IMG/VR virus record: IMGVR_UViG_3300021356_000055 | Coordinates: 1 to 38,910 of that record | DNA from: a virus | DNA: 38,910 nucleotides | Reading direction: 5' to 3' (one strand) | Shown here: one piece after another, positions 1 through 38,910 of the stretch | Layout of the letters: each line of letters opens with the position of its first letter | Numbering within the stretch: position 1 is the stretch's first letter | Notes under the pieces: model-generated | What the model was told of the DNA's origin: nothing | The model's input: the letters and a program-made list of their open reading frames with translations, nothing else | Database searches by the model: none | Translations under genes and position numbers: made by a program

Positions 1-20
1 CCTCGCGGGGGGGCAGTGAT
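1..20. repeat. Terminal 20-bp direct repeat
   Basis: Bases 1-20 are identical to 38891-38910. This is the signature of a circular contig or a short terminal overlap left by assembly; the cut falls inside dispersed repeat copy R5, so it need not be a natural phage end. Confidence 0.9.
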
Positions 21-67
21 AGCCCCGCAGGGGATTTGGCGCAGGATTTGGGATTTGAACTGGGCAC

Positions 68-100
68 AAAAAAAGGGGCCGGACCCGAAGGCCCGACCCC
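68..100 (-). terminator. Rho-independent terminator after DUF932 gene
   Basis: On the minus strand an 11-bp GC-rich stem with a TTCG loop and two G-U pairs is followed by a run of seven T. It lies about 20 bases beyond the stop codon of the DUF932-like gene and just before the circular junction. Confidence 0.85.
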
Positions 101-120
101 GAAGGTCGATTTGTCAGGCG

Positions 121-1218
121 TTACAGCCCGTTGTCGATCCTGTACTGCGCCACTGCAGAGGTGGTCGCCGTTGCCAGTTCCAGTGACTGGTCAGTGCGAT
201 TCTTGGCGCTTCCCCCGAGTGACCCCTTGGCGTTGGCTTCCAAAGAGTTACCCCCGTGGTGAGAGGTGTACTCGGTCACTGCGTTGTGTACACGCCAGAC
301 AGTGTCCGCTCCGCCGTGGACCTCATTTCCCTTGCCCAGCCCGTCAGACGTCTCCTGCTCGGCGCTGTAGATCGCCATGACCTTGTCCAGCATGTTCTGT
401 GAGCGCTTGCAGTCGTCAGTCTTGTCCTTGGGAAGTTCAAAGACCTGTCGGATGTGCTCTTCAGCCATGTCCTTGGTGATCGTGGTTTCAGCCATGGCTT
501 TGAACTTGGCGATGTCGATCCGGAACTGCTGTTCCTGAACCTCCACAGCCTCGAACATGGCCTTGATGGCGGCGTCCTGTGAGACCGTGTGGCGCACCTT
601 CACAGCGCCCTGTGAGGCCTTCATTGCGACCTCCAGAGTATTGGAGCAGACGACCCGGACCTTGGTGGGCAGGTTCTGTGTGGAGTACCAGCCGTTGTGA
701 CTGGACACGGTGAGCAGGTGGTTCTGGACGGTGTCCCCGTCTTGCACCTCGGCAGAATCGCCAGACAGGAGCATAAATGGCACGGCGCCGTTGTGGATTT
801 GCCCGCAGGTGTCGATCCGCAGGTTCGGGAACTTGTCCAGCAGGGTCTGGCAGTGCTGGAACAGGTCAATGTTTGGCAGGGCTGTGTAGCGCTCAGACTT
901 GTGATCGCCCAGCCAGACGTACGTGTTCTGGCAGTCGTCAGTCGCAATCGGTGGCCTGTACACGCTGACGCCAGCAGGCTCAGAAAACTTGGCCGTCAGC
1001 GGCATGGGGGACACGCCGTTCTCAGGATCGCCCTGTACCATCTCTGGCGTCAGGCGTGGTGCCTGCTTGACGACGGTCTTGGGAAGCCAGTTCATGTGCG
1101 CCAGTTTAAGCGCATCAACGACGGTCAAACGCTGGTCCCCGGGAACAATGGTCCCGAGACCATGCCATGCGGTCTGGCGGCCTACAAAATGCTCGCCGTG
1201 TGCAAACTCGTGACTCAT
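121..1218 (-). CDS. DUF932 / phage-plasmid-like protein
   Basis: A 365-residue protein starting MSHEFAHGEHFVGRQTAWHG, which matches by eye the opening of the DUF932 family (phage/plasmid-like protein, TIGR03299 type), including the later region around NTYVWLGDHKSERY. The biochemical role of the family is not established; members occur in phages and plasmids and are often linked to DNA metabolism or anti-host functions. The reading frame is open up to 1368, but I chose the ATG at 1218 because the leader GATTGGAG sits 7 nt upstream, as in seven sister genes. The gene forms its own cassette: a promoter with TGTACA palindromes over its -35 and -10 lies upstream and a strong terminator follows at 68-100. 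No membrane segment or signal peptide is visible. Family call is fairly firm, function unknown. Confidence 0.8.
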   Translation of the reverse strand: MSHEFAHGEHFVGRQTAWHGLGTIVPGDQRLTVVDALKLAHMNWLPKTVVKQAPRLTPEMVQGDPENGVSPMPLTAKFSEPAGVSVYRPPIATDDCQNTYVWLGDHKSERYTALPNIDLFQHCQTLLDKFPNLRIDTCGQIHNGAVPFMLLSGDSAEVQDGDTVQNHLLTVSSHNGWYSTQNLPTKVRVVCSNTLEVAMKASQGAVKVRHTVSQDAAIKAMFEAVEVQEQQFRIDIAKFKAMAETTITKDMAEEHIRQVFELPKDKTDDCKRSQNMLDKVMAIYSAEQETSDGLGKGNEVHGGADTVWRVHNAVTEYTSHHGGNSLEANAKGSLGGSAKNRTDQSLELATATTSAVAQYRIDNGL

Positions 1219-1271
1219 GGAGAGTCTCCAATCTATTGAGGCAGGCCCACCATGGGCGCGCCGTTTCCTAG

Positions 1272-1299
1272 ATTGTACAGACTGGAGCCACCTTGTACA
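1272..1299 (-). promoter_or_regulatory. Sigma70-like promoter of the DUF932 cassette
   Basis: Read on the minus strand: TGTACA, 16-bp spacer, TACAAT. The -10 matches consensus at 5 of 6 positions and the -35 at 4 of 6. Both elements overlap TGTACA palindromes (1294-1299 and 1274-1279), so a protein binding these would occlude the promoter. This is weaker than the other cassette promoters. Confidence 0.5.
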
Positions 1300-1367
1300 G
1301 AGCAGTTTCGGCTTTTTTCTGTCCTGCCTGAGCCTGTACAAAAACATATATATGCCGGGCTTGTACA
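1274..1367. promoter_or_regulatory. Cluster of four TGTACA palindromes (candidate operators)
   Basis: TGTACA occurs at 1274-1279, 1294-1299, 1335-1340 and 1362-1367, at spacings of 20, 41 and 27 bp; the first two intervals are close to two and four helical turns. The two distal copies lie in a direct repeat (each near an ATATA tract followed by GTTTTTGTACA on the minus strand). Another copy sits in the spacer of the promoter at 2282-2310 and one at 38528-38533. Operator function is inferred from placement only. Confidence 0.45.
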
Positions 1368-1372
1368 AAAAC

Positions 1373-1460
1373 TTATATAGATATATAAAGGGCGGGGCAG
1401 GGCAGAGCCTCCGCTCGTGCGTGTGGGGGTGGAGCCTCGACCCCTTAAGTGATAGCCCCT
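1373..1460. repeat. Dispersed intergenic repeat, copy R1
   Basis: Member of a five-copy family found between cassettes. It has an AT-rich tract (TATATAGATATATAAA), a GC-rich middle and the hallmarks GGAGCCTC and TGATAGCCCC at the right end. This copy is diverged in the middle and has GAGCCTCCGC duplicated near 1405. It sits between the terminator at 1465-1502 and the DUF932 promoter. Confidence 0.7.
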
Positions 1461-1464
1461 AAGC

Positions 1465-1502
1465 AAAAAAAAGAGAGAGCCGACCCCGAAGGGCCGACTC
1501 TC
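1465..1502 (-). terminator. Rho-independent terminator
   Basis: Minus-strand 12-bp stem (GAGAGTCGGCCC, loop TTCG, with two G-U pairs) followed by TCTTTTTTTT. It directly follows the cysteine-rich gene ending at 1514. Confidence 0.88.
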
Positions 1503-1513
1503 CTGATTGGAGT

Positions 1514-2242
1514 CTATCGGAAGGCGGGACCATGCAAGGGATTAAAGATGTTCTTTGCCCCTTTACTAGGATCGCACAATAAACACTGCTCACACTGAAC
1601 CGGGTTATCGTACCCCTTTTGAGTTTGGGCTGTATTGGGGCACAAAATCTCGCTCTTGCGAGGCTCACAGTTTGCCGCTCTGAAATAGCGCCATTCGGGA
1701 TCTTCCGGGATATCGTAGTAACTTTCGACGCTGGCCATTAACCATTTACGCCAAATCCTGAACCGACCCTCGCGCCATTGATGGGTATATCCTACCGATC
1801 CCAAACCCGCTTCATCTAGCGCTTCCCAAATCGGCTCATGCGCTTTAAAGGGAACCGCAACCGGATCACCGAAAGCACCCAACCGGATCGACTTGCCCCA
1901 TGAAATAACCGTATCCCGGACTTCTTCGAATCCCGAAACCGGAAGGTTAACTGCGGAATTGTAAACCGCATTGATTCCCAAATCGTTAACGTAACAGGTG
2001 ACCGATCCCTTTCGCCGATCTCCATCTACGTCAAACCGTCCCTGATGGATACAGGTCCCACAAATAGACTCCGATAGTTCCTGAGACTTGCGAGAATCCG
2101 ACACCTTGCATCCGTGATCTGGGAGATACCACGTCTGAACCATGTTGCCCGTTTTGACATTGCGGGTATCCTTTGTCAAAACTCCGATGACGGGTAGCCC
2201 GTTAATCTCCGATGGCCCCCTGTAAAAAACCACGTGCCTCAT
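1514..2242 (-). CDS. Cysteine-rich conserved phage protein (DUF7227-like)
   Basis: A 242-residue protein. It resembles a conserved phage family of unknown function that I recall as DUF7227, on the basis of the SIRLGAFGDPVAVP, GSVGYTHQW and WRYFRA segments. Cysteines are grouped: CGTCIH then a CYVN near residues 60-85, and near the C-terminus LCPNTAQ followed by CEQCLLC. These could bind zinc or an iron-sulphur cluster, which is inference. The start is the ATG at 2242, 6 nt after GATTGGAG, not the longer in-frame start at 2281, which lies upstream of the leader hairpin. Single-gene cassette with its own promoter and terminator. Confidence 0.65.
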   Translation of the reverse strand: MRHVVFYRGPSEINGLPVIGVLTKDTRNVKTGNMVQTWYLPDHGCKVSDSRKSQELSESICGTCIHQGRFDVDGDRRKGSVTCYVNDLGINAVYNSAVNLPVSGFEEVRDTVISWGKSIRLGAFGDPVAVPFKAHEPIWEALDEAGLGSVGYTHQWREGRFRIWRKWLMASVESYYDIPEDPEWRYFRAANCEPRKSEILCPNTAQTQKGYDNPVQCEQCLLCDPSKGAKNIFNPLHGPAFR

Positions 2243-2257
2243 TCTGTACTCCAATCC

Positions 2258-2274
2258 GGTGGCCCCATGCCACC
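2258..2274 (-). promoter_or_regulatory. 5'-end mRNA leader hairpin (copy 1)
   Basis: Minus-strand GGTGGC-loop-GCCACC stem placed 6 bases after the -10 box, so it would begin at about the first transcribed base, and just before the GATTGGAG ribosome-binding site. The same element occurs at 3190-3208 and 4548-4566. Confidence 0.65.
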
Positions 2275-2281
2275 TAATCAA

Positions 2282-2310
2282 ATACTACTGTACAGAATAA
2301 AACCTTGCAA
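2282..2310 (-). promoter_or_regulatory. Sigma70-like promoter of the cysteine-rich gene
   Basis: Minus strand TTGCAA, 17-bp spacer, TAGTAT. A TGTACA palindrome (2289-2294, within CTGTACAG) lies in the spacer next to the -10, as at the DUF932 promoter. Spacing and position relative to the leader hairpin match two sister promoters. Confidence 0.72.
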
Positions 2311-2341
2311 CCCATTAACCTTGTTTTTTTTTGACGGTAAA

Positions 2342-2433
2342 AATCTATAAATAAACATATACATATTGCATAACCAGAGCGTCCAGCCAGAGCCGTGCGC
2401 GGGGGGGAGCCTCCGCTGGATATGATAGCCCCT
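2342..2433. repeat. Dispersed intergenic repeat, copy R2
   Basis: AT-rich tract with ATAAATAAACATATACATAT, then CCAGAGC, GGAGCCTCCGCTGGATATGA and TGATAGCCCC. The right half is almost identical to copy R3. It lies between terminator 2438-2470 and promoter 2282-2310. Confidence 0.75.
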
Positions 2434-2437
2434 CCTA

Positions 2438-2470
2438 AATAAAAAGAAGAGGCGGGCCTTTCGGCCCGCC
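2438..2470 (-). terminator. Rho-independent terminator
   Basis: Minus-strand GGCGGGCC-GAAA-GGCCCGCC perfect 8-bp stem followed by TCTTCTTTTTATTT, starting a few bases after the stop codon at 2477. Confidence 0.88.
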
Positions 2471-2476
2471 CCCTTG

Positions 2477-2704
2477 TTAGTTCCAACCGTCTTGGAGTTC
2501 AAGAATAACCTTGTCCATTTTTGCCAAAGCGTCTTTCTCCGCTCCAGCGACAACGTAGAATTCACTGCGGGAGACGCTTTCCCATCCATCTCTTATTGTT
2601 GTCACCAGTAGGGTGACTTTCCACATCGAGAGTCCTGCCGATCCAATCGGAACTGGCAGATCGGTTTTGTCTGCGAACCACTTTGCCTTTACCCTTTTCA
2701 CCAT
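2477..2704 (-). CDS. Small hypothetical protein, 75 aa
   Basis: Not recognised. Starts MVKRVKAKWFADKTDLPVPI and ends in ILELQDGWN; it looks like a small alternating beta/alpha protein with no membrane segment and no cysteine. The ATG at 2704 follows GATTGGAG by 6 nt; the longer frame to 2794 would run through the intercistronic hairpin and is unlikely. It is second in a two-gene cassette behind the 140-aa gene, separated by a TTCG hairpin. Confidence 0.65.
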   Translation of the reverse strand: MVKRVKAKWFADKTDLPVPIGSAGLSMWKVTLLVTTIRDGWESVSRSEFYVVAGAEKDALAKMDKVILELQDGWN

Positions 2705-2727
2705 TGTAATCTCCAATCCAAAAATGC

Positions 2728-2745
2728 GGGGGGCCGAAGCCCCCC
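2728..2745 (-). other. Intercistronic GC hairpin with TTCG loop
   Basis: Minus-strand GGGGGGC-TTCG-GCCCCCC followed by GCATTTTT and then GATTGGAG of the next gene. It could be a partial terminator or a processing/stability element that sets the ratio of the two genes. The same flanks (AAACCAAGGG ... CCCGCA) recur at 3403-3424, 4207-4226 and 37708-37726, so these hairpins share ancestry. Confidence 0.6.
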
Positions 2746-2751
2746 TTGGTT

Positions 2752-3174
2752 TTACTGCTTGTTGTCGTCGTGAACTTCTGGGTCGTTGAGCCACTTGCCC
2801 AACACTTTGCTTGCGGTCCTCTTGTCGATGTCAAACCGAACTTCAAGGTACTCACCTGCTCCAAGCATGTTGGTGACCCCGGACCTGCGAAGACCTCGCA
2901 AGTACTCGAACATCTCACGTTCTTCAAAGGTGTACTTGTCGGGACCGTGCTTAGTGTGAAGTTCCATTTTGGCAAAGTCCAAAAGTTCCTGACTTGCACC
3001 GTGGTCCTTGAGGTGCTTCAGGGTCCTGTACACTGCATTCTTTGCCTTGGGGAAGTATGCCAGAATCAACACCTTGGCGACTTCCTTGGTGGCACTGCTT
3101 CTGAAGCAGTTTTCTACATACCGGGTCATGCCATCCCAGTCGGGGGTGCAATCCACCGCGTTCTCTTCAGCCAT
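2752..3174 (-). CDS. Small phage protein with GVTNMLGA motif, 140 aa
   Basis: A mostly helical 140-residue protein of unknown function. Its C-terminal third, GVTNMLGAGEYLEVRFD followed by an acidic/basic helix ending LGKWLND, resembles a recurrent small domain I recall from marine phages (GVTNMFGA-type); no role is known. Start ATG at 3174, 6 nt after GATTGGAG; the frame continues to 3249 but that would pass through the promoter and hairpin. First gene of a two-gene cassette driven by the promoter at 3216-3244. Confidence 0.68.
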   Translation of the reverse strand: MAEENAVDCTPDWDGMTRYVENCFRSSATKEVAKVLILAYFPKAKNAVYRTLKHLKDHGASQELLDFAKMELHTKHGPDKYTFEEREMFEYLRGLRRSGVTNMLGAGEYLEVRFDIDKRTASKVLGKWLNDPEVHDDNKQ

Positions 3175-3189
3175 CGTAGGCTCCAATCT

Positions 3190-3208
3190 AGGTGGCCCCA
3201 TGCCACCT
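3190..3208 (-). promoter_or_regulatory. 5'-end mRNA leader hairpin (copy 2)
   Basis: AGGTGGC-ATGGG-GCCACCT on the minus strand, beginning 7 bases downstream of the -10 box at the predicted transcript start, and followed directly by AGATTGGAG. Confidence 0.68.
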
Positions 3209-3215
3209 ACACACA

Positions 3216-3244
3216 AGCCTAGCATAGTATTTTTGACATGCCAA
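3216..3244 (-). promoter_or_regulatory. Sigma70-like promoter
   Basis: Minus strand TTGGCA, 17-bp spacer, TAGGCT, then TGTGTGTAGG. The -10 and the bases after it are nearly identical to those of the promoter at 4574-4602, and similar to the one at 37744-37772. Confidence 0.72.
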
Positions 3245-3298
3245 CCCAATCTGGGTTTTTTTTCGTGCTATTTTTTTCAGGCCCCAGTCTACAAAAAA

Positions 3299-3390
3299 TA
3301 ATAGATATAGATACACAGCGACGACCAGAGCAGAGAGCGTTGGCCCGCGTGTGCGCGGAGCCTCCGCTGGATATGATAGCCCCTAATGAA
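3299..3390. repeat. Dispersed intergenic repeat, copy R3
   Basis: Contains AATAGATATAGATACACAGC, GACCAGAGCAGAGAGCGTT, GCGCGGAGCCTCCGC and TATGATAGCCCCTAATGAAA. It is nearly identical to copy R4 along its length apart from scattered substitutions. Confidence 0.8.
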
Positions 3391-3392
3391 AT

Positions 3393-3424
3393 AAAAAAAT
3401 GCGGGAGGGACCGAAGTCCCTCCC
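3393..3424 (-). terminator. Rho-independent terminator
   Basis: Minus-strand GGGAGGGAC-TTCG-GTCCCTCCC stem (9 bp) followed by GCATTTTTTTATTT, just beyond the stop codon of the gene at 3432. Confidence 0.9.
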
Positions 3425-3431
3425 TTGGTTG

Positions 3432-3770
3432 TTACTTCGTGAACCGTCCCACAAACTCGATCTGAGGAGGGTCGTAGAACTTGGTGTTGAGGATATCACA
3501 CTCCTCAGCGACCTTGGGATCTCCTCCTTCGATCTTCTTGCTTGCTTGGATAGGCGAGTACAGTCCCGCCTTTGCAACGTGGGGAGTCCAAGAGGACTCA
3601 GAAGGAACCTGATTTGGTCCCATGTAGTAAAGCACCAAGAAGGGTGCTTCTTCAGAGAACGTGCCAAAAGCGATGTGCTTGTGGCTCAGAGTACGGACGA
3701 TCCGTACAACCTCAAAAGGTCGCTGATTTCGTTCAGCGGAAACGCCACTAGGGGAAAGCGAGTCACTCAT
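3432..3770 (-). CDS. Small hypothetical protein, 112 aa
   Basis: Not recognised. Residues 1-20 are Ser/Pro-rich and probably flexible; the rest has mixed beta/alpha character with the segment APFLVLYYMGPNQ and ends IEFVGRFTK. No cysteines or membrane helix. I chose the ATG at 3770 because GATTGGAG precedes it by 6 nt; a second ATG 4 codons upstream would place the ribosome-binding site inside the gene. Single-gene cassette with promoter 3793-3821 and terminator 3393-3424. Confidence 0.66.
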   Translation of the reverse strand: MSDSLSPSGVSAERNQRPFEVVRIVRTLSHKHIAFGTFSEEAPFLVLYYMGPNQVPSESSWTPHVAKAGLYSPIQASKKIEGGDPKVAEECDILNTKFYDPPQIEFVGRFTK

Positions 3771-3792
3771 AGTGACCTCCAATCTGCTGTCG

Positions 3793-3821
3793 ATTAAAAG
3801 GTATGGAGAAACCTATGTCAA
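3793..3821 (-). promoter_or_regulatory. Sigma70-like promoter
   Basis: Minus strand TTGACA (consensus), 17-bp spacer, TTTAAT. The predicted start gives a leader of under 20 bases beginning near AGATTGGAG, with no leader hairpin. The sequence around the -35 (ATTGGGGTTGACATAGG) is shared with 4574-4602 and the region from the -35 into the spacer with 38424-38452. Confidence 0.78.
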
Positions 3822-3923
3822 CCCCAATATTTGGCCAGTATTCGGCTATTTTCGGCATTCTAGAAAAAAGTTTGTCAGGACTGCCAGCGGAACCCGTAGT
3901 TCTGTGGGGTCGTCTACAGAGAT

Positions 3924-4013
3924 CAATAGATATAGATATACAGCGAGGACCAGAGCAGAGAGCGTTCGCCCGTGTGTGCGCGGAGCCTCCGCAGAAAATG
4001 ATAGCCCCTAATG
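3924..4013. repeat. Dispersed intergenic repeat, copy R4
   Basis: CAATAGATATAGATATACAG, GACCAGAGCAGAGAGCGTT, GTGTGTGCGCGGAGCCTCCG and ATGATAGCCCCTAATG. Closest relative is R3. Located between terminator 4014-4046 and promoter 3793-3821. Confidence 0.8.
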
Positions 4014-4046
4014 AAATAAAAGAAGAGGCGGGCCTTTCGACCCGCC
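4014..4046 (-). terminator. Rho-independent terminator
   Basis: Minus-strand GGCGGG-TCGAAAGG-CCCGCC stem followed by TCTTCTTTTATTTC, nine bases after the stop codon of the 42-aa membrane protein gene. Confidence 0.87.
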
Positions 4047-4054
4047 CCTTGGTT

Positions 4055-4183
4055 TTACTTGAAGAAGATGGTCCAGATGATGAGTGCTGGCCACATCAAG
4101 ATGAACCCTAAGGTCATCACAACGTGAAGAGTCATGCCCTTCGGCACTTTCCCTTCGTTTACTTCACGCTCCCAGTCTTTCAT
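4055..4183 (-). CDS. 42-aa single-pass membrane protein
   Basis: Starts MKDWEREVNEGKVPKGMT and continues into one hydrophobic helix (about residues 18-41, containing VMTLGFILMWPALIIWTIFF) ending in Lys. A charged N-terminal part outside the membrane and a single C-terminal helix is all that can be seen; no family was recognised. The ATG at 4183 follows GATTGGAG by 5 nt, which decides against the longer frame starting at 4240. It is the second gene of the first cassette. An early inner-membrane protein could act in host takeover or superinfection exclusion, but this is speculation. Confidence 0.68.
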   Translation of the reverse strand: MKDWEREVNEGKVPKGMTLHVVMTLGFILMWPALIIWTIFFK

Positions 4184-4206
4184 GCTTCCTCCAATCGGAA
4201 AGTTGC

Positions 4207-4226
4207 GGGAGGGCCGAAGCCCTCCC
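4207..4226 (-). other. Intercistronic GC hairpin with TTCG loop
   Basis: Minus-strand GGGAGGGC-TTCG-GCCCTCCC (8 bp). It lacks a T-run, so it is more likely an mRNA stability or processing element than a terminator. Sits between the coiled-coil gene and the small membrane protein gene. Confidence 0.6.
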
Positions 4227-4236
4227 TTGGTTTTGT

Positions 4237-4533
4237 TCAACTGATCTGCTTGAGCAGTTTGCTGATCTGCTCTTCGATCCTAGCCCGTCTCCCGTGCCCG
4301 CCAGTGGTCTTCAGTCTTGCATCGTGTTCCAGCAAACGAGCGGTTTTCATGAGCGTGTCAGCGATCCCGTGCAGGTTTTCGGCGACCTCCACAAAACGAT
4401 CCACACCATCCTCCTCGATGTCCCGAACGGCATCCTCCAACTCGTGAACTGCAACGGTGTGCAATTCTTGACTCTTGTCCCACGCAACCTTTACCGCTTT
4501 CTTTCGTGCGGCATTCAACTCTTGAAGAGTCAT
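4237..4533 (-). CDS. Small coiled-coil protein, 98 aa
   Basis: Not recognised. The sequence is almost entirely helical and charged, with heptad-like spacing through the central section (HELEDAVRDIEEDGVDRFVE) and a basic Gly-rich stretch (TTGGHGRRAR) before a last amphipathic helix, EEQISKLLKQIS. This suggests an oligomeric coiled coil. Start ATG at 4533 lies 5 nt after GATTGGAG. It is the first leftward gene from the divergent control region, so probably among the first genes expressed. Confidence 0.68.
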   Translation of the reverse strand: MTLQELNAARKKAVKVAWDKSQELHTVAVHELEDAVRDIEEDGVDRFVEVAENLHGIADTLMKTARLLEHDARLKTTGGHGRRARIEEQISKLLKQIS

Positions 4534-4547
4534 GTTGACTCCAATCT

Positions 4548-4566
4548 AGGTGACCCCATGCCACCT
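4548..4566 (-). promoter_or_regulatory. 5'-end mRNA leader hairpin (copy 3)
   Basis: Minus-strand AGGTGGC-ATGGG-GTCACCT. Compared with copy 2 one arm has changed C to T, turning a G-C pair into a G-U pair, so the stem is kept. It begins 7 bases after the -10 box. Confidence 0.68.
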
Positions 4567-4573
4567 ACACACA

Positions 4574-4602
4574 AGGCTACACTGTGCTCTTTTTTATGTC
4601 AA
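4574..4602 (-). promoter_or_regulatory. Sigma70-like promoter, first leftward cassette
   Basis: Minus strand TTGACA (consensus), 17-bp spacer, TAGCCT, then TGTGTGTAGG and the leader hairpin. Confidence 0.78.
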
Positions 4603-4936
4603 CCCCAATATCGATTTTATTTTGTACTGCTTTTCGACACTCGCAAGGCTCGGATCGACCCGAGGGCAGGGGTGGGTCGAACATATAGATCCGCCAGAGA
4701 GACCCCCGAGGCCCCCCAAAGGGCGCGCTTCCCAGATCAAAGGTCTCCTTGCAAAAAAAATAAAAACCCTATTGCAGTGGTGGTGTATTCGTGTAAGAAC
4801 CCGGTAGGTTAACCTTGTATATCGTTTGTTTGCACCGACGAGTACAAAGGCCCTGCCTCGCGGCCCCGTTCAGGGATAACTGCAAACCCAGAGTTTGGTG
4901 CAGTTTTCTTAATCTTTGAACGAAAAGGAGTCTGCT
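4603..4936. other. Divergent non-coding control region
   Basis: No convincing gene is seen between the leftward promoter and the capsid gene. The region holds a partial relative of the dispersed repeat (near 4681-4720: CATATAGATCCGCCAGAGAG followed by GC-rich sequence), an A-rich tract at about 4750-4770, and a bulged stem near 4880-4905 (CTGCAAAC ... GTTTGGTGCAG) followed by TTTTCTT just ahead of the capsid ribosome-binding site. No good TTGACA/TATAAT pair was found for the rightward strand, so the late promoter may depend on an activator. Confidence 0.5.
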
Positions 4937-6088
4937 ATGGCAGGCGGTACCTATGGACAGTCAGGCACTGTCAACTGGCCGATTACTGGCGAACTCGAAA
5001 CAGGCGTCAATGAGCACGGCTATGTACGTTTTCTAGCGCAAAAGTTTGTCGATACTCTTTACATGAAGGCAATGCAAACCGAGTCTGACTTGGAGCGTTT
5101 GCTGTCTCGTGAGGAAATCGACGGCAACCCCATGCTGATCGACGCTCTGAAGCCTCTTCCCTCTCCTGAAAATGACGAGTTGACGAAAGATCGCGCTCGT
5201 TTTGGAGATTTGACTGCTAAGGTCATCCCGACTGAACAGCGTCAGATGCTTCCGTCTTTCTACGATTACATGTTCTACGTTGATCCTCGGGATATTCCGG
5301 CGATGAATCGTAAACTCGACCCTACGGGTCAAATGCTGACCTCTGTTTTGGGTGCTTTTAACATCCAGAAGGACAAGGCCATCCTGACGGCTCTTGACGC
5401 AGAGGTCACCGTTCACGATGCCGGAGACCTTCAGCAAGCCGGAGGAGCAGTCACCTACCTTAATGATGGTGGCTCTGACATTGGCGTTGATTTTGGCGCA
5501 GGTTTCTACAACGGTACTACGGAACTTTACCGGACGCCTTTGACTGAGGCCGCCGCTGGTGACGTTGTGATCGGGCTTGGTTTGACCATCAAAAAGTTGA
5601 TTGAGGCTCGCAAGCAGTTGCACCTCAACAACGCCATGAACAGCGGTCAGCGCCCAATGCTTGTTATTCACCCGACTCAGTTGCACCAGTTGCTGGCTAA
5701 CTCTGAGCAGGTGACTAACGCTGACTACAACGCTGTTAAGCCTTTGGTAACGGGTGAGATTTCCCAGTTCCTTGGCATGGACGTTGTGACCAGCAACCAT
5801 GTCACTGTTGCAGAGAGTTTGAGTGGCAACATTGCAGGTGGAACGGGTTCTGGCGAGACTGAAGACGAAGTGGTCCAAAATGGTCACTACGCTTACGTCA
5901 TCATGCCAAATAGCCTTTACTACGGTTGCTCTGGGGTGGACACGAAGACGGACATTCTTCCTGAAAAAGGACACACTATGCAGGTTGCATCTTACATGCA
6001 CTGCGGAGCGGTTCGCTTGGACGGCAAAAAGATTGTTCGCATTGAGTGTTCTGACTCTGACACGGCGACGGTCGTTGACGGCGCTTGA
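4937..6088 (+). CDS. Major capsid protein
   Basis: A 383-residue protein identified as a HK97-fold major capsid protein of the podovirus type. Recognisable parts are TYGQSGTVNWPITGELE at the N-terminus, the E-rich helical spine (TESDLERLLSREEIDGNPM), the central NIQKDKAILTALDAEVT, and a late domain with LVIHPTQLHQLLANSEQ, GEISQFLGMDVVTSNHV and YAYVIMPNSLYYG. The start is the ATG at 4937 with AAGGAG 6 nt upstream; the frame continues to a TTG at 4916 that would swallow the ribosome-binding site. It opens the late rightward operon and its stop overlaps the next start (TTGA). Its expected partners, portal and scaffold, are encoded on the opposite strand about 24-26 kb away. Confidence 0.85.
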   Translation: MAGGTYGQSGTVNWPITGELETGVNEHGYVRFLAQKFVDTLYMKAMQTESDLERLLSREEIDGNPMLIDALKPLPSPENDELTKDRARFGDLTAKVIPTEQRQMLPSFYDYMFYVDPRDIPAMNRKLDPTGQMLTSVLGAFNIQKDKAILTALDAEVTVHDAGDLQQAGGAVTYLNDGGSDIGVDFGAGFYNGTTELYRTPLTEAAAGDVVIGLGLTIKKLIEARKQLHLNNAMNSGQRPMLVIHPTQLHQLLANSEQVTNADYNAVKPLVTGEISQFLGMDVVTSNHVTVAESLSGNIAGGTGSGETEDEVVQNGHYAYVIMPNSLYYGCSGVDTKTDILPEKGHTMQVASYMHCGAVRLDGKKIVRIECSDSDTATVVDGA

Positions 6089-6534
6089 TCTTGAGCGGCG
6101 GTAAGACAACGTACTTAGCCCAGCAGTTTTTGAAGTCGTTGCAGGGGAACCCCGTAGCGACATTCACGGAAACATGGGTCACGTTGTTTACCACACCGCC
6201 CACCTCGGACACTTTGTCTGGGATTGCGGCGGCGGTTGAGTGGTCCCCGGACGTAGCCCGAATAAGGGTTAATGCTCCGGGGGCCTCTGAGCCACATTGG
6301 ATCTCTACCCCTGAGCAGACTGACGAAGGCGCACAACTGTATGTTCAAGGCCCGATACAGTGGGCGGACATTGCAGGATTGTCTGAAACAGTAACTGTGA
6401 AAGCGGTGGGGATTTTTTCAGCAAGTTCAGGGGGGCAACTTCTGTACTGGCAAAACTTGTCAAAGGACAGATCCGTAAGCAATGGCGATACAATGCTGTT
6501 TCCGACCGGATCGCTAAAAGTTACGGAAAAATGA
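6085..6534 (+). CDS. Small beta-rich structural protein (tail-fibre/decoration-like)
   Basis: A 149-residue protein. The pattern TWVTLFTTPPTSD near the N-terminus, IQWADIAGL in the middle and VGIFSASSGGQLLYW, then VSNGDTMLFPTGSLKV at the end follows a common small phage structural family (typically LALFTSDPT ... AIFDA.TGG.LL ... V.AGDT...P.G.L), variously annotated as tail fibre or head-decoration protein. Beta-sandwich fold is expected. Start is a TTG overlapping the capsid stop; a second TTG at 6091 is equally possible, as neither has a strong ribosome-binding site. Position after the capsid favours a capsid-decorating role. No signal or membrane segment. Confidence 0.65.
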   Translation: MILSGGKTTYLAQQFLKSLQGNPVATFTETWVTLFTTPPTSDTLSGIAAAVEWSPDVARIRVNAPGASEPHWISTPEQTDEGAQLYVQGPIQWADIAGLSETVTVKAVGIFSASSGGQLLYWQNLSKDRSVSNGDTMLFPTGSLKVTEK

Positions 6535-7253
6535 ACATGAGTGGTTCTGGAATGGGCGACAAGATGGACTTGGTTCATACGCCAGCGAAAGACGCTTCCC
6601 CGAATAAGGTCGGTGTCTACGGCTGGTTTGACATCAAGCATACTTGCGCAGAAACAGGAAAAGTGACCGATTTCAGCGGTCCTAATGCGATCACCCGAGA
6701 TGGCTTGGGCGCTCTTTGCTCCGGCCTTCATCCGGGGACGACAGGCTTCCCTGCCGCAACTGCCGCTAACACGGTATGCGGGATTTTGCTAACAGGAACA
6801 GGCACCGATTTTTCTCCCGGGGCAGATGTCGGTACAGGTACTTACGCGGCGCTGGCTCCCGGCACTACGGGTGACGTCATCGCACCGTTTACAAACACTG
6901 CGTTGGGTAACGGCACGACGAGCAACCCGGACACCTCTACAAGCATGTACTTCAAGTCGAGCGGTGGAAGTAGCCCGGGCAACGACCCTGTGGACATCTT
7001 TGACTCTGCATCCACAGACGCTGATCCGATGGTCACTTCGATTGCCACGATTACTGTCAAAAACTTGGGCACTACCCAAAGGACCGTTAATGGAATCTTT
7101 GTGGCTGATTGTCATGGCACTGCTGGCGCTACGATCAAGTTGCTGGCAGGAAGGGTTACAAGTGGCTCCGGCACCGCGGCGATGACCGAAGTGGTGATGA
7201 ACCAAAACGACACCTTGGCGATTGATTACTCGATTAGCGTAAACGCTACCTGA
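6531..7253 (+). CDS. Hypothetical structural protein, 240 aa
   Basis: Gly/Thr/Ser/Ala-rich, low in charge and probably all-beta. The N-terminal part has WFDIKHTCAETGKV and NAITRDGLGALCSG, and the C-terminal part has ITVKNLGTTQRTVNGIFVAD and NQNDTLAIDYSISVNAT, a layout seen in phage head-fibre or tail-adaptor proteins that share the AGD/NQNDTL...DYSI end. I do not recognise a named family. It starts with an ATGA overlap with the preceding gene, so it is translationally coupled, and is followed by a terminator-like hairpin, which closes the capsid sub-operon. Confidence 0.6.
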   Translation: MNMSGSGMGDKMDLVHTPAKDASPNKVGVYGWFDIKHTCAETGKVTDFSGPNAITRDGLGALCSGLHPGTTGFPAATAANTVCGILLTGTGTDFSPGADVGTGTYAALAPGTTGDVIAPFTNTALGNGTTSNPDTSTSMYFKSSGGSSPGNDPVDIFDSASTDADPMVTSIATITVKNLGTTQRTVNGIFVADCHGTAGATIKLLAGRVTSGSGTAAMTEVVMNQNDTLAIDYSISVNAT

Positions 7254-7269
7254 TCTTGGCCTTTCTTTA

Positions 7270-7317
7270 GGGGGGAAGCGGGTTTGTGCGGGTCTCCGCT
7301 CCCCCCGTTTTAGTGAG
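7270..7317 (+). terminator. Hairpin terminator/attenuator inside the late operon
   Basis: GGGGGGAAGCGG ... CCGCTCCCCCC (11-bp stem with one bulged A), loop of about 14 bases, then GTTTTAG. It separates the capsid group from the tail group and no separate promoter is seen after it, so partial read-through would lower tail gene expression relative to capsid. Confidence 0.7.
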
Positions 7318-7323
7318 GTTCTA

Positions 7324-8430
7324 ATGCCGTCAAGATCCATCGAAGTTACTTTTAATGGTGATGAAGCCTCTCAGACAGAAGGCGTTCCCGTCTCTATAGG
7401 TCTTGAAGGGCCAGTGACACTAGGGCGTTGCCGGGTCAAGAAATCGTCTTCAGCCGGGACGTGCTTGTTGAACTTTGATTGTTCAGGAAGCATGAACAGC
7501 AAGTATCTGTCTTTGGGCGATGGGGCGTTCAACATAGACCCGCAAAACGTGGCTTCTGTCTACTCGAATAACGGAGACCTTGACGAGATCCCGAACTCAT
7601 ATACGGGTGATTTAATGACTGCCGCTACAGGGGAAGAGCCGACGTTTGGCACCTCTGGTCAAAACATAACAAGCAAACCTGTAATCCAAATCGGATCCAC
7701 TTCAAAACTTAAGTACACTTCTAACGCTCCAGAGTTTGCATCAGGGGAGCCGTTTACGATTTTTGTTGTTGTTGACGAAGCAGATAACCAGTCCTTTAGG
7801 CCCGTTCTGGGGTCTGCAAACACAAGTGGATTTTTTACGAGTTCAACGTGGTACGGAAACAATAACAGCCGAAAAGTTTACGTCAGAAACGATGCTGGAA
7901 CTGCTTTAACGTCTTCTGGTTCTGATGCTTTTCAAGACTCAGACATTCGGGTTTTAAGAAGAGACTCTAGCAACAATGTCACAGAGTACAGGCGTGGAGT
8001 GCAGACTATTAGCGGGTCTCTCAGCGGAGACTTCAAGTTTCCTAACCTTGGCTGGACTGCCAACCAAGTGATGGGCAGTACTGCGACATACATCTTTAAC
8101 GGTCTAAAAGTCTCCCGTGTCATTATATGCGATGAGTATTTTGACGATGATGCAAGAGAATATGTCGAAGCATGGCTGGCTTGGGAGTACGGTTTGCAAA
8201 CATTAACCAACTCTTACTTGCCTAGTTCACACGTTGGATATCAAGTTAATCCAAGGGGAACAATCACGAAGTCTTTTTCCTCTGACTTTGACCTCAGCGG
8301 TTTAAGTGCAAATACATACAGTAGCCTTGTACAGCCTAGCATTAGCACTATATCTGGCCCGATTACATTCACATTGGAAAAAGTTCATAAAATCGGATAT
8401 ATCACTGTCGAAGTCAATGTGAGTTACTGA
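7324..8430 (+). CDS. Concanavalin A/LamG-like lectin-domain protein
   Basis: 368 residues. Residues from about 50 to 300 follow the phage LamG/concanavalin A-like pattern: LMTAATGEEPTFG, a beta-rich core with FTIFVVVDEADNQS, and the typical end YIFNGLKVSRVIICDE, then REYVEAWLAWEYGLQ and LPSSHVGY, equivalent to the usual ...VEGYLAWKWGL...LP..HPY motif. Such domains bind glycans in phage tail fibres or spikes, so a host-recognition role is likely. A Ser/Thr-rich C-terminal tail (about residues 310-368) with SGPITFTLEKV may form a further beta domain. ATG at 7324 follows GAGG weakly. Ends with a TGATGG overlap with the adhesin/tail-tube fusion gene. Confidence 0.7.
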   Translation: MPSRSIEVTFNGDEASQTEGVPVSIGLEGPVTLGRCRVKKSSSAGTCLLNFDCSGSMNSKYLSLGDGAFNIDPQNVASVYSNNGDLDEIPNSYTGDLMTAATGEEPTFGTSGQNITSKPVIQIGSTSKLKYTSNAPEFASGEPFTIFVVVDEADNQSFRPVLGSANTSGFFTSSTWYGNNNSRKVYVRNDAGTALTSSGSDAFQDSDIRVLRRDSSNNVTEYRRGVQTISGSLSGDFKFPNLGWTANQVMGSTATYIFNGLKVSRVIICDEYFDDDAREYVEAWLAWEYGLQTLTNSYLPSSHVGYQVNPRGTITKSFSSDFDLSGLSANTYSSLVQPSISTISGPITFTLEKVHKIGYITVEVNVSY

Positions 8431-11234
8431 TGGCGATAACGAAAGTTTCCCCTAATGCGGGTGACCAGATAACGGCTTTTGCAAATTCTGCAGAGTTTTC
8501 TTTGTCGCACAGCAACTTGCAAGAAGGCGATGTTGTGTTCGTTGTTATTCACAGAAGAAGGAATACGACAGGCACAACCAACACAAACCCCTTAACGATT
8601 ACGTCAGGAAACGCAAACAGGCAAAGCCTTAACACGGCTTCCCGCCAAATGGTTCAGTTGGGTTCAGCATGGTTTCACGTATATCAAGACTCAAATAAAA
8701 ATAATGAGTGTACTGCTGGTGCGTTTAGGTTTGTTGTTGGTGCAAACGATCTAACGAGTGATGCTTTGAACATAAGCATTGATATGACCACTCAACTTCG
8801 CACTGGCATAGGAATGGTAGCCTTCAGGGGCGTTGACACTGGAACTTACTGGTCAACAACTACTTCTGGTACAAATGAAATCTTAACTAACAACTTCGAC
8901 ACAACAACTGATGATAGCATTGAGTTTACGCCTCCTGATGGAGATGCTGACAATAACTTTTGGAACAATAACACTGGCAATCTAGATGTTCCTCACACTG
9001 TTGTTGCAATGGGTGCATTTGGTCGTGTGGGTTTTACTGCAAACGCTGGAACAACAGACTGGACTGAAGGATTTAGTTTAGCAGGAGGCGACACTTTTAC
9101 TGATTCCGGTTCTAACAATACGTTGCTTTGTATGTACAGAAGTTTCTCTACATATTCTGAAACCGGCATGGATAGCGTTACGGTCACACAGCCGACGACT
9201 AATAGTAACCAGAGGTCGTGGAGTTTCTGGCAGGTTCTTCGTGAAGCCGCAACTGCTACAGACCACGCTGTATCATTTGCAGACTCTGCAAGCGCGGAAG
9301 ACACCCGCACGTTTACTGAAGACGCTGAAGCCTTCACGTTCAACGAAGAAGACACGGCCAGCGCAAGTGATTCTCGAAGTTTTGTAGAGGACACCCAGTC
9401 TACCGCGTTTTCTGAGGAAGACACATCTGAGGTAAGCGATTCGGTTGCTTTTGTTTCAGAGCGTGTTTTCACGGCGACAGATACCGCGGAGTCAGAAGAC
9501 ACTAGTACTTTTACCGAAGACGTCCAAGCCTTCACGTTTGATGAGGAAGACACAGCCAGCGCTGAGGATTCACGCACTTTCACTGAAGATGCGCAGGCGT
9601 TTACTTTCAATGAAGAAGACACGGTTAGCGCAGACGACGACCGGACGTTTGCGGAAACATCTGGCGAAACCCGGACGTTTGAAGACACCGTAGGGGTCCA
9701 AGATACGCTAACACCCGTTGAAGACTCGCAAGCCTTTACCTTTAACGAGGAAGACACCCTTAGCGTTCAAGACACCCTGACTCCTGTAGAAGATGCAGAG
9801 TCTACGGTGTTTTCTGAAGAAGACACTTCTGAGGCAAGTGACTCCGGCACTTTTGTTTCAGCCCATGTTGTTACAGCAACTGACACCGTAGGCGTTGAGG
9901 ACACTCGCACTTTTGTAGAAGACGCAAAGGCGTTTGCTTTTGACGAATCAGATACCGTTAGCGTTGAAGACTTCCGGACGTTTACTGAAGATGCGCAGGC
10001 GTTTGCTTTCAGCGAAGAAGACACAGCCAGCGCAGACGACGACCGAACATTTACGAAAACGCCGTTTGGAGCGCAAGAAACACGGTCCTTTACTGACACT
10101 TCCTCATCAAATGATGTGCAGATTCTGGGACTGGCTCGATCTTTCTCTGACACTCTCTCTGTTCAAACCTCGCTTGTTACTGAAGAAGATGTTGTCAACT
10201 ACACGGAGTCTTTCCCGGACTCTTCTGCGGCTCAAGATTCTCTGAGTCTTGTTTTTGTTCAAAACCGCGCTTTCGTTGACTCTTCTGACACAAACGATTC
10301 TTTCGACCCGACTTCGCACTTTGTTTTCAACCAAACAGAGGCCGCCAATACTAATGATTCTTTGGCCGTTGTCTCAGGTGGATTGGCTGACTTCACAGAC
10401 ACCGTAAGCGTTGAGGACACAAGCCTCTTTGCTTATGTCTATGAAAGCCAGTCTTCTGTTGCAGATGCGATTGCTACAGACCACAGTAAAGCATTGGCGA
10501 TTGGTGACATTGTTGGAGTGGGTCTCATTGAGGGGCAGTCCCCTCCTGAACTTTTGACGATAGGGGAAGCCTTGGCTCTTATAGACATTTACAACACCGC
10601 TCTCAATGCTTTGGGAGTCGGCACGATTACAGCGGTTACTGACTCTAGCCCTCAGGCAACGATTCTAAATGACGTTTGGCCGGGCTTCAGGAAGCAGTTT
10701 TTGACAGACCATTCTTGGAACGGCGCTAAGAAAACAGTGGCCTTGTCTCGATTGCAAGACTACCAGAACACAGACGTTGTTCCGGCAGGCGACCGTTGGA
10801 AGTACGCCTATGTTTTGCCCGCCGATTACCTTAGAGTTTTGCGGATTAACGGGTACGAAAGATACAACGCAACTCAAAGGCACTTGCAAAATGCGTTTGA
10901 AATCATGGTGGTGAACTACAGTGATAGTTCTACAACAACCAAGGATGTTCGCTGTCTTTTGACGACAGAGGGGACCGTTAATCTAGAGTACATTTTCGAC
11001 CCCGGGAATGACGACATTGATTTGCTGGGGGCGCAAACTTCTCATGCGGTAGGACTGTCTTTGGCCCATTATGTTGCGCGTAACTTCGGAAAGACGCCGC
11101 AAGAGATTGCTGTTCTTGCACAAGAGGCGAGGGTTGCGGTTTCAGCGGCTAAGGGGTCTGACGGCCAAGAGAACTCCTCTAGGCTTCGACCAGACATGAA
11201 CATTCTAGAAAGCAGGCATTGGTGGGTTGGGTAA
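8430..11234 (+). CDS. Adhesin-like repeat protein fused to tail tubular protein A
   Basis: A 934-residue protein in three parts. Residues 1 to about 275 form a Gly/Asn/Thr-rich beta domain ending near SWSFWQVLREA. From about 277 to 690 come roughly 18 acidic repeats of 18-26 residues with consensus like EEDTASAEDSRTFTEDAQAF. From about 715 to 934 is a T7 gp11-type tail tubular protein A: IDIYNTALNALGVG, ILNDVWPGFRKQFLTDHSWN, YVLPADYLRVLRING, VNLEYIFDP, LSLAHYVARNFG. T7 gp11 is about 200 residues and stands alone, so the fusion is unusual. An in-frame TTG at 10572 preceded by AGGGGA (10562-10567) could start the tail domain separately. Start ATG overlaps the upstream stop. Confidence 0.8.
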   Translation: MAITKVSPNAGDQITAFANSAEFSLSHSNLQEGDVVFVVIHRRRNTTGTTNTNPLTITSGNANRQSLNTASRQMVQLGSAWFHVYQDSNKNNECTAGAFRFVVGANDLTSDALNISIDMTTQLRTGIGMVAFRGVDTGTYWSTTTSGTNEILTNNFDTTTDDSIEFTPPDGDADNNFWNNNTGNLDVPHTVVAMGAFGRVGFTANAGTTDWTEGFSLAGGDTFTDSGSNNTLLCMYRSFSTYSETGMDSVTVTQPTTNSNQRSWSFWQVLREAATATDHAVSFADSASAEDTRTFTEDAEAFTFNEEDTASASDSRSFVEDTQSTAFSEEDTSEVSDSVAFVSERVFTATDTAESEDTSTFTEDVQAFTFDEEDTASAEDSRTFTEDAQAFTFNEEDTVSADDDRTFAETSGETRTFEDTVGVQDTLTPVEDSQAFTFNEEDTLSVQDTLTPVEDAESTVFSEEDTSEASDSGTFVSAHVVTATDTVGVEDTRTFVEDAKAFAFDESDTVSVEDFRTFTEDAQAFAFSEEDTASADDDRTFTKTPFGAQETRSFTDTSSSNDVQILGLARSFSDTLSVQTSLVTEEDVVNYTESFPDSSAAQDSLSLVFVQNRAFVDSSDTNDSFDPTSHFVFNQTEAANTNDSLAVVSGGLADFTDTVSVEDTSLFAYVYESQSSVADAIATDHSKALAIGDIVGVGLIEGQSPPELLTIGEALALIDIYNTALNALGVGTITAVTDSSPQATILNDVWPGFRKQFLTDHSWNGAKKTVALSRLQDYQNTDVVPAGDRWKYAYVLPADYLRVLRINGYERYNATQRHLQNAFEIMVVNYSDSSTTTKDVRCLLTTEGTVNLEYIFDPGNDDIDLLGAQTSHAVGLSLAHYVARNFGKTPQEIAVLAQEARVAVSAAKGSDGQENSSRLRPDMNILESRHWWVG
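9258..10450 (+). repeat. In-frame degenerate ~66-69 bp coding repeats
   Basis: DNA counterpart of the acidic repeats: about 12 well-kept units (9258-10075) followed by about 6 degenerate ones. Phrases such as GAAGAAGACAC recur at near-regular spacing. A higher-order block of three units around 9355-9545 is echoed around 9760-9955 (both contain the series STxFSEEDTSE, then VS, then a TATDT), which points to segmental duplication rather than single-unit expansion. Confidence 0.75.
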
Positions 11235-14200
11235 ACTACCCGGACTTTCGGTTCGGCACACTAGATCGAGGCGCCCGTGTTTCTCCACAAGTGGCCTTGC
11301 GTTCGCTTGCGGATTGCAATAACGCTTTTGTAGAAACTAGGGGTTCAATCACTCGCAGGCCGGGGACGGAAGACCAAGGCGTAGACCTCGACTACCCGTT
11401 TATCTGTGTGCCTTATTACAGCGAAGAGCAAACGTACTTGCTTTTGATTACTTACGGTGAGAATAAGATTGAGTCTTATGACTACGCCCACGCTAGCGAT
11501 TCAGCAGATTTAGTAGCAAGTTCTACCCAGAACCTGACAGAAGGGACAGGCAGTTCCAAGTCGGGGGTGACCAACCTTCGAGGGCGGATTTACCTGTATC
11601 GCGTAGACGAAAAAGACTCAGAAGTAGGTTCTTCTAATGTAGGTTTTGTAGAACAAATCAACTGGGCAAGCCACAAGTACGATTACCTGTATGGGTCTGA
11701 CCACATTGTCCGCAGGGCGCAAAAGCAAGTTTCAGGCTTCCTTAAGCCTGATCTTTCTAACTACCAGCACTCTTGGACAGCAGACCAAGTAAAAGGGATT
11801 AAGTACGCACAGCACACTGACAACCTCTTTTTGTTTGTGCCCGACTTCCCAACGATCCGAATCCAAAGGGCCGACATAGGCTTTACCAGCACGTTACCTA
11901 CAGTAAGCAAGCCAAATACTCCTCATGCCCATGTTACCTCCGACAACAGTAGCGAAAGGCTAAGGCAGGATGTTGAGAGTTCGGTTACGGCTGAAAGTTG
12001 GACTTTAGAAGTTGATGTTTTGGAGCCAGAGTTGATGAGGCGCATCACTCCTCCAGTTAATCTTTTGATAAACTACGTCGATGGAACTCTGCTTGACTTT
12101 ATTTCTAGCGACGATTTCTTTACGAATGAAATGAACAACTCTTTCTTTGCTTACGGCAAGGGGCGACAAAGCAACGACACAAACCATGAAACATTTAGCA
12201 GTTGGCTTTATTCAGGGCTTTTAGGTCGTGTAGATCAGATCAGAAGTAGTCGCGTTGCAAGGATTCGTGGAATAAATGGCACTAGACCCAGTGAAATAGT
12301 TTCCGGCACTTTTTCAGATGGCACTGAGATCTATGACTCCACGGATGCGAACAACAAGGTTCTCAAAGGTGATGTAGCGACTAAGACTTCAGATTTGTTG
12401 CAAACTTGGGTTGGCCCTTGGACTCGGGATAAAACTCTAACAGGTGCAGATTTTTTTCAGGTAGACCCTGACTCAAACACAGTTATAACTGGAGTCAACA
12501 AGCAAGAAGATCCCACTACAGGGCTTGCCCTTCCCGGAAGCCCTCATTATGTCCATCAAATCTCAAACACAGAACTTGAGTACTTTTACTACATTGATTC
12601 GACTTCAACTATAGGTGGAATACTGGTCGACCAGTTTGGCCTTGACGAAACGGCTGTAGGGAAAGTTGTTGAAATCGTTCAAGACGGTTCAAACAGGTTT
12701 GCCTACTACATCTACAACGTAACGAACACTTCAGGTGAATACGATTTTAGCGGGACCTTGCGCTTTCATGTGCAAGAGCATTTGTTGTTTAACTCTTCTT
12801 ATTCCACAGTAAACAGGCAAGCAAGCGACATTAACAGGACTTCTTCCTTTGACCGAAGCGACGAGTTTTATGTTTACTCCGTAAAAGCGCCGCATGTAAT
12901 GATGGGTTGCATGGGGTACGACATAGACCCGAATACCGCCGAAGGACAAGCGACAAAAGCCACCGTATACGTTAATGACCCACAGTTTCTTCCTGCAAAT
13001 CTGGAGAAGGGGAATCGCCCGCTTAAAACGGCTGGCGTAACCGCTAGTCCGGGTGCTTACGATGCTCCGCTTATGGCTGGAGGATCGATTTTCTTCAATG
13101 ACGGAATCTTTCGACCAACAAGAAGAGTGAGTTCTGTTGCTTACGAAGGCTATTGGGAGAAGTCGCCTTCTCACGCTACGGCCCAGAACTTTGTTTCTTA
13201 TGGTACAGGCGGGTCTTCCGGCTTTGCTTCTTGCGGAGAACAGCATCAGGGTCGCCTTGTTGTAGGTGGTTTTGGCGGTGCGTTTGAAGATGCGGTAGCG
13301 TTTAGTCGTTCTAACCAGCCCAGTCAAATGCGGGTTCAGCGCCTAGACTCCGCAGACGACCCTTTTTCTTTGCAGTTGGGGCAGTCTACAGAAGAGCATG
13401 TTGCTTGGATTGGCAAAACTCAGGCAGGTCTGGTTGTGGGCGGAAGGACTGGCGAGTATGTCGTCCAAGGTTCTCCTATCAGTGCTTTGAGTGTAGGTTA
13501 CCAAAGGGTTAGTGCGGTAGGCGGGGCTTCGGCTAAACCTGCTTATACTGACAATGAAGTAGTGTTTTTGGCGCGGGACAAGCGCAGTTTAGGAGGCGTG
13601 CGGGTTGCTGAGGCATCTGACCAGACGCTATTTTCGCAACGCTTGTCAGACATTGCTTCTCAGTTGTTCCTTAAAGACGTTGTTGGAACAGGCTATATTT
13701 ATAGCCCCTACCCGATATTCTTCTTCTTAAAAGACGACGGCGAAGTCGTGTCATACACCCGTGACCAAGGCGTGGGCGCATTCACCCGTTTCTCTCATGC
13801 TGAGGGCACGTTTGTTTCCATGGCCTCTGCGGTGCGCTCTTCTAAGATTTCTGACACCCTGTTCTTTTGCGTTAAGCGCACGATTGGCTCTGAAACAAAG
13901 TTCAGGCTAGAACGCCTTAACTTCTCTGCCCACTTAGATTCTCAGCGTTGCACTTCTCAGTACACGTTGGCGAACTACGGTTCCCAGTCAAATGTCGATT
14001 CGATTACTACGACAAAAGTGAGGTTTTTGAACCCATGGCAGGGTTCTAGGGTGTCCGTGATTACCGTAGATGCTAATGGTGATAAGGTGTTTAGAGGTGA
14101 CGATTTTGAAGTGCAGTCCGAGGATATGGGGTCTGGGGTGACTGATTACTACGTTAGCCTTGCTTCTCTAGGACTGACAACTGCACCCTCTAAGGTCATT

Positions 14201-14494
14201 ATTGGATTCAACTTTAACGGCACCTTTGCCCCTGCGACCGTTACCGAGGTTCCCGGGTATATGTGCAGTTTTACTAGCGGCCTTTTGTTGGGAGAGAACC
14301 TTAATGGTCTTTCTGTAACAAAGGGTGATGTTGTGCCTGTGTCTACAACAGATACGGGTTCTAATAGTTCGGGCTGGCTAAATGTCTACAATCTAGGGCA
14401 TTATAGTCGAGACAAAGGCCCTACATTTACATTAAAAGGGCCGTTTGGATCAACCGTGCAGTCCCTTTCTGTTGAAGTGGATAGTGAGGACTAA
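11219..14494 (+). CDS. Tail tubular protein B (T7 gp12-like)
   Basis: 1091 residues, longer than the ~794 of T7 gp12. The start of the family is visible in DRGARVSPQVALRSLADCNN followed by ETRGSITRRPGTE, and the later FFNDGIFRP, ASCGEQHQGRLVVGG, AFSRSNQPSQMR, WIGKTQAGLVVGGRTGEYVV and DNEVVFLARDKR match the nozzle protein pattern seen in many podoviruses. It forms the tail nozzle beneath the tail tubular protein A ring. The frame starts at a TTG (11219) overlapping the previous gene by 16 bp; GTG at 11222 is an alternative. The extra length lies in the middle (about 240-560) and probably forms added surface domains. Stop and next start overlap as TAATG. Confidence 0.85.
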   Translation: MVGWVNYPDFRFGTLDRGARVSPQVALRSLADCNNAFVETRGSITRRPGTEDQGVDLDYPFICVPYYSEEQTYLLLITYGENKIESYDYAHASDSADLVASSTQNLTEGTGSSKSGVTNLRGRIYLYRVDEKDSEVGSSNVGFVEQINWASHKYDYLYGSDHIVRRAQKQVSGFLKPDLSNYQHSWTADQVKGIKYAQHTDNLFLFVPDFPTIRIQRADIGFTSTLPTVSKPNTPHAHVTSDNSSERLRQDVESSVTAESWTLEVDVLEPELMRRITPPVNLLINYVDGTLLDFISSDDFFTNEMNNSFFAYGKGRQSNDTNHETFSSWLYSGLLGRVDQIRSSRVARIRGINGTRPSEIVSGTFSDGTEIYDSTDANNKVLKGDVATKTSDLLQTWVGPWTRDKTLTGADFFQVDPDSNTVITGVNKQEDPTTGLALPGSPHYVHQISNTELEYFYYIDSTSTIGGILVDQFGLDETAVGKVVEIVQDGSNRFAYYIYNVTNTSGEYDFSGTLRFHVQEHLLFNSSYSTVNRQASDINRTSSFDRSDEFYVYSVKAPHVMMGCMGYDIDPNTAEGQATKATVYVNDPQFLPANLEKGNRPLKTAGVTASPGAYDAPLMAGGSIFFNDGIFRPTRRVSSVAYEGYWEKSPSHATAQNFVSYGTGGSSGFASCGEQHQGRLVVGGFGGAFEDAVAFSRSNQPSQMRVQRLDSADDPFSLQLGQSTEEHVAWIGKTQAGLVVGGRTGEYVVQGSPISALSVGYQRVSAVGGASAKPAYTDNEVVFLARDKRSLGGVRVAEASDQTLFSQRLSDIASQLFLKDVVGTGYIYSPYPIFFFLKDDGEVVSYTRDQGVGAFTRFSHAEGTFVSMASAVRSSKISDTLFFCVKRTIGSETKFRLERLNFSAHLDSQRCTSQYTLANYGSQSNVDSITTTKVRFLNPWQGSRVSVITVDANGDKVFRGDDFEVQSEDMGSGVTDYYVSLASLGLTTAPSKVIIGFNFNGTFAPATVTEVPGYMCSFTSGLLLGENLNGLSVTKGDVVPVSTTDTGSNSSGWLNVYNLGHYSRDKGPTFTLKGPFGSTVQSLSVEVDSED

Positions 14495-14970
14495 TGGCTG
14501 ACGAGATTTACGATTTCGGATCTAGTTTTGCTTCAACCGTTGCACCAGCGGTAGGGACAATGGGTTTTTCTGCGGGCATGGCGGCGGCGGGTCCTTTAGG
14601 GATTGCTGTTGGCGTGTTAAGTGCTTTGGGTGGGCGCAGTAAAAGGCGTCGCCGGAGGGCCGCCGCAAGAAGGCAAAGGAAAGCCCAGCAAAAAGAAGGA
14701 TCTTACCAAGCGCAAAACATTGGTATAGCGGCAGGCCAACAGGCCGGAGCCGTTGTAGCCTCTGGAACGCAAATGGGTGGTACGATTGCCCCGGCAACAA
14801 TCCAAACGCAAATGGCCGATGCTTTTCTAAGTCAGCAAAGAACCCTAAAGGGTGTGGGGCTAACTCGCAAAACAATGGTAAGGGCGCGGGATAAAGCGCT
14901 TGCCCGTGAAAGAGCGAGAAAAGCCAGAGAAGAGCGCCAAAAGAAGCGTGAGAATAGAAACGAAAGATAG
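14494..14970 (+). CDS. Small internal virion protein (gp14-like position)
   Basis: 158 residues. A Gly/Ala-rich hydrophobic stretch (about 16-46: VAPAVGTMGFSAGMAAAGPL and on) is followed by a strongly basic patch (GGRSKRRRRRAAARRQRKAQ), a small-residue section and a basic charged C-terminus (RERARKAREERQKKRENRNE). By position between tail tubular protein B and two large internal virion proteins, and by the amphipathic/basic make-up, it corresponds to T7 gp14, the ejectosome pore component. Sequence similarity to gp14 itself is not obvious. ATG overlaps the gp12-like stop. Confidence 0.6.
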   Translation: MADEIYDFGSSFASTVAPAVGTMGFSAGMAAAGPLGIAVGVLSALGGRSKRRRRRAAARRQRKAQQKEGSYQAQNIGIAAGQQAGAVVASGTQMGGTIAPATIQTQMADAFLSQQRTLKGVGLTRKTMVRARDKALARERARKAREERQKKRENRNER

Positions 14971-14972
14971 CG

Positions 14973-17900
14973 ATGCCTTACATCAACATTGGTTTTCAAA
15001 AAACACAGTTGCCAACTCCCAAGGGTTACATTGACCCCATGGAGAAGGTTCGCGACCTTGAGGCAGACGAAAGAAGCGCAAACCTACTGAAGATGGCAGG
15101 CGCTATTACAGGCGCTGTTGTCAAAGGCAAGGTCAACGAACACATGCAGGTAGAGCAGGCGCAGTTTAAGGGCGCCGTCTCTCAGATTGAAAACCAGATG
15201 AAAAGCATGGACAGCACTCAGTTGTCCCAGATTGCAGATGGGGATTTTGCGTCTATCGGTCAGTTTATGGGAGACTTATCCCCGCTAAACACACGCAAGT
15301 TAGAATCCATGTTGCCGACCTATGCGCAATCGGTAAAAACAGGCAGAACTCAAGCCATAAGCATGGAACTGCGAGACCGTGCTGAGAAAAAGCAAGTTGA
15401 ACAGTTTTGGGCAAACAACCCTGACTCCTTAGAATCTTTTAAAGAAAACATTCTGTCTGGGGCTGAACCGGAATCTTTTGAAGATATGGTTCCCAAAGGA
15501 ATGGATCGAGACAGGTTTTTATCTGCCAGCCTTGATTTTCTTACAGAGGGAGAAAAGGCGCTGGAGGCTCGACGCCCTTCGGCTCAAGCAAACTTCTTTG
15601 CCTCTCTAAAAGCAGAGCAACTTCGATCTGCCACCCCTAAAATGTTTGAAGAGCATTTGGTTGGCAAAGGCTTTACTAAGCAAGAAGCCAGAAATATGGC
15701 AAACCAAGTTCCCTTGAATGCTTTTAATGTCGACCGAAACGCCGCATATAACGGTCGAGTCAAAAACCAAGCCAATACAAAGTTGGGTATTGCTTATGCG
15801 AACTCTGAGTCTCTTAGGGTAAAAGCGTTTAGTGCGCCAAATCTTGAAGAGGCTATGAAGGTCATGGACGGTGCTGTTGGTATTTGGGACAACTTGGTGA
15901 ACGAACTGATTGAAGCGGGCGCTCCTCAAGACGTTATAAGGCAGGCAAAAGATACTAGAGATAACCACGCAAAAAATGTTATCCCGGAATCTAGAACCGC
16001 CGTTAAAAGGTCTTTTTCTAAAGACGAGGCATCTCGTAGGGCTTTTGTAGAGATCCAAAACGGCGAGTATGACGAGTTTCTTTCAGGGGTGGGGCTAAAA
16101 GAAGGCCTTCAGGCCGCTATGGAAAGCGACTCATTAAGGGGCACCCCCGCTAAAGACCGAGGCGATATCGAACGGCAACTTGCCCGTCGATTCGATGAAC
16201 TGCAAAGGCAAGATTTTGAAAGAAAAACTAACGAAGAAGAACAGAAGGCTGAAGAAGCCCTTCAAGCCTACATTCAAACCTTAAGTGACCCGACCTCAAC
16301 AGAAGTTGCCATTGTTGAAGATGTCGAAGAGGTGGGTGCGCTTTTTGCACCTAGCACTTTTGACCAAGTAAGTGCCGTTGCTCAAGACTACATGGGAGTT
16401 ATTGGCAAACGAATGGCAGATGGTTTCAAAACCTATGCTGAAAACCTTGACCCCGAAGATTTCGCCAGCGAAGACTATTTTATTAAACTCAACAATACCC
16501 TAAGTATTCTTGATCCAGAAAACCAAAACGAGTTAGTTTTGGCTTTGGATGGCGTTGCGCAGAAGAAGGTAAAGCAACTAACTGATCGAGTTATTTCTTT
16601 TAACATGAATCAAGACCCTCGTCAGTCTTTGGCGTACTTAAGTTCAATTGTGGCAAACCCGGATGTGCCCAAAAGCCTTAGGGATGATGCCCAAGAGGCT
16701 GTTAACATTTTGACGGCTGTAGATAATGCATTGTCCACAGGGACTTTTGGCAAAAACGCGAATGACCATTTAATGGGTCCTAACGGCATGTTCAACATGG
16801 ACATGATTGTGGACAGAATGGCTAATCTTTACGGCCAATATGGCCAAGAAGGATTAGACCGTTTTATTACGCCAGAATCCGCACAGTTTCTTGTTCAATC
16901 CCCAGAGTTTATGGACCGTTACGTTCAAAACATGCTGAGAAAGAGCGACAAGATAGCGAGAAAGTCAGGGACGCTAACAGACAAAGAACAGGGCTTGTTG
17001 CACTTGTACAATCGCATTGACACTGCTGTCCAAAACATGAAGTACACGCCAGTGTTTTCCAAGGAGAGCAACGGAAGTGTCTACAAAAATATCAGGCTGT
17101 ATCTGGGAACTTCTTTGCGGTTGCAATCAGGTTCGATTGCGCCGGGTCAAGACTCGCTCGTTAACGAGCGACTTGTTAAGTCGGTGACAGGTTTTTCGGA
17201 GGACCTTGAAACAGCGGATGTTTTAGACGCTCTTCAGGAAGCAAACGAAAAGGCCACAATTGCAACGGCGACCCCAGAAGCCCTTGCCAGAGCAATGACA
17301 AGCCTTCTTAAAGAAGAAGCCGCAGAAAGACTTCCTGAAGGAATCGCAGGCAAAGAATCAGTTGAGGCAACTATACTTAACTCTTTGACTGAGAGTTTCA
17401 AAAGATTTTACGATTACGGGGCTTCTGCGGGTGAAATCGAAGCCTTTTCCCTTGAGATGCAACAGGTGCTGATTGGCCCTGCTACTACTGCTCAAGGTCA
17501 GGATGCCCTCAGGACATTAGAAAGCAATGGCTTTAATGGCTCTCTTGAATCTGCTTTCAAGCAAACGTTGCGAAACGAGATGTTTACTTATAGTGATGTT
17601 GAAGAAGGATCGTATCAGATTCAGCAAACAGAGATAAGGGAGATTGACGGCAAGAAGTACTTTGTCTTTGGCTTTACGTTTACAGACAAAGAGGGGCAAA
17701 CTGTCCACTTAACTGTGCCGAAGAATGCGCCCGACAATTACTTTTTAGAAAGAGGTGTTTCGGAGTTGGGGGACAGAAGCGTTGCCCCAGATCAAGCCTC
17801 CGATCAAGCGCCAAAAAGCACAAACACCTACGCTCCGTTAAACGCGGGGATAAGAACCGACATTCAGAATCAGTTAAATGTTGGGCCGATTCTAAAAGAC

Positions 17901-18605
17901 CTTGGGTACACCGATCTTCAGCAAGACATGCTTCGTACGTTTATCAATGACAACGGCAGGCAAATCTACAACATGTCAGTCATTGACACAGACGGTAACC
18001 CTGAGTTTGAGCAACTAGGCTATGGCCCTGATACTTTCCACGAGTTTTGGGACGCTGTTCCGGGGCAAAATCGAGGCAGTGCTTTTATGTACCGATACAA
18101 AAACATGGGGAACCTTGAAAATGACACGCTTCAAGGAGCCTTCTGGAACTCTTTTTCTGAATCAAAAACAGGCGTCACTTACAAAGAACTGAATGCTTTG
18201 GCCAATAGTGTTCTTCAAAGAGCAGAAGTGGTTTCTGTAGCAGAGATCAACAATGAACTAGACGTAGCCGGGCAATCTGGATTTGCCGCTGGTGCCACTC
18301 TTGGCGGTGTTATATCAGGCAGTATGTCTGGCGGAACTCTGTCCGTTCCCGGCATCGCTGGCGGAGGTGCGCTGGGAGTGGCCATGACCTCTAGCGCTTA
18401 CAATGCATACTTAAACGCTACTAATCAAGGTGTTGGAGGCAAGGCCCACCATGAGAACTCTGGCATTACAAGTTATGACCTGACTTTTGCGCTTCTTGTT
18501 CAACGCCAGTTGGGTAGCCAAGAAAAAACAATCAATGCTGAAGAGCGGGTTCTTTTGTCAAACGCTCGAAAAATCATTAACGAAGTCTTGAGGAGCAATC
18601 AGTAA
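14973..18605 (+). CDS. Large internal virion protein (gp15-like position)
   Basis: 1210 residues, almost entirely helical, acidic/Gln-rich, without recognisable catalytic motifs. It opens MPYINIGFQKTQLPTPKGYI, a form seen in phage internal virion proteins. Near the C-terminus a Gly/Ser-rich hydrophobic stretch (about 1100-1145, GFAAGATLGGVISGSMSGGT) could insert in a membrane. Position between gp14-like and gp16-like genes suggests it is the gp15-type ejection tube protein; T7 gp15 is 747 residues, so this is much longer. Two bases separate it from the previous stop, and its stop overlaps the next ATG (TAATG). Confidence 0.65.
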   Translation: MPYINIGFQKTQLPTPKGYIDPMEKVRDLEADERSANLLKMAGAITGAVVKGKVNEHMQVEQAQFKGAVSQIENQMKSMDSTQLSQIADGDFASIGQFMGDLSPLNTRKLESMLPTYAQSVKTGRTQAISMELRDRAEKKQVEQFWANNPDSLESFKENILSGAEPESFEDMVPKGMDRDRFLSASLDFLTEGEKALEARRPSAQANFFASLKAEQLRSATPKMFEEHLVGKGFTKQEARNMANQVPLNAFNVDRNAAYNGRVKNQANTKLGIAYANSESLRVKAFSAPNLEEAMKVMDGAVGIWDNLVNELIEAGAPQDVIRQAKDTRDNHAKNVIPESRTAVKRSFSKDEASRRAFVEIQNGEYDEFLSGVGLKEGLQAAMESDSLRGTPAKDRGDIERQLARRFDELQRQDFERKTNEEEQKAEEALQAYIQTLSDPTSTEVAIVEDVEEVGALFAPSTFDQVSAVAQDYMGVIGKRMADGFKTYAENLDPEDFASEDYFIKLNNTLSILDPENQNELVLALDGVAQKKVKQLTDRVISFNMNQDPRQSLAYLSSIVANPDVPKSLRDDAQEAVNILTAVDNALSTGTFGKNANDHLMGPNGMFNMDMIVDRMANLYGQYGQEGLDRFITPESAQFLVQSPEFMDRYVQNMLRKSDKIARKSGTLTDKEQGLLHLYNRIDTAVQNMKYTPVFSKESNGSVYKNIRLYLGTSLRLQSGSIAPGQDSLVNERLVKSVTGFSEDLETADVLDALQEANEKATIATATPEALARAMTSLLKEEAAERLPEGIAGKESVEATILNSLTESFKRFYDYGASAGEIEAFSLEMQQVLIGPATTAQGQDALRTLESNGFNGSLESAFKQTLRNEMFTYSDVEEGSYQIQQTEIREIDGKKYFVFGFTFTDKEGQTVHLTVPKNAPDNYFLERGVSELGDRSVAPDQASDQAPKSTNTYAPLNAGIRTDIQNQLNVGPILKDLGYTDLQQDMLRTFINDNGRQIYNMSVIDTDGNPEFEQLGYGPDTFHEFWDAVPGQNRGSAFMYRYKNMGNLENDTLQGAFWNSFSESKTGVTYKELNALANSVLQRAEVVSVAEINNELDVAGQSGFAAGATLGGVISGSMSGGTLSVPGIAGGGALGVAMTSSAYNAYLNATNQGVGGKAHHENSGITSYDLTFALLVQRQLGSQEKTINAEERVLLSNARKIINEVLRSNQ

Positions 18606-21600
18606 TGCCGGATCGCTTTGAAACTTGGCTGGATTTCAGCGACATCGATAAGAAGATTGGTGAAGAAGGGGTCACCCGTTTAAGCCTTGATACAGGCATG
18701 AACCCTGTGTTTAAGTTCTTCCCTCCTAGTGAGCATGAGCGCGGCGTTTCGGCGTTGGGGCTAAGGCTCATGCCTGCTCTTTACGACATTTATGAAGAGC
18801 CAGATCGCATGAGTTCTGCCGAGTTGGATCAGTTGACCAACATTAAGCAGGGTTTGCCCAGAATATACGAAGCCACTTACGGGGAATCCACGGCTGAGTT
18901 TTTGCCAAAAGACCAGCCTGCCATGAAGTTGACACCGGAGTATGCCAAACAGACTGTTTATGAAGCAGGCCGCATTGCCTTGAATCTTTTTGGGGTAGAT
19001 ACCGCTCCTAAGTTAACGGACATTCATCTTAATGAAAACTACGGCGAGTACTTTAATGGCCCTTCTGATTTCAAAATCATGCTTAAGCCTGAAGAAGTTT
19101 TCGGCAACACAGACCTGCTGGATCAACTTCCTTACAAGGCTTTTACCGCAGGCGATGGCCGTTCAATCGAGGCTGGAAACGCTTTCTACATTACAGGGGA
19201 CGTAGTTGACCGCCTTAATCTTGGAGAGCAGTTCTTTGAGGACGTACACACCGCAAGAGATGCTAGGGACTATATCCAGCAACACGCCGCAGAAGTCGCC
19301 TTGTACAGGGCTGAACAAAACGGGGAGTTGGGTCCGTGGAGGACTTTTGGTTACGATCTGCTAACCGAAATGAGAAAGCCCGGAACGCTGGCTGAAGAAA
19401 TCATAGCGTTAGGCGTTCTTAACTGGGGTGGAAAAGCAATACGGATTGCTAAAGCAGGTCCCGGCGTGATGAAGCGCTGGGCTTTTCAACCTGCGGCTGT
19501 TCTTAATGACACTGGAAGAGCAGTGGTAGGCAACCCCGCTTTGCGGGCTATGGCTCGTGGTGAAGCCACTGCAATGGGGGCTTTTCGGCGGGGTCTTTCT
19601 GCTATTACAGACCCAGCCATGGCTCCAATGATGAGGCGAGCCGCAAGGCTTCAGAAGGCAGGGTTTCTTTCAACAACCCTACCAGCCGGAGCGCTGTTCT
19701 TTGCTACTGACCAATCGCGGTACAACCGAAACGCTAAATATTTCCAGTTAAAAGATACGCCCTTAATGGCCGCAGAGTGGACAGCCGTTAGTGCAGGGGC
19801 CAGCCTTCTGGGCGGGCAAATGCTCAAGTGGCAGATTAACGGTCTTAGGAATGCAAAATCTCTTGCCGCCGCTGATCGTCATGTCCGCAAAAAAGTGGGC
19901 GAAGAGTTGCGCCGAGTTGCAACAGAAAGAGGCGTGACGACAGACCAGATTCCCTTTAGCGAACTTCAAGGAATCGCAAATAGGGCCATTAACGACATGT
20001 CCGTTAGAGGTTGGGACGGCATGGATTCAGGAATGAAGGACACCCTTGCTCGAAGGATGTCCCACTTCATGTTCCGCGGTCCAGAGTCCTTGGCCTACAT
20101 TACGGACAACAACAACTTCAAGCGTGGTATTGCAGGCATGAGCGACAACATGTCTTTGCCAGACCATATGCGTTACGGCTCCGATATTTCAAGTGACGCT
20201 AATGCTTTTGCTCAAGCAAATAACGGGGCGTTGATCTCCATCTTAAAAATGCTAAGAAAGTCTGGCATCAAGATTGACGCAACCAAAAAGGCCAATGAGC
20301 ATTCTATGCGAAACGTGGTCGGCAGGATTGCTTTTGAAACGATTGCTGACGATGCTCCAGAAGGCAGAGAGGTCTTAAGAAGGCTTGCCGACAGAATGGA
20401 GTGGACTTACACAGCCGAGCAAGAATCCATTATCCTAAACGCCGTAGACTTGTTTAAGTCAAGGCTAAGGGAACTTAACCGCCTCTACTCGGATACAGGT
20501 GCGTTTAACATTGGGTACTCTGGCTTCAATGAGGCGCACATGGCTCGTGTCTGGGACCGTAACTATATCCTAGACAGGAAAGACGACTTTGTAGAACTGC
20601 TGGCCAACCACTTTGTTCGCAGTCAGTTTGAGGAAGTTCCAGACGGTGTTACTTTTGTTCGCTCTACTAGCGGGCAGGGGTACGACCCTAATGTCTCTCG
20701 TAACCTGTCTCAAATAGGTGCGGGTCAGGCTGAAGTCGTAGAGGCCGTTTACAATGCCGCGATTAGGGATGCTGAAGAAGTTGTTGCAAACTTTACTTCC
20801 CTAGACACCTCAATGATGTCTTCTTACGGAGCGATGGGTACAGCACAGCACCGCTTAAGAACGCTTTCCATTCCCAACGACTACTCGATTACTACCGCTG
20901 AAGGCAATGTTGTGAGCCTTGGTGACTTCATTCAAGTTGACCCTTCCAAGGTCTTGATGGAGTACAACCAAAAAACGGGGCCTCAGGTCTACTCTGCTCT
21001 TAAATACTCAGACCCTGCGGTCATGTCTATTTTGAGGAACGCCGCAGAAGCAGAAAAAGCCGGGGACTTAGCCGCCGCTCACAACATGCACCAAGCGGCT
21101 CGCATGGCTGAGGTCATGTCTAACATTGGTATGGGCGCTCAGGTTGAGCGACTCAGGCACGATGTTGATGAATTGGCTCGTGTTGCAAGTGATATTCGTC
21201 AGGCAGAAAGACGCAATCTAAACTTTGAGCGCCTTGTTGATACTGAAGGCAACACGGTATATCCCCGTAGAACAGAAGAAGCCTACGAGGACGCTGTTGT
21301 TCAAGCGTATGATATGGCGAATCCGGGTGCAAACCTAATGGACAAAGTGGATGCACTAAGGCGCCGCAAGAGGGTAAAACTTCAAGACATTTCTCTTGAA
21401 GAATACCCCAAACCTTTCGAGGCTGACGATTTGCCTTTGCCAGCAAGTAGAAACACCTTGATTAGAAGCCTGCGCTCACAAGTTCCGGGCTATGACGACA
21501 TTGCGATTCGTTTGCTTTATAGCCACCCGGGCATTCCATTCGGGCGATCTAACCCGTTCAGAAAGCAAGATTACGAAGCCGTTAGAAACATAAGATCAAG

Positions 21601-24193
21601 TCGTCAGTTGGGTCCCTTGTGGGCAAATGACCGCACCCTTCAAAGAAGCAGGGCTACAAGTTTCGGCAATGCTTCAAACTCCCCTTTGGGAGCGCAAGTG
21701 TGGAGCAAGGAAACTGTCCTGATGCTCAGTCAGGCTAGTGACCTATTGTTCTTCCATTTTAAAGACGCTGAGGTAAATCGATTTAAAAACTTGTTTAAGT
21801 CTTTTGACGAACCAGAACTAACGCTTCTTCAGAGTGGACAACTGGGTGACCCATGGTCGCCGGATCAACTCGGGGTTAGCCTCAAGGCCAGTTCGCTCGG
21901 AAATAGTGTCACCCCAACTGCAAGGACATACCATGAACTCTTCACCGAAGCCGTGGTTAGGTATGTCGCAGGCGACAAATCGCTCTCTGATTTTAGCGAC
22001 ATTGTTCCAGACATGCAGGCGTTCAAATCCTTTGTGGCGAAATATGCTCGTGGTTTTTACAGGAAAAATGCACAGAAAAAGTTTTTTCAGGGAAAGAGGA
22101 GGCCGAGAAGCGACCAGTCTCGTGCGGCTACCATCCAAAGAACCCAGTCTGAGATATCTGCCATTGACAGTGAAATCCAAGGACATTTTGGACAGGCTGA
22201 CATGTGGCTTGACAATACGGCTCCCGAAGAAGGGTTCAAGCAAGTAGTTCGAGACCTTTTAAGAGGGCTTCCCGTTGAAGGCCCGACCGCTGGTCCGGCG
22301 CCTATTCGCCAAAGAGGGCGTGTTGGATTTGAAGGGGAGTACAGCGTCCCCGATGGTCCGGGTGGAGAAACGGCTCCGTTTGCGGCTGGAAGCGCTCAGA
22401 TACGCCAAGGGGTCCGAGAGTCTTTAACCAGAGGTCTTTTAGACCAGCAGAGCGAGTACGGCGCTGTTCGCAGAAGGCTAGACGAACCTCGAAGAGAAGT
22501 GAATAAGTGGATTCAAGAAGCCAGAACAAATGTGCTTTTAAGAAACCATGTCGTAGACAGGCTTGACGGCAACAATCTCATTGAAGAGTTTGTTGACCCG
22601 TTTGACTTTGGTGCAATCCAGTCAATCTCTCGGGATGAAGTCAAGCGCAACATCATCAATATGGGTCCTCGCCAGTTTGAACGTGCCCGCGATCAACGCT
22701 GGAATATCTACCGGATTATTAAAGAAGGCCAAGATAAGAACGCTAACGTCAAAGACATTGAAGAGTTGGTGGATGCTTTCAACCGAACTGTTCGCAGGGT
22801 GCTAGGTGTTCCGCCTGCGAATGCGGAAGGTTTGGGCACTCGTAAGTTTGTTCAGTACGTTACGAAGGTCTTGTACGCAAACGCTTCGATTCCTTTGGCC
22901 ATGACGCAGATCCACGACCTTATGGCACCAATCTTTGTTTCTGGCCTAGCAGGCTGGGGCAAATACATGGTTAAGGCGGGCAAAGAGTTTCTTCCCTTTA
23001 GAGCGTCTTACAAAGAGCGCCAAGCCTTGGCTAAAGCCCAGAGAAACCCAACGGGCATGACCGACCAAGACTTCTCTATGTTGGCAGAGAACTCGGCGTC
23101 TTTCTCTAACTTGTACCCAGAGTTCCACGGGACGTTTGACGATCTTACGGAGGAAACTGGGAAGTACCGGGCGGCTACGGCTCCCAGCACTCAGACAGCC
23201 AGAACGGACACTTTGTACAACAACTTGTTCCGCAAGGGTCTGAACAGCGTCGAGCAGATGTCAGATAAGGTGATCCAGCACACCATGCACGAGGTGATTA
23301 AAAGAACTCGAATCGCCGCAAATATGTATGCCGTAGACACATTACCAGACGAAATCCTTAAGGCTTCTCGTGGGGATGAGACCTCCTTGGCCCTGTTGAG
23401 GTCTCTGGGTATTGGTGAAGAGGAAGTTCTTAAGCGCTTAAAAAAGCAAATGGATGAGCATGGGGATGACTTTACGAAGTTTGACGCCCCTGAGCGCTTG
23501 GCCATGCGTTCTGCAATCCAGAGGTACACCAATAACCTTGTGATTATGCCTAGCACTACGGCTACCCCGGAGATTTTCGATACGCCTCTGGGCCGCCTGT
23601 TGCTTCAGTTTAAGCGCTTCCTTGTGAATGCCCCACAACGACACATACCGAACGCTATGAAACGAGGCGGTGCGCCTGCCGTGATAGGTGGTTTGCTGGC
23701 GACGACTATGTGGGGGATGATGGTTGAAGGCTGGATGAAACCCATGATTAGGGGCGAAGAGAGCCGTATGCCTGACAGGGACATTAACAACTGGAACGCT
23801 GATGACTACGCTTTTGTGGCAAGACTGGTTAACTCAGGCGGACAGTTTGGGTATCTCCCAGAAATGCTCTTTGCAGGGTACCGCTACGACATGAGCCGTA
23901 TCCCTGCCCTGTACAACTTCGGAAGAATGTACAAGAAGTTTTTCGGGGGGCTTCACAGCGTTGCCGGGTCGCTTGTCGAGGGTGACAACTTTTCCGAGGC
24001 CATGGAAGAGGGTGGCGGAGACATGATTTCAGGAGGAGTCGGCGCCATAGGTCTTGGCGCCTTCTTTGACGCTGTACGTTGGTACGGCAATCACCAAGAG
24101 TTAGGCAAGCAACAGCGCCTTAAAGAAATGTCAGAACCCAACGTAAATCAGGCCCGTTTGTACAGAAGAATGCTTGAACCAATAGGGGAATAA
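18605..24193 (+). CDS. Very large internal virion protein (gp16-like)
   Basis: 1862 residues, the largest gene here; T7 gp16 is 1318. Mostly helical. Hydrophobic segments appear at about 265-290, 350-370, 385-405 (WTAVSAGASLLGGQMLKW), and near the end at about 1690-1710 (PAVIGGLLATTMWGMMVEG) and 1805-1825 (MISGGVGAIGLGAFFDAVRW). The stretch RLLLQFKRFLVNAPQRHI before the C-terminal segment resembles the end region of gp16-like ejection proteins. I could not see a lytic transglycosylase motif at the N-terminus as in T7 gp16, so wall degradation is not supported here. It should be ejected into the cell envelope to help DNA entry. Followed 1 base later by the holin-like gene. Confidence 0.7.
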   Translation: MPDRFETWLDFSDIDKKIGEEGVTRLSLDTGMNPVFKFFPPSEHERGVSALGLRLMPALYDIYEEPDRMSSAELDQLTNIKQGLPRIYEATYGESTAEFLPKDQPAMKLTPEYAKQTVYEAGRIALNLFGVDTAPKLTDIHLNENYGEYFNGPSDFKIMLKPEEVFGNTDLLDQLPYKAFTAGDGRSIEAGNAFYITGDVVDRLNLGEQFFEDVHTARDARDYIQQHAAEVALYRAEQNGELGPWRTFGYDLLTEMRKPGTLAEEIIALGVLNWGGKAIRIAKAGPGVMKRWAFQPAAVLNDTGRAVVGNPALRAMARGEATAMGAFRRGLSAITDPAMAPMMRRAARLQKAGFLSTTLPAGALFFATDQSRYNRNAKYFQLKDTPLMAAEWTAVSAGASLLGGQMLKWQINGLRNAKSLAAADRHVRKKVGEELRRVATERGVTTDQIPFSELQGIANRAINDMSVRGWDGMDSGMKDTLARRMSHFMFRGPESLAYITDNNNFKRGIAGMSDNMSLPDHMRYGSDISSDANAFAQANNGALISILKMLRKSGIKIDATKKANEHSMRNVVGRIAFETIADDAPEGREVLRRLADRMEWTYTAEQESIILNAVDLFKSRLRELNRLYSDTGAFNIGYSGFNEAHMARVWDRNYILDRKDDFVELLANHFVRSQFEEVPDGVTFVRSTSGQGYDPNVSRNLSQIGAGQAEVVEAVYNAAIRDAEEVVANFTSLDTSMMSSYGAMGTAQHRLRTLSIPNDYSITTAEGNVVSLGDFIQVDPSKVLMEYNQKTGPQVYSALKYSDPAVMSILRNAAEAEKAGDLAAAHNMHQAARMAEVMSNIGMGAQVERLRHDVDELARVASDIRQAERRNLNFERLVDTEGNTVYPRRTEEAYEDAVVQAYDMANPGANLMDKVDALRRRKRVKLQDISLEEYPKPFEADDLPLPASRNTLIRSLRSQVPGYDDIAIRLLYSHPGIPFGRSNPFRKQDYEAVRNIRSSRQLGPLWANDRTLQRSRATSFGNASNSPLGAQVWSKETVLMLSQASDLLFFHFKDAEVNRFKNLFKSFDEPELTLLQSGQLGDPWSPDQLGVSLKASSLGNSVTPTARTYHELFTEAVVRYVAGDKSLSDFSDIVPDMQAFKSFVAKYARGFYRKNAQKKFFQGKRRPRSDQSRAATIQRTQSEISAIDSEIQGHFGQADMWLDNTAPEEGFKQVVRDLLRGLPVEGPTAGPAPIRQRGRVGFEGEYSVPDGPGGETAPFAAGSAQIRQGVRESLTRGLLDQQSEYGAVRRRLDEPRREVNKWIQEARTNVLLRNHVVDRLDGNNLIEEFVDPFDFGAIQSISRDEVKRNIINMGPRQFERARDQRWNIYRIIKEGQDKNANVKDIEELVDAFNRTVRRVLGVPPANAEGLGTRKFVQYVTKVLYANASIPLAMTQIHDLMAPIFVSGLAGWGKYMVKAGKEFLPFRASYKERQALAKAQRNPTGMTDQDFSMLAENSASFSNLYPEFHGTFDDLTEETGKYRAATAPSTQTARTDTLYNNLFRKGLNSVEQMSDKVIQHTMHEVIKRTRIAANMYAVDTLPDEILKASRGDETSLALLRSLGIGEEEVLKRLKKQMDEHGDDFTKFDAPERLAMRSAIQRYTNNLVIMPSTTATPEIFDTPLGRLLLQFKRFLVNAPQRHIPNAMKRGGAPAVIGGLLATTMWGMMVEGWMKPMIRGEESRMPDRDINNWNADDYAFVARLVNSGGQFGYLPEMLFAGYRYDMSRIPALYNFGRMYKKFFGGLHSVAGSLVEGDNFSEAMEEGGGDMISGGVGAIGLGAFFDAVRWYGNHQELGKQQRLKEMSEPNVNQARLYRRMLEPIGE

Positions 24194-24194
24194 A

Positions 24195-24407
24195 ATGGAG
24201 ACTGTTTTTGTCGATTTGCTCAAGGAAAGCCCAATAGCGATTGCCTTGATTATCTCTATGTATCTGTTCTTGAGGGCGATGCAAGCCAGAGATAAAATGT
24301 TTACAGACGCCTTGGGGTCAAATGAGAGAGCCTTAGACGCCTTGCAAAAAGCCGTCACCCGTTTGGAGTGCATGGTCGAAAAGTTGTCTAAAAAGGTGGA
24401 GGACTAA
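24195..24407 (+). CDS. Holin-like small membrane protein, 70 aa
   Basis: One hydrophobic helix at about residues 11-27 (SPIAIALIISMYLFLRAM), then a charged amphipathic helix to the end (LDALQKAVTRLECMVEKLSK) with heptad-like spacing. A short membrane helix with a coiled-coil tail is common among small phage lysis-region proteins, and the gene starts the post-virion cluster that also holds a spanin candidate. Ribosome-binding site GGGGAATAAA precedes the ATG. Holin function is an inference from size, topology and place; alternatives are a membrane-anchored virion accessory protein. Confidence 0.5.
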   Translation: METVFVDLLKESPIAIALIISMYLFLRAMQARDKMFTDALGSNERALDALQKAVTRLECMVEKLSKKVED

Positions 24408-24640
24408 TGCCTCGGAAACTTCCGCGTAACTACAAAAAAGAGTATAGGGAGTACCACGGCACAGCCAAGCAGAGGAAGAATCGATCTCTTAGGAATCAGG
24501 CTCGCCGCAAGATGAAAGCCAAGCCCGGTCAAGAGGTCGATCACAAAAAGCCTTTAAGCAAGGGCGGGACAAACTCAAGAAAGAATCTCCGGGTGGTCAG
24601 CAAAAAGGTCAATCGGAAGAAAGGGAATCGTAAAAAATGA
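24407..24640 (+). CDS. Minimal HNH endonuclease-like protein, 77 aa
   Basis: Very basic protein with a compact HNH core: EVDHKKPLSKGGTNSRKNLR (residues about 44-63), giving the DH, the P-x-S-x-GG-x-N turn and the N-L-R-V end. The zinc-binding CxxC pairs of full HNH proteins are absent, so it is a minimal beta-beta-alpha fold. Small HNH proteins beside packaging or structural genes assist terminase in some phages; that link is weak here as the terminase lies elsewhere. Start TAATG overlaps the holin-like stop and its own stop overlaps the next ATG. Confidence 0.68.
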   Translation: MPRKLPRNYKKEYREYHGTAKQRKNRSLRNQARRKMKAKPGQEVDHKKPLSKGGTNSRKNLRVVSKKVNRKKGNRKK

Positions 24641-24975
24641 ACAATGAAAAACGTTTTAGCCCTGTAGGGAATGTTTTGTTTTACTCCATGTGGTTTGCGA
24701 TTTTGCTCCTTCTGTTTGGGGGCCTCGTGGGCTGTGAGGTCACCAAGGAAGTGGTCTTAGATCCTAACGGGGTCCCCTCTTCAGTAGAGCGGGTGGTTGT
24801 TGAAGGTCCCGGCGGCGACATGGTTGGCGTGGGAGTGGAGACGGTTCGTCGTCTTGCCCCGCTTCTTCCTGAACCTTGGAACACTTTGATTTCAGCGTTG
24901 ATCGGGGGATTCACCGTTGGAACTGCGGGCTGGGTCTTCAGGAGCAAAAAGAAAGCGAAGGAAGCCAATGCCTAA
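24637..24975 (+). CDS. Candidate unimolecular spanin (lipoprotein with C-terminal TM)
   Basis: 112 residues. The N-terminus has a short polar part, a hydrophobic stretch (about 14-30) and a lipobox LVGC with Cys33. About 48 residues follow, beta-rich (VVLDPNGVPSSVERVVVEGP), then a second membrane segment at about 82-101 (WNTLISALIGGFTVGTAGWV) and a basic tail RSKKKAKEANA. An outer-membrane lipoprotein anchor plus an inner-membrane C-terminal helix is the layout of unimolecular spanins such as phage T1 gp11 (131 aa), which fuse the two membranes at the end of lysis. The periplasmic part is short. An ordinary two-pass membrane protein is the alternative. Sits after the holin-like gene. Confidence 0.55.
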   Translation: MNNEKRFSPVGNVLFYSMWFAILLLLFGGLVGCEVTKEVVLDPNGVPSSVERVVVEGPGGDMVGVGVETVRRLAPLLPEPWNTLISALIGGFTVGTAGWVFRSKKKAKEANA

Positions 24976-25138
24976 AAAGAAAGGGCTGTACGCAAACATT
25001 CATGCAAAGAGGAAACGAATCAAAGCGGGATCTGGTGAGAAAATGCGTAAAGCGGGGCAAAAGGGGGCACCGACTGCCAAAGCGTTTAAGAAGTCAGCCA
25101 AAACCGCCAAAAAGCGCACTAAGCGCAAGGGGTACTAA
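24968..25138 (+). CDS. Small basic phage protein, 56 aa
   Basis: Starts MPKKKGLYANIHAKRKRIKA and continues SGEKMRKAGQKGAPTAKAFK with many Lys/Arg. This is a very conserved short phage protein that I recall from many marine and environmental phages; the function is unknown, and its charge suggests binding to DNA or RNA, possibly inside the virion. The ATG at 24968 overlaps the end of the spanin-like gene (AATGCCTAA); the frame is open further upstream but the conserved start is here. Directly followed by another basic protein. Confidence 0.75.
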   Translation: MPKKKGLYANIHAKRKRIKAGSGEKMRKAGQKGAPTAKAFKKSAKTAKKRTKRKGY

Positions 25139-25446
25139 TGGCAAAGACTCCAGCATGGCAGAGGAAGGCAGGCAAGAACCCTAAGGGCGGCTTGAACGCT
25201 AAAGGTAGGGCTTCGTATAAAAAAGGGACGCTAAAGCCCCCCGTTAAGTCTGGAGATAATCCTCGCAGGGCTAGTTTTCTAGCACGGATGGGCAACATGG
25301 CTGGGCCTGAAAGGGACGCTAAAGGTAAGCCCACTCGTTTGTTGAAAAGCCTGCAAGCGTGGGGTGCTAGTTCTAAAGCAGACGCTAAGAAAAAAGCCAA
25401 GGCCATCTCGGCCCGCAACAAATCAAAGAAGAAGAAGAAAAAGTGA
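25138..25446 (+). CDS. Basic phage protein, DUF6321-like
   Basis: 102 residues starting MAKTPAWQRKAGKNPKGGLN, a conserved opening I associate with DUF6321-type phage proteins. Later segments are GNMAGPERDAKGKPTRLLKS followed by LQAWG and a polylysine tail (NKSKKKKKK). Highly basic, so probably nucleic-acid binding; role unknown. The stop of the preceding gene overlaps its ATG (TAATG), and its own stop TGA overlaps the GTG start of the next gene. Confidence 0.7.
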   Translation: MAKTPAWQRKAGKNPKGGLNAKGRASYKKGTLKPPVKSGDNPRRASFLARMGNMAGPERDAKGKPTRLLKSLQAWGASSKADAKKKAKAISARNKSKKKKKK

Positions 25447-25769
25447 AACCTGATCTTCTTGTAGTAACTTGGCATGACATCTCTAGCAGAGCGGACTGGC
25501 AGGGCCTTGAAGAAGTTCAAGCCCTGCGTCCAGAAAAGTGCATTACGGTCGGCTGGCTAGTCCAACAAGACGACAATCAGATTGTCGTAGCCGATAGTGT
25601 CACGGAGTCGGGTGAGTTTGGCGGCACCACCGTCATTCCTCGGGCGGTGATTCAGAAGACGAAGAAGATTGCGAAATCGCGTCCCGAATCATTTCTAGCC
25701 CCTTCTCGCCCCTTACGTCCAGCGAAGTCAAGAGCAAAACTCTCCAACCGTGCAAAGTCAGAAGATTAA
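25443..25769 (+). CDS. Conserved small phage protein, 108 aa
   Basis: Starts at a GTG overlapping the previous stop. The pattern VTWHDISSRADWQGLEEV, then CITVGWLVQQDDNQIVVADS, GGTTVIPRAVIQKTKKI resembles a small phage protein of unknown function often found among structural genes (V.W.DA...W...E....C...VG.L......V.L......GG...IPR..I). The last 35 residues are basic and Ser/Pro-rich. Its final 137 bp overlap, tail to tail, the end of the two-domain nuclease gene on the other strand, so this is where the two transcription blocks meet. Confidence 0.65.
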   Translation: MKPDLLVVTWHDISSRADWQGLEEVQALRPEKCITVGWLVQQDDNQIVVADSVTESGEFGGTTVIPRAVIQKTKKIAKSRPESFLAPSRPLRPAKSRAKLSNRAKSED

Positions 25770-26457
25770 ACTTCTCGTAATCTTTGACGATCCCCATAGG
25801 CCGTGAGTGGCGACCCCGGGTCCACAGCCCACCCTGTACCTCTACGGCCAACTTTAAATCTGGCCAAGCAAAGTCGATCCGAAACCTTCTTTTTGGAATC
25901 GCTCGCAGTTCTCTAACCATCCCCCCGTCAAGCCCCGCCTCTTGGATTTGACAACACAACATTTCTTCAAGGTCACTCGGCACTTTTTCCCCCTGTAGGT
26001 AACCATCCATTGCGAGTCCTACTTGTGCCACTTCTTCGTCTGTATAGTCTCGTTTAATGTGATTTACCATCAATAGGACGACACGGCAGTTGTCCTTAAC
26101 GTACCCTTTTTTTGGGTCAATGCGGTCCACGCTGGGTGCGTAACGGTGGGCTGGCCTTTGTATTTTTTCACTAAAAGGCAATCCCGTTATTTCGCAAATG
26201 CCTTTTTTGAGTTTGTTTAGAAGCCAGTCTAGTGTGAGGTCAAACTTGAGGTTTTTCTTTTTAGAGCGTGACTTAATGCTGAGGTAAACCATTTGCGCTC
26301 GGTCTTCCACAGGGGACCTCCTCCGCCTTCTGGTGCGCTCTTTTTTTCTTTGTGCTTTACGGCAGTCCCTGCAAGTGTTTTTTCGATCCGGTGCCAGTGC
26401 GCCGAGGCCCCTTCTCCTCCCGCACACTGAACAGCGGACTCTTCCGCGAGAATCCAT
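25633..26457 (-). CDS. Two-domain nuclease: HNH plus VSR/DUF559-like
   Basis: 274 residues. The N-terminus has two zinc-type CxxC pairs (CSVC and CRDC, about residues 9-33) and a basic run. An HNH-type core follows: ICEITGLPF (about 86-94) and PSVDRIDPKKGYVKDNCRVV (about 110-129). The C-terminal part is VSR/DUF559-like: RRFRIDFAWPDLKLAVEVQG, GRHSRPMG, DYEKFNLLTLHGWRVLLLTS, with Asp and Glu in the PD-(D/E)xK places. Each half is known in phages, and the fusion is uncommon. It could cut DNA in recombination repair or host DNA breakdown. The ATG follows GGGGG directly after the strong terminator at 26466-26506, so it may depend on read-through or its own undetected promoter. Confidence 0.75.
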   Translation of the reverse strand: MDSRGRVRCSVCGRRRGLGALAPDRKNTCRDCRKAQRKKERTRRRRRSPVEDRAQMVYLSIKSRSKKKNLKFDLTLDWLLNKLKKGICEITGLPFSEKIQRPAHRYAPSVDRIDPKKGYVKDNCRVVLLMVNHIKRDYTDEEVAQVGLAMDGYLQGEKVPSDLEEMLCCQIQEAGLDGGMVRELRAIPKRRFRIDFAWPDLKLAVEVQGGLWTRGRHSRPMGIVKDYEKFNLLTLHGWRVLLLTSLDVRGEKGLEMIRDAISQSSSSSESPPEE

Positions 26458-26465
26458 GTACCCCC

Positions 26466-26506
26466 AAAAAAAGAAACGACTAGGGAAAACCGAAAAACCC
26501 TAGTCG
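26466..26506 (-). terminator. Strong rho-independent terminator of the replication/packaging operon
   Basis: Minus-strand CGACTAGGG ... CCCTAGTCG perfect 9-bp stem, 12-base loop, followed by TTTCTTTTTTT. Placed after the ERF gene and before the nuclease gene. A CTCCAATCT sequence (26512-26520, minus strand), complementary to the GATTGGAG leaders, lies just ahead of it. Confidence 0.88.
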
Positions 26507-26565
26507 CTTCTACAGATTGGAGATGTGTTAAGGAGTGTAAGCAACACCCGCTCTTCAGGCAAGCG

Positions 26566-27210
26566 TTATTTTTTCAAAGCGTCTTTTACTCCAGAAACGC
26601 CCTTTGCGGACCTTGCCTTTTGCCCGTCAACTGCTGAGTTGCCGTCGTCATCCACTGATGGGTCAGCACCAAGTCCAAGCAACGCCTGAGTCAGGTAACG
26701 GCGCATGTAAGTCAGTCCACTGCCAACTTCGTGCATGTCATTCGACCGAGAGAGGAAGTGCTCAGAGCGCTTGCTTTCCCCCGTAGGACCGTACTGGAGT
26801 TCTACCCAGAAGATGTGGCCAGCACAAAACGGCTGTTGGGTCGTGTTGCCGTTAGCATCCGTCTCGGTCTTTTCTGCGAAGTGGATCGTTTGCCCCGAGG
26901 TGATTGCGATTCCATGCTTGGGCAACACCTTAAAGATGTGGTCGTACAGATCAGACAACTTGACGTACTTGTGATTTTTAAAGTAACTGTTTGCACCTGC
27001 GGCCATGGGTTGTCCGATTTCGGCCTGTGCATTTGCCAGCGCTTCGTAGAGTGATAGTGACTTTGGCTTTGCGGTAGCCTTAGTCGTCTTCTTTTTCTTC
27101 ACAGGCGGGTTACTTTCAGCACCTTTCGGGTCCTGCCCAGTTCCACCTGCAAGTTCCCCGCTACCACCACTGAGTGGTCGCCCATTCCCTCCAGAATCTG
27201 CATTCGGCAT
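26566..27210 (-). CDS. ERF family single-strand annealing recombinase
   Basis: 214 residues, ERF superfamily by SLYEALANAQAEIGQPMAAG, the FKNHKYVKLSDLYDHIFKVL section, LPKHGIAITSG and the typical end SGLTYMRRYLTQALLGLG with DPSVDDDGN. ERF proteins anneal complementary single strands and work with a 5'-3' exonuclease; the YqaJ-like gene directly upstream fits as partner. The first 50 residues are a Gly/Pro/Lys-rich linker that overlaps the exonuclease gene by 112 bp. A GTG at 27102, forming a GTGA overlap like others in this operon, is a credible alternative start and would give a 178-aa protein. Ends before the operon terminator. Confidence 0.85.
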   Translation of the reverse strand: MPNADSGGNGRPLSGGSGELAGGTGQDPKGAESNPPVKKKKTTKATAKPKSLSLYEALANAQAEIGQPMAAGANSYFKNHKYVKLSDLYDHIFKVLPKHGIAITSGQTIHFAEKTETDANGNTTQQPFCAGHIFWVELQYGPTGESKRSEHFLSRSNDMHEVGSGLTYMRRYLTQALLGLGADPSVDDDGNSAVDGQKARSAKGVSGVKDALKK

Positions 27211-27992
27211 TCTTCCGTACCTTTCTTGAGACGGTTTGTCTCGGCTTTGTGTTCTTCCCAGCGCTCAACCTTGTCGATTAAGTCTTGGGCTTCATTCCCT
27301 GTCAACACTAACACGTTGTCAGGCTCGTGTCTATCTATGCTTTCCAACAAACTAACAGATATTTTTCCCTCAGGTCGCTTTTGCTTAAGGACGTACTCAT
27401 GCCAAAAGTACTCACACTCCGACCTCAGCGTGTCCCAGATATCGCTGTCAAAGTCTACCCGGTAGATTTTCCTCGTGCCGTTTAACAAGTCCACGACAAC
27501 ATAAGAAACGTCTATTTCACTTAACGCCATTTGAGTCATAACCTGACAAACAACATGGGCAGGAACTTCGTCTGTCCAAGCGGTACCGTAATCCTCTTCA
27601 AATCGAGAGGTCTTCGCTTCGAGAACAACCTGTGTCCCGTCTTTCAGGTACAGCATCGCGTCAAGGTGGGAAGTGATCGGGGCCGTTGAGTGTCGGGTAG
27701 AAGGCTTTTTCTCTGAAATGACTGTTGAAAACTCGGGGTTTTCTTCGTACCGATCCACCTCTGTCCCCAGTTTCTCAGCAATCTTTTCCGATGCCCAGCG
27801 AATCAATATGGGTTCGACGTCGTTCCCGTAATCCATGGCTGGCGTTGATTTTTGCTGGGCGCCCTTGACCTTCTTCAACCAGATTGAAGCGGCGTTGCTT
27901 CCAGCAAACGGGCTAAGTCCGACAATACCGGGGACCTCGCTGGCACCAATGTAGTGCCTGCGTTCCTCCCTCTGTTCTGCGGTAATGACCAC
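27099..27992 (-). CDS. YqaJ-like viral recombinase/exonuclease
   Basis: 297 residues from the GTG at 27992, chosen because AGAGGAG lies 5 nt upstream and the GTG overlaps the preceding stop (TAGTG). The YqaJ/lambda-exonuclease pattern is clear: RRHYIGASEVPGIVGLSPFA, GNDVEP (Glu60), SHLDAM (Asp111), VVLEAKTSR (Glu125, Lys127), VPAHVVCQVMTQM (Gln150). This enzyme digests one strand of duplex ends to make substrate for the ERF annealing protein. The C-terminal part is a charged helix (WEEHKAETNRLKKGTEECR). Confidence 0.9.
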   Translation of the reverse strand: MVITAEQREERRHYIGASEVPGIVGLSPFAGSNAASIWLKKVKGAQQKSTPAMDYGNDVEPILIRWASEKIAEKLGTEVDRYEENPEFSTVISEKKPSTRHSTAPITSHLDAMLYLKDGTQVVLEAKTSRFEEDYGTAWTDEVPAHVVCQVMTQMALSEIDVSYVVVDLLNGTRKIYRVDFDSDIWDTLRSECEYFWHEYVLKQKRPEGKISVSLLESIDRHEPDNVLVLTGNEAQDLIDKVERWEEHKAETNRLKKGTEECRMQILEGMGDHSVVVAGNLQVELGRTRKVLKVTRL

Positions 27993-28255
27993 TACATCTC
28001 CTCTAAAATGATGGGCGTATGCTCGCCACACCATGCTCCTTCTATGTTGTACTCAAGCCACTCTTGGGCTTCGTCGCCCTCAAGCCCTTGGTCCTGCTGT
28101 AGGCAGTCTATGATTTTATCTCTAGAATAGCAAGCCACTACTAGATTGATACGACGAGCAACCCCGACTACCGCCTTGTCAAAAACCTTGCGAGGCTCTA
28201 ACAAAACGGCTTCAGGGTTCTCGTCAGCAATCTTGTTCAGAATGAAGTCGCTCAC
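27992..28255 (-). CDS. Small conserved phage protein, 87 aa
   Basis: Unknown function. The end EWLEYNIEGAWCGEHTPIIL, after a segment KVFDKAVVGVARRINLVVAC, follows a widespread small phage protein pattern (YNI.GAW.GE.TP). Start is a GTG overlapping the TGA of the scaffold-like gene (GTGA). It lies between scaffold and exonuclease, so its role could be in either morphogenesis or recombination. Confidence 0.65.
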   Translation of the reverse strand: MSDFILNKIADENPEAVLLEPRKVFDKAVVGVARRINLVVACYSRDKIIDCLQQDQGLEGDEAQEWLEYNIEGAWCGEHTPIILEEM

Positions 28256-28872
28256 ATTCCCAACTCTTCCTTGAGAATCTGATCGTACTCAGCATGCAGT
28301 TGCATGCCTTCAGCAGTGTTCTTGAATCGACGATCCGTGAACTGCGGGTGAGCAAGGATTTCCAGTTTCCTTTGCTGTCTGCGCTGTGCGTCACTCGGGC
28401 CTGCGCCTGAACCCGGCGTGGGCGTTTGATCGTTTGCGTTCATTTTTCCGATTTCCATCAAAGCCTCGAACATTTTCGGATCTTGCGGGAGTTCGCTAAG
28501 GCCCATTTTTTCGGCCCCTGCTTTTGCACTAGCCGCCGCAGAGTCATAGTTTTCGCCCATGTTGTCCACGAACTCGTTCCACCTTGACGCCTCAATGTTC
28601 TTGCGCTGAGCCAGCCTTTTAAACTGGTCAGGAGTCAAACGCAGATCTCTGGCTAACGCTTTCGTGGCCTCGTCGCCTTCATACCCGTCTTTGCTTTCGG
28701 GCGCTCCCAGTTTCCGGTACAGGTCTTCGTGATCTGCATCTGTTTCTGGCAATCGAACGCTTTTGCCTCGGAACTTTTCCAGATTGACATACGCCCTCAA
28801 AGCGTCTTCAGGAGTCGCAAACTTTGACGCCGCACCCTTGAGTTCTTCTGGCAAGTCTCCCCATTCAGTCAT
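28252..28872 (-). CDS. Scaffolding protein-like (capsid assembly)
   Basis: 206 residues, acidic and helical, beginning MTEWGDLPEELKGAASKFAT. The section about DALRAYVNLEKFRGKSVRLP, then RKLGAPESKDGYE, is the usual N-terminal pattern of phage scaffold/capsid assembly proteins, and a basic helix (DAQRRQQRKLEILAHPQF) lies near the C-terminus, where scaffolds contact capsid protein. Two genes downstream of the portal, as T7 gp9 follows gp8. Odd point: the capsid gene it should serve is on the other strand and in the other transcription block. Start overlaps the previous stop (ATGA). Confidence 0.7.
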   Translation of the reverse strand: MTEWGDLPEELKGAASKFATPEDALRAYVNLEKFRGKSVRLPETDADHEDLYRKLGAPESKDGYEGDEATKALARDLRLTPDQFKRLAQRKNIEASRWNEFVDNMGENYDSAAASAKAGAEKMGLSELPQDPKMFEALMEIGKMNANDQTPTPGSGAGPSDAQRRQQRKLEILAHPQFTDRRFKNTAEGMQLHAEYDQILKEELGM

Positions 28873-29090
28873 CTTTGGTCACCGATCCTTTCTGCGGCCC
28901 GGATCTTGTAATACACAGATCGCCTTCCCGCTTGTACAGACAAAACTTGGGGGCAAACTTTTGCTTGGTCTTCCCCCGGAATCAAACTGGCTTCCACTCC
29001 GCAAATCTTAGACAGGCAATCCATCATTCGCTTGCCGTCACTGGTTTTGAGGAAACTGGACAACCACAGTATCTCTTCTTTATTCAGCAA
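28869..29090 (-). CDS. Small portal-adjacent protein, Bbp19-like
   Basis: 73 residues. Leu-rich N-terminal helix (EEILWLSSFLKTSDGKRMMD), then a central Cys-containing helix and the C-terminal motif VQAGRRSVYYKIR, comparable to the EGRRSV ending of small phage proteins of the Bbp19 type found beside portal genes. The start is a TTG with GGAGG 6 nt upstream, inside the end of the portal gene. Role unknown; place suggests head assembly. Confidence 0.6.
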   Translation of the reverse strand: MLNKEEILWLSSFLKTSDGKRMMDCLSKICGVEASLIPGEDQAKVCPQVLSVQAGRRSVYYKIRAAERIGDQR

Positions 29091-30654
29091 TGTTGGCCTC
29101 CATAATCTGCTCTTCTGGCCCAGCCGGAGTTGCTCCTTGATCAGCAGGCATTTGCTCTGCCATTTGCATCATCTGTTGCATCATGGCTTGCTGGGCACGG
29201 GCCTCTCTCATCTCTTCAACTTCTTCGCGAGTCTTAAAGATTTCAGGCGGCACATCGCTGTTTTCAGCGTCAATCTTGGTCAACGCATCAAAGTCAATGT
29301 CGTCCAAAAGAGATGGGTCTTGGACAGCGTTAAAGATTTCAAGGCGTCTTGCGACAAACCTGTAGGTCTTCTGCGCCACCATTTCCCTTTGAGCCACATA
29401 GAACGGAGACACAAAGTTCACGTTCAGTACACCTTGGCGCTCGATTTCTGGCAACACGCCTCCCTGAACCATGAGGCTAATCAGGCTTTCCATGATTGGC
29501 GTTAGGAAGTTTGTTTCAATCGAACGAGCAGGACCAGCCAAGCGTTGAATCAAGCGCTCGCTACGTTGCCTGCTTTCCTCCGCAGACCTTGGCTGAGTGT
29601 CTGGGTCCAATAAGATATCCGCCATAAAGGCTTGTTTAATCTGCTGGTGCGTCTGTCTCGCAATCTCAAATGCGGCGTTGTAGTTTGTGCCGCTATTAAG
29701 ATAGGAGGGGGACATTTGCGTCCCGGGCTTCACCACGAGCAAACCGGAGGCACTAATGTCAGAATCCATTAGGCTGTCATTCTCCGTCATCAAGACAGGG
29801 TTGATGTCACGCCCTATCGCAAGCAACACTTGCCGGATGATTTCGTTCGCTCCAGCGGCGTCTGGCCTCGCAAGATGCCCACGCCCCCTCCCGTATTGTT
29901 CTCCCGGAACAACGTCAAGCCTGCTGACAATGTACGGCTGGTAACTGTACCCACCTGTACGCAAAACGTCCCCCTCACCAGTCGTCCAAACACTAATAAA
30001 CGGCTGGTCCCCCGGAACATTGACAGGGCTAGTTGCTCTTGGAAGCACAAAATGCAGTACTTTGGATTCTTCAAACGGGTCTTCGGCGCTTACCGTGTAG
30101 TCAAAGTACTGTTTTATCTCGGCGTTGCTAAGGTAGTACTCACGGCAGAAAACCAAAGGCTCGTTGTATCGGCCCATTTTCCAGTAGCAATCTTTAAGAT
30201 TAACTGCTTCAAACTCGACGCCTTCAAACGTAGAACCGTCTGACTGCAAGCGCCGCCCTTCTTCCTCGATGTACATGACACTGTTGCCAAGGATCATTAA
30301 GTCCTTTAGGCACTTCGCAACCTCTGTGTAAAAGTTGGTATTCTCCAGTGCCAGCATGATCGTAGCGGCGTCTGTGTCCAGTTCCACCGTGGCACCTTCC
30401 GGTCCACGCAACTTGACCCAATCACCCGTAGGAGGAAAAAGATTCCCTACCATGAAGTTCACCAAAGAGTCTGCGGCCACTGCACCCGTAGAGTCAAAGA
30501 CTGTCCCAATCCTACGCCCACCGTATCCGCGGGTAGTCATATCCCCTTGGAATGGCAAGAACAGAGTTCTTATTTGGTCCAGCACAGGCTCGTGTGGAGA
30601 CCGATCAGCCTCCAAGGTGCCGTATATTGCTACTAAGTCTTCCCCTAAACCCAT
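29080..30654 (-). CDS. Portal (T7-like head-tail connector)
   Basis: 524 residues, the usual size for the T7 gp8 family. The family pattern is seen in ADRSPHEPVLDQIRTLFLPF, IGTVFDSTGAVAADSLVNFM, FPPTGDWVKL, LKDLMILGNSVMYIEEEGR, YGRGRGHLARPDA, NEIIRQVLLAIGRDINPVL and the stem/wing PRSAEESRQRSERLIQRLAG. The C-terminus has a Met/Gln-rich helix (QQAMMQQMMQMAEQMPADQG), as in other portals. It forms the dodecameric DNA channel and binds terminase and tail tubular protein A. ATG follows the terminase stop after 3 nt, with GGGGGAT as ribosome-binding site. Confidence 0.92.
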   Translation of the reverse strand: MGLGEDLVAIYGTLEADRSPHEPVLDQIRTLFLPFQGDMTTRGYGGRRIGTVFDSTGAVAADSLVNFMVGNLFPPTGDWVKLRGPEGATVELDTDAATIMLALENTNFYTEVAKCLKDLMILGNSVMYIEEEGRRLQSDGSTFEGVEFEAVNLKDCYWKMGRYNEPLVFCREYYLSNAEIKQYFDYTVSAEDPFEESKVLHFVLPRATSPVNVPGDQPFISVWTTGEGDVLRTGGYSYQPYIVSRLDVVPGEQYGRGRGHLARPDAAGANEIIRQVLLAIGRDINPVLMTENDSLMDSDISASGLLVVKPGTQMSPSYLNSGTNYNAAFEIARQTHQQIKQAFMADILLDPDTQPRSAEESRQRSERLIQRLAGPARSIETNFLTPIMESLISLMVQGGVLPEIERQGVLNVNFVSPFYVAQREMVAQKTYRFVARRLEIFNAVQDPSLLDDIDFDALTKIDAENSDVPPEIFKTREEVEEMREARAQQAMMQQMMQMAEQMPADQGATPAGPEEQIMEANIAE

Positions 30655-30657
30655 GGT

Positions 30658-32007
30658 TTATCCCCCAAAAAAATCCCTGTTCAAGTGGTTCAATAGCCCA
30701 CTTGGCATTTTCGGTTGATCTACGCCTGATTCGTCTGCGGCGTACTTCAACATCATTAGTCCCTTAAACACGGCGTCGATCAAATGATCGTCCAAACGCT
30801 TGGCCGCCGCTCCTTCTAGGATCTGGTATTGCGTCCGCTCACGCAACAGTTGACCACATTGAGCATGGTACAGCAGGCGGCCCTCACGCTCCATTTCGCT
30901 GGCAATCGTGGCAATGGCCACCAAAGATCGGTTCTTCTTCCCTTGGTTGTCCACCATAAAGGCTGGCTGTGGGAGCATTTTGCAACCCCTGCTGGACAAG
31001 ACGTCCACCAAGACCCCTTCGGCTTTTTTAATCCTAGCGTCATGGGGCCAAGCCACAGGGTAACGGTCGCCCCCCATGCTCTTAATGATGTCAGCCATAG
31101 CCTCTACACCGACATTGGAAACCTTAGCCTCCTCTTGCACTAACACCGTATCTTCGTACTCGTCATACCTCATTTTCACACAGGCAAAGGTCCCTGTTGT
31201 GTGAGGTATGTCTATGCCCAGTATGACCTTCGAGTCCTCAAAGCCCTCACCGTTCCAAATCACCTCGTGCTGAGGCAACCCAAAAACGGCCCCTTCCCAC
31301 AGGCACGGCCTCCCATTCAAACGAGCGTCACCTTGAGGGTGCTCCTTGTACTTTTGGATCAGGCCCAAGCGCACGGACTCTTCCATGTGCAAAGCGTCCT
31401 CCACCTTGTAGTACAGGATTTCCTTTGAGCCTGTTTCGTCTGTTTCAAAATGAGTGAAGAGTTCGGTGTATCCCGACAGCGGGGTTGCGCTGATTCGCAC
31501 AAAACCCCCGGTTGCATTTGTCCTCGCGGACAACTCGTCATAGACATCCATAGGCGGCTCTTCGTCAATCACAACCAAGTCTAGGCTGTGACCCTGTACT
31601 CGCCTTCGTCCACTGGCGTATGAAGCAACGATTACATTGCTCATGCGCTTGCTGGAATGTGCCACCTTAAAACCGCCGACACCGTTTCTTGCCAACTTCT
31701 CAATGTCAAAAACACGGTCTCTCTCAATGGCTCCACGCTCGTGTTCAGTACCGATTACCTTACTTACAAGCAGGTCCCTAGCGGTCGTAAAAGTCTCCCC
31801 GATCAGCATGGTGCGAGGCGGCTCTTCAAATCTTCTCCCCGTGTACCAGTCTGGGTAATCTCCAGTCAGGTGAAAAGCCAGCATTGCACAAGACGATGCG
31901 CTTTTGCCAATCTGATTTCCCCCGCTGAAAAACACCTCTTTTTGGACACTGTTCATGTATGCCTTCTGAGGTTCATTCCAGATCATTTCCCACGGATTAA
32001 AGATCAT
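30658..32007 (-). CDS. Terminase large subunit
   Basis: 449 residues from ATG 32007, chosen because GAGGGG lies upstream and the start overlaps the previous stop (ATGA); the frame is open to 32073. ATPase motifs: Walker A GGNQIGKS (29-36), Walker B LDLVVIDEE (142-150), then RISATPLSGY as the coupling motif. Nuclease motifs: VILGIDIPHT with Asp266, and the late LDDHLIDA (about 405-412). It cuts and pumps DNA into the prohead through the portal encoded next. No small subunit was recognised; the gene just upstream is in the expected place for one but does not look like one. Confidence 0.92.
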   Translation of the reverse strand: MIFNPWEMIWNEPQKAYMNSVQKEVFFSGGNQIGKSASSCAMLAFHLTGDYPDWYTGRRFEEPPRTMLIGETFTTARDLLVSKVIGTEHERGAIERDRVFDIEKLARNGVGGFKVAHSSKRMSNVIVASYASGRRRVQGHSLDLVVIDEEPPMDVYDELSARTNATGGFVRISATPLSGYTELFTHFETDETGSKEILYYKVEDALHMEESVRLGLIQKYKEHPQGDARLNGRPCLWEGAVFGLPQHEVIWNGEGFEDSKVILGIDIPHTTGTFACVKMRYDEYEDTVLVQEEAKVSNVGVEAMADIIKSMGGDRYPVAWPHDARIKKAEGVLVDVLSSRGCKMLPQPAFMVDNQGKKNRSLVAIATIASEMEREGRLLYHAQCGQLLRERTQYQILEGAAAKRLDDHLIDAVFKGLMMLKYAADESGVDQPKMPSGLLNHLNRDFFGG

Positions 32008-32540
32008 TTTAATCGCCCCTCTGACAACAGCGAACCCCTTTGTCCACCCATGCGACCCTTGCCGACAAGCCAAGTACCTAACTGCTTGGCTTCCTCACTG
32101 GTCAAATGGATCTCGCACAAGCATTGGTTTGTGAACTGACCGTCCATGTCTTTCTCCGGGAACAACTGGATCATTACGCCCGTCTCAGTCTCCGCTATGT
32201 TCACCGCTGTTTCATGCATTTGATTGTCAGTAATCACGTCCCACTCCTGTACTAACTCTGGAATCTTGCAGTTTTCCTGCACATCTGAAGGCTCGGTCCA
32301 AAAGTCGATTCGACTCCTGACCTGAAAAGTTCGCAAAAGAACCATTATGACACGAACATCCAGAGCGGTGGAGCGGTCTTCCAAGCCTCGCATTCCCCGG
32401 CTTACCCTACGGCACACATCTCCAAAGCCCTCTTCGTCGTCCCCAAAACCCAGTCCAAAGTCATGGAGGAGGGACCAAAGCAGGTCCCTGCACTCCACAA
32501 TCGTCTCTGGATTAAAAGTCGAAGTCGTCTGATTCGGCAT
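32004..32540 (-). CDS. Hypothetical protein upstream of terminase, 178 aa
   Basis: Not recognised. From ATG 32540 it begins MPNQTTSTFNPETIVECRDL, has an acidic Gly-rich section (FGLGFGDDEEGFGD), and a beta-rich C-terminal half with GVMIQLFPEKDMDGQF and CLCEIHLTSEEAKQLGTWL. The frame is open to 32663, which would overlap the SSB-like gene by 152 bp; GTG at 32498, just after that gene's stop, is another possible start. Ribosome-binding sites are weak for all. By position it could be the small terminase subunit, but there is no helix-turn-helix pattern to support that. Confidence 0.55.
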   Translation of the reverse strand: MPNQTTSTFNPETIVECRDLLWSLLHDFGLGFGDDEEGFGDVCRRVSRGMRGLEDRSTALDVRVIMVLLRTFQVRSRIDFWTEPSDVQENCKIPELVQEWDVITDNQMHETAVNIAETETGVMIQLFPEKDMDGQFTNQCLCEIHLTSEEAKQLGTWLVGKGRMGGQRGSLLSEGRLK

Positions 32541-32745
32541 CCGCAACTGACTCAGCAGGTCTCTGACTCTGCTTGGGTCGTGAGATTGCGATGCTAATAT
32601 AGGGCTTGCCTTCTTTCGTTTTGTCCTTCCAGCCCGAGATCCTGAACTCTTCTCCTTCGACATTGATTTTTCCCGTCAAGTCAGGTTGCGAGTCTTTCTC
32701 CTTATAGTCGTTCTTCCACAAAGACCCTCTGTTTTCCTTGTTCAT
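32512..32745 (-). CDS. SSB-like small protein with acidic tail, 77 aa
   Basis: Starts MNKENRGSLWKNDYKEKDSQ; the core DLTGKINVEGEEFRISGWKD followed by GKPYISIAISRP resembles a widespread small phage family of beta-barrel type (KN..K....PDYTG...I.G.EY..SAW......G..Y.SL). The C-terminus is ESVADAESDDFDF: acidic and ending in Phe, as in bacterial SSB (DDDIPF) and T7 gp2.5. A single-stranded DNA binding role is therefore suggested but not proven. It follows the helicase in the replication operon, with an ATGA overlap. Confidence 0.6.
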   Translation of the reverse strand: MNKENRGSLWKNDYKEKDSQPDLTGKINVEGEEFRISGWKDKTKEGKPYISIAISRPKQSQRPAESVADAESDDFDF

Positions 32746-33053
32746 AACCTTTTACCTTTACATTTATGGAGACGACCTGTCTCCCCAACCAAAATGTCAC
32801 GGCCCCCACTGGACCGCCCTTTAAAAACTGTGTGATTGCAGTCCTCGCACACTGACGAGGGCCTGCCTTGAATACCTGCTACCCAATCTTCACCAAACTG
32901 TGTCCAGTTAAAAGGCGACTCTTCTATCCAGCGCTTTCTAACGGCCTTCCAATACTCTTCGTATGTCAGGAACTCTGTGTTGTTGTCCCCCAGTTTGGCT
33001 TCAAAAATCTCCATGGCTCTTTTAATCTCCCATGGCAAGTCTGGCTTCCCCAA
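32742..33053 (-). CDS. Small zinc-ribbon-like protein, 103 aa
   Basis: Unknown. Starts at a TTG with AGGGGAGG 7 nt upstream, inside the end of the helicase gene. The N-terminal two thirds are helical (YEEYWKAVRKRWIEESPFNW); near the C-terminus VCEDCNHTVFKG and LHKCKGKRL give a CxxC and a third Cys, with a His next to it, which may bind one zinc ion. It sits between helicase and SSB-like genes, so a replication accessory role is possible. Confidence 0.6.
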   Translation of the reverse strand: MGKPDLPWEIKRAMEIFEAKLGDNNTEFLTYEEYWKAVRKRWIEESPFNWTQFGEDWVAGIQGRPSSVCEDCNHTVFKGRSSGGRDILVGETGRLHKCKGKRL

Positions 33054-34728
33054 GAATCCGCCTCCCCTTATCCGTCAATGCCACATTCAGCAAGACTCTC
33101 TTGCCTCCCTTGGCGTCCCCCAGTGCAACAGGGAACCCTTCTCGGGCTACAACAAGATCCTTGACGGTCTGTACCGCCAGTCTTGTCGCCTTGTTTCTAG
33201 AGACCCCCAGTTCTGCCAGCATCTCCCGTACAGTCGTGTAGCCGGACATGTACGCACGAATCTCTAAGAGATCCCTACTGGAAACTGAGTCGTCATAAGA
33301 AGAGTGAACGGTGAGGAACTGCTTAAAACAGAACAAGTCCACGAAGACATCGAACAGATCAGGAGTTCTTTCCGAGGTGTTTTCACCCGGCGCAGGTGTT
33401 GACCCCTTCTCTAAGAATGCGTCCCTGTACTGCAACAGGAATCGAATCAAAGAGGTGGCCATGGTATCTGTTACGAGACGTTTTGGCAAGTCTCGATTTG
33501 CCTGCCCTGTTTCAACATACCTTGAGAGGAAAGGAAAAGAGCAAAGTCTCCGATCAATGCCCGCAACGTCAAGCATGTGCTGGGGGCTGTCGTTACTAAT
33601 GAAGAAAGGTTTAGCGGCTGTGGCATACATCTTTGCCGCACGGTCGTAAGCACCTCTAACTGCGTAACATCTACCCGGCTCGTAGGACGTGATGTCCTTA
33701 ATGAGTTCAGTGTCGATAACTCCTGCGTCATTCTTCGCCTCCTTGACTACAGCGACCCTCGCACCATTGTAGATTTGAATCGTGTTACTGGAGTGACTCG
33801 TGTTGTTATTCATGCACAAGGCTTGCCGAGTAACTTCTGTACTGTACTCGCCTGCCATGTTACTGAAAGAGTTTTGTAGCAGGCTCTTCCCTGTACCAGA
33901 CGGACCGTACACATAAGGGAATGAATCGTCACCGGGTATCTTGTACAGACAACCCAGTAGCGAGCGGGCCAGTCTTTCGACATGAGGCCCCGCTTCAACG
34001 TCTGGTTTGTGCTCGTGTCCATGCCTACCCACAACCCATTGCTCAAACAAGGTGCCCCACTCGTCTACAGAAACAGGGTCAGCGTTCTTAAAACGACATC
34101 CAGCCACTTTATCTCGTGCCGCTAAAACCCCGGGAATGGGTTTCACCTCGTCTGTTAGCACATTGTGCATGCAGTCTAAGTAAATGACCTCATGCCCCTC
34201 AATCGTGGGGCCTAGTTCTTTCTCGCTAGGCCTCCCAAACGGCACTTGGTTCATGTTAATCGTGTAGGTCAGCAGTAACTCGGAGAAGGTGGGGGTGCTT
34301 TCGTATGTCGAGCCGTCCTCGGCTTGTCTAGCCACAGGTGGAATCCCGCCCCCCTGTCCTTCCAGCCAGCGCTCTCGATACTCCCGGCACTCATGCAATG
34401 CATCGAAGTACTGGTGCATGAGAGACAAAGGGTCCGGTGCGTTTTTGTCTTCCTTCCACCTTGCCCTGTCTATGCGACTGTCGAAGTCGAGCCACACGAA
34501 GTCATTGCCCTCCTTGCGAACAAACACGCCAATCAACTCAAACAAGTACACGTTTATCTGCTTGCTAACCAAAGCCCGGTTGACGTTCTGTCCTAGCGGT
34601 AACTGCCCTGTGGCTGGAACCACCGCAAGGTTTGTATAAGCGTTGAGAAGCCTTCGGCCCGCAAAGTCTAGGGCGTCCCAGTACTCTACCACCACGTTGT
34701 TAAAGAAACTCTCAGGAACTTTACGCAT
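33022..34728 (-). CDS. SF3/D5-type replicative helicase
   Basis: 568 residues. Walker A YGPSGTGKS at about 274-282, a Walker B-like RVAVVKEAKND at about 324-334 and motif C FFISNDSP near 375 identify a superfamily 3 helicase of the phage/plasmid P4-D5 type. A C-terminal winged-helix-like region follows (REMLAELGVSRNKATRLAVQ, ending near GKRVLLNVALTDKGRRIL). The N-terminal 200 residues match the D5_N-type region only loosely. The gene lies directly after and overlaps by 8 bp the PrimPol-like gene, so primase and helicase, often one polypeptide in mobile elements, are separate here. It should unwind DNA at the origin as a hexamer. Confidence 0.87.
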   Translation of the reverse strand: MRKVPESFFNNVVVEYWDALDFAGRRLLNAYTNLAVVPATGQLPLGQNVNRALVSKQINVYLFELIGVFVRKEGNDFVWLDFDSRIDRARWKEDKNAPDPLSLMHQYFDALHECREYRERWLEGQGGGIPPVARQAEDGSTYESTPTFSELLLTYTINMNQVPFGRPSEKELGPTIEGHEVIYLDCMHNVLTDEVKPIPGVLAARDKVAGCRFKNADPVSVDEWGTLFEQWVVGRHGHEHKPDVEAGPHVERLARSLLGCLYKIPGDDSFPYVYGPSGTGKSLLQNSFSNMAGEYSTEVTRQALCMNNNTSHSSNTIQIYNGARVAVVKEAKNDAGVIDTELIKDITSYEPGRCYAVRGAYDRAAKMYATAAKPFFISNDSPQHMLDVAGIDRRLCSFPFLSRYVETGQANRDLPKRLVTDTMATSLIRFLLQYRDAFLEKGSTPAPGENTSERTPDLFDVFVDLFCFKQFLTVHSSYDDSVSSRDLLEIRAYMSGYTTVREMLAELGVSRNKATRLAVQTVKDLVVAREGFPVALGDAKGGKRVLLNVALTDKGRRILGEARLAMGD

Positions 34729-35791
34729 CGATATGGGTCCTTATCAAAGATTGTATAATATCTTCGACTTGACCCGGCTCCTCGACCACCCAGTTTGGCA
34801 TTCGGTCTTCAATAATCTCACCGCAAAAGCGCAACAACGCTTCGCTCGGCAGAGCCTCGCAAACAGACGCTAACTTTGCGTAGGTCCACATTCTTCTCTT
34901 GCCCTGCTCCGGGTACTTAATGTCCCGAATGAACCGCTCCGGCAAAAGATCAAGAACCTGTGAGGCTGTCGCTGGGCTGTCCGTGGCCTCCCCAAGAATA
35001 TCCGCCGCTTTCCAGATCACTTCCCTCGTTGGCCACACTTCCAGTACCCGCATGAGGTAGTTGAGCATGGCGAGTTTCTTGTCGGCGCCTTCAGGGAACG
35101 AGATCTTGGTTTTCCTGTGTACAACCTGTTTCAGCGGTGGAGCCTCGGCTTGGACAGGCATAGCCTCTTTGTCCAAGTAGATGTTCACAACGTGCTGACC
35201 TCGCTTTGGGTTGAACGTGCCCCACACGCCCACGACCCTGCCCGGGTCTATGACCGCCGTGTCCACGGTTCCTTTCATGGAGGCAAACTTCAGCCCGGTT
35301 AACTTCGCTGTGTGCGCACGGATCTCCCAGAAATCCTCCCGGTCAAAAATGTCAGAGTCGAGCCTGAAGTAGATGTGAAGGCCGCCCCCAGACCGGGTGA
35401 TCGCCAGCACTGTCCCTTGTTCAGCCAACTCCAGAACCTCGTCCACGATTTCAAGGTCAGACCTGTCTACGTCTGCGCCGTCAATGTCCACAAAGAACAA
35501 CGTGGTTTTGTGAGTGGCTCGGGCTGTCCTGTCCTGTTTTTTCTTTCGCAAGGACACGCCCATGAACACCCGGGTTTCATTAAACTTGAACCTCGGTCTC
35601 AACAGGTTCTCGATCAGCACCTCGCCGGGTGGCACTGGTTCGCTCGCCTTGACCCCTAAGGTCGCACAAGCCCCGTTGCTCTTGAGCAGTCTGAAATCGA
35701 CAAAACTGTCGGCCCCTGACGGCTCTACGTGATCGATTACCAGTTGAACGTGGTCGTTTAACTGCCCCATTGCATTCCAACCTGCACTCAT
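34721..35791 (-). CDS. PrimPol-like primase (archaeo-eukaryotic primase fold)
   Basis: 356 residues. Catalytic motifs of the AEP superfamily: motif I FFVDIDGAD (Asp102, Asp104), motif II RSGGGLHIYFRL (about 133-144, with His139), and motif III TVDTAVIDPGRVVGVWGTFN (about 175-194). It makes primers and may also extend them as a polymerase. The C-terminal 130 residues are helical and may be a primase accessory (PriCT-like) domain. ATG has a very good ribosome-binding site, GGAGGAG, 5 nt upstream. Operon: directly ahead of the SF3 helicase. No other DNA polymerase was recognised in the genome. Confidence 0.8.
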   Translation of the reverse strand: MSAGWNAMGQLNDHVQLVIDHVEPSGADSFVDFRLLKSNGACATLGVKASEPVPPGEVLIENLLRPRFKFNETRVFMGVSLRKKKQDRTARATHKTTLFFVDIDGADVDRSDLEIVDEVLELAEQGTVLAITRSGGGLHIYFRLDSDIFDREDFWEIRAHTAKLTGLKFASMKGTVDTAVIDPGRVVGVWGTFNPKRGQHVVNIYLDKEAMPVQAEAPPLKQVVHRKTKISFPEGADKKLAMLNYLMRVLEVWPTREVIWKAADILGEATDSPATASQVLDLLPERFIRDIKYPEQGKRRMWTYAKLASVCEALPSEALLRFCGEIIEDRMPNWVVEEPGQVEDIIQSLIRTHIDA

Positions 35792-35793
35792 AC

Positions 35794-36375
35794 CTACTCC
35801 TCCAGATCTGTTCGGTAAAAGTATCCCTCTGAAAATCCCTGTTTGTATCCAATCCTTCGGCCCCGCTCATACATATCAGCGTTAATGTCGCCGATCTCGC
35901 TCATGTTGGACCATTCGTAGTAGCCGTCTTTTAGGACAAGCCACCACATGAGGACTGCATTGTTTTTCTTGGCCACCTTTTCAGCCATGCGCCAGCCGAT
36001 CTTGCTGTCGTCCGCAATGATTACTGGACGGTGTGGCTGGGCCTCGATTTCACGTTGGACCTGTTCAGGCGAAGTCACCCAGTCCATGAAGATCAGTGAG
36101 TACACCGCTTCACTCACCCCGGTGTCCTCACCCATGCCGTGGCTGATCGTGACCGTCTTGTCCCGCTTCTTAAGTTCGACATCGACCTCCAGTACAAACC
36201 CGTCCACCTTTTCCAAGGCGCTGAACACCTGAGCCTGCGACTCGTCATCGATATCGATCCCCAAGTCGGCGTCCACAACGTGCCTGAACAGGACAAACCC
36301 AAAGTGCTTCTCGAAGTTCTCGGATTCGCTGTACAGGCGAACGAACTCGTTAAAGGTGTGGCGTTGGCTTATCAA
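35794..36375 (-). CDS. Hypothetical protein, 193 aa
   Basis: Not recognised. Starts at a TTG overlapping the preceding stop (TTGA). An N-terminal helical section (NEFVRLYSESENFEKHFGFV) is followed by an acidic beta-rich domain with DADLGIDIDDES, VDGFVLEVDVELKKRDKTVT and a central HRPVIIADDSKIGWRMAEKV that looks like a Rossmann-type strand-helix unit. Ends ERGRRIGYKQGFSEGYFY. It sits between a DNA-binding protein and the primase, so a regulatory or replication role is possible. Confidence 0.6.
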   Translation of the reverse strand: MISQRHTFNEFVRLYSESENFEKHFGFVLFRHVVDADLGIDIDDESQAQVFSALEKVDGFVLEVDVELKKRDKTVTISHGMGEDTGVSEAVYSLIFMDWVTSPEQVQREIEAQPHRPVIIADDSKIGWRMAEKVAKKNNAVLMWWLVLKDGYYEWSNMSEIGDINADMYERGRRIGYKQGFSEGYFYRTDLEE

Positions 36376-36893
36376 TTTTTGCGTTCCGCCCAGTTATGCC
36401 AATCCCCAGCCTCCGCAATCACCTTGGCTAGTTTCTTGTCTTCTTCTGACGAATCCTTATTCTTCTCCGTTTTTCCTACAAAAGAATAGAACTCTTTAAA
36501 ACTGGAATGCTCCCAGTCGCTGTCCCCGTTCTTCTTCGCCCACAACGGCCCGTATTCAGCGTCCAAACCCTTGTTGTTCAGGTAGCCTTGCAACGTAGAA
36601 GGTTGACATTGGTAGTGCTTGCGAAGTCGAATGTACAAATCCCCAACAGTCCACTCCGGGTTAAGAATCTTTAGGAAGTACAACGCTAACCTCAACGACT
36701 TCCTGCCCGTGATAGCGCCCGGGCCACGCCTCTCGGCCACCCCGGTTAGTCCCAGTCTTGTCACCTCGCACACCTTGTTAATGGTGCTGGTGGAGATCCC
36801 CAGTCGCTCACTGATCTCCTTGACGACCATGCCCTCATTGAACAGGCGAATCATTTCCTCGCCTGTTTCCTTCGTCAACTTTCGCTCACTCAT
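36372..36893 (-). CDS. Helix-turn-helix DNA-binding protein
   Basis: 173 residues. Residues 1-45 contain a resolvase/transposase-type helix-turn-helix: TGEEMIRLFNEGMVVKEISE followed by RLGISTSTINKVC. A second helical unit (TVGDLYIRLRKHYQCQPSTL, then QGYLNNKG) could be another helix-turn-helix of the HTH-29/winged type, as in IS630-like N-terminal regions, but there is no catalytic domain. Likely a transcription regulator and the best candidate in this window to bind the repeated TGTACA or intergenic repeat sites. ATG preceded by AGGA; overlaps the upstream gene by 8 bp. Confidence 0.7.
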   Translation of the reverse strand: MSERKLTKETGEEMIRLFNEGMVVKEISERLGISTSTINKVCEVTRLGLTGVAERRGPGAITGRKSLRLALYFLKILNPEWTVGDLYIRLRKHYQCQPSTLQGYLNNKGLDAEYGPLWAKKNGDSDWEHSSFKEFYSFVGKTEKNKDSSEEDKKLAKVIAEAGDWHNWAERKN

Positions 36894-37422
36894 TTCCTGT
36901 CCCTTCCTTCACCAAATCATAGTACGACCTGAGGCGGTTCCCCATGTCATGGGTGTTTCCATCGTAACGCAAGCCCCGCACATCTTGACCGACACAGAAC
37001 CCTGTTACCTTTTGGTTCAGTTGGTCTATCTTGTACAGGCATTCGTTTACCTTGTTTTCAAGATCCTCGTCTGAGGTCCAGCCTTCTCCTCGAACGATTG
37101 CTTCAATCTCTTCTCGGAGTTCCCGGAACTCCGACAAGCACTCACTACACACCGTACCTTCGTCGGTCTCAGTCATGTCTGTACAGCGGAAGTCGGGGTC
37201 GTCATTTTCACAGGCGTCACACACTGGAACTTCCAGCGCTTCCCTGTCCTCGGCGCCCTCATGGTTTGCCGCCAGACTGTTTTCTGTCCTGCGGAAATCT
37301 GCGTAAGTCATAACACTTAATCCTCTCGTTTTTTTTACCTGAGCCAAGCGCTCAAGGTCTTCAATCATACACAATCTACACTTAGAACCTCTAGCATGAC
37401 ACAGCACACAGCGCAACCTCAT
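36886..37422 (-). CDS. Cysteine-rich zinc-binding protein, 178 aa
   Basis: Two metal-binding regions: CVLCHARGSKCRLC at residues 5-18 (CxxC, 6 residues, CxxC) and CDACENDDPDFRC with VCSECLSEF near residues 69-98. The C-terminal half is acidic and helical (ELREEIEAIVRGEGWTSDED) with a short final segment TGFCVGQDVRGLRYDGN. Start: ATG at 37422 with AAGGTGGGG 7 nt upstream, which keeps the N-terminal zinc knuckle; an internal ATG at 37311 with AGAGGA is also well placed, so two products are possible. Role unknown, probably nucleic-acid binding. Confidence 0.65.
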   Translation of the reverse strand: MRLRCVLCHARGSKCRLCMIEDLERLAQVKKTRGLSVMTYADFRRTENSLAANHEGAEDREALEVPVCDACENDDPDFRCTDMTETDEGTVCSECLSEFRELREEIEAIVRGEGWTSDEDLENKVNECLYKIDQLNQKVTGFCVGQDVRGLRYDGNTHDMGNRLRSYYDLVKEGTGNE

Positions 37423-37426
37423 TTGA

Positions 37427-37690
37427 TTACCCCACCTTAAAAGGGTCAGGCTCGTCAGAGTTTTGGCTCAGGCTTAGCAGTTTGTCTCCGATCTTCACAC
37501 CTTCACCCAGTTCATCCTCAAACTCAGGATCAGGCAGATTGTCGTAGATAACTCCTGCCGCTTCACGAAGGGTCGAAGAGAGTTCTTTCAGTTGCTTCAG
37601 CACCTCATCAATCCCTTCTTCTTCCCTGCTGTCCACGCTTTTGAAGCGCTCCAGTATCCAGCGCACTTGGCTTAACAAGTTCTCGTCCAT
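37427..37690 (-). CDS. Small acidic coiled-coil protein, 87 aa
   Basis: Not recognised. Two helices (LLSQVRWILERFKSVDSREE; IDEVLKQLKELSSTLREAAG), then an acidic tail with LPDPEFEDELGEGVKIGD. Start ATG at 37690 follows GGAG by 6 nt; a further ATG lies 4 codons upstream. First gene of the long replication/packaging operon, downstream of the promoter at 37744-37772. Confidence 0.65.
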   Translation of the reverse strand: MDENLLSQVRWILERFKSVDSREEEGIDEVLKQLKELSSTLREAAGVIYDNLPDPEFEDELGEGVKIGDKLLSLSQNSDEPDPFKVG

Positions 37691-37707
37691 AACAATCTCC
37701 AAAATGC

Positions 37708-37726
37708 GGGGGGGCGAAGCCCCCCT
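37708..37726 (-). other. GC hairpin in operon leader
   Basis: Minus-strand GGGGGGC-TTC-GCCCCCC followed by GCATTTT and then the ribosome-binding site. It would lie about 10-30 bases into the transcript from the promoter at 37744-37772. It may stabilise the mRNA, or act as an attenuator ahead of the whole replication operon. Confidence 0.55.
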
Positions 37727-37743
37727 TGGTTTTTACTCACACA

Positions 37744-37772
37744 AGTCTCTCACACTGTTTAAATGCTGTCAA
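37744..37772 (-). promoter_or_regulatory. Sigma70-like promoter of the replication/packaging operon
   Basis: Minus strand TTGACA (consensus), 17-bp spacer, GAGACT. The -10 alone is poor, but the bases from the -10 onward (GAGACTTGTGTGAG) match those of the promoters at 3216-3244 and 4574-4602 (TAGGCT/TAGCCT then TGTGTGT), supporting shared descent. Just upstream the stop of the 201-aa gene lies in a TAGGGT-AAAA-ACCCTA palindrome. Confidence 0.55.
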
Positions 37773-37793
37773 TGGCATTTTAGGGTTTTTACC

Positions 37794-38399
37794 CTACAGA
37801 TCCCACTCGGTCACGAGATCCTCTGTCCATGTCTCCGGGCGAATGAACGGCTTGTCCATGCGAACATAGGCGTGGAGCATGGGCATGGCTCTCATTTCTG
37901 GACAGAACCAATCACCCCTGTATCTGCGTCTTGGCCCTCGTTTGGTTGGGTCCAACTGGCTGTTCCATGAGTCGTGGGCCACGCCGTCAATCACAGCGAA
38001 GTAATGACACGGCACGTTCACAATCATGGTGCCAACACTGGGGATATCCCACCTGTTGACAAGGAACTCAGATGTCCACCTATTCGCACGGGAAGTTTTT
38101 GGACACAGGTGGCTGGGCAAGGTCGCAAACTCAAAGCGCTTCCACACTCCCGGTTTGTCCAGATATTTCATAGTCCATTCCATATCGCACTGGTCCACGC
38201 CTTCTCGAGGAGAGGCGCCACGAATGCGAGAGTACCCGTCACCCGCAAAACGGTACGATTTTGAATTGGCGATATGCTTGTACACCTCCTTGTACTCGTG
38301 CTCACCTGCAATGGCGAGCGCCCGGGTTCCACAGTCTCCGCATGTTCCACGAAAGCCTGCCTTGGCTCGGCCTCCGTCCGTCTTCACGAATGGCAACAT
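37794..38399 (-). CDS. Papain-like cysteine peptidase-like protein, 201 aa
   Basis: The segment GTCGDCGTRALAIAGEHEYK (residues 18-37) resembles the nucleophile region of a phage/plasmid papain-like family (DCV.RALAIATG..Y.EVY), and PCHYFAVIDGVAHDSWNS (about 130-147) gives the expected His (HYFAVIDG) and a following Asp/Asn. The catalytic Cys would be Cys23 in GDCGTRA. This predicts a cysteine protease, amidase or transglutaminase-like enzyme. Ribosome-binding site GGAGG, 7 nt from the ATG, within the shared GATTGGAGG leader. Its own promoter makes it an accessory, probably early gene, so a host-directed role is more likely than lysis. Substrate unknown. Confidence 0.65.
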   Translation of the reverse strand: MLPFVKTDGGRAKAGFRGTCGDCGTRALAIAGEHEYKEVYKHIANSKSYRFAGDGYSRIRGASPREGVDQCDMEWTMKYLDKPGVWKRFEFATLPSHLCPKTSRANRWTSEFLVNRWDIPSVGTMIVNVPCHYFAVIDGVAHDSWNSQLDPTKRGPRRRYRGDWFCPEMRAMPMLHAYVRMDKPFIRPETWTEDLVTEWDL

Positions 38400-38423
38400 T
38401 TTGTTACCTCCAATCTATTGAGG

Positions 38424-38452
38424 AGATTAAACCATGGAATAACCTATGTCAA
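38424..38452 (-). promoter_or_regulatory. Sigma70-like promoter of the peptidase-like gene
   Basis: Minus strand TTGACA (consensus), 17-bp spacer, TAATCT. From the -35 into the spacer (TTGACATAGGTT ... TCCAT) it is related to the promoter at 3793-3821. Downstream is the short leader AATAGATTGGAGGTAAC. Confidence 0.75.
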
Positions 38453-38910
38453 TCACCTTTCCGGCTTTTTATTGTGGGTATTTTCACCCTGGTCTCGCTG
38501 TGGTTTTCCTTTGGATTGGGCACGGATTGTACAAAGGTGCGGGGATTGTGCGAAAAAGGTCTGGGCTAATACGGCTATCCTGTGGGGGGCTTTCGGGAAA
38601 AGCGCACAATCGAACAATCTCTGGATAAAACGCTGCTTGCTTGTAGATGTGCTGTACCTGTCTTTCTCATATGGGTGGTGCCTGTATTTTTCTTCCGTTT
38701 TATATTTGGATTGTTCAATTGTACTGATTCTGCTGTACCCGCCCGTGTGTGGGCAGTATGGGGCCAGACCTTTTCCCGCACATTCCCGCACAAGCGCACT
38801 TTCCCGTGCCCCCCGAGATCACATACGCATAGACATATATATATACACCCGTTTGCGCAGGCGGGCGGCGGCGGCCAGATTTCGCTGGAGCCTCGCGGGG
38901 GGGCAGTGAT
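38453..38910. other. Long non-coding region with short direct repeats (candidate origin or control site)
   Basis: With bases 1-67 after circularisation this gives over 500 bp with no supportable gene. It contains two tandem 10-bp repeats TTCCCGCACA (38773-38782, 38783-38792) and a degenerate third, TTCCCGTGCC (38801-38810); a spaced pair GGATTGTACAAAG / GGATTGTGCGAAA (38524-38536, 38543-38555); GCACAATCGAACAATC near 38603; and an AT tract CATATATATATACAC near 38833. Tandem GC repeats beside an AT-rich tract suit an iteron-type origin. No function is proven. Confidence 0.45.
38826..38910. repeat. Dispersed intergenic repeat, copy R5 (spans the circular junction)
   Basis: AT tract ATAGACATATATATATACAC, GC-rich middle, TGGAGCCTCG and GTGAT at the very end, completed by AGCCCC at window bases 21-26. 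It has the same order of elements as R1-R4 but is diverged. It lies next to terminator 68-100 across the junction, as expected for the cassette pattern. Confidence 0.65.

Follow-up and report, generated by a model that had tools for sequence, protein, structure and literature searches.

The window, meaning the whole stretch of 38,910 nt that was analyzed (IMG/VR record IMGVR_UViG_3300021356_000055, an environmental phage), carries a row of small cassettes with common control parts, apparently a slot system by which early genes can be exchanged. The anatomy of this array recurs from unit to unit within the genome, and in one relative its architecture and an 11-base post-terminator element are kept while cargo and unit number have changed. 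We favor, with a probability of roughly 0.6, a reading in which these are insulated early transcription units whose repeats let genes be gained and lost, working much like the promoter-early stem-loops (PeSLs) of T4-type phages on a different chassis.

Organization of the Array

From position 4602 to 1 and over the circular junction, five leftward units follow one another, each with a -35-like promoter, a GATTGGAG ribosome site, and its gene or genes, and each closed by a strong hairpin terminator with a composite repeat behind it. The original prediction of five leftward units with one or two genes apiece is borne out by the five terminators listed further below and by the gene content, with two genes each in units 1 and 3 and one each in units 2, 4, and 5. 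Its placement of unit 5 across the junction holds as well: the two window ends have 20 identical bases in common, which indicates that the record is circular or terminally redundant and that unit 5 spans the join. The start of unit 3, formerly put at 3310, moves to 3244, where its promoter begins. Promoter-like sites 6 (38452) and 7 (37772) come after the array without such a terminator; the first of these had been predicted as a sixth unit, and the seventh is an addition to that scheme. The leftward strand begins next to the capsid gene, and the array heads a leftward block that contains the replication genes. The connector of this 38.9-kb genome was assigned to PHROG 332, which we take to be a podovirus-type connector family, and we describe the genome as podovirus-like. 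The array genes and the gene of unit 6 are as follows.

4237..4533, minus strand: unit 1 gene a, 98 aa, without a confident family
4055..4183, minus strand: unit 1 gene b, 42 aa, C-terminal half hydrophobic (by eye)
3432..3770, minus strand: unit 2 gene, 112 aa, without a family
2752..3174, minus strand: unit 3 gene a, 140 aa; modeled from its single sequence as all-helical (mean pLDDT 65)
2477..2704, minus strand: unit 3 gene b, 75 aa, without a family
1514..2242, minus strand: unit 4 gene, 242 aa, PHROG 2554 (8e-35)
121..1218, minus strand: unit 5 gene, 365 aa, DUF932 (PF06067, 6e-36; PHROG 1221)
37794-38399, minus strand: unit 6 gene, 201 aa, PHROG 3754

Promoter-like Sites and Leaders

4574..4602, minus strand: unit 1 promoter-like site, TTGACA-N17-TAGCCT (pattern match)
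3793..3821, minus strand: unit 2 promoter-like site, TTGACA-N17-TTTAAT, of the class of unit 6
3216..3244, minus strand: unit 3 promoter-like site, TTGGCA-N17-TAGGCT (pattern match)
2282..2310, minus strand: unit 4 promoter-like site, TTGCAA-N17-TAGTAT (sequence)
1272..1299, minus strand: unit 5 promoter-like site, TGTACA-N16-TACAAT (sigma-70 scan)
38424..38452, minus strand: unit 6 promoter-like site (pattern match), followed by the 201-aa gene
37744..37772, minus strand: unit 7 promoter-like site (pattern match); next come a terminator-family hairpin (4 T) and gene 37427-37690
4547..4567, minus strand: unit 1 leader hairpin of 8 pairs with an ATGGG loop, placed where the RNA is predicted to start, then GATTGGAG at 4546-4539
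3189..3209, minus strand: unit 3 leader hairpin, 8 pairs, loop ATGGG (folding)
2258..2274, minus strand: unit 4 leader hairpin, 17 nt identical to that of unit 3 (folding)
1240..1262, minus strand: unit 5 leader hairpin, then GATTGGAG at 1233 (folding)

The claim that each unit has its own promoter stands in so far as repeated sites occupy the expected position, but most -10 boxes are off consensus (e.g., TAGCCT and TAGGCT) and a sigma-70 scan of positions 1-5000 gave no promoter excess (two sites against 2.5 expected), with unit 5 alone in register. Given these weak boxes and the lack of an excess, we assign the promoters by position and repetition. The pattern TTG[AG]CA-N17-[TG]ANNNT, drawn up after the units were seen, occurs five times in the whole genome, four of them at units 1, 3, 6, and 7; shuffling 100 times gave 1.1 occurrences on average and at most 5. 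The ribosome site GATTGGAG has eight copies on the minus strand (38415, 4546, 4196, 3784, 3188, 2718, 2256, and 1233), all directly upstream of a start codon, and two on the plus strand.

The leader hairpins of units 1, 3, 4, and 5 are matched in folding by 0.5-1.8% of windows. Units 2 and 6, when folded, are without a leader hairpin (19-21% of windows fold as well), and the hairpin of unit 7 lies later and is weaker (3.4%). The terminator-family hairpin with 4 T in unit 7 appears on the plus strand in the whole-genome terminator scan. An upstream reading frame starting from the leader loop was rejected, as frame and stop vary by eye between units.

Terminators and the Post-terminator Block

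4023..4050, minus strand: unit 1 terminator hairpin (terminator scans)
3403..3424, minus strand: unit 2 terminator hairpin, CTTCGG type (terminator scans)
2447..2474, minus strand: unit 3 terminator hairpin, sharing 91% identity with the unit 1 terminator (terminator scans)
1474..1503, minus strand: unit 4 terminator hairpin (terminator scans)
75..100, minus strand: unit 5 terminator hairpin (terminator scans)
4207..4226, minus strand: terminator-family hairpin between the two genes of unit 1, trailed by only 3 T, then GATTGGAG at 4196 (sequence)
2728..2745, minus strand: terminator-family hairpin between the two genes of unit 3, trailed by 5 T, then GATTGGAG at 2718 (terminator scans)
3999..4008, minus strand: GGGGCTATCA copy 1, unit 1 (motif scan)
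3374..3383, minus strand: GGGGCTATCA copy 2, unit 2 (motif scan)
2423..2432, minus strand: GGGGCTATCA copy 3, unit 3 (motif scan)
1450..1459, minus strand: GGGGCTATCA copy 4, unit 4 (motif scan)
17..26, minus strand: GGGGCTATCA copy 5, unit 5, 49 nt downstream of the hairpin, against 52 nt in the relative
3905..3990, minus strand: unit 1 tail of GGAGGCTCC, a GC-rich stretch, and TATATCTATATC, matching unit 2 at 84% identity across the 75-nt tail
3280..3365, minus strand: unit 2 tail, GC-rich plus TATATC (repeat comparison)

On both strands of positions 1-5000 there are 17 terminator-like sites, against 5.2 ± 1.9 in 50 shuffles. When the entire genome was scanned with a home-made method, the five array terminators took the top five minus-strand scores (16-21, the next being 14), and three plus-strand readings of array hairpins score 18. 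The terminator scan of 1-5000 reports the hairpin at 4207..4226 on the plus strand.

Our analysis adds an element that had not been singled out before, the 11-base AGGGGCTATCA, which lies behind all five array terminators (10 of its bases in unit 5). The exact GGGGCTATCA occurs in the window five times, once behind each array terminator and nowhere else; allowing one mismatch there are seven occurrences against 1.6 expected, a number that none of 100 shuffles reaches. Its distance behind the terminators of the window and of the relative described below is +15 to +20, except in the two DUF932 units, where it is +49 and +52. Within the aligned block, AGGGGCTATCA shows higher conservation than the remainder, and it sits past the expected RNA end; our guess is that it might be a DNA-level element aiding termination or insulation. 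An Rfam search returned nothing at the gathering threshold. An antisense promoter or small RNA over the block was rejected: positions 1-5000 have one plus-strand promoter-like site (unit 2), and the TCTCTC tails of the relative have none by eye.

Chassis and Cargo in a Relative

The only close relative found is IMGVR_UViG_3300023271_000005, whose TerL and capsid are 70% and 59% identical to those of the window phage. Further relatives were sought through the capsid, alignments of the capsid and of the terminase, and DUF932; a single-protein DUF932 scan gave no relatives, and DNA similarity between window positions 1-8000 and annotated phages gave no match. The relative has two terminated array units compared with five in the window, and the 11-mer with an exact GGGGCTATCA follows both of their terminators; two more exact copies (9824 and 37042) lie away from array terminators. 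All four of the intergenic early promoter-like sites that were folded lead into a leader hairpin (1.9, 9.8, 0.8, and 0.07% of that phage's 34-nt windows fold as well), the one of its DUF932 unit being unremarkable at 9.8%. Leader sequence is not conserved: a model built from three window leaders finds nothing in the relative, and GATTGGAG is absent from the pieces of its sequence examined. For leaders and tails alike, the architecture is conserved and the sequences are not. A held-out model of the window post-terminator block scores the two relative sites at 15.6 bits (E 0.0018) and 9.4 bits (E 0.15), matches that are both weak and due mostly to the 11-mer, and it gives two loci from an unrelated phage family similar scores (15.0 and 13.3 bits).

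The cargo behaves differently. By tblastn, one of nine array/early genes of the window (DUF932) has a match in the relative compared with 19 of 25 other genes (Fisher p 0.001). Among genes longer than 112 aa the counts are 1/4 and 17/20 (p 0.035); among those of at most 112 aa, where small size makes matching hard, they are 0/5 and 2/5. The original prediction expected cargo to differ between related phages while the chassis stays, and the outcome largely agrees: in this one relative the architecture and the 11-mer are kept, the units go from five to two, and eight of the nine genes lack a detectable homologue, which argues that chassis stays and cargo changes, but the leader and tail sequences are not conserved.

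The repeats could instead be regulatory only, with small early genes diverging fast or turning over by illegitimate recombination rather than by exchange at the chassis, an explanation that we consider rather unlikely. It draws on strong divergence among early and replication genes outside the array as well (a primase-like protein at 33%, gene 35794-36375 at 30%, and genes 36372-36893 and 36886-37422 with no match in the relative), on the comparison being with a single relative, and on the fact that no direct breakpoint was seen at any chassis repeat. However, it does not account for the difference in unit number, for chassis parts that are mosaic among units, or for array/early genes of 140, 201, and 242 aa that leave no trace in a relative in which most other genes of such length are found. 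Nor does it fit two DUF932 copies that are probably of different sources: they are 27% identical and probably not sisters, a tree rejecting sisterhood weakly (p-AU 0.037).

The Post-terminator Block beyond the Two Phages

An alignment-based DUF932 scan yielded 138 relatives; 80 were retained, the known relative among them. In these 80 loci (898,900 bases) the motif has five matches compared with three for a reversed-motif control; four are two overlapping pairs in the known relative and the fifth, in L177, has no evident terminator upstream. These numbers indicate that the chassis does not travel with DUF932. In bacterial genomes, the pattern T6-N0-28-TTAGGGGCTATCA gave 55 matches against about 54 expected by our own arithmetic, in contexts that look unrelated, and was judged chance.

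The motif also stands behind a hairpin terminator, and is conserved there, in an unrelated phage family of six IMG/VR contigs (L023-L027 and L033) that was found by searching for that very pattern. The one annotated member, L024, encodes a DnaB-like helicase, a primase, and a sigma factor, and the members, though only about 70% alike, have the 13-mer TTAGGGGCTATCA in unchanged form. The list obtained with a model of the whole block contains four of these six loci, with scores of 12.2-20.7 bits (17.7-20.7 for three of them), along with four of eight chance loci, which score 11.9-15.4 bits. Given the pattern search and the scores of chance loci, common origin with the window block is not established, and we regard as a long shot the idea that AGGGGCTATCA and its GC-rich neighbour form a spreading element dedicated to cassette boundaries. 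Such a site would serve recombination or insulation, be read by a phage or host factor, delimit exchangeable early-gene units, and be present in this unrelated family too. In the open-licence literature, one of the two motif strings occurs in 31 papers, and the 10 of these that were listed look unrelated by title; we found no paper on this array, and a combined-term search on early-region shuffling gave none.

The block might also function chiefly as a DNA site, serving packaging, replication, or the attachment of a DNA-binding protein, with coincidental terminators and cassettes accumulated around it. Its conservation past the expected RNA end is consistent with this, as is the finding that the window and relative contigs both end within the block that follows DUF932; their ends overlap by 20 bases (window) and by 143 bases with 7 mismatches (relative). 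We nevertheless hold it to be improbable: GC-rich repeats can cause contig ends for technical reasons, exact window copies are confined to the array terminators (though the relative has its two elsewhere), and to our knowledge the block contains no recognizable packaging or origin motif.

Cargo and the Comparison with Morons

The unit 4 protein has homologues in 148 phage records from many hosts. Solved structures gave no credible match to the 242-aa and 201-aa cargo; the latter, modeled with low confidence (mean pLDDT 33), may carry a papain-like Cys/His pattern. PADLOC gave three weak, unconvincing matches (E 0.015-0.03) for the nine array/early proteins.

Phage morons are genes with their own promoter and terminator that are absent from relatives. 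The array resembles them in its promoter-like sites and terminators, at the level of sequence, in cargo mostly missing from the relative, and in the presence of one HTH regulator-like protein (36372-36893). Classical morons, however, would be prophage-expressed cargo benefiting the host, and we find this strict sense of the earlier moron comparison highly improbable: no integrase family was found in the 29 genuine window ORFs scanned with PHROGs (part of all ORFs), there is no sign of lysogeny, and cargo composition is not foreign (GC of 0.47-0.59 in the nine array/early genes, 0.46-0.55 in twelve others). Unlike morons, the units form a series on one chassis at the head of a leftward block with replication genes.

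Related Systems

PeSL copies reportedly recombine with one another, giving breakpoints and mini-circles; in the window the modules are mosaic from unit to unit, and neither a breakpoint nor a circle was seen. These elements of T4-type phages were reportedly described by Arbiol and coworkers in 2010 and by Comeau and coworkers in 2014. As described in papers that cite this work, PeSLs, like the array, are repeated small intergenic promoter and hairpin cassettes in regions of intense gene shuffling, and are proposed mediators of modular cargo-gene shuffling, as we propose here. Both combine, in many intergenic copies, a sigma-70-like promoter (placed by position and repetition in the window) with a terminator stem-loop, and in both the flanking genes vary between relatives (here one). 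PeSL hosts are T4-type myoviruses, whereas the window is a podovirus-like genome, and no T4-type family is named among PHROG hits of the ORFs scanned. In addition, the window chassis has a leader hairpin at the RNA 5' end of most units, the invariant 11-base element, a GC-rich block, and an alternating tail.

The haloarchaeal tailed virus HGTV-1 similarly has repeated TATA-box-like and inverted-repeat motifs before most genes on one side of its genome, proposed for regulation and shuffling; it differs in being archaeal, and the excerpted account describes no terminator or post-terminator block (PMC3950731). A tandem series on a repeated chassis, originally thought unusual, thus has precedents in PeSLs of T4-type phages and HGTV-1. 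According to the excerpted account of Cluster K mycobacteriophages, the SAS/ESAS are likewise conserved short sequences that precede many genes belonging to different families; roughly half of them carry inverted repeats, and they are kept among subclusters (PMC3203893). SAS lie at translation starts, whereas the invariant window element lies behind terminators and each unit has its own terminator; GATTGGAG, the window sequence at starts, is absent from the examined pieces of the relative.

Proposed Working of the Cassettes

Chassis modules are mosaic among units, with leader classes shared by units 1, 3, and 4 and by units 2 and 6, a terminator by 1 and 3, and a tail by 1 and 2. Given that promoter, leader, terminator, and post-terminator repeat recur, recombination could join at chassis parts. 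The window phage encodes a RecE-like exonuclease and an Erf-like annealing protein, which could drive module exchange; in one report, an Erf/Exo pair matched Red in its efficiency of recombining DNA of 78% identity (PMC3945230).

We hypothesize that host RNA polymerase would start at each sigma-70-like promoter soon after infection, that the 5'-terminal hairpin on most array transcripts would slow their decay, and that the strong hairpin would end each unit. The terminator-family hairpins with shortened T tracts between paired genes may allow partial read-through, and the two further promoter-like sites past the array would lead into the replication genes. Erf/RecE-type recombination by the phage would join at chassis copies, and such joins would add, delete, fuse, or replace single cargo genes, leaving neighbours undisturbed. 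Separately expressed, exchangeable cassettes would account for the gain and loss of takeover and counter-defence genes in compact phages whose operons stay intact, the chassis would flag such genes for discovery without homology, and the conserved post-terminator element offers a concrete, testable target.

Organization of the array

The array repeats one plan from unit to unit, and one relative shares this plan. Five leftward units extend from 4602 to the circular junction, and in a home-made whole-genome scan the top five minus-strand terminators genome-wide are the five unit terminators:

4050, minus strand, strong terminator of unit 1
3424, minus strand, strong terminator of unit 2
2474, minus strand, strong terminator of unit 3
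1503, minus strand, strong terminator of unit 4
100, minus strand, strong terminator of unit 5

All minus-strand copies of GATTGGAG (8 of 8) stand ahead of start codons. The promoter pattern TTG[AG]CA-N17-[TG]ANNNT, which was set up after the units were seen and is therefore descriptive rather than an independent test, has five matches genome-wide, four of them at units 1, 3, 6, and 7, the last two being promoter-like sites leading into the replication genes. Units 2, 4, and 5 have variant promoter boxes, and a standard sigma-70 scan did not find a promoter excess.

Pairwise alignment sorts the modules of the units into classes. The leaders of units 1, 3, and 4 are 80–90% identical and those of units 2 and 6 are 67% identical; the terminators of units 1 and 3 share 91% identity, and the tails of units 1 and 2 share 84%, with the remaining tail pairs at 57–72%. 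Three terminator-like hairpins have shortened T tracts, compared with seven T in the unit 2 terminator, and they may be either attenuators or scars of fused cassettes:

4226-4207, 3 T, between paired genes
2745-2728, 5 T, between paired genes
37726-37708, 4 T, preceding the unit 7 gene

Leader hairpins

In units 1, 3, 4, and 5 a hairpin directly follows the -10 box and falls in the strongest 0.5–1.8% of 34-nt windows; the hairpin of unit 7 is placed later (3.4% level), and units 2 and 6 have no leader hairpin (19–21%). A hairpin was also found at all four folded intergenic early promoter-like sites of the relative, whose contig is represented by the pieces L010 and L011:

L011 2594, 1.9%
L011 1555, 9.8%
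L010 10467, 0.8%
L010 9627, 0.07%

A further promoter-pattern match, L010 10786, lies outside these four. The leader stem sequences of the two phages are not alike, and a model of the window leaders gave no match in the relative. AYGG is a frequent hairpin loop, and its excess in the searched sequence (15 such hairpins vs. 6 expected by shuffling) is only suggestive. Between both genes of the relative's first unit, a 13-pair hairpin (L011 2177-2148, minus) has the loop ATGG, echoing the leader hairpin loops. In both E. coli and B. subtilis, a 5'-terminal hairpin reportedly impedes RNA degradation (PMC3997798).

Cargo genes in the relative and other phages

We found a single close relative, IMGVR_UViG_3300023271_000005 (identity of 59% for capsid, 70% for TerL, and 73% for connector). 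Its array has two terminated units, one with two genes and one with DUF932, and two further promoter-like sites. Twenty of 34 window proteins match its pieces (tblastn, 1e-3; pieces without bases 20,001-21,553), comprising 1/9 array or early genes (DUF932) vs. 19/25 others (Fisher p 0.001). Gene size matters in this comparison: genes of at most 112 aa match in 0/5 vs. 2/5 cases; among larger genes the rates are 1/4 and 17/20 (p 0.035). The 1210-aa late gene at 14973-18605 has no tblastn match in the relative's pieces, though its neighbors do.

The unit 4 gene (242 aa) has homologs in 148 phage records and the unit 6 gene (201 aa) in three; the 140-aa gene has none in phage records at E 0.1. 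Part of the 140-aa protein (2752-3174) resembles uncharacterized phage proteins of 57–111 aa in Foldseek (51–56 alignment columns, 29–39% identity), with probability 1.0 but E 0.18–0.31. The 201-aa protein (37794-38399) belongs to PHROG 3754, and by eye it has what we take to be a papain-like Cys and His/Asn pattern; its single-sequence model failed as a structure (mean pLDDT 33).

Post-terminator element and the DUF932 unit

The 11-base post-terminator element, AGGGGCTATCA, is without variation in all six units aligned, four from the window and two from the relative. Unit 5 carries GGGGCTATCA, of which the relative has two more exact copies at other places. A GGAGGCTCC block and a TATATCTATAT tail are common within the window; the relative's tails are TCTCTCTC in place of TATATCTATAT. 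The element lies 15–20 nt behind the hairpin, except in the DUF932 unit, where its distance from the terminator is 49 nt in the window and 52 nt in the relative. This spacing suggests that the two phages have the DUF932-bearing last unit in common.

The two DUF932 proteins are 27–31% identical. In a 31-row tree, the window copy has the loci L123 and L150 as neighbors (96/94), whereas the copy of the relative groups with L143 (98/83). Forcing the two copies together is rejected (p-AU 0.037), long branches playing a part; a first tree of 81 rows gave the window copy no firm placement. In phmmer against 80 loci, the relative's copy is the best match of the window's (114 bits; next 93), which speaks against separate sources for the two copies.

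TTAGGGGCTATCA also occurs behind a hairpin terminator in six contigs of an unrelated phage family (L023, L024, L025, L026, L027, and L033), with 13/13 bases kept in all six; in L024, the sole annotated contig, it lies between endolysin and replication genes. Against these contigs the matches of window proteins are weak: the best has E 0.007 and spans 26 residues, and all others have E 0.24 or more. The search pattern plus GGCTCC recovered three contigs, all from this family, and plus CTTCGG five; four of the five belong to it as well, and the fifth is L092, with surroundings that resemble coding sequence. The shared motif may reflect common origin, a shared host factor, or chance.

Genome type and ends

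The 38,910-base record encodes, among others, PHROGs families for terminase, head–tail connector, RecE-like exonuclease, Erf-like annealing protein, endonuclease VII/HNH-type protein, primase-like proteins, and an HTH protein, and a capsid gene (Pfam: Phage_capsid_2) adjoins the array on its right. These families point to a podovirus-like genome. Its ends share 20 identical bases (1-20 and 38891-38910), and the relative's contig ends overlap too (L011 1-143 vs. the last 143 bases of L010, 7 mismatches). In both phages the contig ends fall inside the block of repeats that follows the DUF932 gene. This may be a technical break where a repeat is GC-rich, or the place where the packaged genome ends.

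Comparison with known cassettes

In T4-type phages, promoter-plus-stem-loop cassettes (PeSLs) are described as mediating shuffling (PMC4503421 and PMC3950731, citing Arbiol 2010 and Comeau 2014), and a similar motif is reported in HGTV-1 (PMC3950731). The window array works alike in composite structure and changing cargo, the testable features, but lies outside that T4-type set. The start-associated sequences reported for Cluster K mycobacteriophages (PMC3203893) are a looser parallel. The idea of such cassettes is already known; with its chassis and genome type, this array is a new variation on it.

Follow-up and report, generated by a model that had tools for sequence, protein, structure and literature searches.

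Tail tubular protein A (TTPA), the adaptor ring protein of short-tailed phages, has so far been regarded as small, invariant plumbing. Long fibres attach at the adaptor ring in T7 and SU10 (PMC6702177, PMC9509320). The tail tube of SPP1 mixes gp17.1 and gp17.1* in a 3:1 ratio (PMC8718954), and some phage endolysins have in-frame internal starts that bring full-length and short chains together in mixed multimers (PMC9430671). A full-text literature search combining TTPA with fusion, extension, esterase or internal start returned no description of TTPA fusions like those reported below, most subscription papers lying outside its scope. Here, an environmental phage is described in which TTPA forms the C-terminus of a much longer protein. 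The chances are about even that its gene is a two-product tail gene, giving a long arm-bearing form and a plain ring form.

Gene Order and Domain Layout

The window analysed is a whole IMG/VR record of 38,910 bases, a single metagenomic contig from an environmental virus of bacteria (Table 1). Its capsid protein and ring domain are distant kin of those of HTVC010P-like pelagiphages, at about 25-38% identity over the aligned parts. In HTVC010P the portal, capsid and tail genes are consecutive on a single strand, whereas in the window the portal and terminase genes are on the minus strand (29080-32073), far from the plus-strand capsid and tail genes (4937-14494). An ORF of 1862 residues at 18605-24193, perhaps an internal virion protein, has only a weak match, to PHROG 16310 at residues 1582-1730.

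Table 1. Features of the window, and TTPA fusions on other IMG/VR contigs (last four rows)
Feature	Positions	Strand	Remarks
Capsid protein	4937-6088	+	PF19821; conserved upstream neighbour
PHROG 240 head protein	6085-6534	+	conserved upstream neighbour
ORF without family, 240 aa	6531-7253	+	part of the ~4 kb insertion
ORF without family, 368 aa	7324-8430	+	part of the ~4 kb insertion
Fusion ORF, 934 aa	8430-11234	+	open for 934 codons
N-terminal part, residues 1-274	8430-9251	+	family unassigned; low-confidence strands; proposed host-facing head
Acidic array, residues 275-700	9252-10529	+	diverged 23-residue repeats; proposed stalk
Shine-Dalgarno-like AGGGGA	10562-10567	+	duplex energy -6.4 kcal/mol; four bases before TTG
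In-frame TTG, residue 715 (M-A-L-I-D-I-Y-N)	10572-10574	+	candidate internal start; coincides with starts of stand-alone homologues
TTPA/adaptor ring domain, 220 aa	10572-11234	+	PHROG 394; PDB profile and fold matches
Tail tubular protein B (TTPB, nozzle), 1091 aa	11219-14494	+	PHROG 376, E 1.2e-41; next gene
L108 SASA/SGNH-TTPA fusion	2369-4678		770 aa in all, counted from first ATG
L232 SASA/SGNH-TTPA fusion	2324-4657		778 aa
L176 SASA/SGNH-TTPA fusion	1328-4657		1110 aa
L212 (lineage L212/L213/L215) SASA/SGNH-TTPA fusion	794-4612		1273 aa

The C-terminal part of the fusion ORF is confirmed as a TTPA/adaptor ring protein. PHROG 394 (“tail protein”) matches residues 718-930 with an E value of 7.9e-29 over profile positions 5-189 of 190, and a profile of 35 TTPA domains matches the Carin1 connector (8ck1_E, 7e-45) and LME-1 orf17 (9efk_T, 8e-26) in the PDB. 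The structural model of the fusion is confident only over residues ~711-920, a four-helix bundle with a beta dock, and this predicted fold matches 8ck1, 9efk, 6r21, 7box and 5mu4, T7 gp11, KP32 TTPA and the Carin1 connector among them. These matches, in one frame with the upstream residues, agree with an earlier sequence-only reading that had described a T7 gp11-type C-terminus reached without an intervening stop. The domain directly precedes the TTPB gene, as is usual for an adaptor. In place of the 190-220 residues usual for a stand-alone TTPA there is a frame of 934 residues, within which only TTG 10572 could give rise to a product of 220 residues.

The fusion ORF opens with an ATG that overlaps the stop of the preceding gene (TGATG) and has a weak Shine-Dalgarno, with a duplex energy of -2.2 versus -6.4 at the internal TTG. 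Residues 1-274 have no match in Pfam, PHROG or NCBIfam. The sequence-only reading had placed a beta domain here, and had proposed structure prediction for residues 1-280. Both models contain some beta strands at low confidence, and residues 1-292 folded without relatives yield an unusable model (pLDDT 33). A beta-rich fold is plausible. The same reading's count of about 18 Asp/Glu-rich repeats is a fair one, since residues ~275-700 show a 23-residue periodicity, with additional echoes at 66 and 89, and an array of ~425 residues holds about 18 such units; a strict core motif is present in 10 of them. The array contains 100 D/E against 15 K/R (24% Asp+Glu, net charge -85). Composition and position suggest that residues 1-700 may form the head and stalk of an adhesin, and the earlier label “adhesin” is kept at that strength.

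In each of the 80 relatives gathered with the first TTPA alignment, TTPA is a protein of its own, and its start falls no more than a few codons from window residue 715. The distance from the head-protein gene to TTPA in the relatives examined is at most about 240 bases or one ~70-codon gene. Because this gap is so short, the window can be said to carry an insertion of ~4 kb, whose final piece is joined in frame with TTPA. The two other ORFs of the insertion are missing from the corresponding locus in the relatives examined, and family searches with both gave no match. Apparent upstream extensions of TTPA were rejected in L092, where the 197 residues reflect an open frame in GC-rich sequence and a Met is found at the usual start, and in MW202722 and Klebsiella phages, where TTPA is a separate CDS. 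PHROG 9239 (“tail tubular protein”, 741 positions), which is matched by the L108 TTPA domain, has its TTPA-like part at the N-terminus, a hint that TTPA also occurs with long extensions at its C-terminal end.

TTPA Fusions in Other Lineages

Sampling of other TTPA branches covered at least 250 TTPA frames in at least 255 loci, and nearly all of these frames are stand-alone. Fusions were found in at least 5 of 59 clusters among the matches listed, a proportion that is not a natural frequency. A hunt for the same fusion in other phages, suggested by the sequence-only reading, was partly successful: TTPA is the C-terminus of a long protein in at least four further contig lineages from IMG/VR, but single-sequence searches of viral contigs with the fusion, TTPB, the TTPA domain and the portal did not turn up any close relative of the fusion in the window.

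The N-terminal modules of L108, L176, L212 and L232 are homologous among themselves and not to that of the window. L212 and L232 exceed the Pfam SASA cut-off and L176 and L108 fall short of it, whereas the N-terminal part of the window fusion has neither a SASA match nor a blastp match to the N-terminal parts of this esterase group. On a tail ring, a SASA/SGNH module might possibly provide virion-borne removal of surface esters. The L108 locus has a capsid gene upstream and TTPB downstream.

Evidence that such fusions are retained came from a comparison of L212 with L215, which differ at 118 of 3,834 bases (3%). The N-terminal parts have a dN/dS of about 0.16-0.19 and TTPA has one of 0.02, and the whole frame is under purifying selection. 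This selection, together with the recurrence of the layout, indicates that TTPA as a C-terminal anchor is a maintained architecture, and the modules anchored in this way are of two unrelated kinds or more. The fused label requires three changes on the TTPA tree. By the approximately unbiased (AU) test, the data are compatible with the esterase group having arisen once (p 0.32). For all six fused rows together, the test stops short of formal rejection of a common origin (p 0.08), but the N-terminal part of the window fusion is unrelated to the esterase modules.

Coding Continuity Across the Seam

Codon log-odds, trained on other structural genes and summed per 20 codons, hold at +6 to +8 in the frame of the fusion ORF from 10377 to beyond 10600, and are negative at all but one position in the other two frames. 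Since the codon statistics remain in frame through the seam, a frameshift artefact is unlikely, and a frameshift, if any, is confined to a few codons around the seam. The frameshift or assembly join at 10450-10570 that had been envisaged beforehand as grounds for refuting the fusion therefore has no backing from codon usage.

A stop codon could still have been lost, by sequencing or assembly error or by recent mutation in a degenerate allele, leaving what are really two genes, the second beginning at TTG 10572. The source is a single metagenomic contig without a close relative, TTPA is stand-alone in about 80 relatives, and a TTG with a Shine-Dalgarno is the expected start of a separate TTPA gene. 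However, the in-frame coding statistics run right up to the seam, two separate genes would need to share a frame by chance (1 in 3) with the error striking the stop itself, and the layout recurs in other contigs, once as two diverged variants. A lost stop is thus improbable.

A Candidate Internal Start at the Seam

The in-frame TTG with AGGGGA upstream that the sequence-only reading had pointed out is present at residue 715, and ranks 17th of 335 in-frame internal NTG codons by duplex energy if an E. coli-type anti-Shine-Dalgarno is assumed. The accompanying argument, that TTG starts are used elsewhere in this genome, proved weak: ATG 4937 with AAGGAG is a better start for the capsid gene than TTG 4916, and TTG 11219 of the next gene is almost without a Shine-Dalgarno. 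G-run Shine-Dalgarno-like sites (AAGGGG, GGGGG, GTGGGG) instead of AGGAGG precede window genes at 25138 (+), 26457 (-), 30654 (-) and 37422 (-), those at the first three genes being akin to AGGGGA.

The RNA around the seam can form two mutually exclusive 6-bp stems, GAGGGG/CCCCTC (10530-10545) and TCCCCT/AGGGGA (10539-10567). In the second of these, AGGGGA at 10562-10567 pairs with TCCCCT at 10539-10544, which would mask the Shine-Dalgarno of the internal start. A role of this structure as a switch is not claimed, as shuffled sequences fold with equal energy, and an Rfam search gave no match.

Additional evidence for internal initiation came from the homologous position in the other fusions. 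The start there is a GTG with GGAGAAGG in L232 (-7.3) and a GTG with GTGGGGGA in L176 (-8.4). Two lineages count against a two-product gene: in L212 the homologous ATG has a weak Shine-Dalgarno (-3.1), and L108 has no NTG near the seam and thus no internal start there. Taken together, 3 of 5 fusion lineages have a GTG or TTG with a strong Shine-Dalgarno at the position where stand-alone TTPA starts (P about 5e-5 at a threshold taken from the window itself, against a null of 7-codon windows slid along these ORFs and their neighbours). P is 9e-5 to 1e-3 at other thresholds and 1.6e-3 without the window; all these values assume an E. coli-type anti-Shine-Dalgarno and count the sister rows L176 and L232, whose start codons are at different positions, separately. 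At the level of the signal, the pattern supports the internal initiation that had been suggested for the window. The start signals at the seams may also be fossils of a stand-alone gene.

Mixed or Uniform Rings

The proposed mechanism starts from a cassette of ~4 kb inserted between the head-protein gene and TTPA. The final member of this cassette, an N-terminal domain with an acidic stalk, precedes the adaptor in one continuous frame. Initiation at 8430 would yield the 934-residue form, and initiation at TTG 10572, with its own Shine-Dalgarno, the 220-residue ring subunit. Both forms would then be translated and co-assemble in the 12-subunit ring of the virion, where some positions would bear an arm, displayed outward as a long negative stalk ending in a host-facing domain. 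A separate fibre dock would be unneeded because the ring domain would itself be the anchor. In the T7 adaptor, the loop that links helices 1 and 2 is turned towards the nozzle, so the N-terminus lies towards the portal side; by analogy, the arm would have to exit outward from a portal-side N-terminus, and this is the main structural doubt.

The sequence-only reading had pictured twelve arms per ring. The fusion on which that picture was built is real, but twelve arms are only one option, because the internal start, if it works, gives short subunits and the ring would be a mixture of arm-bearing and plain ones. Twelve arms would follow from a constitutive fusion, with TTG 10572 and its Shine-Dalgarno-like site as ancestral remnants or products of chance. 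While the single open frame without a stop is consistent with uniform arming, and the L108 fusion, with no NTG near its seam, suggests that such a protein is viable, strong start signals are enriched at seams and twelve 700-residue arms would probably be crowded at the neck. Uniform arming is therefore a somewhat unlikely outcome. Phage assembly often includes proteolytic maturation, and a single chain cut near residue 710 would also yield an arm protein and a ring protein. Given that neither a cleavage site nor a dedicated protease was identified, and that cleavage would be superfluous with an internal start, this route is very unlikely.

If the two-product reading is true, it would add a mode of mounting host-recognition modules to docked fibres and C-terminal Ig-like extensions, and the copy number of the anchored module could depend on an internal start codon. 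It is conceivable, at somewhat short of even odds, that a single gene supplies mixed adaptor rings in several short-tailed phage lineages, with the ratio of starts setting the number of covalent adhesin or esterase arms per virion. TTPA as a C-terminal anchor shifts where receptor-binding and surface-modifying functions are to be sought in short-tailed phages. What had been put forward as a possible new route for fibre attachment is better described as a covalent link that ties surface modules to the adaptor ring, a layout that recurs in at least four other lineages.

Comparison with Known Systems

The C-terminal 220 residues of the window fusion are like T7 gp11, KP32 TTPA and the Carin1 and LME-1 adaptors in profile, fold and TTPB neighbour. 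Those proteins are stand-alone, with about 190-220 residues, whereas the window domain is preceded by 714. The SASA/SGNH-TTPA fusions share with the window a large N-terminal module in frame, TTPB as the next gene and, usually, an in-frame start at the seam; they differ in their esterase-like module and in belonging to a BPP-1-like TTPA branch. As in T7 gp17 and the SU10 long tail fibres, the adaptor ring would anchor receptor-binding appendages. One important difference is that those fibres are separate proteins, held non-covalently on the dock domain, while the window arm would be covalently anchored.

The fusion belongs among tail structural subunits with appended surface domains, like SPP1 gp17.1*, lambda gpV and T5 pb6, which have appended Ig/FN3 domains. 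With the SPP1 gp17.1/gp17.1* type it shares, at the level of the signal, a gene that encodes both a short form and an extended one, and the proposal resembles gp17.1* further in that a tail structural subunit would bear a surface domain, which in SPP1 is confined to a minority of copies and set at translation. In the SPP1 type, however, the domain is C-terminal on a tube protein and the minority arises by frameshifting, whereas in the window it would be N-terminal on an adaptor ring and internal initiation would give the short form. The two-polypeptide endolysin LysP7951 parallels the proposal in having one frame, two starts, a common C-terminus and a mixed multimer; it is a lysis enzyme, whereas the window case would be a virion protein.
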